NCBI RefSeq assembly: GCF_000787775.1
Contig: NZ_BBPM01000051.1
Span: 3,438-54,491, forward strand
Direction: 5' to 3'
Origin: Streptacidiphilus carbonis
GTDB taxonomy: Bacteria > Actinomycetota > Actinomycetes > Streptomycetales > Streptomycetaceae
DNA: 51,054 bases
Below, piece after piece: positions 1 to 51,054 of this stretch (its first letter is position 1; every line of letters starts with the position of its first letter). The notes beneath the pieces are model-generated. The model was not told where the DNA came from. It made no database searches and worked only from the letters and a program-made list of their open reading frames with translations. The position numbers and the translations under genes were made by a program.

Positions 1-2
1 CG

Positions 3-1160
3 CCGGAGCATCTGCCTTTCGCCGACGCGCTCGGGGCGGCGCTGGCCGCCCCCCTGGAGGCGCTTACCGACCTGCCCGCCTTCGACACCTCCGCCATGGA
101 CGGCTGGGCGGTGTCCGGGCCGGGGCCGTGGCGGATCGGTCCGGCCCGCGCCGACAACAGCGACCAGCTGCTGGCCGGCCGCGGCAGCACGGTGCCGCTG
201 GCGGACGGCACCGCCGTGCGCATCGCCACCGGCGCGCAACTGCCGCCGGGCGCCACCGCCGTGCTCCGGCGCGAGGACGGCGGCGTGCGCCGCGACCGCA
301 GCGGCGCCGAACTGCTGCACGACCGCGGCGACCACCCGCTGGAGCAGGGCCGCGACATCCGGCCGCGCGGTCAGGAGTGCCGTACCGGCGAGCCGCTGCT
401 GCCGCAGGGCACCACGGTCACCCCCGCCGTCCTCGGCCTGGCTGCCGCGGCCGGCTGCGACACGCTCACCGTGCACCGGCGTCCCACCGTGGAACTGCTG
501 GTGCTGGGCGACGAACTGCTGGACTCCGGGCTGCCCGGCGCGGGCCGCACCAGGGACGCGCTCAGCCCGCTGCTGCCGCCCTGGCTGCGCGCCCACGGCG
601 CGCGGATCACCGACGTACGCCGGGTCAGGGACGACCTCGGGCTGCTCCGCGACGCGCTCCGGCGCAGCCCCGCCGACGTGGTGGTCACCACCGGCGGGAC
701 GGCGGCGGGACCGGTCGACTACCTGCACCGCGCGCTCGCCGAGATCGGCGCCGAGCTGCTGGTGGACGGGGTGCGGGTACGTCCGGGACATCCGATGCTG
801 CTGGCCCTGCTGCCGCCGCTGGAAGGCGATGTGACCCCGCGTCACCTGGTCGGACTGCCGGGCAATCCGCTGGCGGCGGTGGCCGGTGCGGTCACCCTCG
901 CCGAGCCGCTGCTGCGCACCCTGGCCGGCTTCCCGCGCAGCGAGCCGTACCTGGTCGAGGCCGCCGTCGCGCTGCCCGGGCACGCGGTGGACACCCGGCT
1001 GCTGCCGGTGGTGCTGCCCGAGCGCGGGGCGCTGCCGCTGGCCTTCGACGGTCCGGCGATGCTGCGCGGGCTGGCCCTGGCCGAGGGGCTGGCCGTGGTG
1101 CCGCCGGGCGGGGTCGAGGCGGGGGCCAGGGTGGAGGTACTGGAGGTCCCCACGGGATGA
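3..1160 (+). CDS. moeA: Molybdopterin molybdenumtransferase MoeA, 5'-truncated by the window edge
   Basis: MoeA inserts molybdate into adenylated molybdopterin in the cytoplasm, the last step of molybdenum cofactor synthesis. The reading frame is open from base 3, so the true start lies upstream of the window. The family N-terminal signature LPAFDTSAMDGWAV is read at bases 75-116. The MoCF-binding (MogA-like) domain follows, with VVVTTGGTAAGPVDY near bases 678-722 and the LVGLPGNPLAAVAG motif near bases 847-888. The C-terminal beta domain ends at a TGA that overlaps the next gene's ATG (ATGA). The visible part is about 385 codons, near full length for MoeA of about 400-430 aa. Family assignment is secure; only the N-terminus is missing. 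Confidence 0.93.
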   Translation, partial: PEHLPFADALGAALAAPLEALTDLPAFDTSAMDGWAVSGPGPWRIGPARADNSDQLLAGRGSTVPLADGTAVRIATGAQLPPGATAVLRREDGGVRRDRSGAELLHDRGDHPLEQGRDIRPRGQECRTGEPLLPQGTTVTPAVLGLAAAAGCDTLTVHRRPTVELLVLGDELLDSGLPGAGRTRDALSPLLPPWLRAHGARITDVRRVRDDLGLLRDALRRSPADVVVTTGGTAAGPVDYLHRALAEIGAELLVDGVRVRPGHPMLLALLPPLEGDVTPRHLVGLPGNPLAAVAGAVTLAEPLLRTLAGFPRSEPYLVEAAVALPGHAVDTRLLPVVLPERGALPLAFDGPAMLRGLALAEGLAVVPPGGVEAGARVEVLEVPTG

Positions 1161-2302
1161 GCCGCACCGGCCGTTCCGGCCGCACTTCCCGCGACGGCCG
1201 CACCGCCCGTAGCTCTCGCACCTCCCGCAACGTCCGTACCGTCCGCACCGGCCGCGGCCGCCGGCACCCCGGCGAGCTGCAGCTGCGTCAGATCCTGCTG
1301 CCGGAGCCGGCGGCGTCCCCGGTGCAGCAGGTGCGGCGACGCTTCGTGCTGGCCCTGCTGGTCATGGTGGTCACCATCCTGATCGTCTACCTCGGCCGGG
1401 ACGGCTACCACGACAACGCCCACGACCACCTCGACCTGCTGGGCTCCGCCTACTACGCCACGGTCACCCTCTCCACCACCGGCTACGGCGACATCACCCC
1501 GGTCAGCGACGGTGCCCGGCTGGCCAACATCCTGGTGATCACCCCGCTGCGGGTGCTCTTCCTGATCATCCTGGTCGGCACCACCCTGGAGGTGCTGACC
1601 ACCCGCACCCGTCAGCTCTGGCGGATCAAGCACTGGGAGGCCGCCATGAGCCAAGGGCCCCAAGGACATGTGGTCGTCGTCGGATACGGCACCAAGGGCA
1701 GCAACGCCGTGGAGACGCTGCTGCTCAAGGGCATCGCCAAGGACCGGATCGTGGTCGTCGACCCCCAGCACAAGGCGATCGAGGCGGCCAACGAGGACGG
1801 CCTGGTCGGCATCCTCGGCGACGCCACCCGCACCGACGTGCTGCGCCGTGCCCAGGTGGAGCGCGCCGAACAGATCATCGTGGGCACCCAGCGCGACGAC
1901 ACCGCGGTCCTGGTCACCCTGACGATCCGGCAGCTCAACAAGCACGCCACGGTGGTGGTCGCGGTACGGGAGGACGAGAACGCGCCGCTGCTCCGGCAGA
2001 GCGGCGCCACCGTGGTGGTGACCAGCTCCAGCTCGGCCGGCCGACTGCTCGGCGTCTCCACCCTCAGCCCCAACGCCGGTGCGGTGCTGGACGATCTGCT
2101 GACGGTCGGCAACGGCCTGGACGTCATCGACCGCCCGGTCACCGCCGCCGAGGTCGGCGGCTCCCCGATGGACTGCGGCGACCTGGTGATCTGCGTGGTC
2201 CGAGGCAACCGCAGGCTCCCCTACGACGACCCGGAGGCCGCCGCCCTGCAGTCGACCGACCGGGTCATCGCCATCCGACGGGTGGACCCGGCACTCGTCT
2301 GA
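1157..2302 (+). CDS. Two-helix potassium channel with RCK/TrkA-N domain
   Basis: Predicted K+ channel of the membrane-pore plus cytoplasmic RCK type, 381 aa. The Arg/Ser/Thr-rich basic N-terminus (residues 1-37) precedes TM1 (about 63-79), the pore loop with selectivity filter TTGYGD (about 107-112) and TM2 (about 124-148). A TrkA-N Rossmann domain begins near residue 168 (VVVVGYGTKGSNAVE) and has the conserved acidic residue after the second strand (VVVDPQ). A TrkA-C-like segment follows. The ATG overlaps the moeA stop by 4 nt, implying translational coupling. The frame stays open upstream inside moeA, but that stretch is an Arg/Pro/Ala-rich shadow, so the overlap start is chosen. Ligand specificity of the RCK domain cannot be read from sequence. 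Confidence 0.9.
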   Translation: MSRTGRSGRTSRDGRTARSSRTSRNVRTVRTGRGRRHPGELQLRQILLPEPAASPVQQVRRRFVLALLVMVVTILIVYLGRDGYHDNAHDHLDLLGSAYYATVTLSTTGYGDITPVSDGARLANILVITPLRVLFLIILVGTTLEVLTTRTRQLWRIKHWEAAMSQGPQGHVVVVGYGTKGSNAVETLLLKGIAKDRIVVVDPQHKAIEAANEDGLVGILGDATRTDVLRRAQVERAEQIIVGTQRDDTAVLVTLTIRQLNKHATVVVAVREDENAPLLRQSGATVVVTSSSSAGRLLGVSTLSPNAGAVLDDLLTVGNGLDVIDRPVTAAEVGGSPMDCGDLVICVVRGNRRLPYDDPEAAALQSTDRVIAIRRVDPALV

Positions 2303-2306
2303 CCGG

Positions 2307-2684
2307 CTACTTCTGCTTGTTCGCCGGATCGACGATGTCCTGGGCGAACACCATCCCCAGCGGCTCCGGCCCGATGTACTGCTGGCAGTTGCAGGGCCGG
2401 GCCTCGTACTTCAGCGGCTTGCGCGCGGCGTCCCAGGCGGTCGGCGCCTCCACCACCTCGTGGCACTTGCCGCTGCGGTCGTGCTTGGCCAGATGGTGGG
2501 TGCAGCCGCAGACCGGTTCCGGCGGTCGGTTGGCCGCGTCGAGGGCGAGCTGGCGCTGCTCGGTGGCCTTGAGCAGTTCCAGCCTGCGCTCGTGCCGGGT
2601 GCGCAGCGAGCCCTGCAGGAGTTCGCCGAGCCGGCCGCCGCCCACGATCACGGCAGGGATCAACAACCACAGCCAACCGCCCAT
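2307..2684 (-). CDS. Small membrane-anchored Cys/His-rich protein, unknown function
   Basis: Protein of 125 aa whose family function I do not recognise. It starts with a single hydrophobic segment (MGGWLWLLIPAVIVGGG), followed by a charged helical stretch (residues about 25-55). A Cys/His cluster (CGCTHHLAKH, then CHE, and further on CNC) could bind one or two metal ions. The start is set by a strong Shine-Dalgarno (AGGGAGG) 5 nt before the ATG at 2684; the frame stays open further upstream but that part is not protein-like. It converges with the potassium channel gene (4 nt apart) and diverges from the oxidoreductase gene at 2809. Likely a cytoplasmic-facing zinc-binding domain tethered to the membrane. 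Confidence 0.75.
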   Translation of the reverse strand: MGGWLWLLIPAVIVGGGRLGELLQGSLRTRHERRLELLKATEQRQLALDAANRPPEPVCGCTHHLAKHDRSGKCHEVVEAPTAWDAARKPLKYEARPCNCQQYIGPEPLGMVFAQDIVDPANKQK

Positions 2685-2795
2685 GCCGGACCTCCCTGTG
2701 GGATCGCTCCTGCAGTCCAGCTTAACGAGCGTCAGGACCTGGCTGTCAGTACCTGAAGCAGCCTCGCGTTGCCCGGCCGACAGCCGCGCTTCCGG

Positions 2796-2801
2796 TAGCG
2801 T
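2796..2801 (+). promoter_or_regulatory. -10-like hexamer for leaderless oxidoreductase mRNA
   Basis: TAGCGT ends 7 nt before the ATG at 2809 and there is no Shine-Dalgarno, so transcription probably begins at or next to the start codon. No convincing -35 was found. Confidence 0.5.
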
Positions 2802-2808
2802 CGGGCGC

Positions 2809-3777
2809 ATGCGAGCGATCACGATCACAGAGCCCGGCGGACCCGATGTGCTGACCTGGAGCGAGGTCCCCGACCCGGTCCCCGGGGAGGGCGAGGTGCT
2901 GGTCCGGGTGGCGGCCTCGGCGGTCAACCGGGCCGATGTGATCCAGCGGCAGGGCTTCTACGACCCGCCGCCGGGAGCCTCGGCCTACCCCGGCCTGGAG
3001 TGCTCGGGCCGGATCGCCGCGCTGGGCGCGGGCGTCTCCGGCTGGGGCGTCGGGGACGAGGTCTGCGCACTGCTGGCCGGCGGCGGCTACGCGGAACTGG
3101 TGGCGGTGCCCGCCGGGCAGCTGCTGCCGGTGCCGAAAGGCGTCGACCTGGTGAGCGCGGCGGCCCTGCCCGAGGTGGTCTGCACGGTCTGGTCCAACGT
3201 GTTCCAGGTGGCGCATCTGCGGCCGGCCGAGACGCTGCTGGTGCACGGTGGGAGCAGTGGGATCGGGACGATGGCGATCCAGCTGGGCAAGGCGATCGGC
3301 GCCCGGGTGGCGGTGACCGCGGGTAGCGCGGAGAAGCTGGAGGCGTGTGGTGCGCTGGGTGCGGACGTCCTGGTCAACTACCGCGACCAGGACTTCGTCG
3401 AGGTGCTTCAGGGTGTCGGCGGCGCAGATGTGATCCTGGACGTGGTGGGCGCGAAGTACCTGGACCGCAATCTGGACGCGCTGGCGGTCAACGGCCGCCT
3501 GGTCGTCATCGGCATGCAGGGCGGCGTCAAGGCCGAGCTGAACCTGGCCAAGCTGGTCGCCAAGCGCGCCGCCGTGGCCGGCACCGGTCTCCGGGCCCGC
3601 CCGCTGGTGGAGAAGGCCGCGATCGTCGCCTCGGTCCGCGAGCACGTCTGGCCGCTGTTCGAGTCCGGCGTCGTCAAGCCGGTCGTCGACCGGGCCTTCC
3701 CGCTGCCGGAGGTCGCCGAGGCGCACCGCCTGATGGAGTCCAGCACCCACATCGGCAAGATCCTGCTCACGGTCTGA
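2809..3777 (+). CDS. NAD(P)H quinone oxidoreductase (medium-chain dehydrogenase, PIG3-like)
   Basis: Zinc-independent MDR-family quinone oxidoreductase of 322 aa. The N-terminal GroES-like domain contains the family segment NRADVIQRQGFYDPPPGAS (about 43-61) and PGLECSGRI. The Rossmann domain carries LLVHGGSSGIGTMAIQLGK (about 143-161), the NADPH-binding glycine motif of this family. The hydrophobic C-terminal part holds the usual AHRLMESSTHIGKILL ending. The catalytic and structural zinc ligands of alcohol dehydrogenases are absent, as expected. The frame is open further upstream across the divergent gene, but the ATG at 2809 fits the protein family and has a leaderless-type hexamer in front. 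Physiological substrate unknown. Confidence 0.9.
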   Translation: MRAITITEPGGPDVLTWSEVPDPVPGEGEVLVRVAASAVNRADVIQRQGFYDPPPGASAYPGLECSGRIAALGAGVSGWGVGDEVCALLAGGGYAELVAVPAGQLLPVPKGVDLVSAAALPEVVCTVWSNVFQVAHLRPAETLLVHGGSSGIGTMAIQLGKAIGARVAVTAGSAEKLEACGALGADVLVNYRDQDFVEVLQGVGGADVILDVVGAKYLDRNLDALAVNGRLVVIGMQGGVKAELNLAKLVAKRAAVAGTGLRARPLVEKAAIVASVREHVWPLFESGVVKPVVDRAFPLPEVAEAHRLMESSTHIGKILLTV

Positions 3778-3921
3778 GTGCCCAGCCCCCTCTCCTCGTC
3801 CTCCGACCGGCCGCAGCAACGGATGTCTGGAATGCCGGATATAAGGGCATGTGTAAAAGTCGACTGAGCAGGTGTTGTCGGATGCGGGTCGGCGTCGGGC
3901 GGGAGGGTGCGGAGCGTGGCC

Positions 3922-4713
3922 ATGTCCTCTTCCTCCGTTGCGGCCAGGGCTGCCGCGCTGGCGCTGGGGTTGGGTGTCGCGCTGGCCGTCGGAACCGCTC
4001 CGACGGATGCCGCCGCGGCGGGCGGTGCGACGGCCAGGGGGTGGCGGCCCGCGCCGTACTGGCCGGACGGGATGGTCGTGCAGCTGCCGGGGGGCTCGGA
4101 GATTTGGGTGGAGTGGCCGGGTCTGCCGTTTCTTGCGGGGATCCCGGGCGCGGGGTTCGGGGCGGACGCGGCGCCCGCACCGTCGGAGTCGGCGTCCGTG
4201 CCGCCGGACCCCTCGCCGCCCGCCCCGTCGGCGCCGGTGGCCTCGAAGCCTGCCGGGCCGTCGCCGTCCGCCTCGCCGGCCCGGACCCCGGCCGGCCCGT
4301 CGCCGTCGGTGTCACCCTCGCCGAGGCATGCGCCGTCGCCGTCGGCCTCCCCGGCGCCGTCCGTCAGCTCGCTGTTCCCGGTGCAGGTGGAGCCGCAGCG
4401 GACCCCGGCCGGACCCCCAGCGCCCGCCCCCGCCGCGGGCAATGCCGCAGCGGCCCCGGGCGCCTCGCGCCACTCCCGGCGGCCGTCCGCCGACCAGGAC
4501 CCCGCCTGGACCGCGCCCTCGCAGGGGCCGCCGCCGCTCGGGCCGGGGGCGCTGGCCGGACAGGCCGTTCCGGACCAGGTGACCGCCGTACGCACCGGTA
4601 ACGCGGACTCCGCGCGGGACCTGCTGAAACGCAGGCTGCTGCCGCTGGGGGTGGGGCTGGCGCTGATCGGCTGCGGGGCCGCGCTGTTCGGCTGGCGGCT
4701 GCGCCGCATGTAG
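3922..4713 (+). CDS. Secreted Pro/Ser/Ala-rich protein with C-terminal membrane anchor
   Basis: Protein of 263 aa with no recognised domain. A hydrophobic N-terminal segment (AALALGLGVALAVG) ending in Ala-rich sequence looks like a signal peptide. The middle (residues about 75-230) is a low-complexity Pro/Ser/Ala linker typical of streptomycete wall-associated proteins. The C-terminus has a hydrophobic helix (LLPLGVGLALIGCGAALFGW) followed by RLRRM, a stop-transfer anchor. No LPxTG sorting motif is visible. The start is uncertain: ATG 3922 has GGAG 7 nt upstream, and GTG codons at 3907 and 3916 are also in frame. It probably sits on the outer membrane face with its repeat linker in the wall. 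Confidence 0.7.
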   Translation: MSSSSVAARAAALALGLGVALAVGTAPTDAAAAGGATARGWRPAPYWPDGMVVQLPGGSEIWVEWPGLPFLAGIPGAGFGADAAPAPSESASVPPDPSPPAPSAPVASKPAGPSPSASPARTPAGPSPSVSPSPRHAPSPSASPAPSVSSLFPVQVEPQRTPAGPPAPAPAAGNAAAAPGASRHSRRPSADQDPAWTAPSQGPPPLGPGALAGQAVPDQVTAVRTGNADSARDLLKRRLLPLGVGLALIGCGAALFGWRLRRM

Positions 4714-4828
4714 CACCGGACGCAGCACCGCTGTGCCGTGGCGGTGTGCGGCGCCGGATGGGGCGGCAGAACGCCCGCGGCCGTACAGGTGTTCTCCGGG
4801 CTGCCGCCCCAAACCCGGTCCGTTGGGG

Positions 4829-4834
4829 CAGAAT
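4829..4834 (+). promoter_or_regulatory. -10-like hexamer for leaderless bpa mRNA
   Basis: CAGAAT ends 7 nt before ATG 4842 with no Shine-Dalgarno. This favours ATG 4842 over the in-frame ATG at 4833, which would overlap the hexamer. Confidence 0.4.
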
Positions 4835-4841
4835 GACGGCT

Positions 4842-5429
4842 ATGAACAGCCCGAACGCGCGGCCCGAAGACGGCCCCCACGGCCCCCAGGTCCTGATCGT
4901 CGGCCCCGACGGGATGCCCGTCGGGGGCCTCCCCGGCGGCGCCCGACGCCCCGCCCCGGAGGAGGGGGCGAGCGGCGAGGGCGAGTCCCGCGAGCTGCCG
5001 ATCACCGAGATGGTCGAGCAGCCCGCCAAGGTCATGCGGATCGGCAGCATGATCAAGCAACTGCTGGAGGAGGTCCGGCAGGCGCCGCTGGACGAGGCCA
5101 GCCGGGTCCGCCTCAAGGAGATCCACGCCAGTTCGGTCAAGGAGCTGGAGGCGGGTCTCGCCCCGGAGCTCGTGGAGGAACTGGAGAGGTTGTCACTGCC
5201 GTTCACGGAGGAGGCCATCCCCAGCGAGGCCGAGCTCCGGATCGCCCAGGCACAGTTGGTGGGTTGGCTGGAGGGCCTCTTCCACGGCATCCAGACCGCG
5301 CTCTTCGCCCAGCAGATGGCCGCCAGGGCGCAGTTGGAGCAGATGCGGCGGGCGCTGCCGCCCGGCCAGGGCGGTCTGGACGAGGGCGACGACGGCCAGG
5401 GGCACCTCCGTTCGGGCCCCTACCTGTAG
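4842..5429 (+). CDS. bpa: Bacterial proteasome activator Bpa/PafE
   Basis: ATP-independent activator that caps the 20S proteasome and feeds it unfolded substrates. The 195-aa protein has a disordered Pro/Gly-rich N-terminus (about 1-55), then the helical DUF2587 core: ELPITEMVEQPAKVMRIGSM, LDEASRVRLKEIHASSVKEL, and a long C-terminal helix ending QMAARAQLEQMRRALP. The C-terminus GPYL corresponds to the GQYL tail that docks into proteasome alpha-ring pockets in the mycobacterial homologue (family knowledge). The proteasome genes themselves are not in this window. Two tandem Ser/Thr kinase genes follow after 117 bp. The start codon may be 4842 (leaderless) or 4833. Confidence 0.9.
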   Translation: MNSPNARPEDGPHGPQVLIVGPDGMPVGGLPGGARRPAPEEGASGEGESRELPITEMVEQPAKVMRIGSMIKQLLEEVRQAPLDEASRVRLKEIHASSVKELEAGLAPELVEELERLSLPFTEEAIPSEAELRIAQAQLVGWLEGLFHGIQTALFAQQMAARAQLEQMRRALPPGQGGLDEGDDGQGHLRSGPYL

Positions 5430-5546
5430 CAGTTCCGGTGGCGGCGCGGCGGTCACGGACCGGAATCGGTCCTATGGCGCCGCGACGACTGTCCGTGCGG
5501 ACCGCTAGCCTGATCCCCTGATGCCGTGGGGGAGAAGAGAAGACAG

Positions 5547-7094
5547 ATGAGCGAGCAGGGCACCACCGAGCAGAGCGGCGCAGCTGGACGAACGGTCGGT
5601 CACGGCCGCTACCTGCTCCGGGAGTTGCTCGGGCAGGGCGGGATGGCGACGGTCCACCTCGCGGACGACACGGTTCTGGACCGCCCGGTGGCGGTGAAGA
5701 GCATGCTCGGCAACATGAGCGCGGAGCCCTCCTTCCGCGAGCGCTTCCGCCGTGAGGCGCAGGCCGTCGCCAGGCTCAACCACCCCAATATCGTCTCGGT
5801 GTTCGACAGCGGCGAGGACGTCAACGAGGACGGGGTGCATGCCCCCTTCATCGTCATGGAGTACATCGAGGGCGGTTCGCTCAGCTCGGTGCTCAGGGAC
5901 GACATCGCCGCCCACGGCGCGATGCCGACCGACAAGGCGCTGAAGATCACCGGCGATGTGCTGGCCGCCCTCGGCGCCTCGCACGAGCAGGGGCTGGTGC
6001 ACCGCGACATCAAGCCCGCCAACGTCATGCTGACCAGGCGCAACACCGTCAAGGTGATGGACTTCGGGATCGCCAGGGCGATGCAGTCCGGGGTCACCTC
6101 GATGACCCAGACCGGCATGGTGGTGGGCACCCCGCAGTACCTGTCGCCGGAGCAGGCACTCGGCAAGGCGGTCGACGCCCGCTCCGACCTCTACTCGGTC
6201 GGCTGCCTGCTCTTCGAGCTGCTCACCGGCCGGCTGCCGTTCGAGTCCGACACCGCGCTGGGCATGGCCTACCAGCACGTCCAGGACACTCCCCCGGCGC
6301 CGTCCTCCTTCAACGCCGCGGTCACCCCGGCGGTGGACGCGCTGGTGGCGCGGGCGCTGCGGAAGGACCCGGGGCACCGCTTCCAGACCGCCGACGAGAT
6401 GCGCGAGGAGTGCGAGCGGCTGGCCGGGGCGGGCGGCGCCAACACCCCGCTGATCATCGGCGAGGGCCCGCGGGTGACCAACATCGGCGGCTCCGGCGCG
6501 AACGCGGTCTTCCCGCCCGCGCAGGGCCAGCTGGGCACCATGCCGCCGCAGCAGCCGTACCAGCAGCAGCCGATGCCGCACCCCTCGATGCCCGGCACCC
6601 CGCCACCGCAGAGCTACGTCCCCGGGCCGACGCCGCCTCCCACTCCGTACCCGCAGGGCGGCCGTCCCGGCATGCCCACGCCGCCGCCCACCCCGACCCC
6701 GTATCCGCAGGCCATGCAGGGGATGCACGGCGGCATGCAGCAGGGCGTGCAGACGCCGCCGCCCTACCGGCCGACGCCGGCGCCCACCCCGCTGCCGCGA
6801 CCGACGCCGATGCCGCAGCCGCCGCGGCCGGGGACGCCCGTCCCGCGTCCGGTAAGCAGGCCCGTCAACACCGGGCAGCAGCCGCACACCCCCATTCCCA
6901 AGGGCGGCCGGGGCTGCGGCGCCGCCGCGGCCGTGGTCGGCGTGATCGTCGGCGTACTGGTGCTGCTGGTGCTGATCCTGGTGCTGGTGCTGCAGAACAA
7001 CGGGTCCAGCTCGAACACCACCGACAACGGTTCCGGCCGGCTCGGACCGGTCGCCGCGGAGCAGGCATCCGGAGGCCCGGCGCTACTGGGCTGA
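5547..7094 (+). CDS. Membrane Ser/Thr protein kinase (PknB-type catalytic domain)
   Basis: Hanks-type kinase of 515 aa. The catalytic domain spans about residues 20-285: glycine loop LGQGGMATVHLA (29-39), ATP-binding Lys51, HRDIKPAN with catalytic Asp154, DFG at 172-174, and an activation loop rich in Thr/Ser ending GTPQYLSPEQAL. A Pro/Gln/Thr-rich juxtamembrane linker (about 310-450) leads to one transmembrane helix (about 457-483) and a short extracytoplasmic tail without PASTA repeats. ATG 5547 is chosen because GTG 5526 has no ribosome site. The activation loop is nearly identical to that of the next gene, indicating tandem duplication. Ligand and substrates unknown. Confidence 0.93.
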   Translation: MSEQGTTEQSGAAGRTVGHGRYLLRELLGQGGMATVHLADDTVLDRPVAVKSMLGNMSAEPSFRERFRREAQAVARLNHPNIVSVFDSGEDVNEDGVHAPFIVMEYIEGGSLSSVLRDDIAAHGAMPTDKALKITGDVLAALGASHEQGLVHRDIKPANVMLTRRNTVKVMDFGIARAMQSGVTSMTQTGMVVGTPQYLSPEQALGKAVDARSDLYSVGCLLFELLTGRLPFESDTALGMAYQHVQDTPPAPSSFNAAVTPAVDALVARALRKDPGHRFQTADEMREECERLAGAGGANTPLIIGEGPRVTNIGGSGANAVFPPAQGQLGTMPPQQPYQQQPMPHPSMPGTPPPQSYVPGPTPPPTPYPQGGRPGMPTPPPTPTPYPQAMQGMHGGMQQGVQTPPPYRPTPAPTPLPRPTPMPQPPRPGTPVPRPVSRPVNTGQQPHTPIPKGGRGCGAAAAVVGVIVGVLVLLVLILVLVLQNNGSSSNTTDNGSGRLGPVAAEQASGGPALLG

Positions 7095-7238
7095 ACTGGG
7101 CCGAAACGGGCTCTCACATGGTCCACACGGTGATCGGCGGGCCCGGACACGGCGAAAAACCAGTAGCGTGCAGATGCTGGGTCGCCCCGAGCTGAATGCG
7201 GGAGCGGTGCGCAGGCGAACGACCGACGGCGGAGAGTA

Positions 7239-8933
7239 ATGGCAGACAACGAGCGGCCCGACCACGGGGAAGGCACCGGACCGGGTGCCCCCCAGGGCGG
7301 CGGCCCGGGCGACACCCCCACCGTCGGAAACCCGATGATCGGCGGCGGCGGTTCGGACGGCGGCGGCTACGGTGCCCCGGGTCAGGGCGACCCCGCCCGG
7401 ACGCCGACACAGGGCGGCGCCTTCCCCGGCGATCCCGGCCTCGGCGCCGACGAGCCGCTGGTCACCTCCACCAGCGGGCTGTCCGTCTTCGGCGAGGGCC
7501 GCTACCGGCTGACGCACCGTCTGGGCCGGGGCGGCATGGCCGAGGTCTTCGCCGCCAGGGACGTACGGCTGGGCCGCACCGTCGCCATCAAGGTGCTCCG
7601 TCCCGAGCTCGCCGAGGACACCACCGCGCGGATCCGCTTCACCCGCGAGGCCCACTCGGTCGCCTCGCTGAACCACCACGCCGTCGTCGCCGTCTACGAC
7701 ACCGGCGAGGAGGCGCAGCGCGGCGAGACCGTCCCCTACATCGTGATGGAGCTGGTCGAGGGCCACACGGTCCGCGAGCTGCTGCAGGGCGACGAGCCGC
7801 CGCCGGTCAGCCAGGCCCTGATCATCACCGCCGGGATCCTGGAGGCGCTGGCCTACAGCCACCGCCACGGCATCGTGCACCGGGACATCAAGCCGGCCAA
7901 CGTCATCATCACCAACACCGGCGCGGTCAAGGTGATGGACTTCGGCATCGCCCGCGCGCTGACCGGTGCGACCAGCACCATGACCCAGACCGGCATGGTC
8001 ATGGGCACCCCCCAGTACCTGTCGCCGGAGCAGGCCCTCGGCAAGTCCGTCGACCACCGCTCCGACCTCTACGCCACCGGCTGCATGCTCTACGAGCTGC
8101 TGACGCTGCGTCCGCCGTTCACCGGCGACACCCCGCTGTCGGTGGTGTACCAGCACGTCCAGGACCCGCCGGTGCCGCCGTCGCAGGCCAACTCCCGGGT
8201 CCCGGCCTCGCTGGACGCCCTGGTGCTGCGCTCGCTGGCCAAGGATCCGGACGACCGGTTCCAGAGCGCCGACGAGTTCCGGGCCCACCTGCAGCACGCC
8301 CTGCGCACCCTGGGGTCGGCCACCGGGCCGACCGAGCTGCTGCCGAGCGCCGCGGCCGCGGCGATGGCGCCGACCGTGGTCGGCCGTACCGTCGGCACCC
8401 CGCCGATGGGCACCAGGGCGATGTCCGCCGGCGCCGCCGGCGCGGTCCCGCCCCGGTACAACGACCGGGACGACGAGGCCGGCGAGGGCGGCAACCGCCG
8501 GATGTTCTTCGCGGTGGTCGCGGTGCTGGTCGCGATCGCGGCGATCACCATCGGGGTGGTGCTGGCGATGCAGGGCACCGGCGACAACGGCAACAACCCC
8601 GGCGTCGCGACCAGCTCGTCGGTCAGTGCCACGCCGTCGGACACGGCGTCCTCGGAGCTCCCGAGCGACTCGGCCTCCCCCACGCCCTCGGCGAGCCCGA
8701 GCACCGTGCCGCCGAGCACCCAGACCTACACCAACACGGCCCCGACCACCAGCAGTTCGCCGTCGCTGTCGGCCTCCGCCAGCGCCAGTGCCAGCGCTTC
8801 GGCGAGCGCCTCGGCCAGCGCGTCCAAGAGCCCGAGCGCACCTCCGAGCAACACGGGCGGGCCCAGCAGCACGGCTTCGAACCCGGCGGCGGGCGGCGGC
8901 CCGTCGTCGTCCAGCACCGCGAAGGTCTCTTGA
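7239..8933 (+). CDS. Membrane Ser/Thr protein kinase with Ser/Ala-repeat exterior tail
   Basis: Hanks-type kinase of 564 aa. A Gly/Pro-rich disordered N-terminus (1-85) precedes the catalytic domain (about 88-355): glycine loop LGRGGMAEVFAA, Lys118, HRDIKPAN with Asp216, and DFG 234-236. A transmembrane helix lies near 423-446. The exterior tail of 118 residues is Ser/Thr/Pro-rich and includes a run of (Ser-Ala) dipeptides (about 513-528), a probable flexible wall linker or glycosylation region. No PASTA or other sensor domain is seen. GGAGAG precedes the ATG. It lies 144 bp behind its paralogue and converges on the phosphotransferase gene. The paired kinases may phosphorylate each other, but that is inference. 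Confidence 0.93.
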   Translation: MADNERPDHGEGTGPGAPQGGGPGDTPTVGNPMIGGGGSDGGGYGAPGQGDPARTPTQGGAFPGDPGLGADEPLVTSTSGLSVFGEGRYRLTHRLGRGGMAEVFAARDVRLGRTVAIKVLRPELAEDTTARIRFTREAHSVASLNHHAVVAVYDTGEEAQRGETVPYIVMELVEGHTVRELLQGDEPPPVSQALIITAGILEALAYSHRHGIVHRDIKPANVIITNTGAVKVMDFGIARALTGATSTMTQTGMVMGTPQYLSPEQALGKSVDHRSDLYATGCMLYELLTLRPPFTGDTPLSVVYQHVQDPPVPPSQANSRVPASLDALVLRSLAKDPDDRFQSADEFRAHLQHALRTLGSATGPTELLPSAAAAAMAPTVVGRTVGTPPMGTRAMSAGAAGAVPPRYNDRDDEAGEGGNRRMFFAVVAVLVAIAAITIGVVLAMQGTGDNGNNPGVATSSSVSATPSDTASSELPSDSASPTPSASPSTVPPSTQTYTNTAPTTSSSPSLSASASASASASASASASASKSPSAPPSNTGGPSSTASNPAAGGGPSSSSTAKVS

Positions 8934-8940
8934 GCCGCAC

Positions 8941-10026
8941 TCAGTTCACACAGGCGTCGAGCACCTGCTCGTACTCCTCGCACCACCACACCAGCTGCGC
9001 CGCCGCCGCCGGGAACAGCGGGTCCGCCCGCTCGTCCCGGCGCTGGTAGCGCCAGCGCAGGATCCAGAAGTCGTTCAGCCGCTCCCACCAGACCCGGTGC
9101 ACCGCGGCGGCCAGGTGCTCCGGGCTGCTGCCGGAGGCCTCCCGGTAGCCGCGGGCGTAGTGCCGCACCCGGGACAGGTCCAGCACCCCGGTCTCGGGGT
9201 GGTTGAAGAACAGCGTCGAGGCCCGGACCGCCTCCTCGGCGCAGGGCTTGACCCCCAGCCGGTCCCAGTCCAGCACCGCCACCGGCTCCGCCGCTCCGTG
9301 CCCCGGGTCCCCCGCGGCGGACGCCGGATAGAGCAGGTTCAGGTGGTGGAAGTCGCCGTGCACCCAGCCGGACGGCGGCGCCGCGTCCGGCTGCGGCCTG
9401 CGGTGCCGGTACCGCGCCAGCAGCTCGCGGCGCTCCCGCAGCCGCTCCCTGGCCAGGGCGTCGAAGGGCTCCTGCGGGGTCCGCAGCTGCGAGCGTTCCA
9501 GCAGCTCCGCGATGGTCTGCTCGGTCCGCGCCGGATCGGCGCAGGGCAGCGAGCGCGGTTGCGGCACCGGCGGGTGCAGCTCGGCCAGGGTGGCGTGGAT
9601 CCGTCCGAGCAGTGTGCCGAGCGCCGCGCACTGCTCCCGGTCCAGCGAGCGGCCGGTGCGGTGGGACCCCTCGACCCAGGGGAACAGCGCGTAGCGGCGC
9701 CCGCGCAGCAGCACACTGCTGCGGCCGTCCCTGGCGGTGAGCGGGGGAGCGGTCGGCAGGCCGCGGTCGCGCAGCGCCGCTATGGCCCGGTGCTGGGCCG
9801 CGATCGCCGCGCCGGAGGCGTGCCCGGCGTCGTCCAGGTACTGCTTGAGGAAGTAGCCGCCGTGCGGCCCGCTGATCCGGACCCCCCGGTTGAGCAGGCC
9901 CTGGCTGACCCGCTCCACCGTCAGCTCCGGGTAGGCGTCGGGGAGGTCGTAGCGCTCCAGCACCCCGGCGACCGGGATCCCGTGCACCCTGTCCAGCAGC
10001 CCCGCCCGCGTCTGAGCCTGCGTCAC
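8941..10026 (-). CDS. APH/choline-kinase-like phosphotransferase
   Basis: Phosphotransferase-enzyme family protein of 361 aa with the aminoglycoside-phosphotransferase fold. The N-lobe contains an ATP-site strand (GGYFLKQYLDD). The C-lobe carries the catalytic loop SGWVHGDFHHLNLL (H-G-D-F..N) and the metal-binding segment VAVLDWDRLGV. The C-terminal part is helical and Trp-rich. Start: a TAGCAT hexamer lies 7 nt before GTG 10026, so this is preferred over upstream in-frame codons. It lies between a kinase pair and a DosR-like regulator. The small-molecule substrate cannot be predicted; resistance, sugar and choline kinases share the fold. Confidence 0.85.
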   Translation of the reverse strand: MTQAQTRAGLLDRVHGIPVAGVLERYDLPDAYPELTVERVSQGLLNRGVRISGPHGGYFLKQYLDDAGHASGAAIAAQHRAIAALRDRGLPTAPPLTARDGRSSVLLRGRRYALFPWVEGSHRTGRSLDREQCAALGTLLGRIHATLAELHPPVPQPRSLPCADPARTEQTIAELLERSQLRTPQEPFDALARERLRERRELLARYRHRRPQPDAAPPSGWVHGDFHHLNLLYPASAAGDPGHGAAEPVAVLDWDRLGVKPCAEEAVRASTLFFNHPETGVLDLSRVRHYARGYREASGSSPEHLAAAVHRVWWERLNDFWILRWRYQRRDERADPLFPAAAAQLVWWCEEYEQVLDACVN

Positions 10027-10033
10027 GGTGCCG

Positions 10034-10039
10034 ATGCTA
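10034..10039 (-). promoter_or_regulatory. -10-like hexamer for leaderless phosphotransferase mRNA
   Basis: On the minus strand TAGCAT is followed after 7 nt by GTG at 10026; no Shine-Dalgarno is present. Confidence 0.5.
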
Positions 10040-10099
10040 CTGCTGATGCGCGTGGGACACGTGTTCACTTGACAGCGGAGCCGTCGATCTGATCCGGTG

Positions 10100-10753
10100 T
10101 CAGCGCTCCTCGGCGTGCAGCTTCGCGACGTACGCCGCGGCCTGGGTGCGGCGCTCCATCCCGAGCTTGGCCAGCAGGCTGGAGACGTAGTTCTTCACGG
10201 TCTTCTCGGCCAGGTGCAGTTCGTTGCCGATCTGCCGGTTGGTCATCCCCTCGCCGATCAGGTCGAGGATCCTCCGCTCCTGCTTGGTCAGCCCGCTCAG
10301 CCGCTCGTCCTCCTGCGAGCCCTCGCGCAGCCGGGCCAGCACCTGGCCGGTGGCCACCGGGTCCAGCAGCGACTTCCCCGCGGCGACGTCGCGCACCGCC
10401 GACAGCAGGTCGGTGCCGCGGATCGCCTTGAGGACGTAGCCGGCCGCCCCGGCCATGATCGCGTCGAACAGCGCCTCGTCGTCGGAGAAGGAGGTGAGCA
10501 TCAGGCACTTGATCTCCGGCTGCCGCGAGCGGATCTCCCGGCACACCTCCACCCCGCTGCCGTCCGGCAGCCGCACGTCCAGCACGGCCACGTCGGGGCG
10601 GGTCGCCGGGATGCGGTTGAGCGCCTCGGCGGCGGTGCCGGCCTCGCCGACGATCTCGATGTCGTCCTCCAGCGAGAGCAGCTCATGGACGCCGCGGCGG
10701 ACCACCTCATGGTCATCCAGAAGAAAAACCCTGATATGCCCGGATTGTGTCAT
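10100..10753 (-). CDS. NarL/LuxR-family response regulator, DosR/DevR-like
   Basis: Two-component response regulator of 217 aa, the same length as mycobacterial DosR. The receiver domain (about 6-120) shows acidic pocket Asp13-Asp14, phospho-acceptor Asp59 (VAVLDVRLPDG), Thr87 and Lys109. The LuxR-type HTH (about 150-212) contains LTKQERRILDLIGEGMTNRQ and the recognition-helix segment EKTVKNYVSSLLAKLGMERR, almost the DosR sequence. No sensor kinase gene is adjacent, so it is an orphan here. It is transcribed divergently from the bkd operon across a 287-bp region with two palindromes. ATG 10753 is preceded by GAATCT with a 6-nt gap, possibly leaderless. Regulation of the bkd genes by it is inference only. 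Confidence 0.92.
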   Translation of the reverse strand: MTQSGHIRVFLLDDHEVVRRGVHELLSLEDDIEIVGEAGTAAEALNRIPATRPDVAVLDVRLPDGSGVEVCREIRSRQPEIKCLMLTSFSDDEALFDAIMAGAAGYVLKAIRGTDLLSAVRDVAAGKSLLDPVATGQVLARLREGSQEDERLSGLTKQERRILDLIGEGMTNRQIGNELHLAEKTVKNYVSSLLAKLGMERRTQAAAYVAKLHAEER

Positions 10754-10845
10754 GGCACAAGATTCGCACAGCACATCCCGGCCCACGCGCGGGAATGGCA
10801 GGAAATAGCCTGATTTGCCATGGGGCGGGGTACTCGGAGGTTACA

Positions 10846-10884
10846 AGGACGTCCTACCAGCGGAGCGGCAGGCCCTTCCGCTGG
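10846..10884. promoter_or_regulatory. Two palindromes in the regulator/bkd intergenic region
   Basis: AGGACGTCCT (10846-10855) is a perfect 10-bp palindrome. Immediately after it, CCAGCGGA (10857-10864) and TCCGCTGG (10877-10884) form an 8-bp inverted repeat with a 12-nt loop. They lie between the divergent response regulator and bkdA and are candidate operator or mRNA-leader structures. The GGAC/GTCC core is loosely reminiscent of DosR boxes but does not match their full consensus. Confidence 0.35.
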
Positions 10885-11040
10885 GTAACGTTCTCCTGCA
10901 GGATCAGGGCACCACCAACCGCTGGTCCGCACCCCGCGCACACCCCGCGCAGCGAGTACGGAGACGGCGACCGGACCGGTGGCCGGCACTGGCCCTTACC
11001 CAGGGTTGCAGGCGGAGACCGGAGAGACCGAGGAGTGAAC

Positions 11041-12201
11041 GTGACCGTCGACAGCACGGCCGGGGCGCCCACCACCGCCCCCGCCCACGGTAGCCCCGCC
11101 GACGCGGGTCCACCGGAGCTGGTACAGCTGCTCACCCCCGAGGGGGAACGGGTCGACCACCCCGCCTACTCGCTGGAGACCACTCCGGAAGAGCTGCGCT
11201 CCATCTACCGGGACCTGGTCCTGGTACGTCGCTTCGACTCGGAGGCGACCTCGCTGCAGCGCCAGGGCGAGCTGGGCCTGTGGGCCTCGCTGCTGGGCCA
11301 GGAAGCGGCCCAGGTCGGCTCGGGACGGGCGATGCGCCCCACCGACTACGCCTTCCCGACCTACCGTGAGCACGGTGTGGCCTGGTGCAAGGGCGTGGAC
11401 CCGCTGAACCTGCTGGGGATGTTCCGCGGTGTGAACCACGGCGGCTGGGACCCCAACGAAAAGAACTTCCACCTGTACACCATCGTGATCGGCTCGCAGA
11501 CGCTGCACGCGACCGGCTACGCGATGGGCATCACCAAGGACGGCGCGGACGACGCGGTGATCGCCTACTTCGGCGACGGCGCCTCCAGCCAGGGCGACGT
11601 GTCCGAGGCGTTCACCTTCGCCTCGGTCTACCAGGCCCCGGTGGTGTTCTTCTGCCAGAACAACCAGTGGGCCATCTCCGAGCCCACCGAGAAGCAGACC
11701 CGGGTGCCGCTCTACCAGCGCGCCTCCGGCTTCGGCTTCCCCGGTGTGCGGGTGGACGGCAACGACGTGCTGGCCTGCCTGGCGGTCACCCGCTGGGCGC
11801 TGGACCACGCCCGTACCGGGCAGGGTCCGGTGCTGATCGAGGCGTTCACCTATCGGATGGGCGCCCACACCACCTCGGACGACCCGACCCGCTACCGGAT
11901 CGCCGAGGAGCTGGAGTCCTGGAAGCTCAAGGACCCCATCGAGCGCCTGAAGGCCTACCTGGTCCGCGAGGGCTGGGCCGACAGCGCCTTCCTGGAGTCG
12001 GTGGAGGCCGAGAGCGAGCAGCTGGCCCGCCGGGTCCGCGAGGGCGTGCGCACCATGCCGGACCCCGACCCGAGCTCGATCTTCGAGAACGTGTACGCGG
12101 AGGGGCACGCCCTGGTGGACGAGGAGCGCGAGGGCTACCTGGCCTACGCGTCCTCCTTCGTGGGCGCGGCGGCTGAGATCACGGACGGGGAGGACGACTG
12201 A
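11041..12201 (+). CDS. bkdA: 2-oxo acid dehydrogenase E1 alpha subunit (branched-chain type)
   Basis: Thiamine-diphosphate-dependent E1 alpha of the branched-chain 2-oxo acid (or pyruvate) dehydrogenase complex, 386 aa. It decarboxylates the keto acid and, with E1 beta, acylates the lipoyl group of E2. The ThDP/Mg motif is GDGASSQGDVSEAF followed by VFFCQNNQWAIS. The phosphorylation-loop region YRMGAHTTSDDPTRYR is present. GTG 11041 is chosen because AGGAG lies 5 nt upstream; GTG 11035 overlaps that ribosome site. The first gene of a three-gene operon (E1 alpha, E1 beta, E2) with no E3 gene alongside. In streptomycetes such sets supply branched acyl-CoA starters for fatty acids and polyketides (family knowledge). 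Confidence 0.92.
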   Translation: MTVDSTAGAPTTAPAHGSPADAGPPELVQLLTPEGERVDHPAYSLETTPEELRSIYRDLVLVRRFDSEATSLQRQGELGLWASLLGQEAAQVGSGRAMRPTDYAFPTYREHGVAWCKGVDPLNLLGMFRGVNHGGWDPNEKNFHLYTIVIGSQTLHATGYAMGITKDGADDAVIAYFGDGASSQGDVSEAFTFASVYQAPVVFFCQNNQWAISEPTEKQTRVPLYQRASGFGFPGVRVDGNDVLACLAVTRWALDHARTGQGPVLIEAFTYRMGAHTTSDDPTRYRIAEELESWKLKDPIERLKAYLVREGWADSAFLESVEAESEQLARRVREGVRTMPDPDPSSIFENVYAEGHALVDEEREGYLAYASSFVGAAAEITDGEDD

Positions 12202-13199
12202 TGGCGGTCGAGCCGGAATTCGATAAGCCGGTCACCATGGTGAAGGCGCTCAACGAGGCGCTGCGCCGCTCCCTGGACGAGAACCCCAAGACCCTGGTCA
12301 TGGGCGAGGACGTGGGCCGCCTCGGGGGCGTGTTCCGGGTCACCGACGGACTGCACAAGGACTTCGGCGAGGAGCGGGTGATCGACACCCCGCTGGCCGA
12401 GTCCGGCATCGTCGGCACCGCGATCGGCCTGGCGCTGCGCGGGTACCGCCCGGTGGTGGAGATCCAGTTCGACGGGTTCGTGTACCCGGCGTTCGACCAG
12501 ATCGTCACCCAGCTGGCCAAGATGCACGCCCGGGCGCTGGGCCACATCAAGCTCCCGGTCACCATCCGGATCCCGTTCGCGGGCGGCATCGGCGCGGTCG
12601 AGCACCACAGCGAGTCGCACGAGGCGTACTTCGCGCACACCGCCGGGCTCAAGGTGGTCGCCCCCTCCAACCCGGCGGACGCGCACTGGATGCTGCGGCA
12701 GGCCATCGCCAGCGACGACCCGGTGGTCTTCCTGGAGCCCAAGCGGCGCTACTGGGACAAGGCCGTGCTGGACCCGACCGGCGCTCCGGCGCTGGGGCTG
12801 CACCAGGCCAGGGTCGCCCGCTCCGGCAGCGACCTGACCCTGGTGGCCTACGGGCCGATGGTCAAGGTCTGCCTGGAAGCGGCCGAGGCCGCCGCCGAGG
12901 ACGGGCTGAAGCTGGAGGTCGTGGACCTGCGCTCGCTGTCCCCGATCGACTTCGACACCCTGGAGCAGTCGGTCAAGCGCACCGGCCGCGCCGTGGTGGT
13001 GCACGAGGCCCCGGTCTTCCTGGGCATGGGCGCGGAGCTGGCGGCGCGGATCACCGAGCGCTGCTTCTACTCGCTGGAGGCCCCGGTGCTGCGCGTCGGC
13101 GGCTACTTCGCCCCCTACCCGCCGTCACGGGTCGAGGACGCCTTCCTGCCGGACCTGGACCGGGTGCTCGACGCCGTCGACCGCGCCATGGCCTTCTGA
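12201..13199 (+). CDS. bkdB: 2-oxo acid dehydrogenase E1 beta subunit
   Basis: E1 beta of 332 aa, forming the alpha2beta2 heterotetramer with the upstream product. Transketolase-like pyrimidine domain: VMGEDVGRLGGVFRVTDGL, DTPLAESGIVGTAIGLALRG and FAGGIGAVEHHSESHEAYF. The C-terminal transketolase domain has VVDLRSLSPIDFDTL and VHEAPVFLGMGAE. Its ATG overlaps the E1 alpha stop by one base (TGATG) and is preceded by GGGGAGG, so the subunits are translated in fixed ratio. Usual family length. Substrate choice (branched-chain versus pyruvate) rests on the separate E1 alpha/E1 beta arrangement and is less certain than the family itself. Confidence 0.92.
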   Translation: MAVEPEFDKPVTMVKALNEALRRSLDENPKTLVMGEDVGRLGGVFRVTDGLHKDFGEERVIDTPLAESGIVGTAIGLALRGYRPVVEIQFDGFVYPAFDQIVTQLAKMHARALGHIKLPVTIRIPFAGGIGAVEHHSESHEAYFAHTAGLKVVAPSNPADAHWMLRQAIASDDPVVFLEPKRRYWDKAVLDPTGAPALGLHQARVARSGSDLTLVAYGPMVKVCLEAAEAAAEDGLKLEVVDLRSLSPIDFDTLEQSVKRTGRAVVVHEAPVFLGMGAELAARITERCFYSLEAPVLRVGGYFAPYPPSRVEDAFLPDLDRVLDAVDRAMAF

Positions 13200-13216
13200 G
13201 GGGTTGAGGAGACGTC

Positions 13217-14662
13217 ATGACGACAGCAGTCGAGTCGGTACGGCAGTTCAAGATGCCCGATGTGGGCGAGGGGCTGACCGAGGCCGAGATCCTGAAGTGG
13301 TACGTCCAGCCCGGTGACACGGTCAGCGACGGACAGGTGGTCTGCGAGGTCGAGACCGCCAAGGCGGCCGTCGAGCTGCCGATCCCGTTCGACGGGGTGG
13401 TCCGCGAGCTGTTCTTCGACGAGGGCACCACGGTCGACGTCGGCCAGGTGATCATCACCGTGGCCGTGGCCGGGGGTTCCGCCCCCGCCGAGGCACCGGC
13501 GGAGGTCGCCTCCGAGCCTGCGGCCGCGTCCGAGGAGTCCGAGCCCGAGCGCCGCGAGGTGCTGGTCGGCTACGGCCCCCGCTCCGGCGCCTCCCGGCGC
13601 CGCCCCCGCAAGGTGGCGCTCACCCCGCCCGCGACAGTCCCGGCGACCGCCCCGGCAGCGGTGCAGGCGCCGGCCCCTGCGCCGGCCCTGGCGGTCCCGG
13701 CGGCTCCGGCCGCCGCGCCCGCAGCCCCGGCCGCCCCGGCGGACGGGGAGCGCCCGCTGGCCAAGCCGCCGGTGCGCAAGCTGGCCAAGGACCTGGGCAT
13801 CGACCTGCGCACGGTCACCCCGACCGGCCCGCACGGGACCATCACCCGGGAGGACGTCCACGCCGTCGCGGCTCCCGCAGCCCCGGCCGCCGCCCCCGCC
13901 CCGGTGCCGGCCGCCGCCCCCGCGGCCACCGCCGTCACCACCGCCGTGACCAGTGCCGACGGTGACCTGCGGGTCCCGATCAAGGGTGTCCGCAAGGCCA
14001 CCGCGCAGGCCATGGTGGCCTCGGCGTTCACCGCGCCGCATGTCACCGAGTGGGTGCAGGTGGACGTCACCCGCACGATGAAGCTGGTGCGCAGCCTCAA
14101 GGCCAGCGGCGAGCTGGGCCCGAACGTCAGGGTCAGTCCGCTGCTCCTGGTCGCCCGGGCGCTGCTGACCGCGATCCGCAGGCACCCGGAGGCCAACGCC
14201 GCCTGGGACGAGGCCAACCAGGAGATCGTGGTGAAGCGCCGGGTCAACCTCGGCATCGCCGCGGCCACCCCGCGCGGGCTGATCGTCCCCAACATCAAGG
14301 ACGCCGGCTCGCAGACCCTGACCGAGCTGGCGCAGTCGCTGACCGCGCTGATCGAGACGGCCCGCGAGGGCCGGACCTCGCCGGCGGACATGCAGGGTGG
14401 CACGGTCACCATCACCAACGTCGGCGTCTTCGGCGTCGACTCGGGCACCCCGATCCTCAACCCGGGCGAGGCCGCCATCCTGGCCTTCGGCCAGGTCAGG
14501 GAGCTGCCCTGGGTGCACAAGGGCCGGGTGGTGCCGCGACTGGTGACCACGCTGGCGCTCTCCTTCGACCACCGCATGGTCGACGGCGAGCTCGGCTCCC
14601 GGGTGCTCGCCGACACGGCGGCGATTCTGGAGCAGCCCAAACGCCTCATCAGCTGGGGTTGA
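13217..14662 (+). CDS. bkdC: 2-oxo acid dehydrogenase E2 (dihydrolipoamide acyltransferase)
   Basis: E2 core subunit of 481 aa. Residues about 9-85 form one lipoyl domain with lipoyl Lys49 in VETAKAAVELP. An Ala/Pro/Val-rich flexible linker follows (about 90-175), then a peripheral-subunit-binding domain (PPVRKLAKDLGIDLRTVTP, about 178-215), a second Ala/Pro linker, and the catalytic acyltransferase domain (about 250-481) with the active-site motif SFDHRMVDG (His452, Asp456). GAGGAG lies just upstream of the ATG. The basic segment SRRRPRK in the first linker is notable. A hairpin about 30 bp downstream probably terminates the operon. Confidence 0.93.
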   Translation: MTTAVESVRQFKMPDVGEGLTEAEILKWYVQPGDTVSDGQVVCEVETAKAAVELPIPFDGVVRELFFDEGTTVDVGQVIITVAVAGGSAPAEAPAEVASEPAAASEESEPERREVLVGYGPRSGASRRRPRKVALTPPATVPATAPAAVQAPAPAPALAVPAAPAAAPAAPAAPADGERPLAKPPVRKLAKDLGIDLRTVTPTGPHGTITREDVHAVAAPAAPAAAPAPVPAAAPAATAVTTAVTSADGDLRVPIKGVRKATAQAMVASAFTAPHVTEWVQVDVTRTMKLVRSLKASGELGPNVRVSPLLLVARALLTAIRRHPEANAAWDEANQEIVVKRRVNLGIAAATPRGLIVPNIKDAGSQTLTELAQSLTALIETAREGRTSPADMQGGTVTITNVGVFGVDSGTPILNPGEAAILAFGQVRELPWVHKGRVVPRLVTTLALSFDHRMVDGELGSRVLADTAAILEQPKRLISWG

Positions 14663-14692
14663 CGGGCTTCGCCACTTACGGGTGAAGGCTGA

Positions 14693-14715
14693 TCGGGTGA
14701 CGCGTGGTCGCCCGA
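14693..14715 (+). terminator. Hairpin after the bkd operon
   Basis: CGGGTGAC (14694-14701) pairs with GTCGCCCG (14707-14714), with one G-U pair, a 5-nt loop and a flanking T-A pair. There is no T tract, common for streptomycete terminators. It lies 31 bp beyond the E2 stop. Confidence 0.45.
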
Positions 14716-14722
14716 GGCCGGT

Positions 14723-14769
14723 GGGTACTCCTTCGCGGACCACGTTTCCCGAGGGGTGGAGGAGTACCC
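14723..14769 (+). promoter_or_regulatory. Inverted repeat that can mask the M64 peptidase ribosome site
   Basis: GGGTACTCC (14723-14731) is the exact reverse complement of GGAGTACCC (14761-14769). The 3' arm contains half of the Shine-Dalgarno GGAGGAG (14758-14764) for ATG 14771. Inside the 29-nt loop CCAC and GTGG could add a second short stem. Candidate translational control structure. Confidence 0.4.
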
Positions 14770-14770
14770 G

Positions 14771-15880
14771 ATGCGACCGAAGGCCCATGCCTTGGTCCTG
14801 TCCGTTTCCGTGCTGCTGATGGTGCTCGCGCTGCTGGCGCGGGGGCCGGCACGAGCCGCGGCGGCCGGTTCCGGAACGCTGGTGGTGAACAACGGCGATC
14901 CGGGGAAGCGGATCACCCTGGTCCTTCTGGGCGACGGCTATACGGCCGCCGACCTGCCCCGTTTCCGGGAGCAGGCGGCGGCCGTGTGGCAGGCGCTGAC
15001 CGAGGTGGAACCTTTCCGCACGTACCAGCACTTCTTCGACGTCCGCCGGGTGGACGTCGTCTCCCCGCAGTCGGGGCTGCACCGGGGCTCGCCGCTGGGC
15101 ATGCACTTCGGCTGCGACGGCATCGCCCGGCTGCTGTGCGCCGACGACTCCGCGGTGGCCGGCCACGCGGGCGAACCGTCCGGTCCCCAGTACACCCTGG
15201 CGCTCGCCGACTCGACCGAGTACGGCGGCGAGGGCGGCGGGGCGACGACCACGCTGGCGGCCGGGTCCCCGGACGCGGCGCAGATCATCCAGCACGAGAT
15301 GGGGCACACCGTCGGCGCCCTGGGCGACGAGTACGACTCGGCCCCCGCCGACAGCTCCTACCCCAACCTCTCCTCGAAGGGCGCCGGCGCGATGCGCGCC
15401 GACCGGGTCAAGTGGTGGCGCTGGCTGGGCGCGGCCGACCCCAGCGGCGGCACGGTCGGCGCGTACCGCAGCGGCAACGGCCTGTACCGGCCTACCAAGG
15501 ACTCGATCATGCGGACCCTGGGCGGCGTCTACAACCTGCCGTCCCGGGAGGCGATCATCGAGTCGGTCTACCGCCAGGTCTCTCCGGTCGACCATGTCGC
15601 CCCGGCCGCCGGCACCGTGGCCGGGCTGCCGAAGCTCCAGGTCTTCCCGCTGGCGCTGGCCGGCGGCCGCCGGCTCCAGGTGAGCTGGCGGGTGGACGGG
15701 CGCCCCGCCCCCGCGGCCGCGGTCAGCGGCGACACCCTGGACCCGACCCGGCTGGGCATCGGCCCCGGGCGGACCTGCACGGTCGCGGTGACGGTACGGG
15801 ACACCACGCCCTGGGTGCGGGACGAGGCCTTCCGGGCGGGCTCGATGACCCGGACGGTCACCTGGAGCCTGCGGGGCTGA
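14771..15880 (+). CDS. Secreted M64-family metallopeptidase
   Basis: Protein of 369 aa of peptidase family M64 (IgA-peptidase type). A signal peptide is clear: MRPKAHALVL, then a hydrophobic core and an Ala-rich cleavage region near residue 30. The zinc site is HEMGHTVGALGDEY, with His175, Glu176 and His179, plus the downstream Asp/Glu characteristic of the family. The start of the catalytic domain reads ITLVLLGDGYTAADLPRFRE. The C-terminal about 90 residues look like a small beta domain. GGAGGAG precedes the ATG by 7 nt; the in-frame GTG at 14756 has no such site. Exported; substrate unknown. Confidence 0.88.
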   Translation: MRPKAHALVLSVSVLLMVLALLARGPARAAAAGSGTLVVNNGDPGKRITLVLLGDGYTAADLPRFREQAAAVWQALTEVEPFRTYQHFFDVRRVDVVSPQSGLHRGSPLGMHFGCDGIARLLCADDSAVAGHAGEPSGPQYTLALADSTEYGGEGGGATTTLAAGSPDAAQIIQHEMGHTVGALGDEYDSAPADSSYPNLSSKGAGAMRADRVKWWRWLGAADPSGGTVGAYRSGNGLYRPTKDSIMRTLGGVYNLPSREAIIESVYRQVSPVDHVAPAAGTVAGLPKLQVFPLALAGGRRLQVSWRVDGRPAPAAAVSGDTLDPTRLGIGPGRTCTVAVTVRDTTPWVRDEAFRAGSMTRTVTWSLRG

Positions 15881-15918
15881 GCGTGTGCCCCGCTGCCGGG
15901 AGCGAATTCATCCCACCA

Positions 15919-15924
15919 TAGGAT
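15919..15924 (+). promoter_or_regulatory. -10-like hexamer for MFS gene
   Basis: TAGGAT ends 9 nt before ATG 15934, with no Shine-Dalgarno in between. Confidence 0.4.
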
Positions 15925-15933
15925 GGCGGCACT

Positions 15934-17358
15934 ATGCCTGCCGACCCCGGCGTCTCCACGTCCGCAACCGTGTCCCCGTCCGCATCGGCCGCGGTACCGG
16001 CCCAGCCGCTCAGGGCAGCAGCCGCCCGGACCACCGCGGTACCGGGGGCCTGGGCGGCGTGGGGCATCGGCGTCGCCGTCTACGTCCTCGCCGTGGTGCA
16101 CCGCACCAGCCTGGGCGTGGCCGGACTGGACGCCGCGGCCCGCTTCGGCATCGGCGCCTCCGCGCTGTCGACCTTCTCCATCCTCCAGGTGCTGGTCTAC
16201 GCCGGGATGCAGATACCCGTCGGCCTGCTGGTGGACCGGCTGGGGCCGCGCCGGGTGCTCAGCGGCGGGCTGCTGCTGCTCACCGCGGGCCAGCTCGGCT
16301 TCGCCTTCTCCACCGCGTTCACCCCGGCGCTGGTGTCGAGGGCGGTCCTCGGCTGCGGCGACGCGATGACCTTCGTCAGCGTGCTGCGGCTCGGCTCGCG
16401 CTGGTTCCCGCCCCGCCGCAACCCCTTCATCGCCCAGCTCACCGGCCTGGTCGGCACCATGGGCAACCTGGTCAGCACCCTGGTGCTGTCCCAGGTCCTG
16501 CACAGCGCCGGCTGGACGCCGACCTTCGCCACCACCGCGCTGCTCGGCGTCGCCGTCCTCGCCATGGTGCTGCTGTTCCTGCGGGACACCCCGGACAGCC
16601 CGCGCCGGGCCTCGCTGTTCCGGCTGCCGGTGGTGGCCTCGCTGGACGGCCTGACCGAGGCGGCCCCGGCGGCGGCGCCGGCCCGGCTGCCGCTGCGCGA
16701 GCAGATCGCCGCGGCCTGGCGCGAGCCCGGGACCAGGCTCGGCCTGTGGGTGCACTTCACCACGGCCTTCCCGGCCTCGGCCTTCCTGCTGCTGTGGGGG
16801 ATGCCGTTCCTGATGTCCGGTCAGGGGATGTCCAGGGCGCTGGCCGGCTCACTGCTCAGCCTCGTCATCGTCAGCGGGGTCGGCTTCGCGCTGCTGTTCG
16901 GGCAGCTGGTGTCCCGCCGCCCCGGGGTGCGCACCCCGCTGGTGTTCACCGTGGTGCTCACCACCGGCGGCCTCTGGGGCCTGGTGCTGAGCTGGCCGGG
17001 CGACCACATCCCGATGGGCCTGCTGGTGCTGCTGACCGTGGTGATGGGCAGCAACGGCCCGGCCTCCCTGGTCGGCCTGGACTACGCCCGACCGGTGAAC
17101 CCGCCGGAGCGGATCGGCACGGCCTCCGGGATCGTCAACATGGGCGGCTTCATCGCCGCCGTGCTGGCCCTGTTCGGCATCGGCCTGGTGCTGGACCTGC
17201 TCACCCCCGGCGGCGGGGACGACTACACCCCGCACGCCTTCCGGCTCGCGTTCTGCATGCTCTACCTGCCCATGGCGCTGGGCCTGACCCAGATCCTGCG
17301 GCTGCGGCCCAAGGCGGCCCGCCGGGAGGCCGAGCTCAGGTCCGAATCCAGGGCGTGA
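15934..17358 (+). CDS. MFS transporter, 12-helix type
   Basis: Major facilitator superfamily permease of 474 aa. After an Ala/Ser/Pro-rich N-terminal tail (about 1-40), about 12 hydrophobic helices are visible. The loop between helices 2 and 3 carries the MFS signature LLVDRLGPRRVL. A longer cytoplasmic loop around residues 215-260 separates the two six-helix halves, and a basic C-terminal tail (RLRPKAARREAE) ends the protein. Substrate unknown; the sequence has the general nitrate/sugar-phosphate-like MFS pattern but no diagnostic motif. Its 3' end converges with the isomerase-like gene 5 bp away. Confidence 0.85.
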   Translation: MPADPGVSTSATVSPSASAAVPAQPLRAAAARTTAVPGAWAAWGIGVAVYVLAVVHRTSLGVAGLDAAARFGIGASALSTFSILQVLVYAGMQIPVGLLVDRLGPRRVLSGGLLLLTAGQLGFAFSTAFTPALVSRAVLGCGDAMTFVSVLRLGSRWFPPRRNPFIAQLTGLVGTMGNLVSTLVLSQVLHSAGWTPTFATTALLGVAVLAMVLLFLRDTPDSPRRASLFRLPVVASLDGLTEAAPAAAPARLPLREQIAAAWREPGTRLGLWVHFTTAFPASAFLLLWGMPFLMSGQGMSRALAGSLLSLVIVSGVGFALLFGQLVSRRPGVRTPLVFTVVLTTGGLWGLVLSWPGDHIPMGLLVLLTVVMGSNGPASLVGLDYARPVNPPERIGTASGIVNMGGFIAAVLALFGIGLVLDLLTPGGGDDYTPHAFRLAFCMLYLPMALGLTQILRLRPKAARREAELRSESRA

Positions 17359-17363
17359 CGGAT

Positions 17364-18194
17364 CTACGGCGTGACGGCGAAGTTCTCCAGGATCCGCCGC
17401 CCGAGGGCCTCGTCCCCCTCGATCTTGACGTTGGCCGACATCGCGGGAATGCGGCCGCAGGCCAGCCGGGCGAAGGTCTCCCAGTCGGTGGTCAGCTGCA
17501 CCGCCGGGGCCAGCGGTACGGTCGCGTCCACGGTGCCAAGGCCGTCGTCGTCCACCCGCACCGTCCGCATGAACTCCAGCGGGCCGTGCACGTCGAAGAC
17601 CACGGCGGTGCCGGCCGGGGCGCCGGCCAGCTTGGCGACGGCCTTGGGCAGCATCTCGATCAGGTTGTCCCGGCTGACCACGGCGGCGGGGGAGTCCAGG
17701 TTCCCGGGCTTGCGCAGGGCACGGCGCAGGTCCTGCTCATGGGTCCACACGTCGAAGGCCCGGTTGCGCAGCAGGTGGAAGTACGGGATGTCGCGGCTGT
17801 AGGGGCCCATCGGCCAGCGCACCTCGTCGGTGGGCTGGTAGCGGCTGTTGTCCCGCAGCGCGCGCGAGCGCCGGATGATGGTGTACTCCAGCTCCGCGGT
17901 CATCTCCGGCGCGGTGTGGCAGCGCCGCTTGTCGACCGGGACCTCGCAGTAGCGGGTGAACTCGTCGACGACATGCCGCAGATCGCGCGGCAGGGTGTGG
18001 ATCGGACGCGGGTCGCCCAGCAGTTCCGTCTCCATGGCGATGACATGCGAGACCACGTCCCTCACCGACCAGCCAGGGCATTCCGTCGGACGGTTCCACT
18101 CACCCTCGGGGAGCGGCGCCACCAGCTCGGAGACGGCCTCGATGGACTGGGTCCAGGCGTCGGCATAGGCCTGGACTATCTGTGTGTCGGTCAC
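17364..18194 (-). CDS. Maleylpyruvate isomerase-family (mycothiol-dependent, DinB-like) protein
   Basis: Protein of 276 aa with the actinobacterial MDMPI N-terminal four-helix DinB-like domain: QSIEAVSELVAPLPEGEWNR, TECPGWSVRDVVSHVIAME and, later, RAFDVWTHEQDLRRALRKPG. The His in VVSHVIAME and the HEQD motif are the expected metal ligands of this family. The C-terminal part (about 185-276) resembles the SCP2-like domain that often follows it. Members use mycothiol as cofactor for isomerase or S-transferase reactions; the substrate here is not known. GTG 18194 is chosen for the GAGGGG about 9 nt upstream; an in-frame GTG at 18215 is possible. It diverges from the nitrilase gene. Confidence 0.85.
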   Translation of the reverse strand: MTDTQIVQAYADAWTQSIEAVSELVAPLPEGEWNRPTECPGWSVRDVVSHVIAMETELLGDPRPIHTLPRDLRHVVDEFTRYCEVPVDKRRCHTAPEMTAELEYTIIRRSRALRDNSRYQPTDEVRWPMGPYSRDIPYFHLLRNRAFDVWTHEQDLRRALRKPGNLDSPAAVVSRDNLIEMLPKAVAKLAGAPAGTAVVFDVHGPLEFMRTVRVDDDGLGTVDATVPLAPAVQLTTDWETFARLACGRIPAMSANVKIEGDEALGRRILENFAVTP

Positions 18195-18425
18195 GTTTCT
18201 TGACCCCTCGGCCACAGGGCGGCGGTGTGTTCGGTCGGCTGCGGTTCATTACAGGTGTGGTCTCGCGGCCCGCTCCCCGGGCTCCGGTCGCTGCCGTGCA
18301 GTGACCAGGGCCGATCGGACCGACGAATGCGCTATTGGCACGTTACGCTCACCAGTGTTACCGGGTCAGCGCTTTCACATGTTGATCGCACCGATCGTAG
18401 TCCGCTCACCTGGGAGGGTGACAAC

Positions 18426-19226
18426 GTGCGTGCCTCGCTCATCCAGCTCGACGTCGATCCGGCGGAGTCCCCGGACGACCGCAGGACCCGTACCGCGGCC
18501 CTGGTCCGCGGGCTGCGCGGCTCCGACCTGGTACTGCTCCCCGAGCTCTGGCCGCTGGGCGGCTTCGCCTATGACGCCTGGTCAGCCGGGGCGGAGACGC
18601 TGGAGGGCCCGACCGCCGAGGCGATGGCCGCGGCCGCGGCGGACGCCGGGGTCTGGCTGCACGCGGGTTCGATCGTCGAACGCGACCCGGACGGACCGAT
18701 CTTCAACACCTCGCTGCTGTTCTCGCCGACCGGCGAACTGGTGCACACCTACCGCAAGATCCATCGCTTCGGCTTCGACAGCGGGGAGGCCGTCGCGATG
18801 GGCGCCGGCACCGAGATCGTCACGGCGGCGACGCCCTTCGGCACGCTCGGTCTTGCGACCTGCTACGACCTCCGCTTCCCGGAGCTCTTCCGGGCCCTGC
18901 TCGACGCCGGCACCGAGCTCTTCACCATCCCGGCGGCGTGGCCCGCGAGGCGGGTCGAACACTGGACCCTGCTGGCGCGGGCACGGGCCGTCGAGGAGCA
19001 GGCGTACGTCCTGGCCTGCAACAACGCCGGCACCCACGGCGGGGTGCCGCAGGGCGGCCACAGCATCGTCGTCGACCCCTGGGGCAAGGTGCTCGCCGAG
19101 GCAGGCGAGGGCGAGGAGATCCTCACCGTAGACCTGGACCCGGCCGCCGTCGCCAAGTCCCGGGAGGCCTTCCCCGTCCTGAGGGACCGCATCATGGGGA
19201 TCCCGGCCCCGGCGGAACGCGGCTGA
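18426..19226 (+). CDS. Carbon-nitrogen hydrolase (nitrilase/omega-amidase family)
   Basis: Nitrilase-superfamily amidase of 266 aa. The catalytic triad is visible: Glu40 (LVLLPELWPLGGF), Lys111 (HTYRKIHRFGFDSGE) and Cys146 (LATCYDLRFPELFR). The pattern matches the Nit2/omega-amidase and deaminated-glutathione amidase branch. GTG 18426 is used because GGAGGG lies 7 nt upstream; the frame is open for a further 200 bases but codes for no family-like sequence. The 231-bp region to the divergent isomerase-like gene must hold both promoters, but I see no clear pair of hexamers. A large repeat cluster follows its stop. Confidence 0.9.
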   Translation: MRASLIQLDVDPAESPDDRRTRTAALVRGLRGSDLVLLPELWPLGGFAYDAWSAGAETLEGPTAEAMAAAAADAGVWLHAGSIVERDPDGPIFNTSLLFSPTGELVHTYRKIHRFGFDSGEAVAMGAGTEIVTAATPFGTLGLATCYDLRFPELFRALLDAGTELFTIPAAWPARRVEHWTLLARARAVEEQAYVLACNNAGTHGGVPQGGHSIVVDPWGKVLAEAGEGEEILTVDLDPAAVAKSREAFPVLRDRIMGIPAPAERG

Positions 19227-19283
19227 CGCCGCGCGGCTGAGCCACTGCCTGGGTCCGGGCCTGCTGCCGCTCTCCCCACTGCG

Positions 19284-19315
19284 TGGTTGCTGTTCGCGCA
19301 GTTCCTCGCGCCCCT
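19284..19315 (+). repeat. Half-copy of the intergenic hairpin repeat
   Basis: Begins TGGTTGCTGTTCGCGCAGTT and is the same unit as the arms at 19361 and 23766, with one change in the C-tract. Its first 17 bases can pair with the degenerate copy at 19474-19490 with one mismatch. Confidence 0.7.
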
Positions 19316-19360
19316 GGGGGACTGCCTGGCTGAGGTCCTGCCGACGCCTTCCCACGAGGG

Positions 19361-19456
19361 TGGTTGCTGTTCGCGCAGTTCCCCGCGCCCCTGAGCGGCT
19401 GCAACCGGCCCGGTTGCACTTGCTGGGGGCGCGGGGAACTGCGCGAACAGCAACCA
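19361..19456. repeat. Large composite inverted repeat between nitrilase gene and dhaL
   Basis: Perfect arms of about 31 bp at 19361-19391 and 19426-19456 (starting TGGTTGCTGTTCGCGCAGTT) enclose a second hairpin, TGCAACC-GGCCC-GGTTGCA. It sits between convergent genes and could act as a bidirectional terminator. A second full copy is at 23766-23862. I recall similar arms as abundant in streptomycete intergenic regions. Confidence 0.75.
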
Positions 19457-19473
19457 CGCACTGCGCAGGGGCA

Positions 19474-19490
19474 TGCGCGAACATCAACCA
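19474..19490 (-). repeat. Degenerate inverted half-copy reaching into dhaL
   Basis: TGCGCGAACATCAACCA differs by one base from the repeat arm end (TGCGCGAACAGCAACCA). The dhaL stop codon (19484-19486) lies inside it, so the end of dhaL is repeat-derived. Confidence 0.55.
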
Positions 19491-20131
19491 CCGGTGACCT
19501 GCACCGCATCCGCCAACGCCCGGAACAGCAGAACGGTGGACGCCGCCCCCGGGTCCAAGTGGCCGACGCTCCTCGGGCCCAGGTACGACGCCCGCCCCTT
19601 CCGGGCCTCCAGCGGGACGGTCGCCTCGGCGCCGCCCTCGGCAGCCGCCGCAGCGGCGAGTGCGGCCGCCTGCAAGGCCTCCCCCGCGGCGACGGCCGAG
19701 TCGAACCCGTCGACGGCCGGGATCCATGCGTCCAGCATGGTCTTGTCCCCGCCCCGGGCCCCGCCGAGCGCCGCGATCGCATCACGCGCCGCCGCCAGCC
19801 CCGCCACCACCTGTTCGGCGTCCGCGCCCCCCGAATCCGCCAGCGCCTTGCCCATGGCCCGCAACGCACTGCCGTACAGCGGACCTGACGCCCCGCCGAC
19901 ACTCGACACCAGTGTTCGCCCCGCCAGCATCAGCACCGCCCCGGGCGTCCCCGCCGAAGCCGCCGACAACGCCGCCTCCACGGCAGTGAACCCGCGCTGG
20001 AGGCTGATCCCGTGGTCCCCGTCGCCGATGGCCGCGTCCAGCTCCGTCAGCCGGTCCCGCTCCCGGTCCACGGCTTTCGCCATTCCCGCCATCCAGCCGC
20101 GCACCCCGTCCGCATCCAGCAGCACCGTCAC
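19484..20131 (-). CDS. dhaL: Dihydroxyacetone kinase subunit DhaL
   Basis: ADP-binding subunit of PTS-type dihydroxyacetone kinase, 215 aa. The Mg-ADP site is the acidic motif AAIGDGDHG (Asp37, Asp39), and TLVSSVGGASGPLYGSAL and LGPRSVGHLDPGA match the DhaL fold. DhaL phosphorylates dihydroxyacetone bound to DhaK and is itself recharged by DhaM. GTG 20131 starts 2 nt after the dhaK stop, with a G-rich ribosome site overlapping the dhaK end, so the two are co-translated. Longer in-frame starts would lie inside dhaK. The last codons run into a degenerate copy of the intergenic repeat. Confidence 0.92.
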   Translation of the reverse strand: MTVLLDADGVRGWMAGMAKAVDRERDRLTELDAAIGDGDHGISLQRGFTAVEAALSAASAGTPGAVLMLAGRTLVSSVGGASGPLYGSALRAMGKALADSGGADAEQVVAGLAAARDAIAALGGARGGDKTMLDAWIPAVDGFDSAVAAGEALQAAALAAAAAAEGGAEATVPLEARKGRASYLGPRSVGHLDPGAASTVLLFRALADAVQVTGG

Positions 20132-20133
20132 GG

Positions 20134-21132
20134 TCAGACCCCCCACCGCAGCGCGGGGGTGTTCACCGGCGCGTCCCACAGCGCCAGCAGCTCCTCGTCC
20201 GCCCGGCACAGCGTGATCGACACCCCGGCCATGTCCAGGCTGGTGACGTAGTTGCCGACCAGGCTCCGGGCGATCCGCACGCCCCGCGCGGCCAGCACCG
20301 AGGCGACCTCCCCGAAGACGATGTAGAGCTCCAGCAGCGGAGTCCCGCCCAGCCCGTTGACCAGCGCGATCACCTCCTCACCGGACTCCAGCGGCTGGTC
20401 CTCCAGAATCGCGGCCATCGCGTCCGCGACGATCTCCTTGGCCGGCCGGATCTTCTCCCGGCTGCGGCCGGGCTCGCCGTGGATGCCGACGCCGACCTCG
20501 ATCTCGTCCTCCGGCAGGTCGAAGCCGGGACGCCCCGCGGCCGGGGTGGTGCAGGAGGTGAGCGCCACCGCGAACGACCGCGAGGCGGCATTGACGCGCC
20601 GTCCGGTCGCCGCGACCTCGGCCAGGCTGCCGCCGAACTCGGCCGCCGCGCCGGCGATCTTCTCCACCAGCAGCGTCGCCCCGGTGCCGCGCCGGCCCGC
20701 GGTGAAGGTGGAGTCCTGGACGGCTACGTCGTCGTCCACCAGGACCGTCTGCACGGAGATGCCCTCCTCCTCGGCGTACTCCGCGGCCATCCGGAAGTTG
20801 AGCACGTCGCCGGTGTAGTTCTTCACGACGAAGACCACCCCGGCGCCGCCGTCCACGGACTTGGCCGCGGCCAGCATCTGGTCGGGCACCGGGGAGGTGA
20901 ACACCTCGCCGGGGCAGGCGGCGTCGAGCATCCCGGTCCCGACGAACCCGCCGTGCAGCGGTTCGTGTCCCGAACCGCCGCCGGACACCAGGGCGACCTT
21001 GCCGATCCTGGTCTGCGCCGACCGGGTGATCACCCGGGCCTTGGTGTCCACGCTCAGCCCGGGGTGCGCGGCGGCGATCCCCGCCAGCGCATCGGTCACG
21101 ACTTCGTCGGGGGAGTTGATCAGCTTCTTCAC
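20134..21132 (-). CDS. dhaK: Dihydroxyacetone kinase substrate-binding subunit DhaK
   Basis: DhaK, 332 aa, binds dihydroxyacetone covalently as a hemiaminal. His218 in GIHGEPGR is the covalent-binding residue and falls at the same number as in the E. coli protein. SGGGSGHEPLHGGFVG (about 50-65) holds the second active-site His56. VVKNYTGDVLNF and ALVNGLGGTPLLELY are further family blocks. The operon order is dhaK-dhaL, with dhaM divergent only 52 bp away; together they phosphorylate dihydroxyacetone using PTS phosphate from PEP via EI and HPr, which are encoded elsewhere. Full length. Confidence 0.95.
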   Translation of the reverse strand: MKKLINSPDEVVTDALAGIAAAHPGLSVDTKARVITRSAQTRIGKVALVSGGGSGHEPLHGGFVGTGMLDAACPGEVFTSPVPDQMLAAAKSVDGGAGVVFVVKNYTGDVLNFRMAAEYAEEEGISVQTVLVDDDVAVQDSTFTAGRRGTGATLLVEKIAGAAAEFGGSLAEVAATGRRVNAASRSFAVALTSCTTPAAGRPGFDLPEDEIEVGVGIHGEPGRSREKIRPAKEIVADAMAAILEDQPLESGEEVIALVNGLGGTPLLELYIVFGEVASVLAARGVRIARSLVGNYVTSLDMAGVSITLCRADEELLALWDAPVNTPALRWGV

Positions 21133-21170
21133 GCGACGGCTCCTCAGCGGTGGGAGGTTCCAGCATCACC

Positions 21171-21176
21171 TAGCAT
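21171..21176 (+). promoter_or_regulatory. -10-like hexamer for leaderless dhaM mRNA
   Basis: TAGCAT lies 8 nt before ATG 21185 within the 52-bp divergent dhaK/dhaM spacer. No Shine-Dalgarno precedes dhaM. Confidence 0.45.
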
Positions 21177-21184
21177 CAGCACAC

Positions 21185-21598
21185 ATGAGCGAAGGTGACG
21201 GTGTTTCATTTCCGTCGGTCGGAATCGTACTCGTCTCGCACAGCCCCGAGCTGGCTTCGGGCCTGCGTGACCTGCTGGCCCAGCTGAGCGCCGGCCTGGT
21301 CCCGGTCGCTGTCGCGGGCGGCACCGACGACGGCCGGCTGGGCACCAGCTACGGGCGGATCGCCGGGGCCGTCGCGGAGGCTGACCGCGGCGCCGGGGTG
21401 CTGGTCCTCGCCGACCTGGGCAGTTCCGTGCTGACGGCCCGGATGGTCCTGGAGGACCTGGAGCGCGGGGACGTCGTGCTGGTGGATGCTCCGTTCGTGG
21501 AGGGGGCGGTGGCCGCAGCGGTGCTGGCCTCCACCGGCGCGGGCCTGGCCGAGGCGGTGGCGACGGCGCGGGACGCGCGCGGCGTGCCGAAGTTCTGA
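21185..21598 (+). CDS. dhaM: PTS-dependent dihydroxyacetone kinase phosphotransferase DhaM (EIIA-type)
   Basis: Phosphocarrier subunit, 137 aa, consisting only of the PTS EIIA-mannose-like domain; the HPr and EI-like extensions of the E. coli protein are absent, as usual in Gram-positive organisms. The phosphorylated His is His19 in GIVLVSHSPELASG. GTDDGRLGTSYGRI and VLVLADLGSSVLTARMV complete the family pattern. It takes phosphate from HPr and passes it to DhaL-bound ADP. Unusually for a three-gene system, it is divergent from dhaKL rather than in the same operon. ATG 21185 follows a TAGCAT hexamer. Confidence 0.9.
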   Translation: MSEGDGVSFPSVGIVLVSHSPELASGLRDLLAQLSAGLVPVAVAGGTDDGRLGTSYGRIAGAVAEADRGAGVLVLADLGSSVLTARMVLEDLERGDVVLVDAPFVEGAVAAAVLASTGAGLAEAVATARDARGVPKF

Positions 21599-21629
21599 GT
21601 GGGGGCCGACGGGCTGTCACTACGGACCG

Positions 21630-22556
21630 TCACTTCACCCGGGTCAGCGACAGCAGCTCCCGGGCCGGACCCGCCGGGCGGGTTCCGGTCGGCCAGACGG
21701 CACGGAGCGGACGACTCAGGTCCAGGCCGGCGACCGGGACCGAGACCAGCCGGCCCCGGGCCACCTCGTCCGCGACGGCCAGCTCACTGAGCACGGCCGG
21801 CCCCGCGCCGGTCACCGCCGCCGCCTTCAGCGCCGTGGTCGAGGCCAGTACCAGCAACGGCGCGGCCGGACCCCCGTACGGGGCCAGGGCCCGGTCCAGC
21901 ACCTCCCGGGTGCCGGAGCCCTGCTCCCGCAGCACCAGCGGCGTCGCGGCCAGCTCCGCGCCGTCGACCGGACGGCCCCGCCGCGCCCACGGATGGCCGG
22001 GGCCGACCACCAGGTGCAGCCGGTCGGCGGCGATCCGGACCTCGTCGAGGCCGGGCGGGGTGCGCAGCCCCTCCACGAACCCCAGGTCCGCCTCCCCGGC
22101 CAGTACCTGCGCCGCGACATCGGCGGAGTTGGCGGCGCGCAGCGTCACCGCGGTGTCGGGCAAGGCGGTGTGCAGGGCCATCAGCCAGCCGGGCATGAGG
22201 TACTCGGCGACGGTGAGGCTGGCCGAGACCCGCAGCCGGCCGTCCCGGCGCTCGCGCAGCGCGCCGATCCCGGCGTCCAGCGCCTGCGCGGCGGCCAGCA
22301 CGGGTGCGGCCCACTCGGCGACCAGCGAGCCCGCCTCGGTCGGGCGCGAGCCGCGCGGGGAGCGCTCCAGCAGCGGCACGCCGATCTGCCGCTCCATCCC
22401 GGCGATCCGCGCGGACGCCGCCGGCTGGGTGACCCCGAGCTCGGCCGCGGCCCGCCCCAGGCTGCCCAGCCGGATCACGGCGAGCAGCAGCTCCATCGCG
22501 CCCAGGTCGGGCATCCGGTGCGACAGGTGCGGGTGCGGGTGCGGAGAGCTGCTCAT
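21630..22556 (-). CDS. LysR-family transcriptional regulator
   Basis: LTTR of 308 aa. The winged HTH (about 20-80) reads LLLAVIRLGSLGRAAAELGV followed by TQPAASARIAGMERQIGVPL. The periplasmic-binding-like effector domain follows (about 105-300). The start carries a His/Pro-rich prefix; ATG 22556 has TACCCT 6 nt upstream, consistent with leaderless expression, while internal Met15 and Met21 are alternatives. It is divergent from a TDT-family transporter with a T-N11-A box between them, so it most likely controls that transporter and itself. Effector unknown; a dicarboxylate would fit. Confidence 0.9.
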   Translation of the reverse strand: MSSSPHPHPHLSHRMPDLGAMELLLAVIRLGSLGRAAAELGVTQPAASARIAGMERQIGVPLLERSPRGSRPTEAGSLVAEWAAPVLAAAQALDAGIGALRERRDGRLRVSASLTVAEYLMPGWLMALHTALPDTAVTLRAANSADVAAQVLAGEADLGFVEGLRTPPGLDEVRIAADRLHLVVGPGHPWARRGRPVDGAELAATPLVLREQGSGTREVLDRALAPYGGPAAPLLVLASTTALKAAAVTGAGPAVLSELAVADEVARGRLVSVPVAGLDLSRPLRAVWPTGTRPAGPARELLSLTRVK

Positions 22557-22579
22557 GGGTCCAGGGTAGAGCTCCGCTC

Positions 22580-22594
22580 ATAGAGGACGCTTAT
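22580..22594. promoter_or_regulatory. Candidate LysR-type operator (T-N11-A)
   Basis: ATAGAGGACGCTTAT has ATA/TAT ends with a 9-nt centre and contains T-N11-A; the flanking C and G extend it to CATA-N9-TATG (22579-22595). It lies in the 95-bp region between the divergent LysR gene and the transporter. Confidence 0.45.
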
Positions 22595-22651
22595 GGCCTC
22601 ATCGCCCGGGAGGTTCTACCGGGGGGCCGTCCGCGCGACGACCGTGGAGTC

Positions 22652-23755
22652 ATGGCCACCACCGCGACTGCTGCTGCTCCTCGGACCCTCTCCCCCGCTC
22701 CCGCGACCCGGCTCTCCGGACTACCGGGCCGCTTCGGGCCGAACTGGTACGCGGCCGTGATGGGCACGGCGATCGTCGCCAACGGCGCGCACGCGCTGCC
22801 CGCCGCCGTCCAGAGCCGTGCACTGGCCGACGCCGCCGCCGCGGTCTGGCTGCTGTCGCTGCTGATGCTCACCGCGCTGGCGGCGCTCCGCCTCTCCGCC
22901 CGGCGGCTGCCGAACCGCATCCGTGCGCTGGACGACCCGGCGACCGCCGTCTTCCTCGGCTGCCCGCCGATGGCGATGCTCGCCGTCGGCGCGGGGGCGC
23001 TGGGCGCGGGAGCGCCGCTGGTCGGACACGGCAGCGACGCGGTCGCCCTGGACGCCGCGCTGTGGATCGGCGGCACGGTCTACGCCGTCGGCGCCGCGGC
23101 CGGGATCATGTACCTGCTGCTGAACCGCTACCGGGTGGAGCGGGCCGAGGCGGCCCCGACGCTGCTGCTGCCGGTGGTCGCCCCGATGGTGTCGGCCGCG
23201 CTCGGCCCCGCGCTCATCCCGCACCTGCCGGCCGGCGGCCAGGCCAGGGACACCATGCTGGCGCTCTGCGTCGGGCTCTTCGGCGTCAGCCTGCTGGCGA
23301 CCCTGGTGCTGCTGCCGGGGATCTGGAGCCGGCTCATCCACGAGGGCCCGCTGCCGCCGGCTCTGGTGCCGACCCTCTTCCTGGTCCTCGGCCCGCTGGG
23401 CCAGTCGGTCACCGCAGCCACCCAGTTCACCACCGCGGCCCCCGCGTTGCGCGGGTTCGCCCTGCTCTACGGCGCCACGGTGATCGGCTTCGCCCTCCTC
23501 TGGCTCGGCGTCGCCGTGGCGACCACGGTCCGGACCCTGCGGTCCGGCATGCCCTTCGCGATGACCTGGTGGGCCTTCACCTTCCCGGTGGGCACCTGCG
23601 TCACCGGCACCGCAGGCCTGTGGCACCTCACCGGTCTCGACCTCTTCGCGGTGCTGTCCGTCAGCCTCTACGCCCTGCTGCTCACAGCCTGGACCGTCGT
23701 GGGCGTCCGCACCGTACGGGGCCTCGCCACGGGGGTGCTGCTACCGGCCGTCTGA
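22652..23755 (+). CDS. TDT-family (TehA/SLAC1-like) transporter
   Basis: Integral membrane protein of 367 aa with about 10 hydrophobic helices, of the tellurite-resistance/dicarboxylate transporter family. Supporting blocks: FGPNWYAAVMGTAIVANGAH near the N-terminus (about 28-47) and the late signature TWWAFTFPVGTCVTGTAGLW, the counterpart of the family's WFTPTFPVG motif. Known members export C4-dicarboxylates or act as anion channels. GGAG lies very close to the ATG (3 nt), so translation initiation may be weak or leaderless. Divergent LysR regulator with a putative operator between. Followed by a large hairpin repeat. Confidence 0.85.
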   Translation: MATTATAAAPRTLSPAPATRLSGLPGRFGPNWYAAVMGTAIVANGAHALPAAVQSRALADAAAAVWLLSLLMLTALAALRLSARRLPNRIRALDDPATAVFLGCPPMAMLAVGAGALGAGAPLVGHGSDAVALDAALWIGGTVYAVGAAAGIMYLLLNRYRVERAEAAPTLLLPVVAPMVSAALGPALIPHLPAGGQARDTMLALCVGLFGVSLLATLVLLPGIWSRLIHEGPLPPALVPTLFLVLGPLGQSVTAATQFTTAAPALRGFALLYGATVIGFALLWLGVAVATTVRTLRSGMPFAMTWWAFTFPVGTCVTGTAGLWHLTGLDLFAVLSVSLYALLLTAWTVVGVRTVRGLATGVLLPAV

Positions 23756-23765
23756 ACCCCCGTAA

Positions 23766-23862
23766 ATGGTTCTCGCGCAGTTCCCCGCGCCCCTTACGTG
23801 CTGCAACTGGCTCAGTTGCACATGCCTACAGGGGTGCGGGGAACTGCGCGAACAGCAACCAT
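23766..23862. repeat. Second composite inverted repeat, between TDT transporter gene and hspR
   Basis: Arms 23766-23794 and 23830-23862 share CGCGCAGTTCCCCGC and its complement with the 19361 copy. The inner hairpin is TGCAACT-GGCTC-AGTTGCA: a C-G pair of the other copy is replaced by T-A with pairing kept. Lies between convergent genes; likely bidirectional terminator. Confidence 0.75.
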
Positions 23863-23878
23863 GTGCCGGCCCGCACCG

Positions 23879-24436
23879 TTACCGCTTGGGCCGCCAGACC
23901 ACCAACGCGCTACTGGCCTGCACCTGCTGATACGGCACCAGGTCCCGCCGATAGGAAGCGTGCACCGCCGCCTCCCGCTGCGAAGCAGCCACGCCGGCCG
24001 AGGCGACCTCGCCCTGGAGCTCGGCGACCCGCGCCTGCAACGCCGTCACCTGGTTCTCCAGCTCGATGATCCGCTTGATCCCGGCGAGGTTGATCCCCTC
24101 CTCCTGGGACAGCCGCTGCACCTCCCGCAGCTGCTGGATGTCCCTCGCGGAGTACCGCCGCCCGCGCCCGGCCGTGCGGTCCGGGCAGACCAGGCCGAGC
24201 CGGTCGTACTGCCGCAGTGTCTGCGGGTGCAACCCGCTGAGCTGCGCGGCGACGGAGATGACGTACACCGGCGTGAGCTCGGTCAGCTGGTACGCGGCAC
24301 CGCCGCGCCCCGCGCCGCGTCCCCGGCCCGGCCCGGGAACGCCCCCGGGCAGGCCGTCGCCCAGCCCGACACCGATCGACCGGGCCCGGTCCTGGGACCG
24401 GTCCTGTCCGGCGGAGCCGGTCCTCTTGCCGTCCAT
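23879..24436 (-). CDS. hspR: Heat-shock repressor HspR (MerR family)
   Basis: Transcriptional autorepressor of the dnaK operon, 185 aa, acting with DnaK as corepressor at HAIR operators (family knowledge). A Gly/Arg-rich low-complexity N-terminus (about 1-45) precedes the MerR HTH: YVISVAAQLSGLHPQTLRQY followed by DRLGLVCPDRTAGRGRRYS. A helical coiled segment (IIELENQVTALQARVAELQ) follows, and the protein ends in ALVVWRPKR, the hydrophobic-basic tail typical of HspR. The start overlaps the dnaJ end region: GTG 24439 and ATG 24436 are adjacent codons just after the dnaJ TGA; ATG is chosen. Last gene of the dnaK-grpE-dnaJ-hspR operon. Confidence 0.93.
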   Translation of the reverse strand: MDGKRTGSAGQDRSQDRARSIGVGLGDGLPGGVPGPGRGRGAGRGGAAYQLTELTPVYVISVAAQLSGLHPQTLRQYDRLGLVCPDRTAGRGRRYSARDIQQLREVQRLSQEEGINLAGIKRIIELENQVTALQARVAELQGEVASAGVAASQREAAVHASYRRDLVPYQQVQASSALVVWRPKR

Positions 24437-24440
24437 CACC

Positions 24441-25619
24441 TCACGCCTCCTCTGCGGCCTTGAACAGTGCTGCCCTCGGGTCGCCGTCCGCCGTGGCCTC
24501 GCGGTACTTCTCCAGGGCCGACAGCGCCTCGCCGTCGGTCTCCGGCGGCACCGCGACCTCCACCGTCACCAGCAGGTCTCCGCGGGTGCCGTCCTTGCGC
24601 ACCGCACCCTTCCCGCGGGCCCGCATCGTACGGCCGTTGGCCGTCCCCGCGGGGATCTTGAGGCTGACCGCGGGTCCGCCCAGGGTCGGTACCCGGATGG
24701 TCCCGCCCAGCGCGGCCTCCGGGAAGCTCACCGGGACGGTCACGGTCAGGTTGTCACCCTTGCGGCCGAAGACCGGGTGGTCCTGGACGTGCACGGTGAC
24801 GTACAGGTCGCCCGGCTGGCCGCCGCGCTCGCCCTGGGCGCCCTTGGCCTTGAGCCGGATCCGCTGGTTGTCCGCGACACCGGCCGGGATCCGCACCTGC
24901 ATGGTGCGGGCCGAGGTGGCGCGGCCGCTGCCGTGGCAGACCTCGCAGGGATCGTCGACGATCAGCCCGCGGCCCTTGCAGTCCCGGCACGGGTCGGACA
25001 GCGCGAAGCTGCCCTGGCCGCGCTGGACGTGCCCGGTGCCGACGCAGGTCGGGCAGACCCGCGGCGTGGTGCCGGCCTTGGCGCCGGTCCCCGCGCAGGT
25101 CTTGCACGCGGCCTGACTGGTCATCCGGAGCGGGACGGTGGTGCCCTCGACCGCCTCCATGAAGCTCAGCGTGACCTCGGACTCGACGTCCGCGCCGCGC
25201 CGCGGCTGGGCCGTACGGGTGCCGCCGCGGTTGAAGATGCCGCCGAAGACGTCACCCAGACCGCCGCCGCCCCCACCGCCGCCGAAGGTGCCCGACTGGC
25301 CGCCCTGGCCGCCGTTGAAGAGGTCGCCGAAGTCGAAGCCGAAGCCGCCGGTCCCGCCGCCGCCGGTACGGAAGCCGCCGTTGGCGAACAGCGTCCGGGC
25401 CTCGTCGTACTCCTTGCGCCGTTTGGGGTCGGACAGCACGTCATTGGCCTCGGAGATCTCCTTGAAGCGCTCCTCGGCACTGCGGTCGCCCTTGTTGGCG
25501 TCCGGGTGGAACTCCCGGGCCAGCTTGCGGTAGGCCTTCTTGATCTCCGCGAGGGTGGCGTCCTTGGGCACGCCGAGGACCTTGTAGTAGTCCTTCTCCA
25601 CGAAGTCCTTGCTGCTCAA
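24441..25619 (-). CDS. dnaJ: Chaperone DnaJ (Hsp40), TTG start
   Basis: DnaK co-chaperone of 392 aa. The J domain (about 8-75) has YYKVLGVPKDATLAEIKKAY and the HPD motif in REFHPDANKGD. A Gly/Phe-rich region follows (about 80-145). The zinc domain has four CxxCxGxG repeats: CKTCAGTG, CPTCVGTG, CRDCKGRG and CEVCHGSG. The C-terminal substrate-binding domains follow. The first codon is TTG (25617-25619), supported by AAGGAGG 8 nt upstream and by the family N-terminus; no ATG or GTG lies close. A 138-bp gap with a long hairpin separates it from grpE, whereas other junctions in the operon overlap. Confidence 0.95.
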   Translation of the reverse strand: MSSKDFVEKDYYKVLGVPKDATLAEIKKAYRKLAREFHPDANKGDRSAEERFKEISEANDVLSDPKRRKEYDEARTLFANGGFRTGGGGTGGFGFDFGDLFNGGQGGQSGTFGGGGGGGGLGDVFGGIFNRGGTRTAQPRRGADVESEVTLSFMEAVEGTTVPLRMTSQAACKTCAGTGAKAGTTPRVCPTCVGTGHVQRGQGSFALSDPCRDCKGRGLIVDDPCEVCHGSGRATSARTMQVRIPAGVADNQRIRLKAKGAQGERGGQPGDLYVTVHVQDHPVFGRKGDNLTVTVPVSFPEAALGGTIRVPTLGGPAVSLKIPAGTANGRTMRARGKGAVRKDGTRGDLLVTVEVAVPPETDGEALSALEKYREATADGDPRAALFKAAEEA

Positions 25620-25690
25620 CGGAATCGCCTCCTTCCCTCACCGGCTGTTCTGTCACGGATGGCGCTGCTGTCGAAGACGACGCTGACGGG

Positions 25691-25754
25691 GATGGTGCCG
25701 TGGGACCGCACCCCGGAGCGGGCAGCTCCGGCATGCGGTCCCACGGGCGCCATC
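25691..25754 (-). other. Long intercistronic hairpin between grpE and dnaJ
   Basis: CCGTGGGACCGCA (25698-25710) pairs perfectly with TGCGGTCCCACGG (25734-25746); the stem extends outward by about 7 bp with one bulge and one G-U, and inside CCGGAGC (25713-25719) pairs with GCTCCGG (25725-25731). No T tract. Candidate attenuator, processing or stability element. Confidence 0.6.
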
Positions 25755-25757
25755 GGG

Positions 25758-28331
<2,574 letters not shown>

Positions 28332-28335
28332 CAGA

Positions 28336-28356
28336 GCTGAGTGGAGCTGGCTCAAC
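28336..28356. promoter_or_regulatory. HAIR operator 2 upstream of the dnaK -35
   Basis: GCTGAGT-GGAGCTG-GCTCAAC: five of seven positions in each arm match the HAIR consensus with the correct 7-nt spacer. Together with operator 1 it brackets the promoter. Confidence 0.6.
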
Positions 28357-28454
28357 TTTATATAGCCCCTACACCGAATGGGTTCATGTGACCGGCGGCA
28401 TAGGAACGGGGGCGCCCGGTGCGGGGTAGGGTCCCGCTGATCGGGACCTGCCGG

Positions 28455-28483
28455 TTCCCGGCTAAGTTACCGGCGGGTACACT
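28455..28483 (+). promoter_or_regulatory. Possible promoter of the Fe-S oxidoreductase gene
   Basis: TTCCCG (28455-28460), 17-nt spacer, TACACT (28478-28483). It would give a leader of about 34 nt with the AGGAG ribosome site before ATG 28524. The -35 match is weak. Confidence 0.35.
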
Positions 28484-28523
28484 CGGCTCAAGCAGCTATA
28501 CGCCAGCCCTAGGAGACGGAGCG

Positions 28524-30779
28524 ATGCAGCTCGCCGCGATCGTGATCTCACTGGTCACGACACTGGTCGGTACCGCGCTGGCCGCGCGAGCCGCCCTTTA
28601 CATCTACACGTTCGTCAAGCTCGGCGCAGATGTGCCGGCCGGCCTGCGCACCGGCAACCCGGTGCAGCGGGTGAGGACGGTGGCGAAGGAGTTCCTCGGC
28701 CACACCAGGATGACCACCTGGGGCGTCGTCGGGGTGGCCCACTGGTTCGTCGCCACCGGCTTCTTCTGCCTGGTGCTCACCCTGGTGACCGCCTTCGGCC
28801 AGCTGTTCCAGGCCGACTTCGCGCTGCCGCTGATCGGCAACTGGTGGCCGTACGAGCTGTTCGAAGAGGTCGTCGGCCTGTTCACCACGCTCGGCATCAT
28901 CACCCTGATCGTGATCCGGCTGCTGTCGCTGCCGGGCCGGGCCGGCCGCAAGAGCCGCTTCGCCGGCTCGATCGCCTGGCAGGCGTTCTTCGTCGAGTAC
29001 GTGATCCTCGGCATCGGCATCTGCATCCTGGTGCTGCGCGGCCTGGAGGGCGCGCTCGCCGGAGTCGGCCACTACCAGGTCCAGTACGCGGTCAGCTACC
29101 CGCTCGTGCTGGCGTTCAAGGGGCTGAGCGCCGCCACGCTGCAGAACCTCATCTACTTCTTCGCGATGCTGAAGATCACGATCTCCTTCACCTGGGCGAT
29201 CACCATCGGCCTCAACCCCTCGATGGGTGTGGCCTGGCACCGTTTCCTGGCCTTCTTCAACATCTACTTCAAGCGCGAGGAGAGCGGCGAGGTCGCCCTC
29301 GGCGAGCTGCTGCCGATGACCTCCGGCGGCACCCCGATCGACTTCGAGGACCCGGCCGACGACGCGGTCTTCGGCGTCTCCCAGGTCGAGCAGTTCTCCT
29401 GGAAGGGCCTGCTGGACTTCTCCACCTGCACCGAGTGCGGACGCTGCCAGTCGCAGTGCCCGGCCTGGAACACCGGCAAGCCGCTGTCGCCCAAGCTGCT
29501 GATCATGAACCTGCGGGAGCACGCCTACGCCAAGGCCCCGTACCTGCTCGCGGGCGGCGGCAAGGACGCCGAGGGCAACGAGACCGCGACGCCGGAGCAG
29601 CTCGCGAACGTCCCCGCGGCCGCCCTGGCCGAGGCCGAGCGCCCGCTGATCGGCACCGCCGAGGCTGCAACCAATGGGCTTGGCGGGGTCATCGACCCCG
29701 ACGTGCTGTGGTCCTGCACCACCTGCGGCGCCTGCGTGGAGCAGTGTCCGGTGGACATCGAGCACATCGACCACATCGTCGACATGCGCCGCTACCAGGT
29801 GATGATCGAGAGCTCGTTCCCGACCGAGGCCGGGACCATGCTCAAGAACCTGGAGAACAAGGGCAACCCCTGGGGCATGGCCACCAAGGCCCGGCTGGAC
29901 TGGGTGAAGGAGCTGAAGAAGGAGACCGGCATCGAGGTCCCCGTCATCGGCGAGGACATCGACCCGGCCGAGGTCGAGTACCTGTACTGGGTCGGCTGCG
30001 CCGGCGCCCTGGAGGACCGGGCCAAGAAGACCACCAAGGCCTTCGCCGAGCTGCTGCACACCGCGGGCGTGAAGTTCGCCATCCTCGGCAAGGAGGAGTC
30101 CTGCACCGGTGACTCGGCCCGACGGCTGGGCAACGAGTTCCTGTTCCAGATGCTCGGCGCGCAGAACGTCGAGACCCTGAACACGGTGCTGGAGGACGCT
30201 CCGGTCAAGCGGATCGTGGCCACCTGCCCGCACTGCTTCAACACCATCGCGAACGAGTACCCGCAGCTGGGCGGCCACTTCGAGGTGATCCACCACACCC
30301 AGCTGCTGCAGCACCTGATCGACGAGGGCAAGCTGGTCCCGGTCAACCCGGTCGAGGGTCTGATCACCTATCACGACCCCTGCTACCTGGGCCGCCACAA
30401 CAAGGTCTACACGCCTCCGCGCGAGATCATCTCCGCCGTCCCCGGACTGCGCAACGAGGAGATGCACCGTCACAAGGAGCGCGGCTTCTGCTGCGGCGCC
30501 GGCGGCGCGCGGATGTGGATGGAGGAGCGGATCGGCAAGCGCATCAACACCGAGCGGGTGGACGAGGCGCTGTCGCTCGACCCCGACATCATCTCCACCG
30601 CCTGCCCGTTCTGCCTGGTGATGCTGTCCGACAGCGCCAACGGCAAGAAGAGCGAGGGCGCGGCCAAGGAGAACCTGCGGGTGGTCGACGTGGCCCAACT
30701 GCTGCTGGACTCGGTCAAGGCCGCCCCGGAGGCCCCGGCCGACGCCGCGGGCGACCCGGAGCCGGTGCCGTCGGCCTGA
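28524..30779 (+). CDS. Membrane Fe-S oxidoreductase (HdrD/GlpC-like with integral membrane domain)
   Basis: Protein of 751 aa. The N-terminal third contains about five to six transmembrane helices of the nitrate-reductase-gamma-like type. Two [4Fe-4S] motifs follow: CTECGRCQSQCPAW and CTTCGACVEQCPVDI. Two CCG (cysteine-rich) domains complete it, with VGCAGALEDR, KEESCTGDSARRLGNE, ATCPHCFNTIANEYP, HDPCYLGRHN and ERGFCCGAGGARMWME. This architecture matches the conserved actinobacterial reductase represented by mycobacterial Rv0338c (from memory). It probably moves electrons between the quinone pool and a soluble partner. AGGAG precedes the ATG; the frame is open upstream but passes through the dnaK control region. 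Essential-looking housekeeping gene; partner unknown. Confidence 0.9.
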   Translation: MQLAAIVISLVTTLVGTALAARAALYIYTFVKLGADVPAGLRTGNPVQRVRTVAKEFLGHTRMTTWGVVGVAHWFVATGFFCLVLTLVTAFGQLFQADFALPLIGNWWPYELFEEVVGLFTTLGIITLIVIRLLSLPGRAGRKSRFAGSIAWQAFFVEYVILGIGICILVLRGLEGALAGVGHYQVQYAVSYPLVLAFKGLSAATLQNLIYFFAMLKITISFTWAITIGLNPSMGVAWHRFLAFFNIYFKREESGEVALGELLPMTSGGTPIDFEDPADDAVFGVSQVEQFSWKGLLDFSTCTECGRCQSQCPAWNTGKPLSPKLLIMNLREHAYAKAPYLLAGGGKDAEGNETATPEQLANVPAAALAEAERPLIGTAEAATNGLGGVIDPDVLWSCTTCGACVEQCPVDIEHIDHIVDMRRYQVMIESSFPTEAGTMLKNLENKGNPWGMATKARLDWVKELKKETGIEVPVIGEDIDPAEVEYLYWVGCAGALEDRAKKTTKAFAELLHTAGVKFAILGKEESCTGDSARRLGNEFLFQMLGAQNVETLNTVLEDAPVKRIVATCPHCFNTIANEYPQLGGHFEVIHHTQLLQHLIDEGKLVPVNPVEGLITYHDPCYLGRHNKVYTPPREIISAVPGLRNEEMHRHKERGFCCGAGGARMWMEERIGKRINTERVDEALSLDPDIISTACPFCLVMLSDSANGKKSEGAAKENLRVVDVAQLLLDSVKAAPEAPADAAGDPEPVPSA

Positions 30780-30786
30780 GCACCGC

Positions 30787-30804
30787 ACGGGGCTGAGGCC
30801 CCGT
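30787..30804 (+). terminator. Terminator after the Fe-S oxidoreductase gene
   Basis: ACGGGGC-TGAG-GCCCCGT hairpin 7 bp beyond the stop codon. A second small stem TGTGAC-GGT-GTCACA follows directly. No T tract. Confidence 0.6.
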
Positions 30805-30835
30805 CGGTGTGACGGTGTCACAACTGCGCTGCAAG

Positions 30836-30872
30836 CGGCCGCTGTCGATCATTCCGATGGGAACAGCGGCCG
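30836..30872. promoter_or_regulatory. Inverted repeat upstream of the Yip1-like gene
   Basis: CGGCCGCTGT (30836-30845) and ACAGCGGCCG (30863-30872) are perfect 10-bp arms around 17 nt. The 3' arm overlaps the expected -35 region of the promoter whose -10 is TACCGT (30882-30887), so it could be an operator. Confidence 0.4.
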
Positions 30873-30881
30873 TTCGGCGGG

Positions 30882-30887
30882 TACCGT
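30882..30887 (+). promoter_or_regulatory. -10-like hexamer for leaderless Yip1-like gene
   Basis: TACCGT ends 6 nt before GTG 30894; no Shine-Dalgarno. Confidence 0.45.
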
Positions 30888-30893
30888 CCATAC

Positions 30894-31757
30894 GTGGGCA
30901 GCAACAGATTCAGCTTCGGCAGGGGCGGCGGCCGGCAGGTGCCGGTGGCGCCGGCCCACACTCCTGAGCAGGGCCGTCCCGAGTCGGACAACGGATATGA
31001 CGACATGCCGGGGCACACCAGGGCGTTCGCCGTCCAGGTCCCGGACGAGCCGTTGGCGGAGCCCTACTACGACGGCGCCTACAACGGCGCGGCGGCCTCC
31101 GCTACCGGCAACGGCAATGGCATCGGCAACGGCAGCAGCGGCAGCAGCAATGGCAGCGGCAGCACGCATGTCACCACCTACCGGGCCGGCACCGCGCACC
31201 CGCAGGTCAGCTCGGCACGGCTGGCCTGGCGCCCGCTGCTGGCCGGCGTCTTCCGGCATCCGCACCGCACCTTCGCGCAGATGCGCGGACACCAGGTCTG
31301 GGCGGTGGCGCTGACCGTCTCGGCCGTCTACGGCGCGCTGGCGGTCTTCGGCTTCGGGGACACCCGGGACTCGGTGCTGAACTCCACCTTCTCGCTGGCG
31401 CTGACCTATGTGCTGTCCAGCGCCGTGGGCATGGTCATCGCCGGGCTGATGTTCGGCGGGGTCACCCATGTGCTGGGCCGCAGGCTGGGCGGGGACGGCG
31501 CCTGGGCGCCCACCATCGGCTTCGCCATGATCATCTCCTTCGCCACGGATGTGCCCCGGCTGCTGTTCTCGCTGTTCCTGCCGGCGGACAACGGCTTCGT
31601 CCAGCTGCTGGGCTGGGCCACCTGGCTGTTCTGCGCCTGGCTGCTGACGGCGATGGTGCGGCAGCTGCACGACCTGCCCTGGGGCAAGGCGGCGATGGCG
31701 GCGTCGATCCAGCTGATCCTGCTGCTGGTCGTGATCAAGCTGCCCACACTCAGCTGA
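30894..31757 (+). CDS. Yip1-domain membrane protein
   Basis: Membrane protein of 287 aa. The N-terminal 100 residues are soluble and low in complexity (Gly-rich start, then Asn/Gly/Ser repeats around residues 68-90). The C-terminal part has five hydrophobic helices, including VWAVALTVSAVYGALAVFGF, TYVLSSAVGMVIAGLMFGGV and ASIQLILLLVVIKLPTL, matching the five-helix Yip1 family found widely in actinobacteria. Function unknown; bacterial Yip1 proteins have no established role. GTG 30894 is taken as the start because of the leaderless-type hexamer. Codirectional with the AlaX-like gene 60 bp downstream. Confidence 0.75.
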   Translation: MGSNRFSFGRGGGRQVPVAPAHTPEQGRPESDNGYDDMPGHTRAFAVQVPDEPLAEPYYDGAYNGAAASATGNGNGIGNGSSGSSNGSGSTHVTTYRAGTAHPQVSSARLAWRPLLAGVFRHPHRTFAQMRGHQVWAVALTVSAVYGALAVFGFGDTRDSVLNSTFSLALTYVLSSAVGMVIAGLMFGGVTHVLGRRLGGDGAWAPTIGFAMIISFATDVPRLLFSLFLPADNGFVQLLGWATWLFCAWLLTAMVRQLHDLPWGKAAMAASIQLILLLVVIKLPTLS

Positions 31758-31817
31758 TCGCTGCGGGTCCGATGGGAGAAGATGGACGGGTCCGTCCGAT
31801 CCGTCCAGGAGAGCCGT

Positions 31818-32690
31818 ATGCCGCTGCCCAGCACGTCCACCCAGGTGACCTTCCCCGCCGGGGCCGTCGAGGGCCGCTCGACCGTCCTCGCCGCCGAGCC
31901 GCTGGGCGACGGGCGCTACGCGGTGGTCACCGCCGAGACGCCGTTCCACCCGCTGGACCACAGCTGGCCAGACCAGCCGGCCGATACCGGCAGCCTCGGC
32001 GGCGTGGCCGTACGCGACTGCGTGACCGGCGCGGTGGGTCCGGGCCCGGGCCCGGAGGGCGGGGCGCTGCTGCTGGGCGCGGACATCCCGGTGCGGCGCG
32101 GCGAGGAGGGCTGGGCCTGGCTGGTGGTCCATGTCACCGACGAACCGGTCGCCGTCGGCGCCGAGGTGGAGCTACGAGTGGACGCCGACCGCCGGGCCGC
32201 GCTCAGCGCCGCGCACACCGGCTGCCACCTGCTGGCGCTGGCCCTCAACGAGGCCCTGGCCCCGCGCTGGCGCAAGGACCCGGGCCGCGCGGACGCCCTG
32301 GGCCACCCCGACTTCGACAGCCTGGCGATGGACACCTCACGGATGGACACCGACGCCAGCACCGACACCTACCGGATCGGCAAGTCGCTCCGGAAGAAGG
32401 GCTTCACCTCTGACGACCTCGCCGCCGATCTGCCCGCGCTCACCGAGGCCGTCAACGCCCGGCTGGCCTCCTGGGTCGCCGCCGACGCCCCGGTCCGCGT
32501 CGAGGCCCCCGGCCCCGAGCTCACCGCCCGCCGCCGCTGGGCCTGCGACCTGCCCGAGGGCGGCGCCTCGATCTTCTGCGGCGGCACCCACCTGCACCAC
32601 CTCGGCGAGCTCGCCGCGCTCAGCACCGAGCTGCGCCTGAGCGAGGACGGCACCGAACTGATCGCCGTCACCACGCCCAAGCGACGTTGA
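31818..32690 (+). CDS. AlaX-like alanyl-tRNA editing protein / metal-dependent hydrolase
   Basis: Protein of 290 aa resembling the editing domain of alanyl-tRNA synthetase. A beta-barrel-like N-terminal part (1-125) is followed by the editing core with the two zinc motifs of the family: HTGCH (His133, His137) and CGGTH (Cys254, His258). Such stand-alone proteins hydrolyse mischarged Ser- or Gly-tRNA(Ala) in trans. The segment between the motifs is longer than in the smallest AlaX proteins and contains RKKGF and an Asp-rich insert. AGGAGAG lies just upstream of ATG 31818; the in-frame ATG at 31782 lacks a ribosome site. Converges with dcd, 28 bp apart. Confidence 0.8.
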   Translation: MPLPSTSTQVTFPAGAVEGRSTVLAAEPLGDGRYAVVTAETPFHPLDHSWPDQPADTGSLGGVAVRDCVTGAVGPGPGPEGGALLLGADIPVRRGEEGWAWLVVHVTDEPVAVGAEVELRVDADRRAALSAAHTGCHLLALALNEALAPRWRKDPGRADALGHPDFDSLAMDTSRMDTDASTDTYRIGKSLRKKGFTSDDLAADLPALTEAVNARLASWVAADAPVRVEAPGPELTARRRWACDLPEGGASIFCGGTHLHHLGELAALSTELRLSEDGTELIAVTTPKRR

Positions 32691-32718
32691 GGTTTCGGAC
32701 TACTTTCGGGCTACTCGC

Positions 32719-33294
32719 TCAGATCTTCGACTGATGAAAATTCAGGTACGAGCGTGACGGCGTCGGCCCGCGCTGCCCCTGGTAGCGCGAGCCGTACTTC
32801 TCCGAGCCGTACGGGTGCTCGGCGGGGGAGCTGAGCCGGAACAGGCAGAGCTGTCCGATCTTCATCCCCGGGTAGAGCTTGATCGGCAGCGTGGCGACAT
32901 TGGACAGCTCCAAGGTCACGTGCCCGCTGAAGCCGGGGTCGATGAACCCCGCGGTCGAGTGCGTGAGCAGCCCCAGCCGCCCCAGCGAGCTCTTGCCCTC
33001 CAGGCGCGAGGCGACGTCGTCCGGCAGCGAGATGACCTCGTACGTCGAGGCCAGCACGAACTCACCGGGGTGCAGGATGAAGGGCTCGTCGCCGTCCGGC
33101 TCCACCAGCCTGGTGAGGTCCGGCTGCTCGACCGAGGGGTCGATGTGCGGGTACTTGTGGTTCTCGAACACCCGGAAGAACCGGTCGAGCCGTACATCGA
33201 TACTGGACGGCTGGATCATGGCCGGGTCGTACGGGTCGATGACCACGCGACCGGACTCGATCTCGGTTCGGATGTCCTTGTCTGAGAGCAGCAC
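32719..33294 (-). CDS. dcd: dCTP deaminase
   Basis: Deaminates dCTP to dUTP for dTTP synthesis; homotrimer of the dUTPase fold. The 191-aa protein starts [20 protein letters not shown], contains [16 protein letters not shown], the P-loop-like [20 protein letters not shown], and the catalytic Glu in [12 protein letters not shown]. The C-terminal stretch [13 protein letters not shown] closes over the nucleotide. Full length. The start is GTG 33294, preceded by TAACCT with a 6-nt gap, pointing to leaderless translation. Confidence 0.97.
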
Positions 33295-33300
33295 GCCACG

Positions 33301-33306
33301 AGGTTA
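33301..33306 (-). promoter_or_regulatory. -10-like hexamer for leaderless dcd mRNA
   Basis: On the minus strand TAACCT ends 6 nt before GTG 33294. Confidence 0.45.
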
Positions 33307-33376
33307 CGTGCACCGAAGGGCCCCCGCCCAATCCGGCGGGGGCCCGCTTGACGTCTTGCGCTCCCTTGGGCCTACC

Positions 33377-33595
33377 TCAGGCCAGGAACTCGGCGGCTTC
33401 CCGCCGCAGGGCCTGCTGGATCTGCTCACCGGTGAGGGTGCCGAGATCGGCCGGTACGGAGCTGCGCAGTCTGGCGCAGAGGGGACACCGGATGAGCCGG
33501 CCGGGGCCGAGTCTCCCCGGCCCGAGATTCTGCAGCGGGAACGTTGCGGTGCTGAACAGGTGCCCCTCGGCACAACGGACGACTGTGCGCTCCAT
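33377..33595 (-). CDS. Small zinc-ribbon-like protein
   Basis: Protein of 72 aa, function unknown. It begins MERTVVRCAEGHLFSTATFP, contains a second Cys pair in LIRCPLCARLRSSVP, and ends in a helical stretch (TGEQIQQALRREAAEFLA). The C-x3-H plus CxxC spacing suggests one zinc site. GGAAG lies about 4 nt before ATG 33595; the frame is open to 33673 but the upstream residues are Arg/Trp-rich and unlike a conserved N-terminus. Located between dcd and the tRNA-Gly gene. Confidence 0.65.
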   Translation of the reverse strand: MERTVVRCAEGHLFSTATFPLQNLGPGRLGPGRLIRCPLCARLRSSVPADLGTLTGEQIQQALRREAAEFLA

Positions 33596-33888
33596 TGCTT
33601 CCTTTCCCCATCGGACGACATGCCGTGCCCAACCGCGCGAGCGGCGGCCGACCAGGCCCAACTCGCTCTGCACGCACTGCTGTCCGAGTGCTCGACCGAC
33701 CGCGTCGCCCCGGGTACGGCGTTGTCACATTAGGGGATGTTCCGGACATCCTGCCCGATGGCGCGCCGACCGGAACCCACCTCGATACTCACCCGGAAGC
33801 CGCCCGCCACAGTACGCCGCAGCGCCCCTCCCCCACCACCCGCCGCACGGGGCCCACGCGGTCGGTGCACCCGACCGGGGCCATGGGG
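33596..33888. other. Intergenic region before tRNA-Gly
   Basis: I see no supportable gene here. Short overlapping frames run through into the tRNA gene and lack ribosome sites or family features. The region must hold the promoter of the small zinc-ribbon gene. Confidence 0.5.
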
Positions 33889-33894
33889 TAGAGT
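33889..33894 (+). promoter_or_regulatory. Possible -10 of the tRNA-Gly gene
   Basis: TAGAGT, 32 nt before the mature 5' end. The leader contains CGGCC-N9-GGCCG-type pairing (about 33903-33921). No convincing -35. Confidence 0.4.
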
Positions 33895-33926
33895 GAAGCC
33901 GTCGGCCATACCTGACGGCCGATCAC

Positions 33927-33997
33927 GCGGGTGTAGTTTAATGGTAGAACATGAGCTTCCCAAGCTCAGAGCGCGAGTTCGATTCTCGTCACCCGCT
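33927..33997 (+). tRNA. tRNA-Gly (anticodon CCC)
   Basis: Complete cloverleaf: acceptor GCGGGTG pairs with CACCCGC; anticodon stem TGAGC/GCTCA with loop TTCCCAA gives anticodon CCC (reads GGG); T arm GCGAG-TTCGATT-CTCGT (one G-T at the stem end). Discriminator T at 33997, and CCA is encoded at 33998-34000. The 3' part is the attachment site of the element to the right. Confidence 0.95.
33955..33990 (+). repeat. att core, left copy (inside tRNA-Gly)
   Basis: 36 bp from the anticodon stem to the T arm, identical to 37465-37500. The next bases differ by a single-base deletion in the right copy, then CCCGCTCCA is again shared. Confidence 0.85.
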
Positions 33998-34004
33998 CCA
34001 CGCA

Positions 34005-34040
34005 AACCCCCAGGCCAGCGGCCCGGGGGTTCTTTGTTGT
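34005..34040 (+). terminator. Rho-independent terminator after tRNA-Gly
   Basis: AACCCCC and GGGGGTT arms (34005-34011 and 34025-34031) with an inner GGCC-AGC-GGCC stem, followed by the T-rich TTCTTTGTTGT. Confidence 0.8.
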
Positions 34041-34059
34041 CTAAACCAATTTCAAGTGA

Positions 34060-34081
34060 CGCACCACTGCCGCACCAGTAG
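34060..34081 (+). repeat. Tandem 11-bp repeats beyond the left att copy (possible integrase arm sites)
   Basis: CGCACCACTGC followed directly by CGCACCAGTAG. A related pair lies at nearly the same distance beyond the right att copy (37571-37592). Confidence 0.5.
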
Positions 34082-34287
34082 TAGCGGTCAGCCAGGGTCA
34101 ATGGGGGGTAGTCGCAGCGTTCCATGGTCTCCGTTGGCATGTCTCCAGTCGGTGCTGGTCACGTTCAATTGCACGTCGGATGGGGCAGTTCCTATCAGGG
34201 GCAGCTCTGAGAAGGTCCGGCGACGCATCGGTCTTCAGTGCGGGATACCGTCGAACCTAGACCAATCATGTACAGGCCAAAGGGGGC

Positions 34288-35859
34288 ATGGTGGTGGGTG
34301 AGACCGATCCATACGCTCGGGAGCTTGCACGGCAGGCTCGGGAGCAAGAGAAGCTTCGTCGGGCTGCTGAGGCGGAAGCCAAGCGGCGGGGTCGTGACGA
34401 GAAGCTGGCTTACGAAGCAGCCCGCGCTCAAGCAGCCGTTGACCAGACCAGTGTGATCGAGCACGAGGTTGAACAGCTCACGGCGCTGTTACGTACGGCG
34501 GTATCGGCGAACCAGGCGTTGACCTTCCCTGCGCTCAGGCAGGATTTTGTCCGGTCAATCTTTGCTCCGAAGGCTGGGCTGTCGCGAGAGACGCCGGTCC
34601 CTCGCTGGGAGGACTACGAGCCTGAACCTCCAAGGGGCTTGCGAGGAGCCCTTGGATTCGGGCGCCGCGGCTACGACGCGGAGATGGCGTCGGGGCGTGA
34701 GCAATTCGACAGGGCCCTGCGGAATCGCGAACGTGATGAGCAGAGGCGCTTGGAGAAGCTCGACAGGGCTCGTGCCCGGCATGAGGAGCGGAACGAAAGA
34801 GAGTCGGTGCGGGTCGCGGAATGGAACGCCGGTGTCGAGGAGCGGCGAAACGCTTACCGGGACAGGGACGTCGAAGCCGTCGAGTGGTTCGTCGATCAGG
34901 TCCTCGCAGCCTCCGTCTATCCGCAGGGCTTCCCGAAGGCCCACCAGGTCTCTTACCAGGCCGACACAGGGGACCTGCTTGTCGAGATCGACCTGCCGTT
35001 GGAAGACGTAGTGCCCGCGGCTCGCGCGTACAAGTACGTGAAGACACGCGACGAGCTGACAGCCGTTCCCCGCCCCGAGAAGGAACGCCATGAACTGTTC
35101 GCGTCGGTCCTCGCGCAGACAGCCTTGCGGACGGTCTACGAGCTGTTCGCCTCCGACGCCGAGGGCGCACTGCTGTCCATCGCGTTGAACGGGCACGTGG
35201 CCACCATCGACCGTGCCACTGGCCGCGACGTTCACCCGTGCCTGATCACTCTTCAGGCGAGTAAGGAGGAGTTCGGCCAACTGGTCCTCACCCAGGTCGA
35301 TCCGAGGGCCTGCCTGAAGCACCTTCGGTCGCTGATCTCGCCCAACCCGTACGAGCTGGAACCGGTGCGCCCTCTGGTGACGTTCGACCTGACCAAATTC
35401 CGACTCATGGACGGCATGGATGTCGTCGCGGGGTTGGACAGCCGACCAGTTCTGCTGGACCTGACACCTACGGAGTTCGAGCATCTCGTCCGGCAGCTGT
35501 TCGAGGCGATCGGGCTGGAGAGCGTCAACACGCGGCCGTCCCAGGACGAAGGCGTGGACGCGATCGCCATGAACACAGATCCCGTCATGAAGGGGCTGTG
35601 CGTCATCCAGGCGAAGCGCACCGCCAAAGTGGTGCCGTACGAGACGGTGTCCGCGCTTGCCGGCACGGTTGAACACAAGCGGGCGGCGAAGGGGATTCTC
35701 GTGACCACCTCGTGGTTCGGAAGGGCCAGTGAAGCGTTCGCCAACGAGCATGGGCGGCTCGAACTTCTAGACGGTGCCAACTTGGTGCACTTGTTCAAGG
35801 AGCACATGGGTCTCGACGTCATTCCCGGTCCGGTGCCACCGAAGCGCCGTCCTCGATAG
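34288..35859 (+). CDS. Mrr-like restriction endonuclease with coiled-coil N-terminus
   Basis: Predicted DNA endonuclease of 523 aa, probably a stand-alone restriction/defence protein. Residues about 5-60 and 130-190 are highly charged and likely coiled coil (REQEKLRRAAEAEAKRRGRD). The middle domain (about 195-385) is unrecognised. The C-terminal Mrr-type PD-(D/E)xK nuclease begins LTPTEFEHLVRQLFEAIGLE (392-411); catalytic residues appear as Asp424 (EGVDAI) and Gln441-Ala-Lys443 (VIQAKR), the QxK variant typical of Mrr, followed by GTVEHKRAAKGILVTTSWF. A TTA Leu codon at 34489-34491 suggests bldA-dependent translation. In-frame GTG 34294 has better spacing from AAGGGGG than ATG 34288. First gene of the tRNA-Gly island. 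Confidence 0.82.
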   Translation: MVVGETDPYARELARQAREQEKLRRAAEAEAKRRGRDEKLAYEAARAQAAVDQTSVIEHEVEQLTALLRTAVSANQALTFPALRQDFVRSIFAPKAGLSRETPVPRWEDYEPEPPRGLRGALGFGRRGYDAEMASGREQFDRALRNRERDEQRRLEKLDRARARHEERNERESVRVAEWNAGVEERRNAYRDRDVEAVEWFVDQVLAASVYPQGFPKAHQVSYQADTGDLLVEIDLPLEDVVPAARAYKYVKTRDELTAVPRPEKERHELFASVLAQTALRTVYELFASDAEGALLSIALNGHVATIDRATGRDVHPCLITLQASKEEFGQLVLTQVDPRACLKHLRSLISPNPYELEPVRPLVTFDLTKFRLMDGMDVVAGLDSRPVLLDLTPTEFEHLVRQLFEAIGLESVNTRPSQDEGVDAIAMNTDPVMKGLCVIQAKRTAKVVPYETVSALAGTVEHKRAAKGILVTTSWFGRASEAFANEHGRLELLDGANLVHLFKEHMGLDVIPGPVPPKRRPR

Positions 35860-35984
35860 CTGTAACCCCCGTATCCGGGTGCGATGTCTTCTCCTGCCGG
35901 GGAGCAGAGGGTGGCTCGGACGTGACCGGCCGTGCGACTCTGCGCTACCGCTCGAAGACCACCGATCCGTTGGCGGGGCGGAGA

Positions 35985-36743
35985 TCAGGTCTCGGTGTCC
36001 AGAAGTCTGGCCGCTGCGCGTGGATCCATGATGTTGGACCAGGCTTGCTCGGCGGGGAGGAGGTCGCGTTCGGGGAGGGCGTATTCGGGGTACCAGCCGT
36101 CCGTGTCACAGCCGGGGATGTTGCCGAGGACGACGGTGGCGAGGTTGGCGGGTACGGAGCCCGTGATACGGACGGCGGCGTAGGTTTCGTGCCCGTTGTC
36201 GGCCCGAACTTGGAGACCAAGGGTGAAGGTGTCGAAGTCCGAGGTGTGTTCGCGGCCGTCGCGCAGTGTGGCCCTGGTGAGCTCCTGGATCGTTGCGCGC
36301 AGACGCCGGGCGAAGCGGACTCCGGCTTCGGCGCGGTAGCGGATGTGGTCTTCGCGGGTCGGCAGCAGGTGCGCGCTGGACGTGGAGGTTTTCAACCCGT
36401 CGGCATGCGTGGCGTTGTAGCGGGAGCGCATCGCCTTGGCTTGGGCTTCGAGGGCGGCGTAGAAGTCGTCGCTGGAACCGTCTTCCCGTAGACCCGCTGC
36501 GACCAGCCAGGGAAGATCGGCGTCGATCCAGACGGCTCCGCGCCAGCGCTGCACCTTGACCTTGAACAGCACCGTGTCATCGATCGACCGAATCCGTTCG
36601 TGTTTGGTCTCTGCTTCGGCGAACTGCTCCGCAGCCTTGCCGAGGAGCGGATGAGCCAGCTCGTTCAGCGGCAGCGTCACAGCGGGCAGTGCCAGCTTCA
36701 GATCCTCGGCGAGACAGCGCAGGGTGGGGCGGGCAGGGTGCAT
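35985..36743 (-). CDS. Unrecognised 252-aa protein, second gene of island operon
   Basis: No family recognised. The protein is soluble and mostly alpha/beta by eye, with KVQRWRGAVWIDADLPWLVA (about 63-82), an Arg-rich helix (EAGVRFARRLRATIQELTRA) and LGLQVRADNGHETYAAVRIT near residues 175-195. No signal peptide or membrane segment. GGGGGA lies about 6 nt before ATG 36743. It starts 13 nt after the RHH-like gene, so the two form an operon; the pairing of a small DNA-binding-like protein with a larger soluble protein resembles toxin-antitoxin organisation, but nothing in the larger protein identifies a toxin. Codon use is less GC-biased than in the flanking chromosome. Confidence 0.7.
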   Translation of the reverse strand: MHPARPTLRCLAEDLKLALPAVTLPLNELAHPLLGKAAEQFAEAETKHERIRSIDDTVLFKVKVQRWRGAVWIDADLPWLVAAGLREDGSSDDFYAALEAQAKAMRSRYNATHADGLKTSTSSAHLLPTREDHIRYRAEAGVRFARRLRATIQELTRATLRDGREHTSDFDTFTLGLQVRADNGHETYAAVRITGSVPANLATVVLGNIPGCDTDGWYPEYALPERDLLPAEQAWSNIMDPRAAARLLDTET

Positions 36744-36756
36744 CGTGTTCCCCCGG

Positions 36757-37035
36757 TTACTCGTCGATCCCGCCGACGGAATCGATCTCTTCCGCAGTCA
36801 GCCCAGTCAGCAGCATCACGTCGGACTTGAGAGAGCCGTCGAGCACCTGCAACGCCTCGGCCATGCCAATTCGTAGGTCTTCGCGCCGCTGCTCCAAGTA
36901 GACCCGTACGGCATCGGCTACAAGGTCCTTCTTCGTCAAGCCCAGGAAATGTGCGCCCTGGCTGATCAGCTTGTCGGTTTCCGGGTCTACCTTCAGCGGT
37001 GACTGCCGGGGTGTCTTCGGTGAAGCCGTCGTCAT
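36757..37035 (-). CDS. Ribbon-helix-helix-like small protein (possible antitoxin/repressor)
   Basis: Protein of 92 aa. Residues about 12-50 (SPLKVDPETDKLISQGAHFL followed by GLTKKDLVADAVRVYLEQRR) have the strand-helix-helix pattern of RHH DNA-binding proteins. The C-terminal half contains LKSDVMLLTGLTAEEIDSVG and would be the partner-binding part if it is an antitoxin. GGAGG lies about 7 nt before ATG 37035, preferred over ATG 37050, which lacks a ribosome site. The upstream region has repeated GGTAC half-sites, as expected for autoregulation. Followed after 13 nt by the 252-aa gene. Confidence 0.7.
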   Translation of the reverse strand: MTTASPKTPRQSPLKVDPETDKLISQGAHFLGLTKKDLVADAVRVYLEQRREDLRIGMAEALQVLDGSLKSDVMLLTGLTAEEIDSVGGIDE

Positions 37036-37038
37036 CCG

Positions 37039-37071
37039 TACCACCTCCATGACAGATGGTACCTAAGTACC
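37039..37071 (-). promoter_or_regulatory. GGTAC repeats upstream of the RHH-like gene
   Basis: On the minus strand AGGTAC-TT-AGGTACC gives two direct GGTAC units, which also form GGTAC-N4-GTACC (37058-37071); a third GGTAC lies at the ribosome site (about 37038-37042). Candidate autoregulatory operator. Confidence 0.45.
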
Positions 37072-37464
37072 TCAAGCGATGCCATCCTCCTCTCGCTCCC
37101 ACGCACCGCTAGCGCACCAGTGGAAGCCGATTCTCGCCGAGGGGCTGCGCTTCGACGAGCGGGACGGTTGCGGGTGCGCCAGAGAGCCCAAGTTTCGACC
37201 GCGGTCCCGTGCCCAGCTCCGTGAGCGTCAGATCGCGTCGAAGCACCTGGAGGTTCCCCTTGCGGTCATGCTGACGAGGCGCGACCCCAGCAGCCGGAGA
37301 CTCGGGACGAGAAGGTGTGAGCCATCGTGCCCCTCGCGTGCCCGAACGAGCAGAGCCGAGCGGTAAACCACGGTGAAATCAGGGTCGTTCGATCAGCGGA
37401 GCAACGGCCTCGGGCGGGCTGAATGACCAGGTCAGGGCCAGTATTCCATGGTCATCGGGGCAAT
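37072..37464. other. Non-coding stretch at the right end of the island
   Basis: About 390 bp with no supportable gene. A 95-codon open frame (37079-37366) has no ribosome site, is Arg/Ser/Pro-rich and shows no family resemblance. It might be decayed integrase or excisionase sequence, but I could not recognise any integrase motif on either strand. Confidence 0.5.
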
Positions 37465-37500
37465 GCTTCCCAAGCTCAGAGCGCGAGTTCGATTCTCGTC
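37465..37500 (+). repeat. att core, right copy (partial tRNA-Gly 3' end)
   Basis: 36 bp identical to 33955-33990, followed by CCCGCTCCA (37501-37509) after loss of one base. The 5' half of a tRNA is absent, so it is not a functional tRNA gene. Confidence 0.85.
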
Positions 37501-37514
37501 CCCGCTCCATATGA

Positions 37515-37541
37515 AAGTCCCAGGTCAGTGACCTGGGACTT
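37515..37541 (+). terminator. Perfect hairpin after the right att copy
   Basis: AAGTCCCAGGTCA and TGACCTGGGACTT are perfect 13-bp arms with a single central base. It sits in the same place relative to CCA as the tRNA terminator on the left, with a different sequence, and is followed by GTTGTCTAGACCAA (37546-37559; left copy GTTGTCTAAACCAA). Confidence 0.6.
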
Positions 37542-37570
37542 CGTCGTTGTCTAGACCAACTGTATGCGGT

Positions 37571-37592
37571 CGTGCCAGTTGCGTGCCAGATT
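37571..37592 (+). repeat. Tandem 11-bp repeats beyond the right att copy
   Basis: CGTGCCAGTTG followed by CGTGCCAGATT, 62 nt past CCA (60 nt on the left). Same period and related sequence as 34060-34081. Confidence 0.5.
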
Positions 37593-37818
37593 GAGACTAA
37601 CGGACAGTCAGATTCGATCAGAAATGGTCACTGTTCGTGCGGCGGTGGTCGATTGGCATGCGACTATCCCAAATAGTGAGACGGACTTTCTGTGACCTGA
37701 GTCACTTGAAGTGGCAGGTGCTCTCTGATCGCGACTGCCGCGCCGGTTTGGCGACAGTCCACAAAGTGGTGCTCACTGCGATGCCTGCGCCAACGCTGGC
37801 CAGCGCAAGGGCCGCAGC
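37593..37818. other. Intergenic region beyond the right att copy
   Basis: AT-richer than the neighbouring coding DNA. I see no gene; the frame entering the next gene is open from 37637 but lacks a ribosome site and family-like sequence. Confidence 0.4.
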
Positions 37819-37824
37819 TATGCT
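37819..37824 (+). promoter_or_regulatory. -10-like hexamer for leaderless SMI1/KNR4-like gene
   Basis: TATGCT ends 7 nt before GTG 37832. It sets the start in a frame that is open nearly 200 bases further upstream. Confidence 0.5.
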
Positions 37825-37831
37825 CCGGCCT

Positions 37832-38953
37832 GTGACTGTCATCCGGCCCGAGCCCCTGACCCATGAAACGGCGTTCGCCCTGCTCGCTGCCTTGCCCGCT
37901 GAGATCGGTCCCGGACTGAGCGAAGCCGAGCTGGAGGCGATCGAGTGCGGGTATGGATTCACCTTTGCGGATGACCATCGGGTCCTGCTCCACGCCGGGT
38001 TGCCACTGGGCCGGTCCTGGCCGGACTGGCGTGACGGTGATCCGCAGGAGCTTCGCAATCGCTTGGACGCCCCGGCCGCCGGGGTCCTCTTCGACGTCGA
38101 GCATGCCGGCTTCTGGTACCCCGCCTGGGGCGAGCGGCCGGAGGATCGCAACGTGGCTCTGCGGCTCGCCCGCGAGCATCTGCTCAACGTCCCGCAACTG
38201 GTTCCGGTCTTCGGGCACCGATACCTGCCCGCCGGCAGCGGGCAGAGCGGCCACCCCGTGCTCTCCGTCATGCAGACCGACATCATCTACTACGGCAACC
38301 ACCTCGCCGACTACCTCCACCACGAGTTCGGCGGAGTCGCAGTCGACCTCAGCCGCACCCGAGCGAGCGTGCCCTTCTGGTCCTACTTCCTCGGCGAGAC
38401 CGGGATGCCGAGAGAGGTCGTCATCACCACGCCCCACGACCCCTACGCCGTCAGTGCGGGCGAGGCAGTCGACCACCTGCGCATGCTCGCCATCGAGCAG
38501 CGCCTCGGCCGCATCGTAGGTGCCGACCAGCTCATCCAAGCCGCCTTGGTCGCCCTCGTCCTGGACGTCGACACCCCTGCCCTGCGGGTTCTGGCCGGGC
38601 TGACGCGCAACGAGGAACCCTTGGCCAACGACCTGTTCGTCCAGGTCATCGAGGAACTCGACCTCGCTCCCACCATCCCCGACACGCAATCGGCCGCTGG
38701 CTGGGCCCTGGTGCGCTGGTGGCTTCAGCTGATCGCCAACGGCAGCCTGAACCCCGTCAAGGGCGGCGACCTCATCTGGTACGAGGGTTGGGACAGGCTC
38801 GGCCGCCCGGCCGCGCTGCGCCCCATCATCGGCTGGACCAGCGAGTACGACGACTGGACACCGGACTACACCGTGCCCCGCGACACCTGCAAGGACCGCA
38901 TCATTCAGGAGGCCCGCACCCTCCTGCACGGGCCGTGGCCACCCGACAGTTGA
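37832..38953 (+). CDS. SMI1/KNR4 (SUKH)-like protein
   Basis: Protein of 373 aa. The N-terminal 130 residues resemble the SMI1/KNR4 domain: helix GLSEAELEAIECGYGFTFAD, then HRVLLHAGLPLGRSWPDWRD, the usual SUKH core layout. The remainder (about 140-373) continues with FGHRYLPAGSGQSGHPVLSV and a helical C-terminal part that I cannot assign. SUKH proteins are often immunity proteins against secreted or contact-delivered toxins, but no toxin gene is adjacent. The start is chosen from the TATGCT-7 nt-GTG arrangement. Converges with the ADP-ribosylglycohydrolase gene, 1 nt apart. Confidence 0.65.
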   Translation: MTVIRPEPLTHETAFALLAALPAEIGPGLSEAELEAIECGYGFTFADDHRVLLHAGLPLGRSWPDWRDGDPQELRNRLDAPAAGVLFDVEHAGFWYPAWGERPEDRNVALRLAREHLLNVPQLVPVFGHRYLPAGSGQSGHPVLSVMQTDIIYYGNHLADYLHHEFGGVAVDLSRTRASVPFWSYFLGETGMPREVVITTPHDPYAVSAGEAVDHLRMLAIEQRLGRIVGADQLIQAALVALVLDVDTPALRVLAGLTRNEEPLANDLFVQVIEELDLAPTIPDTQSAAGWALVRWWLQLIANGSLNPVKGGDLIWYEGWDRLGRPAALRPIIGWTSEYDDWTPDYTVPRDTCKDRIIQEARTLLHGPWPPDS

Positions 38954-38954
38954 T

Positions 38955-39884
38955 CTACTGGTCCAGCCGTGCGGCGAGTGCCCTCAGGTCGGCGAGGTTC
39001 AGCTCCCGGCCGCCGGTTCCCGGGAGCAGGAGGTGGAGTGGGCGGGTCCAGGGTTCGGGGATGGCGTCCAGGCCGTAGACCGCGCCGGCGAGGCCGCCGG
39101 TGACGGCGGCGACGGTGTCGGTGTCGCCGCCGAGGTCGACGGCGGCGCGGAGGGCGGCGTCGAAGGTGTCGGTGGTGCGGAGGGCCCAGACGGCGGAGCC
39201 GAGGCAGGGCCAGACGGCGCCGTTGAACTCGGTGGCCTGGTCGGGGTGCCAGTCGGGGGCGAGGACGACGGCGTAGCGCTCGCGCTGGTCGGGGTCGAGC
39301 AGGGGGAGGATGTCGGGGAGGGCGGTGAGGGGGTCTCCGCCGTCCAAGGCGATGCGGATGAGCTCGTGGCAGATCGCGGTGCCCTCCCAGGCGGCGGGGT
39401 CGCCGTGGGTGAGGGCGGCGATGCGGCGGGCCGCGTCCATGGTGGTCTGCTGTCCGGCGCGGGCGAAGTAGACGGCGGAGGTGGTGGCGCGCATCAGCGA
39501 GCCGTTGCCAGCGGCGCGGTGGTTGGTCTGGAAGTGGATGGCGGCGGCCAGGTCCCAGGGGTGGCCGTTGGTCAGCACGCTCTGGGTCTGGAGCCCGATG
39601 TCCATGGGGTCGTCGGTGGCCCAGCGCTGGAAGCGGTCGAAGATGTCCGGCAGATCCAAGCCGCTGCGTTCGAGCAGGGACACGGCGAGGTGGACGGCCA
39701 TCTGGGTGTCGTCGGTGGCCTCGCCGGGCTCCCAACTGCCGCCTCCGCACATCTCCTTGTCGGGATCCGGTTCAGGGAAGCGAGTGGAGAAGGTGCGCTC
39801 CCTGCTGAACTCGAAGGGCGCACCCAGCGCGTCACCGACCGCCGAGCCGACCACGGCACCTGTCACCCGCTGGTCACGAACCAT
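38955..39884 (-). CDS. ADP-ribosylglycohydrolase family protein
   Basis: DraG/ARH-type hydrolase of 309 aa that would remove ADP-ribose from proteins or small molecules. The metal-binding motifs are in place: GSAVGDALGAPFEF near the N-terminus, EATDDTQMAVHLA (TDDT, about 55-67), and the late DLGGDTDTVAAVTGGLAGA. Two Mg ions bind the Asp residues in family structures. ATG 39884 has TAGGCT 6 nt upstream (39896-39891 on the minus strand), suggesting leaderless expression. The HAD-like gene lies 57 bp upstream on the same strand; substrate unknown. Confidence 0.92.
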   Translation of the reverse strand: MVRDQRVTGAVVGSAVGDALGAPFEFSRERTFSTRFPEPDPDKEMCGGGSWEPGEATDDTQMAVHLAVSLLERSGLDLPDIFDRFQRWATDDPMDIGLQTQSVLTNGHPWDLAAAIHFQTNHRAAGNGSLMRATTSAVYFARAGQQTTMDAARRIAALTHGDPAAWEGTAICHELIRIALDGGDPLTALPDILPLLDPDQRERYAVVLAPDWHPDQATEFNGAVWPCLGSAVWALRTTDTFDAALRAAVDLGGDTDTVAAVTGGLAGAVYGLDAIPEPWTRPLHLLLPGTGGRELNLADLRALAARLDQ

Positions 39885-39890
39885 GGCGGC

Positions 39891-39896
39891 AGCCTA
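39891..39896 (-). promoter_or_regulatory. -10-like hexamer for leaderless ADP-ribosylglycohydrolase mRNA
   Basis: On the minus strand TAGGCT ends 6 nt before ATG 39884. Confidence 0.5.
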
Positions 39897-39940
39897 GTTA
39901 CGGTGGGAAAGGGACGGCACTGGGTTTCTGACGCAGGCGT

Positions 39941-40471
39941 TCAGCGTGGGTCGAGTGCGGCGGCCCAAGCGCCGAGCCGGGTGAAGTCCTCCGGTTGCAG
40001 GCCGAAGCTCGGGTCGATGCGCTGGAGCAGGCAGGGGCTGGGATGGTGGGCAACTGCCCAAGCACGGTCCGCGTCGGTGATCTCGTCGTCCACCCAGGCG
40101 AAGGGGCGGCCGGCGGCCCAGGCCAGCAGCGGGCGCGTCTTCCAGTGCAGCGCGCCCAACTCGTCGTCATTCGTGGGGTCTGGCCAGTCGACCACCGGCA
40201 GTTGCGGCAGTCCGAGCCGGGGCGCGACGCACTCGTTGGCGTCGGCCATCCAGGTCGTGGCCCACACCAGCTCGTACGGCAGGGCCGCCAGGAGGTGGCC
40301 GAGTGCGGGATTGATGCGGGCCAGGAGTGGACTGGCTTCGGCATCGCGTCGTTCGGATCGGGCCTGGTAGAGCGGGTATCCCCCGGGGAGTTGTTCCGAC
40401 GTCGCCCCGAACGGGATGAGTGGTCCGTCCACGTCGAGGAAGAGAAGTGGGCGCTGCCCTGGGCTGATCAC
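39941..40471 (-). CDS. HAD-like protein (Swiss-army-knife RNA-repair-associated type)
   Basis: Protein of 176 aa. It opens with the HAD nucleophile motif RPLLFLDVDGPLIPFG and has WATTWMADANECVAPRLGLP and, near the end, FAWVDDEITDADRAWA, the acidic motif that completes a HAD active site. This is the small HAD-like family named for its occurrence in Swiss-army-knife RNA-repair proteins; stand-alone members like this have no established role. GTG 40471 is preceded by TACTGT with a 6-nt gap; ATG 40486 (AAAGGCAG upstream) is the alternative. Same strand as the ADP-ribosylglycohydrolase gene. Confidence 0.75.
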   Translation of the reverse strand: MISPGQRPLLFLDVDGPLIPFGATSEQLPGGYPLYQARSERRDAEASPLLARINPALGHLLAALPYELVWATTWMADANECVAPRLGLPQLPVVDWPDPTNDDELGALHWKTRPLLAWAAGRPFAWVDDEITDADRAWAVAHHPSPCLLQRIDPSFGLQPEDFTRLGAWAAALDPR

Positions 40472-40704
40472 GGCTGCACAGTACATCTGCCTTTCGGTCC
40501 ACCGGCCGTCGGAGTTCATGACGGAGCGATCGGAATCGTTCCTTCACCGGTCGCAGGCGGCCTCGACGTCGCCGAACGCTGCCGCGTAGGGGATTGCGTC
40601 AGGTGGATGGCTCCCGTCGCTGAGGCGGAAGACGCTGTGCTGTTGCGGGAGTTGGTCGGTCATACTGGTGCGCGTCCTGTCAAAGGGAGGAAGGCGTACG
40701 GCAT

Positions 40705-41904
40705 ATGGACTTCGGAGCGGGCGCCGTCGGCCGAATCGGTGGCTATGCCGTCGAGCGTGAACTGGGCGTCGGTGGAATGGGCACCGTGTATCTGGCCCGC
40801 TCGCGGGGAGGTCGTTCGGTGGCCGTCAAGGTGGTGCGGCCGGAGCTTGCCGCTGACCCGCACTTCCGTGAACGGTTCCGCGCCGAGGTCGCTGCTGCGC
40901 GCAGGGTCGGCGGCTTCCACACCGCCCCGGTCGTCGACGCCGATCCGGAGGCGGACGCGCCGTGGCTGGCCACCGCTTACGTGCCAGGTCCCACATTGTC
41001 CCGTTTGATCGAGGCCCAGGGGCCGATGGACGAGGAGCGGCTGCGGATGCTGGGCGCGGCTCTGGCCGAGGCACTGCAGGCCATCCACCAGTGCGGTCTG
41101 GTTCACCGTGACCTCAAGCCCAGCAACATCATCATGGCCGAGGACGGCCCGCGGGTCCTGGACTTCGGAATCGCCCGGGCAGTGGAGTCGACCCGGCTGA
41201 CCAGCACCGGAGTCGCCTTCGGCACGCCCGGGTTCCTGGCCCCCGAACAGGCCCAGGGCCTGGATGTGGACGGCTCCGCCGACGTGTTCGCGTTGGGCGC
41301 GGTTCTGGTCGCAGCGGCCGGCGGCAGCGCCTTCGGCGCGGGGACACCCATGGGTCTGATGTACCGTTCAGTGCACGAATCGCCGGATCTGTCCGCGGTG
41401 CCGCCCGGCATCCGCCCGGTCCTCGCCGCCTGCCTGGCCAAGGTACCGGCCCAGCGGCCCGCACCGGAGCAGCTGCTGGACCTGTTCGTGCCCTCTTCGG
41501 CGCCTTACACGCCGACGGTGGTCGTGGCTGCCGAGCACGCGTACGTCGCGCCACCGGCAGCCAGCCCTTCGGGGCCTCCGCGCGCAGCACGCCCTGACGA
41601 CTCCGGCGATGACGCGGACGCGGACGCGCTCGCCTTCATCGCCGCGGACCGCAGAGGCGGCATCGCCATCGACTACGGCGGCGTCTGGGTCGACTCCGAG
41701 ACGCAAAGCGTCGAGCTCAGCTGGGAAGAAGTCCGCTCTGTCGAGTACACGGCGGAACGCAAACGGCTCAGGATCACCGTTCACCACCAGGACGGCACCG
41801 TCACCCGCTGCTGGCTGAGCACACGCCGGGCTTCGCGGCTCAACGAGTGGATCGAGCAATTGGTCCACGTTGTCGACCGGTACCTGCCATCAGCCCAGAG
41901 CTGA
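40705..41904 (+). CDS. Soluble Ser/Thr protein kinase with C-terminal beta-rich domain
   Basis: Hanks-type kinase of 399 aa. Catalytic domain about 12-270: glycine loop LGVGGMGTVYLA, Lys42 (VAVKVVRPE), HRDLKPSN with Asp136, DFG 153-155, and GTPGFLAPEQAQG. There is no transmembrane helix. After a Pro/Ala/Asp linker (about 270-305) comes a beta-rich module of about 85 residues (GIAIDYGGVWVDSETQSVEL followed by SWEEVRSVEYTAERKRLRIT and VHHQDGTVTRCWLS), reminiscent of a PH-like fold. GGGAGGAAGG lies upstream with unusually long spacing to the ATG. Divergent from the HAD-like gene. Substrate unknown. Confidence 0.9.
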   Translation: MDFGAGAVGRIGGYAVERELGVGGMGTVYLARSRGGRSVAVKVVRPELAADPHFRERFRAEVAAARRVGGFHTAPVVDADPEADAPWLATAYVPGPTLSRLIEAQGPMDEERLRMLGAALAEALQAIHQCGLVHRDLKPSNIIMAEDGPRVLDFGIARAVESTRLTSTGVAFGTPGFLAPEQAQGLDVDGSADVFALGAVLVAAAGGSAFGAGTPMGLMYRSVHESPDLSAVPPGIRPVLAACLAKVPAQRPAPEQLLDLFVPSSAPYTPTVVVAAEHAYVAPPAASPSGPPRAARPDDSGDDADADALAFIAADRRGGIAIDYGGVWVDSETQSVELSWEEVRSVEYTAERKRLRITVHHQDGTVTRCWLSTRRASRLNEWIEQLVHVVDRYLPSAQS

Positions 41905-42071
41905 CGAGAACACGCTGCTCCGATCCGGCTGGGCGGTCACTGAGGCAGCTCCCAGTTCGCCGACCGGCGAGAGTAGTTGCGGCAACGCGGATGACAATTG
42001 CCCGGTAGCGCGCTCGCCCAGTCTCGGTTCACAGATCGTCGGACTTCGTGACGGCGCCGTCGGCAGGCGGG

Positions 42072-43592
42072 TCAACGTCGCGATTCGTCGTACGTCCGGT
42101 CGGTAAGTCCCAGTGCGCATACGGCGCCCAGTACGCAGACCACGGCTGTCACCCGGAAGATGTCGCTGTACTCGGTGTGGAGCGCCACCTTCAGTGCATG
42201 TTGGTACGCGGGCCAAGCCTTCTTGAAGTCGGACGTGCCCGGGACCGGCATGTCGAGGTGAGCCGTCAGCGTCTGAAAGCGGTGCAGCCCCCACGCCGAC
42301 AGCGCCGCCACGCCGACCAGCATGCCGATCGTCCGGGAGACCACCGCTGCGGCCGAGGCCGTCGCGTGCTGGCCGGGCTCCGTCGAGTCCAGCACCGCGC
42401 CCGCCACCGGCGCGATCACCAGGCCCAGCCCCAAGCCTGCGATCACGAGGTCGCTCTGCGCGAGTGGAAGCGGGCCGAGACGGGCGGCCAGAGGTGCCAG
42501 GGGCCAGGCCGCGATCAGGAAGTAGCCCGCGGCCGCCACCGCCATGCCGACCGCGGCCACGACGGAGTGGGTCAGCCGACGTCCGGCCAGACCGCCGATG
42601 ACGGCGCCCACCGGCAGCGCCGTCAGGAACCACATCAGCAGCAGTGCGCCGCCCACCGAGCTCTCGCCCAGCAGCGACTGCGCCACCAACTCCCCGTCCA
42701 CCAGCGTGACCAGCAGCGCCACGCCGGCGCAGAAGCTCGTCGCCATCGCTGCGGCGAAGGGGCGCCGTCGCATCCGTCGGGTATCGATCAGGCGCGTCCG
42801 ACTGCGGCGCTCCCACAACGCGAAGGCCGCCAGCGCCACCACGCTGCCGAGCAGCATGGGCAGGCCCCAGCTCGGCAGCACCGACTTCTGCGGGTCCTGG
42901 TTGTCCAGGGCCGCCACCAGCAGCGCCAGCGCCACTGCCAGCAGGGCGCCGCCGACCAGGTCCGTGTGGCGGCCCTCGTCCGGCCCGCCCTGCTCGGGCG
43001 AGGCCGCGGCGGGAACCGTGAACTCCGTCACCACCGCCGCGACCAGCACGAGCGGGACGTTGACCCAGAACACCCCGCGCCAGCCCGTGAGCGACGCGAC
43101 GCCGGCCCCGTACAGCGGGCCCAGCACGCTCCCGAGCTCCTGCGCTGCGCCCACGGAACCGAGCGCCACCGGCCTTGCCCGGCCCTGGAACAGGCGCCCG
43201 GCCAGCGCGAGTGCGACCGGCAGCAGCGCACCTGCCGCGATGCCCTGCACCAGCCGCCCCGCGACCAGCAGTTGGAGGCTGTGCGCGCTCGCCGTGAGCG
43301 CCGAGCCGGCCGCGAAGACGACGAGGCAGGCCTGGAGCACGCGTCGCGGGCCGAACCGGTCCGCGCTCTGAGCCAGTAGCGGCATGGCGGCGACATAGCC
43401 GAGCAGGTACGCGGTGACGATCGCGGTGGCCCGCTCCAGATGGTTGAGCGGGATCCCCAGGTCATCGGTGATCGAGTTCAGCAGGGTGACGATGACGTAG
43501 GTGTCCAGCGACCCGAGCAGCACGACCACGCCGGTGACGCCCAGGACGGCGTGCCGCCCCGTTTGGGCCGTCCCGGTGTCGACGTCGGTCAC
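42072..43592 (-). CDS. MFS transporter of the DHA2 (14-helix) type, P55-like
   Basis: Major facilitator of 506 aa with about 14 hydrophobic helices. The motif-A region reads MPLLAQSADRFGPRRVLQAC, and the DHA2 motif near helix 5 is GSVLGPLYGAGVASLTGWRG followed by VFWVNVP. A charged loop around residues 195-215 and RRSRTRLIDTRRMRRRPF near the middle lie in the cytoplasm. GTG 43592 overlaps the stop of the preceding lipoprotein gene (GTGA), so the two are coupled. The LprG-like lipoprotein plus MFS pair matches the mycobacterial lprG-Rv1410c (P55) operon, which exports triacylglycerides and affects drug tolerance. A matching role here is inference. Confidence 0.88.
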   Translation of the reverse strand: MTDVDTGTAQTGRHAVLGVTGVVVLLGSLDTYVIVTLLNSITDDLGIPLNHLERATAIVTAYLLGYVAAMPLLAQSADRFGPRRVLQACLVVFAAGSALTASAHSLQLLVAGRLVQGIAAGALLPVALALAGRLFQGRARPVALGSVGAAQELGSVLGPLYGAGVASLTGWRGVFWVNVPLVLVAAVVTEFTVPAAASPEQGGPDEGRHTDLVGGALLAVALALLVAALDNQDPQKSVLPSWGLPMLLGSVVALAAFALWERRSRTRLIDTRRMRRRPFAAAMATSFCAGVALLVTLVDGELVAQSLLGESSVGGALLLMWFLTALPVGAVIGGLAGRRLTHSVVAAVGMAVAAAGYFLIAAWPLAPLAARLGPLPLAQSDLVIAGLGLGLVIAPVAGAVLDSTEPGQHATASAAAVVSRTIGMLVGVAALSAWGLHRFQTLTAHLDMPVPGTSDFKKAWPAYQHALKVALHTEYSDIFRVTAVVCVLGAVCALGLTDRTYDESRR

Positions 43593-44299
43593 GACGGCGG
43601 AGCGGTGATCGTCGCCGGCGCGTCGAAATCGGAGAACGTGGCCGTCACCGAGCCGCTGCCTCCCGATGCCGTGCTTACGGGGAACGAGACCTGCACGAGT
43701 TGCGACGAGGACACCGTCAGCCACAGATCGCCCTGCTCGCTCTGCGAGTCCCCGGGAACCAGCGTGGCCAGCACCGGCTGCGCCAGCAGCGCCTTCACGT
43801 GGTAGACCGACTGCCCGTCCAGCGTCTCCCGGTCCACCGTCCGCGCACCCGTCGCCGTCTGCAGCAGCTTCACGACCCCCTTGTCCGGGTCCAGGATCGC
43901 TTCGGGGTTGTAGACGGAGGTGGCGACCTGGAGCGGGACCTTGCTGTAGCCACCGGTCGCGCCCTTGATGTAGGCAGTGGAGCCCACGATGACGAAGTTG
44001 ATCTCCAGTAGGGCGCCGCTCTCGGACACGGACGCCTTGCCCTGCGCGTTCCCGGCCCGGGTCAGCTGACCGGTGGCACTGCGCAGGGCGAGGCCCGCGA
44101 TCTGGCCGCTCGCATTGATCGAGAAGCGCACCGTCTGCACTGCGGTCATCGCCGTCGCACCGCTGCCCAGCAATTGCGCGGCTGCCGGAAGGTTGGTTGT
44201 TTCCTTGCCGCCGCCGCTGCTGCTGCCGCCACTGGAGCATGCGGAGAGCGGGAGCGCGAGTACGGCCATGACAGCCGCTAGGGTCCGGGGGTTTCGCAT
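43589..44299 (-). CDS. LprG/LppX-family lipoprotein
   Basis: Secreted lipoprotein of 236 aa. The signal peptide MRNPRTLAAVMAVLALPLSA ends at lipobox LSAC with Cys21. A Gly/Ser linker is followed by the LppX/LprAFG beta-sandwich (about 35-230): SINASGQIAGLALRSATGQL, VSESGALLEINFVIVGSTAY, QSVYHVKALLAQPVLATLVP. In mycobacteria this fold carries lipids in a hydrophobic cavity and hands them to or from the MFS partner. Its stop overlaps the start of the MFS gene. ATG 44299 follows TAGCAT with a 6-nt gap, so the operon is probably leaderless. Confidence 0.88.
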   Translation of the reverse strand: MRNPRTLAAVMAVLALPLSACSSGGSSSGGGKETTNLPAAAQLLGSGATAMTAVQTVRFSINASGQIAGLALRSATGQLTRAGNAQGKASVSESGALLEINFVIVGSTAYIKGATGGYSKVPLQVATSVYNPEAILDPDKGVVKLLQTATGARTVDRETLDGQSVYHVKALLAQPVLATLVPGDSQSEQGDLWLTVSSSQLVQVSFPVSTASGGSGSVTATFSDFDAPATITAPPS

Positions 44300-44305
44300 A
44301 GTCGG

Positions 44306-44311
44306 ATGCTA
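44306..44311 (-). promoter_or_regulatory. -10-like hexamer for the lipoprotein-MFS operon
   Basis: On the minus strand TAGCAT ends 6 nt before ATG 44299. Confidence 0.5.
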
Positions 44312-44473
44312 GAGGTCGCGTCAGGCCGGCGGCAGTGGTTCACGGGCACAACAAGGAACGATCTGACGGTACGTCATATTATCTGCTCGGGGGACATTGC
44401 GGGGCTGGTTCGGGTCGGCTCCCAGGTGCGGGAGGTTGGGCGGATTGTCAGTGGGTGCTGCCAGGATCGCGGC

Positions 44474-46906
44474 ATGAGCGAGGTCGACGGTGGTGGGGTC
44501 GTGGCGACCGCGGAGGCGCGGGTGCCGTGGGTGGCGGCGTTTCTGGACGAGCGGCGCGGGGCGCGCCGGTTCGGACGGTCGAACTGGCCCGGCCAGGAGG
44601 TGTTCCGGGATCACCAGGCGCGGGCGGCGGCCACGTGGGCGAAGCTTGGCGAGCGGCTGGCGGGGTGCACCGCGCAGGAGCGGCGGGCGGCGGTCGTGTG
44701 CCTGCTGATCGCTGACGGGTTGGACTCCACGGACGTGCTGCGGGCCCGGGACGCCATCGGGGTGCTGCTGCCGGGGGTGGGCGGCTGGTCGGCCGGTGAG
44801 GTCGAGGTGATGCTGCGCTACGCCTGCGGTCAGGCGCACCAGACGGAGCTCACCGCCCGGCTGCCGATCGCGCTGACTGCGGCGGAGCAGTTGGATGCGG
44901 ACGGGTGTCGCGCGGTCGAGCCCTGGCTGCGGCATGCACACGGGCTGCTGATGTCGACGGAGGTGGACGCCCGCCGGCGCAAGGCGCTGGTCGGCCGGGT
45001 GCAGGCACTGCTCACTTGTGCGGATGAGGCCACGATTCCGGAGGGACTGATCCCCCCGCACGACCCGTGGGCAGCACCGCTCCGGGCGCAGGCTCCCACC
45101 GCGGAGTTCGCAGCGCTCCTGCGGCACTTCGTCGCCCTGTCCGGACCGCGGCCGTCGCAGCGGTGGCGGAGCGAGTGCATCCGCCTGGTAGGGGCGGCTT
45201 CGGCGAGCGAGGTCGTCGGGGAGGTGCTGGGTGCCCTGGCAGAGGGAGACCCGGGCCGCGAGGAGTGGCGGCCCGGCTCTTCCTGGGCGTACCTGGTCCG
45301 CATGGAGCACGGTGATCTGGCGCGCGGGCTGGTGTGGGCGGCCGCGCTCCAAGGCGGCGCGGCCGCGGTTCCGCGGCTGACCGCGTTGGCGCTGCGCCTG
45401 GGAGTCCCCCGCAACGGCATGCTGGACAGCCCCAAACTGGTCAATGCGACCGTCAACGCCCTGGCCGAGGTGGACGGACCGACCGGGCTGGAAGCCCTGG
45501 GCCGGCTGCAGACGGCGATCAAGGATCGTGGCCTGCGCAAGCAGATCGCGGCCGCGCTGGCCACCGCGGCCCGGCGGCTCGGGATCACGGCGGCACAGTT
45601 GGTGGAGCGTGGTGTGCCGGATCACGGGCTGGCGGCGGACGGCTCGGCGGATTGGGTGGTGGACGGCCACCGGGTGCGGTTGGCCGTGGTGGACGGCGCT
45701 GTCGTCCGAACGACCTACACCGCTCCGGACGGGAGGACGACCGCCACGGCGCCGCCAGCGATCCGGGACGAGCTCGGACCGCTCAAGGCCGTGGTGAAGG
45801 AACTGCGGAAGACGGTGGCGGGTGAGCGGGCCCGTGTTGAGGGGCTACTGGCGACGGACCGATCGTGGCCCTACGACGAGTGGTGCCGGTACTACCGGGA
45901 CCACCCCGTCACAGGGGCGATATGCCGTGCGCTGATCTGGGAGTTCGAGGACGGGGACGGTGCTTGGACGGCAGTCGCGCCGGGGGCGGACCCGGGCGGC
46001 GCCACCGTGCGGGTGCGGCTGTGGCATCCGGTGCGCGCCTCGGCGGACGAGGTCGCCGGGTGGCGCGAGCACATGCTCGCGGCCGAGCTGCGGCAGCCGT
46101 TCAAACAGGCGTTCCGCGAGGTGTACCTGTCGACCCCGGCGGAGGAGGCGACCGGCAGCTACTCCAACCGGTTCGCCGGGCACATCGTCCACTACCAGCA
46201 GCTGTACGCGCTGTTCAAGGCGCGGGGGTGGCAGGCCAACTATCTCAGCAACCACGACGGCGGCTATGAGGGGGACGCCCGGGCCGAGTTCGGCGAGGGG
46301 CAGTGGCGGGCACGGTTCCACCACGAGCCGGCCGAGGACGGCTTCGCTTTCACCCCTGACCTCGCCGCCACCGACCAGATACGGTTCGAGCGCCGCGATG
46401 GACGCCGGTGGCGTCCGGTCAGGGTGGCGGAGGTGCCGCCGGAGGTACTCAGCGAGGCCATGCGGGATGTCGACCTGTTCGTGGCAGTGACCTCCATCGC
46501 CGCGGACCCGACCTGGTCGGATCGGGGGGAGGACCGCCATGCCGACTACTGGAGCCGGGCCGCGACAGAGCACCTCACGGCATCGGCGGAGGTCCGACGC
46601 GAGGTACTGGCGCGGCTCCTGCCGCGACTGAGGCTCGCGAAGCAGTGCAGGCTGGAGGGCCGCTACCTGGTGGTCAGCGGCCGGCTGGCGACCTACCGGA
46701 TCCACCTGGGGTCGGCCAATGTGCTGATGGAGCCCGGCGGCGGTTACCTGTGCATCGTTCAGGCGCGAAGCAGAGGTGTGGAGAAGGTGTTCCTCCCGTT
46801 CGAGGACGAGCGGCTGTCGCTGATCCTCAGCAAGGCCGCGATGCTCGCCGCCGACGCGAAGATCACCGATCCGTCGATCCTCGCGCAGATCAGGAGAAAT
46901 GGCTGA
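44474..46906 (+). CDS. DUF4132-domain protein
   Basis: Large cytoplasmic protein of 810 aa. The N-terminal 500 residues are helical and HEAT-like in appearance (GLEALGRLQTAIKDRGLRKQ followed by IAAALATAARRLGI). The DUF4132 region (about 545-720) includes ELRQPFKQAFREVYLSTPAE, NRFAGHIVHYQQLYALFKAR and GWQANYLSNHDGGYEGDARA. The C-terminal block (about 730-810) reads LVVSGRLATYRIHLGSANVL and MEPGGGYLCIVQARSRG, as in MolR/YehI-type relatives. No transmembrane or signal sequence; biochemical function of the family is unknown to me. ATG 44474 follows CAGGAT with a 6-nt gap; the frame is open to 44306 without family-like sequence. The stop overlaps the start of a small diglycine-ending protein gene. 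Confidence 0.85.
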   Translation: MSEVDGGGVVATAEARVPWVAAFLDERRGARRFGRSNWPGQEVFRDHQARAAATWAKLGERLAGCTAQERRAAVVCLLIADGLDSTDVLRARDAIGVLLPGVGGWSAGEVEVMLRYACGQAHQTELTARLPIALTAAEQLDADGCRAVEPWLRHAHGLLMSTEVDARRRKALVGRVQALLTCADEATIPEGLIPPHDPWAAPLRAQAPTAEFAALLRHFVALSGPRPSQRWRSECIRLVGAASASEVVGEVLGALAEGDPGREEWRPGSSWAYLVRMEHGDLARGLVWAAALQGGAAAVPRLTALALRLGVPRNGMLDSPKLVNATVNALAEVDGPTGLEALGRLQTAIKDRGLRKQIAAALATAARRLGITAAQLVERGVPDHGLAADGSADWVVDGHRVRLAVVDGAVVRTTYTAPDGRTTATAPPAIRDELGPLKAVVKELRKTVAGERARVEGLLATDRSWPYDEWCRYYRDHPVTGAICRALIWEFEDGDGAWTAVAPGADPGGATVRVRLWHPVRASADEVAGWREHMLAAELRQPFKQAFREVYLSTPAEEATGSYSNRFAGHIVHYQQLYALFKARGWQANYLSNHDGGYEGDARAEFGEGQWRARFHHEPAEDGFAFTPDLAATDQIRFERRDGRRWRPVRVAEVPPEVLSEAMRDVDLFVAVTSIAADPTWSDRGEDRHADYWSRAATEHLTASAEVRREVLARLLPRLRLAKQCRLEGRYLVVSGRLATYRIHLGSANVLMEPGGGYLCIVQARSRGVEKVFLPFEDERLSLILSKAAMLAADAKITDPSILAQIRRNG

Positions 46907-47223
46907 TGGCCACAGTGGTGCTGCGGACGGAGACGGTGGGCGGGGCGCCAGTGGCAGCCGTCGAGGTCGGGGACGTGCCGGAAGCCATGACCGCACGAGA
47001 GCTGATACGGCTTCGAGCCCGGGACGAGTTCTCCCGCACCTTTCCCGACGCGCCGGAGCACGATCGCGAGCGGCAGGCGGACCAGGCCGAGCGTGCCTTC
47101 CTCGCCAACGGCTTCTTCCTGCTGGTCGGCGACCGGCAGGTGCTGGAGCTGGACGAGATGGTGGAGCTCGGCACGGTGGCGGAGGTGGTGTTCCTCAGGC
47201 TGGTGCCGCTGGTGGGTGGATGA
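46906..47223 (+). CDS. Small candidate ubiquitin-like (beta-grasp) protein ending in Gly-Gly
   Basis: Protein of 105 aa without a recognised family. Layout: strand ATVVLRTETVGG, strand APVAAVEVGD, helix TARELIRLRARDEFSRTF, a charged insert (about 46-66), then FFLLVGDRQVLELDEMVELG and TVAEVVFLRLVPLVGG, terminating exactly at Gly-Gly. The order resembles ubiquitin (LIFAGKQLEDGRTL followed by LHLVLRLRGG) and MoaD/ThiS, whose C-terminal Gly-Gly is activated for conjugation or sulfur transfer. Its ATG overlaps the DUF4132 stop by one base (TGATG), so the two proteins are co-translated. No E1-like, E2-like or JAB peptidase gene is adjacent. The beta-grasp reading is by eye and needs structure prediction. 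Confidence 0.6.
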   Translation: MATVVLRTETVGGAPVAAVEVGDVPEAMTARELIRLRARDEFSRTFPDAPEHDRERQADQAERAFLANGFFLLVGDRQVLELDEMVELGTVAEVVFLRLVPLVGG

Positions 47224-47380
47224 GTTCCGGCGGATGAGTTCCATACGCCGCTGGAGGGTGGGCCGCCGACTGTGGGCAGCCCCCTGGTGGGGGTGGGGCG
47301 AGCTGTAGTGCGGGGGAGCGCGGGCCTGCGGGGGCGGCTCCGGGAAAAGGCCTGATCGCGGACGCCGGCGGCGGGGCCGA

Positions 47381-47386
47381 TAGGCT
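47381..47386 (+). promoter_or_regulatory. -10-like hexamer for leaderless DUF72 mRNA
   Basis: TAGGCT ends 7 nt before ATG 47394. Confidence 0.5.
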
Positions 47387-47393
47387 CGGAAAC

Positions 47394-48245
47394 ATGAGAC
47401 TCCACGTCGGATGCGCGATGTGGGCACACACCGCCTGGCAGGGCAGCCGGCTGCCGCACCCGCTCGCACCCCGGGAACGCCTGCGCGCGTACGCGAGCTG
47501 GTGCAACGCGGTCGAGGGCAACACCACCTTCTACGCGACGCCGTCCGCCGCCACGGTCGACTCCTGGGTCGAGCAGACCGCACCGGACTTCCGACTGCTG
47601 CTCAAGCTTCCCAAGCAGATCAGCCATGTGCTGCGGTTGGCCGACGCCGAGGGTCCGCTGCGCGGCTTCCTCGACGTGATGCAGCCGCTGGGCCCGCGGG
47701 TGCACGCGCTGTGGGTCCAACTGCCGGCGTCCTTCGGCCCCGCGGACCTCGGCACCCTGGCCGCGTTCCTGCACCGGGTGCCGCGCGGGCTCCGCTGCAC
47801 GGTCGAGGTCCGGCACCCCGCGTTCTTCGAGGAACCGCGGTGGGAGCAGCGGCTGGAGCGGGTCCTGGGCGACGTCGGTGCCGAGTGGACGTCCTTCGAC
47901 ACGACCGACTTGTTCTCCGCCCCGCCGACCAGCGCGGCGGAGCGCGAGGCCTGGGCGAAGAAGCCCCGCCTGCCGCGCAGGTCGCGCGCGCTCACCGAGC
48001 ACCCGGTGGTCCGCTACATCGGCCGGGACCACGGGCAGCCCCAAGCCGAGGGCTGGCACCACTGGGCCGGCACGGTCGCCGACTGGCTGCGCGAGGGCCG
48101 CTCACCCACGGTCTTCATCCACACCCCGGACAACGACGAGTCCCTCACCCTCGCCCGCCGCTTCCACGACGACGTCCGCACCCTGGTCCCCGCCCTGGAG
48201 CCACTGCCCGAGCCCGTCCCCACCGGGCCGCCGACCCTCTTCTGA
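47394..48245 (+). CDS. DUF72 (YecE-like) protein
   Basis: TIM-barrel-like DUF72 protein of 283 aa. It begins MRLHVGCAMWAHTAWQGSRL, then YASWCNAVEGNTTFYATPSA with the family's VE-NTTFY motif, FRLLLKLPKQISH, VHALWVQLPASFGP, LRCTVEVRHPAFF and, at the end, TVFIHTPDNDESLTLARRFH. These are the conserved blocks of YecE relatives, whose biochemical activity has not been established as far as I know. A TAGGCT hexamer 7 nt before the ATG supports this start. Codirectional with LanKC, but 193 bp separate them. Confidence 0.9.
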   Translation: MRLHVGCAMWAHTAWQGSRLPHPLAPRERLRAYASWCNAVEGNTTFYATPSAATVDSWVEQTAPDFRLLLKLPKQISHVLRLADAEGPLRGFLDVMQPLGPRVHALWVQLPASFGPADLGTLAAFLHRVPRGLRCTVEVRHPAFFEEPRWEQRLERVLGDVGAEWTSFDTTDLFSAPPTSAAEREAWAKKPRLPRRSRALTEHPVVRYIGRDHGQPQAEGWHHWAGTVADWLREGRSPTVFIHTPDNDESLTLARRFHDDVRTLVPALEPLPEPVPTGPPTLF

Positions 48246-48438
48246 CGGCCGGCATCGGACGATGGGTCAGCTGCAGAGGCTGTGACCTGCTGGAACGCCC
48301 CGGCTTACCGGCCGCGCAGCCTCCCCGACCGGGTGTGGATTCTGCACGGGTGGTGCGTGACAACTGGGACTACTCCGCCTCGGCGGCCCGTGGAAGTGTC
48401 TGGTTCATCGCCGTTGAGGGAGCCGGAGGGGCTGGGGG
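48246..48438 (+). other. Intergenic region before LanKC
   Basis: I looked for a lanthipeptide precursor gene, which in class III clusters is usually next to the synthetase. I found no short frame with a ribosome site and a Ser/Cys-rich C-terminus on either strand. Confidence 0.5.
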
Positions 48439-51054
48439 ATGGACAAGCGTTACGAGGTCTTCTGCCTGGCTGACCGGTTCTTCTACGAGCGTCCGGAGTA
48501 CGGGGCCGCCTCTGCGCGGGGCCGGGAGTCGCTGTTCGCTGCCGCGGAGCGCGCGGTGCCGGAGGGGTGGCGTTCGGTGCGGCACCGGGACTGGCTGCAG
48601 CTGCGGCCGGTGGATGCCGAGTCGGCGGCGCAGGGGTGGAAGGTGCATGTCTCGGCCACGCTGGACTCCGCCGAGAAGACCGCCGCCCGGGTGTGGGACT
48701 ACTGCGTCCCGCGCGGGCTGCCGTTCAAGTTCATTCCCAGCGCCCGGCTGCTGCACCTGCGCAACTCGAAGTACGCCCCGCGCGGGTCGAGCGGGAAGTT
48801 CGTCACCGTCTATCCGGGGGACGAGGCACGACTTGAGACCGTGCTGCGGGAGTTGGGTGAGCTGCTGGACGGGGAGCCGGGGCCCTACATCCTCTCCGAC
48901 CTGCGCTGGAACAACGGGCCGCTGTACGTCCGCTACGGCGGGTTCGCGTTGCGGCACTGCTTGGACGCCGCCGGGGAGCTGGTGCCCGCGATCCAGGACC
49001 CGAGCGGGGAGCTGGTGCCCGATCGGCGTGATCCGTCGTTCCGGCTGCCGGAGTGGGTGAAGCTGCCGGCGTTCCTGGAACCGCAGGTGGCCGCCCGCAA
49101 CGCGACCACCACCGAGGAGCTGCCGTACCGGGTCGAGAGTGCGCTGCACTTCTCCAACGGCGGCGGGGTGTACCTGGGCCGGGACCTGCGCAGCGGGGAC
49201 CGGGTGGTGCTCAAGGAGGCCCGCCCGTACGCCGGACTGGCCTCGGACGGAGCGGACGCGCCGACCCGGTTGGAGCGGGAGATGGACGCGTTGGAGCGGC
49301 TCTCCGGACTGGGCGTGGCTCCCGAGGTGCGGGACTGGTTCACCCTGGGCGGGCACCGGTTCCTGGTCATGGACTTCCTGCCGGGACGCACCCTCAACAG
49401 CTGTTTCGCCGAGCGCCACCCGTTGCTCGCCGCCCGTCCCGACCCCGAGGGCCTGGCCGGGTACACCCGGTGGGCGATGCGGGTCTGCGACGGGGTGGAG
49501 CGCGCGGTCGCCGCCGTGCACAGCCGCGGGGTGGTCTTCAACGACCTGCACCTCTTCAATGTGATGGTCGACGGGGACGGGGAGTCCGTCTTCCTGCTGG
49601 ACTTCGAGGCCGCCGCACCGGTCGACCGGGGACAGCGCCAGTCCCTGGCCCACCCGGGTTTCGTCGCACCGGCCGAGCTGCGGGGCTTCGACGTCGACCG
49701 CTACGCGCTCGCATGTCTGCGCCTGGCGCTGTTCCTGCCGCTGACCCAGCTGCTGGCCATGGACCGGGGCAAGGCCGCGCACCTCGCCGAGGTGGCGGCG
49801 AGCGAATTCCCCACCCCTGACGGCTACTTCGACGAGGCCGTGCGGATCATCGACGGGCGGACCATCGACGGCCGGCTCGTCGACGGTCGGGGCAGCAGTA
49901 CGTCCGAGGCTTCAGGACGGGGCCGGCGGCCCGACGCGGGGGCCCGTCCCGCCCCGGTGGTGGACCCGGCCGACTGGCCGCGGAGCCGGGACTCCATGGT
50001 CGCGGCGATCCTCGCCTCGGCCACCCCGGATCGTGACGACCGGCTCTACCCCGGCGACATCGACCAGTTCGGTGAGGGCGGCGGCCTCGGGTTGGCGAAC
50101 GGCGCCGCAGGGGTGCTGTACGCGCTGGCGGAGACCGGTGCGCCCCGGCACGAGGCCGGGGAGGAGTGGCTGCTGCGGCACACCGATCCGGGCCGGATAC
50201 CCGTCGGCACTCCGCTCGGGCTGTACGACGGACTGCTCGGCACCGCGTACGTGCTCGAACGGCTCGGCCACCGCCAACGCGCCCTGGACCTGACCGAACG
50301 CGTGCTGGCCGAGCGGTGGCAGCAGCTCGGCAGCGGGCTGGAGGGCGGCCTGGCCGGGATCGGGCTGGTGCTGGACCACCTCGCCGAGCGCACCGGCGAG
50401 AGCGTGCTGCGCGAGCGGGCCGCGGAGGCCGCCGGGCTGCTCGCCCAGCGGCTCCGGGACGATCCGCCGACCAGGGCGGGTCTGCTCAACGGCGCCACCG
50501 GGCCGGCACTGCTCTTCCTGCGGATGTACGAGCGGCGGGCCGACCCGGCCCTGCTCGACCTGGCGGCTGCGGCGCTCCACCTCGACCTGGCCCGCTGCGT
50601 CAGGAACAGCTACGACGCGCTGGTCGTGGACGAGGGCTTCCGCACCATGCCGTATCTCGGAGCGGGCAGCGCCGGCATCGCCATGGTCCTGGACGACTAT
50701 CTGACGCACCGTCAGGATCCCGGGTTCGAGGCCGCCCGCGCCGCCGCGCTGCCGGCCGCGCACGCCCGCTTCTACGCCCAGTCGGGCCTGTTCGCGGGCC
50801 GGGCCGGGCTGGTGCTGCACCTCGGCCGCACCAGCGCGCCGACGGCGGTCCGTGCCGACCTCGACGCCCAGATCGCCGCGCTCTCCTGGCACGCCATGGA
50901 CTTCCGGGGTCACCTGGCCTTCCCCGGCGACCAGATCATGCGGCTGTCGATGGACCTGGCCACCGGAACGGCCGGTGTCCTGCTCGCCCTGGGCGCGGCG
51001 CTGCACGGCGAACCGGTCGGACTTCCCTTCCTGCCACCACTACCGCCCCCGCCC
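48439..51054 (+). CDS. Class III lanthipeptide synthetase LanKC (RamC-like), 3' end beyond the window
   Basis: Tri-domain enzyme that phosphorylates Ser/Thr, eliminates phosphate and cyclises the precursor peptide. The frame is open for 872 codons to the window end. N-terminal lyase domain (about 1-215) begins MDKRYEVFCLADRFFYERPE. Kinase domain about 225-500: Lys259 (VVLKEARPY), catalytic loop FNDLHLFNVM with Asp369 and Asn374, and DFE in place of DFG (388-390). After a Gly/Arg/Pro linker (about 500-525), the LanC-like cyclase starts near 540 (GLGLANGAAGVLYALAETG) and includes GLLNGATGPALLF. No Cys/His zinc ligands are seen, which makes it class III rather than class IV. GGAGGGG lies 7 nt before the ATG. 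Precursor and ABC transporter genes would be expected to the right. Confidence 0.92.
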   Translation, partial: MDKRYEVFCLADRFFYERPEYGAASARGRESLFAAAERAVPEGWRSVRHRDWLQLRPVDAESAAQGWKVHVSATLDSAEKTAARVWDYCVPRGLPFKFIPSARLLHLRNSKYAPRGSSGKFVTVYPGDEARLETVLRELGELLDGEPGPYILSDLRWNNGPLYVRYGGFALRHCLDAAGELVPAIQDPSGELVPDRRDPSFRLPEWVKLPAFLEPQVAARNATTTEELPYRVESALHFSNGGGVYLGRDLRSGDRVVLKEARPYAGLASDGADAPTRLEREMDALERLSGLGVAPEVRDWFTLGGHRFLVMDFLPGRTLNSCFAERHPLLAARPDPEGLAGYTRWAMRVCDGVERAVAAVHSRGVVFNDLHLFNVMVDGDGESVFLLDFEAAAPVDRGQRQSLAHPGFVAPAELRGFDVDRYALACLRLALFLPLTQLLAMDRGKAAHLAEVAASEFPTPDGYFDEAVRIIDGRTIDGRLVDGRGSSTSEASGRGRRPDAGARPAPVVDPADWPRSRDSMVAAILASATPDRDDRLYPGDIDQFGEGGGLGLANGAAGVLYALAETGAPRHEAGEEWLLRHTDPGRIPVGTPLGLYDGLLGTAYVLERLGHRQRALDLTERVLAERWQQLGSGLEGGLAGIGLVLDHLAERTGESVLRERAAEAAGLLAQRLRDDPPTRAGLLNGATGPALLFLRMYERRADPALLDLAAAALHLDLARCVRNSYDALVVDEGFRTMPYLGAGSAGIAMVLDDYLTHRQDPGFEAARAAALPAAHARFYAQSGLFAGRAGLVLHLGRTSAPTAVRADLDAQIAALSWHAMDFRGHLAFPGDQIMRLSMDLATGTAGVLLALGAALHGEPVGLPFLPPLPPPP

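Follow-up and report, generated by a model that had tools for sequence, protein, structure and literature searches.

Cis-mobilizable elements (CIMEs) and site-specific accretion have been defined (PMC5704250), and CIMEs, accretion and AICE decay are already known, also in Streptomyces. According to the published accounts, TR1/TR2 of Streptomyces scabiei represent a CIME described in actinomycetes (PMC8369830), tandem AICEs occur in Frankia and in a tRNA-Arg of S. avermitilis (PMC3218068), and accretion together with decay of AICEs has been reported in one Streptomyces population (PMC9513070). The islet Gi-8 of S. coelicolor (SCO4210-4213; 3.8 kb, 19-bp direct repeat) holds the Mrr-like SCO4213 (PMC1934918, Table 1), although that paper is inconsistent on the gene, its text giving Gi-10 and the gene range in its table Gi-8. 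In Dehalococcoides, 15 att-bounded tandem islands at ssrA are described without a recombinase or an integration module (PMC3146451).

We analyzed a stretch of 51,054 nt from Streptacidiphilus carbonis (GCF_000787775.1, NZ_BBPM01000051.1, positions 3,438-54,491, forward strand), hereafter the window, in which a small segment follows a tRNA-Gly(CCC) gene (Table 1). On balance, we favor the reading that this segment is a CIME-like, att-bounded accretion cassette and a predicted substrate for an incoming integrase. Like a CIME as defined in the source, it retains both attL and attR, has no integration or transfer genes and lies in tandem with other elements at one site; unlike a CIME, many segments here are only 0.8-3 kb long, toxin-antitoxin genes are enriched, the same module is found behind different tRNAs, and no resident helper was seen at this site in the window's genome. 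TR1/TR2 and the tandem AICEs resemble it in that a unit devoid of mobility genes adjoins an ICE and that elements stand in tandem at one att site, but those elements are described as much larger and at other target sites. The population case is alike in its several elements per tRNA, remnants between direct repeats and truncated integrases, whereas its tandem elements concern tRNA-Arg in one population and ours tRNA-Gly(CCC) family-wide, with end signatures counted. Gi-8 is likewise a direct-repeat-bounded islet with an Mrr-like gene, but its published description reports no tRNA nearby, and the Dehalococcoides islands differ in their serine recombinase, ssrA target and reductive dehalogenase cargo. 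What appears notable here is the number of small cassettes, their toxin-antitoxin content and the re-packaging of modules behind different tRNAs; the titles and opening lines of the open-licence matches listed mentioned, for Streptomyces, neither arrays of cassettes at tRNA-Gly(CCC) nor toxin-antitoxin cassettes bounded by tRNA copies.

Table 1 Features of the tRNA-Gly(CCC) locus, in window coordinates
Feature	Position	Strand	Basis or remark
tRNA-Gly(CCC), intact, insertion target	33927..34000	+	ARAGORN; Rfam tRNA
attL core (tRNA positions 29-74)	33955..34000	+	Repeat comparison
Terminator-like hairpin 3' of the tRNA	34005..34031	+	By eye
Left arm with a pair of CGCACC repeats spaced by 11 bp; putative integrase arm sites	34060..34076	+	
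Mrr-type restriction nuclease, 523 aa	34288..35859	+	Pfam PF04471; PADLOC mREase_IV PDLC03663
Putative fusion junction; relatives have an att copy here before the 252-aa gene, none found	35860..35970	.	Comparison with relatives
Candidate toxin of 252 aa, encoded by the second gene of the pair	35985..36743	-	Linked to RHH in relatives
97-aa RHH-like (ribbon-helix-helix) protein, candidate antitoxin	36757..37050	-	Weak PSK_trans_fac match
Conserved module at the right end, with paired CGTGCC repeats (from 37326) and CAGGTCAG (37428-37435)	37325..37464	+	
attR core, 1 base shorter than the tRNA	37465..37509	+	Repeat comparison
Second cassette, eroded, with a left arm, a gene for a 438-aa protein, and ADP-ribosylglycohydrolase and HAD genes	37510..~40536	.	
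Faint integrase-like remnant in the second cassette	37679..37807	-	10 bits, E 0.0005, set of 18 frames
Right flank; 90% identity to the sequence that follows the cassette array of G004	42106..44370	.	

The tRNA-Gly(CCC) site and its repeats

The original prediction placed an island at this tRNA, bounded by a 36-bp exact repeat of the tRNA 3' region, and the repeat search bears this out: 33955-33990 is identical to 37465-37500, and at up to three mismatches the sequence gave two matches within the window and none in 100 shuffles. Since the right copy extends to 37509 minus one base, it spans tRNA positions 29-74, and together with the tRNA it encloses a segment of 3,464 bp. The ARAGORN call agrees that the left copy leaves the tRNA intact, and the claimed lower GC was also found (64.1% in 34001-37464 vs 71.3% in the whole window). 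Between 33500 and 38200, Rfam gave no RNA gene at gathering score besides tRNA-Gly(CCC). Terminator-like hairpins similar to the one listed in Table 1 were seen by eye behind most att copies among those listed.

Comparison with related genomes, which had been proposed as a check, provided both a site without this cassette and relatives with integrase sequences. In G001, which has no such cassette, window positions 32501-34048 and 37465-38945 align (79.9% and 80.0% identity) to one continuous stretch across a single tRNA. In G013, G012 and G009 this tRNA is followed by whole or partial integrase genes. The proposed refuting condition, the same gene order without a second att copy in most relatives, did not overturn the reading: among the 12 other genomes of the genus compared, no Mrr was closer than 46% identity. 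Partial tRNA-Gly(CCC) copies downstream of the tRNA were present in 8 of 14 genus genomes and in 24 of 40 family genomes, with at least two in tandem in 17 of the 40; the family sample was hand-picked and non-random, drawn from the best matches listed with preference for long contigs, and detects segments up to 19 kb. From att to att, one cassette is shared by the species G012 and G004, with 91.4% identity over 2,629 bp against 79.0% in the core upstream of the tRNA, and this gain is uneven (third-position identity 0.82-0.92 in the three cassette genes vs 0.76 in dcd).

A coincidental repeat is ruled out by the shuffles, by the G001 comparison and by the start positions of the copies in relatives. 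A single genome alone would have left room for segmental duplication or homologous exchange, rather than site-specific recombination, as the source of the repeat. We consider this extremely improbable across genomes: 66 of 72 partial copies start at tRNA positions 27-31, the copies carry arm-like motifs, and the cargo that they flank differs between genomes. The interpretation of the segment as a site-specific insertion is thus well supported by sequence comparison.

Cargo genes and probable composite structure

The called genes of the segment encode the Mrr nuclease, the 252-aa protein and the RHH-like protein. The restriction nuclease in the original prediction was confirmed by an Mrr_cat domain (PF04471, 1.1e-27), and the PADLOC model PDLC03663 (mREase_IV) matches residues 14-522 with 624 bits; with the catalytic domain and a near full-length match to the family model, the 523-aa protein is classified as a predicted type IV Mrr. 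By family we place it provisionally with the SCO4213-like nucleases; the Mrr unit also recurs behind other tRNAs. SCO4213 has been reported to restrict m6A-modified DNA (PMC3874153), and by analogy the window Mrr would restrict methylated incoming DNA. No solved-structure relative of the Mrr was found at E 0.01. A phage origin was rejected, with no match among phage records, as was a plasmid origin, with 32 plasmid records matched, every one below 60% identity.

The predicted two-gene operon of an RHH-like and a 252-aa protein also held. For the 97-aa protein the sole match, to PSK_trans_fac, is sub-threshold (0.00035; 21.9 bits vs a cut-off of 28.3), and the 252-aa protein has no Pfam match up to E 0.1 and none in PHROG or NCBIfam. 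An RHH match, itself a sub-threshold assignment, adjoins 16 of 16 intact 252 genes; no locus had an intact 252 gene without RHH, and at five loci the 252 gene is broken and the RHH gene full or nearly full. We regard the two as a candidate toxin-antitoxin pair, which would act as a module resisting loss.

The pair recurs behind other tRNAs. In five att-bounded cassettes, each 1.4-1.5 kb long and together occupying three different tRNAs, no other genes were called. Such cassettes, and the position of the 252-aa gene close behind an att copy in reverse orientation, like integrase genes, would also fit a role of the pair as mobility machinery, with the 252-aa protein as an unrecognised recombinase, RHH as a directionality factor and the 1.4-kb cassettes as minimal autonomous elements. 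This seems very improbable to us, as the 252-aa protein has no recombinase match, similar proteins would need to serve three different att cores, and five loci keep RHH beside a broken 252 gene. No convincing structural match emerged either, though the model is poor (pLDDT 60): Foldseek gave none at E ≤0.001, and a profile search against solved structures gave three matches, all near E 0.4.

Besides the candidate toxin-antitoxin pair, the segment holds the Mrr gene, and it looks like a composite of these two as separate cargo units. In G010 the counterpart of the RHH/252 region (89.9%) comes immediately after an att copy, and in G030 it makes up an entire cassette of 1,471 bp. For the second cassette, between 37510 and about 40536, the distal att was not found; the window cassette itself has no integrase trace.

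Toxin-antitoxin genes were enriched at the tRNA. The fair test, which uses Pfam models and whole genomes rather than a tally of segments, gave 53-fold for PIN and 81-fold for AbiEii in 20-kb stretches at the tRNA over the genome background, in 24 genomes picked for having att copies and not for gene content; half of the PIN genes near the tRNA (three of six) are located past the final att copy. The segment tally, biased since its seeds were mostly drawn from the small cassettes themselves, had a PIN, AbiEii or 252 gene in 12 of 23 small and 3 of 23 large integrase-less segments, in none of seven with a full integrase and in 1 of 13 with fragments.

Segment ends and possible mobility in trans

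The absence of an integrase from the island was upheld: none of its three proteins matches PF00589, a profile built from integrases of the tRNA-Gly(CCC) site has no match within the segment, and an FtsK-like match is likewise absent there, so that the segment lacks the integrase and FtsK-like translocase by which an AICE is recognised. Among the seven integrase-bearing segments, FtsK-like matches were clear in four (the query's own included) and weak in one. A cognate integrase was not seen in the window's own genome either, where a profile of eight site integrases reached 52 bits at best and the nearest relative of the G013 integrase, located at tRNA-Arg, shares 30% identity with it. The integrase DNA of the L107 element of this site, an intact relative of the G012 integrase, had no near match among plasmids.

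We counted end signatures over 66 segments, calling integrase-less those without a match to one iterated tyrosine-integrase profile in frames of at least 60 aa; the counts include sister species and are therefore not independent. With up to one mismatch allowed, the motif CAGGTCAG occurs in the final 60 bp of most integrase-less and integrase-bearing segments (37 of 46 and 6 of 7, respectively), compared with 1-3 of 66 for inner stretches and a mean of 3.8 (maximum 10) for shuffles of all 66. The left repeat pair was present in 24 of the 66 (shuffle mean 0.18).

These ends bear on whether the cassette is an inert relic, that is, a decayed element with fossil att copies that arrived by integration, is now immobile and is kept by drift or useful genes. 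By the strict pattern, the left pair occurs in 6 of 7 integrase-bearing segments but is not found in 36 of the 46 integrase-less ones, being present in 10, and many of the latter therefore look decayed. Together with the 13 of 66 segments that have integrase fragments only, the missing cognate integrase in the window's genome and the published description of AICE decay with truncated integrases (PMC9513070), this speaks for a relic, yet we hold it to be unlikely. The window cassette has the left pair, the right pair and the motif, all three of which are kept in only 3 of the 46, and over its final 140 bp it is homologous to the right terminus of an element with an integrase gene, that of G012. 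The G012 integrase is split over two overlapping frames and possibly broken, but counted among the seven full integrases. Three junctions in G004 and one copy in G011 are homologous to the same 140 bp. For the remaining six right ends of integrase-bearing segments the score only slightly exceeds the highest of 200 shuffles, and for that of the G013 element it does not exceed it.

In the reading that we favor, an Mrr-bearing element entered the 3' part of the tRNA by site-specific recombination, which, as comparison shows, restored the tRNA and placed an att copy at either end. The boundaries suggest that a deletion afterwards joined this element to an RHH/252 cassette that was already resident there, with loss of the att that had separated the two units. 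Because the composite keeps ends like those of the integrase-bearing elements of the site, an incoming, AICE-borne integrase should be able to excise or re-insert it, alone or with its neighbours. We infer mobility in trans on this basis: the conserved ends lend indirect support to the movement originally suggested, while the lack of a cognate integrase in the own genome and the partial signatures of many integrase-less segments count against it. The split G012 integrase, the weak match of the right end to those of the other integrase-bearing elements, the base missing from attR and the uneven identity gain between G012 and G004 likewise weigh against the favored reading.

Significance for streptomycetes

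Integron gene cassettes likewise form arrays of small units, many of them toxin-antitoxin modules, whose recombinase is encoded at another place. Integrons are defined by IntI and attC; the units here are bounded by copies of the tRNA 3' end. A speculative extension, which we put forward as doubtful, is that the streptomycete tRNA-Gly(CCC) could be a tRNA-based counterpart of the integron: small cassettes without an integrase, carrying toxin-antitoxin or defence genes and attP-type ends, would stand in rows, be moved in trans by visiting AICE integrases and exchange ends, so that one module occupies different tRNAs, and RHH/252 would be a new toxin-antitoxin family helping to hold the rows together. 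The natural series at the site (integrase-bearing, fragment and integrase-less), with its defined ends, makes trans-mobilisation directly testable.

The locus adds a candidate toxin-antitoxin family that matched nothing in the libraries searched. It also places Mrr-type nucleases, a kind that hampers DNA uptake in Streptomyces, in tRNA-linked contexts. If such cassettes are moved in trans, they would be missed by surveys keyed to integrases or transfer genes, and defence and addiction genes would spread between streptomycetes without carrying mobility genes.

Insertion and tandem cassettes at tRNA-Gly(CCC)

The finding is real: the window sequence shows the direct repeat, an intact tRNA on the left and the genes of the cassette as first described. 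The right att copy corresponds to tRNA positions 29-74, minus one base, and the GC content of the cassette is 64.1%, against 71.3% for the window. On sequence grounds, the cassette is an insertion. An empty site had been proposed as a check in relatives, and G001, a genome of the same genus, was found to offer a site without exactly this cassette, since its tRNA is followed directly by sequence matching window positions 37465-38945 (80.0%) and the left-flank alignment (79.9%) extends to this tRNA and across it. For integrase-carrying relatives, the second check proposed, integrase genes or pieces of them were recovered behind the same tRNA, at 399 aa in G013, as two overlapping frames in G012 and as one 288-aa frame in G009. 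By its mechanism of origin, the window cassette is of a known kind.

Partial tRNA copies were present in eight of the 14 genus genomes, while the 12-kb stretches of the remaining six held the tRNA only, their other matches (81-82%) being located elsewhere. Among 40 sampled family genomes, at least one partial copy lay within 19 kb in 24, at least two in 17 and none in 16. By these counts, tRNA-Gly(CCC) is a hotspot with tandem cassettes. All loci together yielded 66 att-to-att segments, 27 of them no longer than 3 kb; seven contained an integrase frame of 340 aa or more (the full-integrase class), 13 contained fragments only and 46 contained none. A query gene of the FtsK/SpoIIIE type (PF01580) had a clear match in four of the seven full-integrase segments (the query's own among them), a weak one in one and none in two; judged by gene content, the integrase-bearing elements of the site are AICE-like. 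Two isolated att copies, in G011 and G013, are proposed to be rearranged or secondary sites.

End signatures and search for a helper integrase

Arm-like repeats, defined as two [CG]G[CT][AG]CC words 11 bp apart, were found as a left pair in 24 of the 66 segments (shuffle mean 0.18) and as a right pair in 34 (shuffle mean 0.38), and in 0/66 at two inner control positions. The motif CAGGTCAG, with at most one mismatch, occurred within the last 60 bp of 53 segments, and either it or its reverse complement in 59, versus 2-7 in five inner controls. Across the full-integrase, fragment and integrase-less classes, the left pair was present in 6/7, 8/13 and 10/46 segments, the right pair in 6/7, 7/13 and 21/46, and the forward motif in 6/7, 10/13 and 37/46. 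The scarcity of left pairs in the integrase-less class speaks for decay in many of these segments. All three signatures occur together in three of the 46, the window cassette among them. The final 140 bp of the window cassette can be aligned to the right end of the G012 element, to three junctions in G004 and to an isolated copy in G011; the match to the other six integrase-bearing right ends was slight (scores 21.5-28.5 versus shuffle maxima of 20.5-24), and for the right end of the G013 element the score lay within the shuffles. A reversed right-end motif in six integrase-less segments suggests that a second class of ends may exist at this tRNA.

The window's genome, a draft assembly of 8.46 Mb in 139 contigs, was searched with the G013 integrase and with a profile of eight site integrases. 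Five relatives of the former were at most 30% identical; four adjoin tRNA-Arg(ACG), Pro(GGG), Tyr(GTA) and Arg(UCU), and the fifth has no adjoining tRNA within the stretch examined. The profile gave six matches, the best of which covered part of the model and scored 52 bits. Thus, no cognate helper integrase was seen in this draft genome by either search.

Coordinates of additional features in the window and in loci from relatives
Locus	Position	Feature
Window	37637-38953	438-aa frame (gene caller start 37820); directly behind the tRNA in G001
Window	38955-40519	ADP-ribosylglycohydrolase and HAD_SAK_2 genes
L047 (G011)	9202-9247	Isolated att copy far from the tRNA, preceded by a similar right-terminal module
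L048 (G013)	7843-7879	Isolated att copy far from the tRNA, preceded by a similar right-terminal module
L032	14777-17405	Reversed right-end motif
L034 (oriented)	771-3407	Reversed right-end motif
L035, L036, L037		Reversed right-end motif
L063 (S. violaceorubidus)	7323-15709	Mrr homologue flanked on one side by tRNA-Pro(CGG), on the other by a partial copy thereof
L126	1264-2526	DUF4365 protein, partial match to PADLOC model Aga_REase-PNTD1-PNTD2; PIN gene in same cassette
L128	2775-4634	Cassette with PIN gene and Beta_protein gene matching PADLOC PD-Lambda-2_C

Toxin-antitoxin content and shared modules

Among the Pfam hits of small integrase-less cassettes are AbiEii and PIN toxins, one of the latter paired with a CcdA-like protein; other cassettes at the site encode a sigma factor, an RHS-type fragment or proteins without a Pfam match. 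In 24 genomes with arrays, 20-kb stretches at the tRNA were compared with whole genomes. Six of 50 PIN matches (PF01850) fell in these stretches (expected 0.114, 53-fold), as did four of 23 AbiEii matches (PF08843; expected 0.049, 81-fold). Counting att-bounded bases only, three PIN (expected 0.069, 43-fold) and four AbiEii matches (expected 0.030, 133-fold) were obtained; the remaining three PIN genes are located past the final att copy.

At E 1e-6, 24 of 394 family genomes contained matches to the 252-aa protein. Of the 22 loci examined, 17 lay within 1.5 kb of a tRNA, or a copy of one, for Gly(CCC), Lys(UUU) or Arg(UCU), and five did not. Eight loci are bounded on both sides, with 1.4-2.7 kb between copies, the left copy being only 33 bases in L178 and L188. 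The RHH/252 pair is the only called content in five of them, at Arg (L175), Gly (L177, L178 and L181) and Lys (L188); of the remaining three, L187 carries an additional weak frame, L179 carries further frames, and L192 has a split 252 gene. Likeness between cassettes of different tRNAs is limited to this two-gene unit of ~1.1 kb. An RHH match accompanies all 16 intact 252 genes, and at five loci (L176, L190, L192, L194 and L195) the 252 gene is split or truncated next to an RHH gene of full or almost full length; both observations count in favour of the 252-aa protein as a candidate toxin. Both genes are reduced in L191, L193 and L196, and L200 has a 252 fragment without RHH.

Among 20 Mrr protein loci in named genomes (19 Streptomyces, one Streptacidiphilus), 14 are preceded on the same strand by a Gly(CCC), Pro(CGG) or Arg(CCG) tRNA or a partial copy of one, and six showed none of these within the stretch examined; L060 is flanked by a partial Pro copy on the upstream side and a Gly copy on the downstream side. 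An att copy was sought between the Mrr gene and RHH/252 in the window and none was found, which would be explained by a deletion that fused two cassettes. In G010 the RHH/252 region (89.9% to the window) begins immediately after an att copy, and in G030 it makes up an entire att-bounded cassette of 1,471 bp. The next window cassette looks similarly eroded; its 438-aa gene, common to G001 and without a match in Pfam, PADLOC, PHROG or NCBIfam, continues directly into the genes for an ADP-ribosylglycohydrolase and a HAD protein; G012 and G004 carry these two, together with a DUF6928 gene, in another att-bounded cassette (2.63 kb, 91.4% identical).

Relation to described elements

CIMEs and accretion have been described (PMC5704250), also in Streptomyces scabiei (PMC8369830), as have AICEs in tandem (PMC3218068), a Streptomyces population with tandem and decayed AICEs (PMC9513070) and Dehalococcoides islands without an integration module (PMC3146451). 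For SCO4213, activity on m6A DNA is listed (PMC3874153), and the gene is situated in an islet bounded by a repeat (PMC1934918). The 19-bp repeat of S. coelicolor Gi-8 might represent part of a tRNA-Pro(CGG) copy like that in S. violaceorubidus. The variant worth testing combines many small cassettes, toxin-antitoxin enrichment, kept ends and re-packaged modules.
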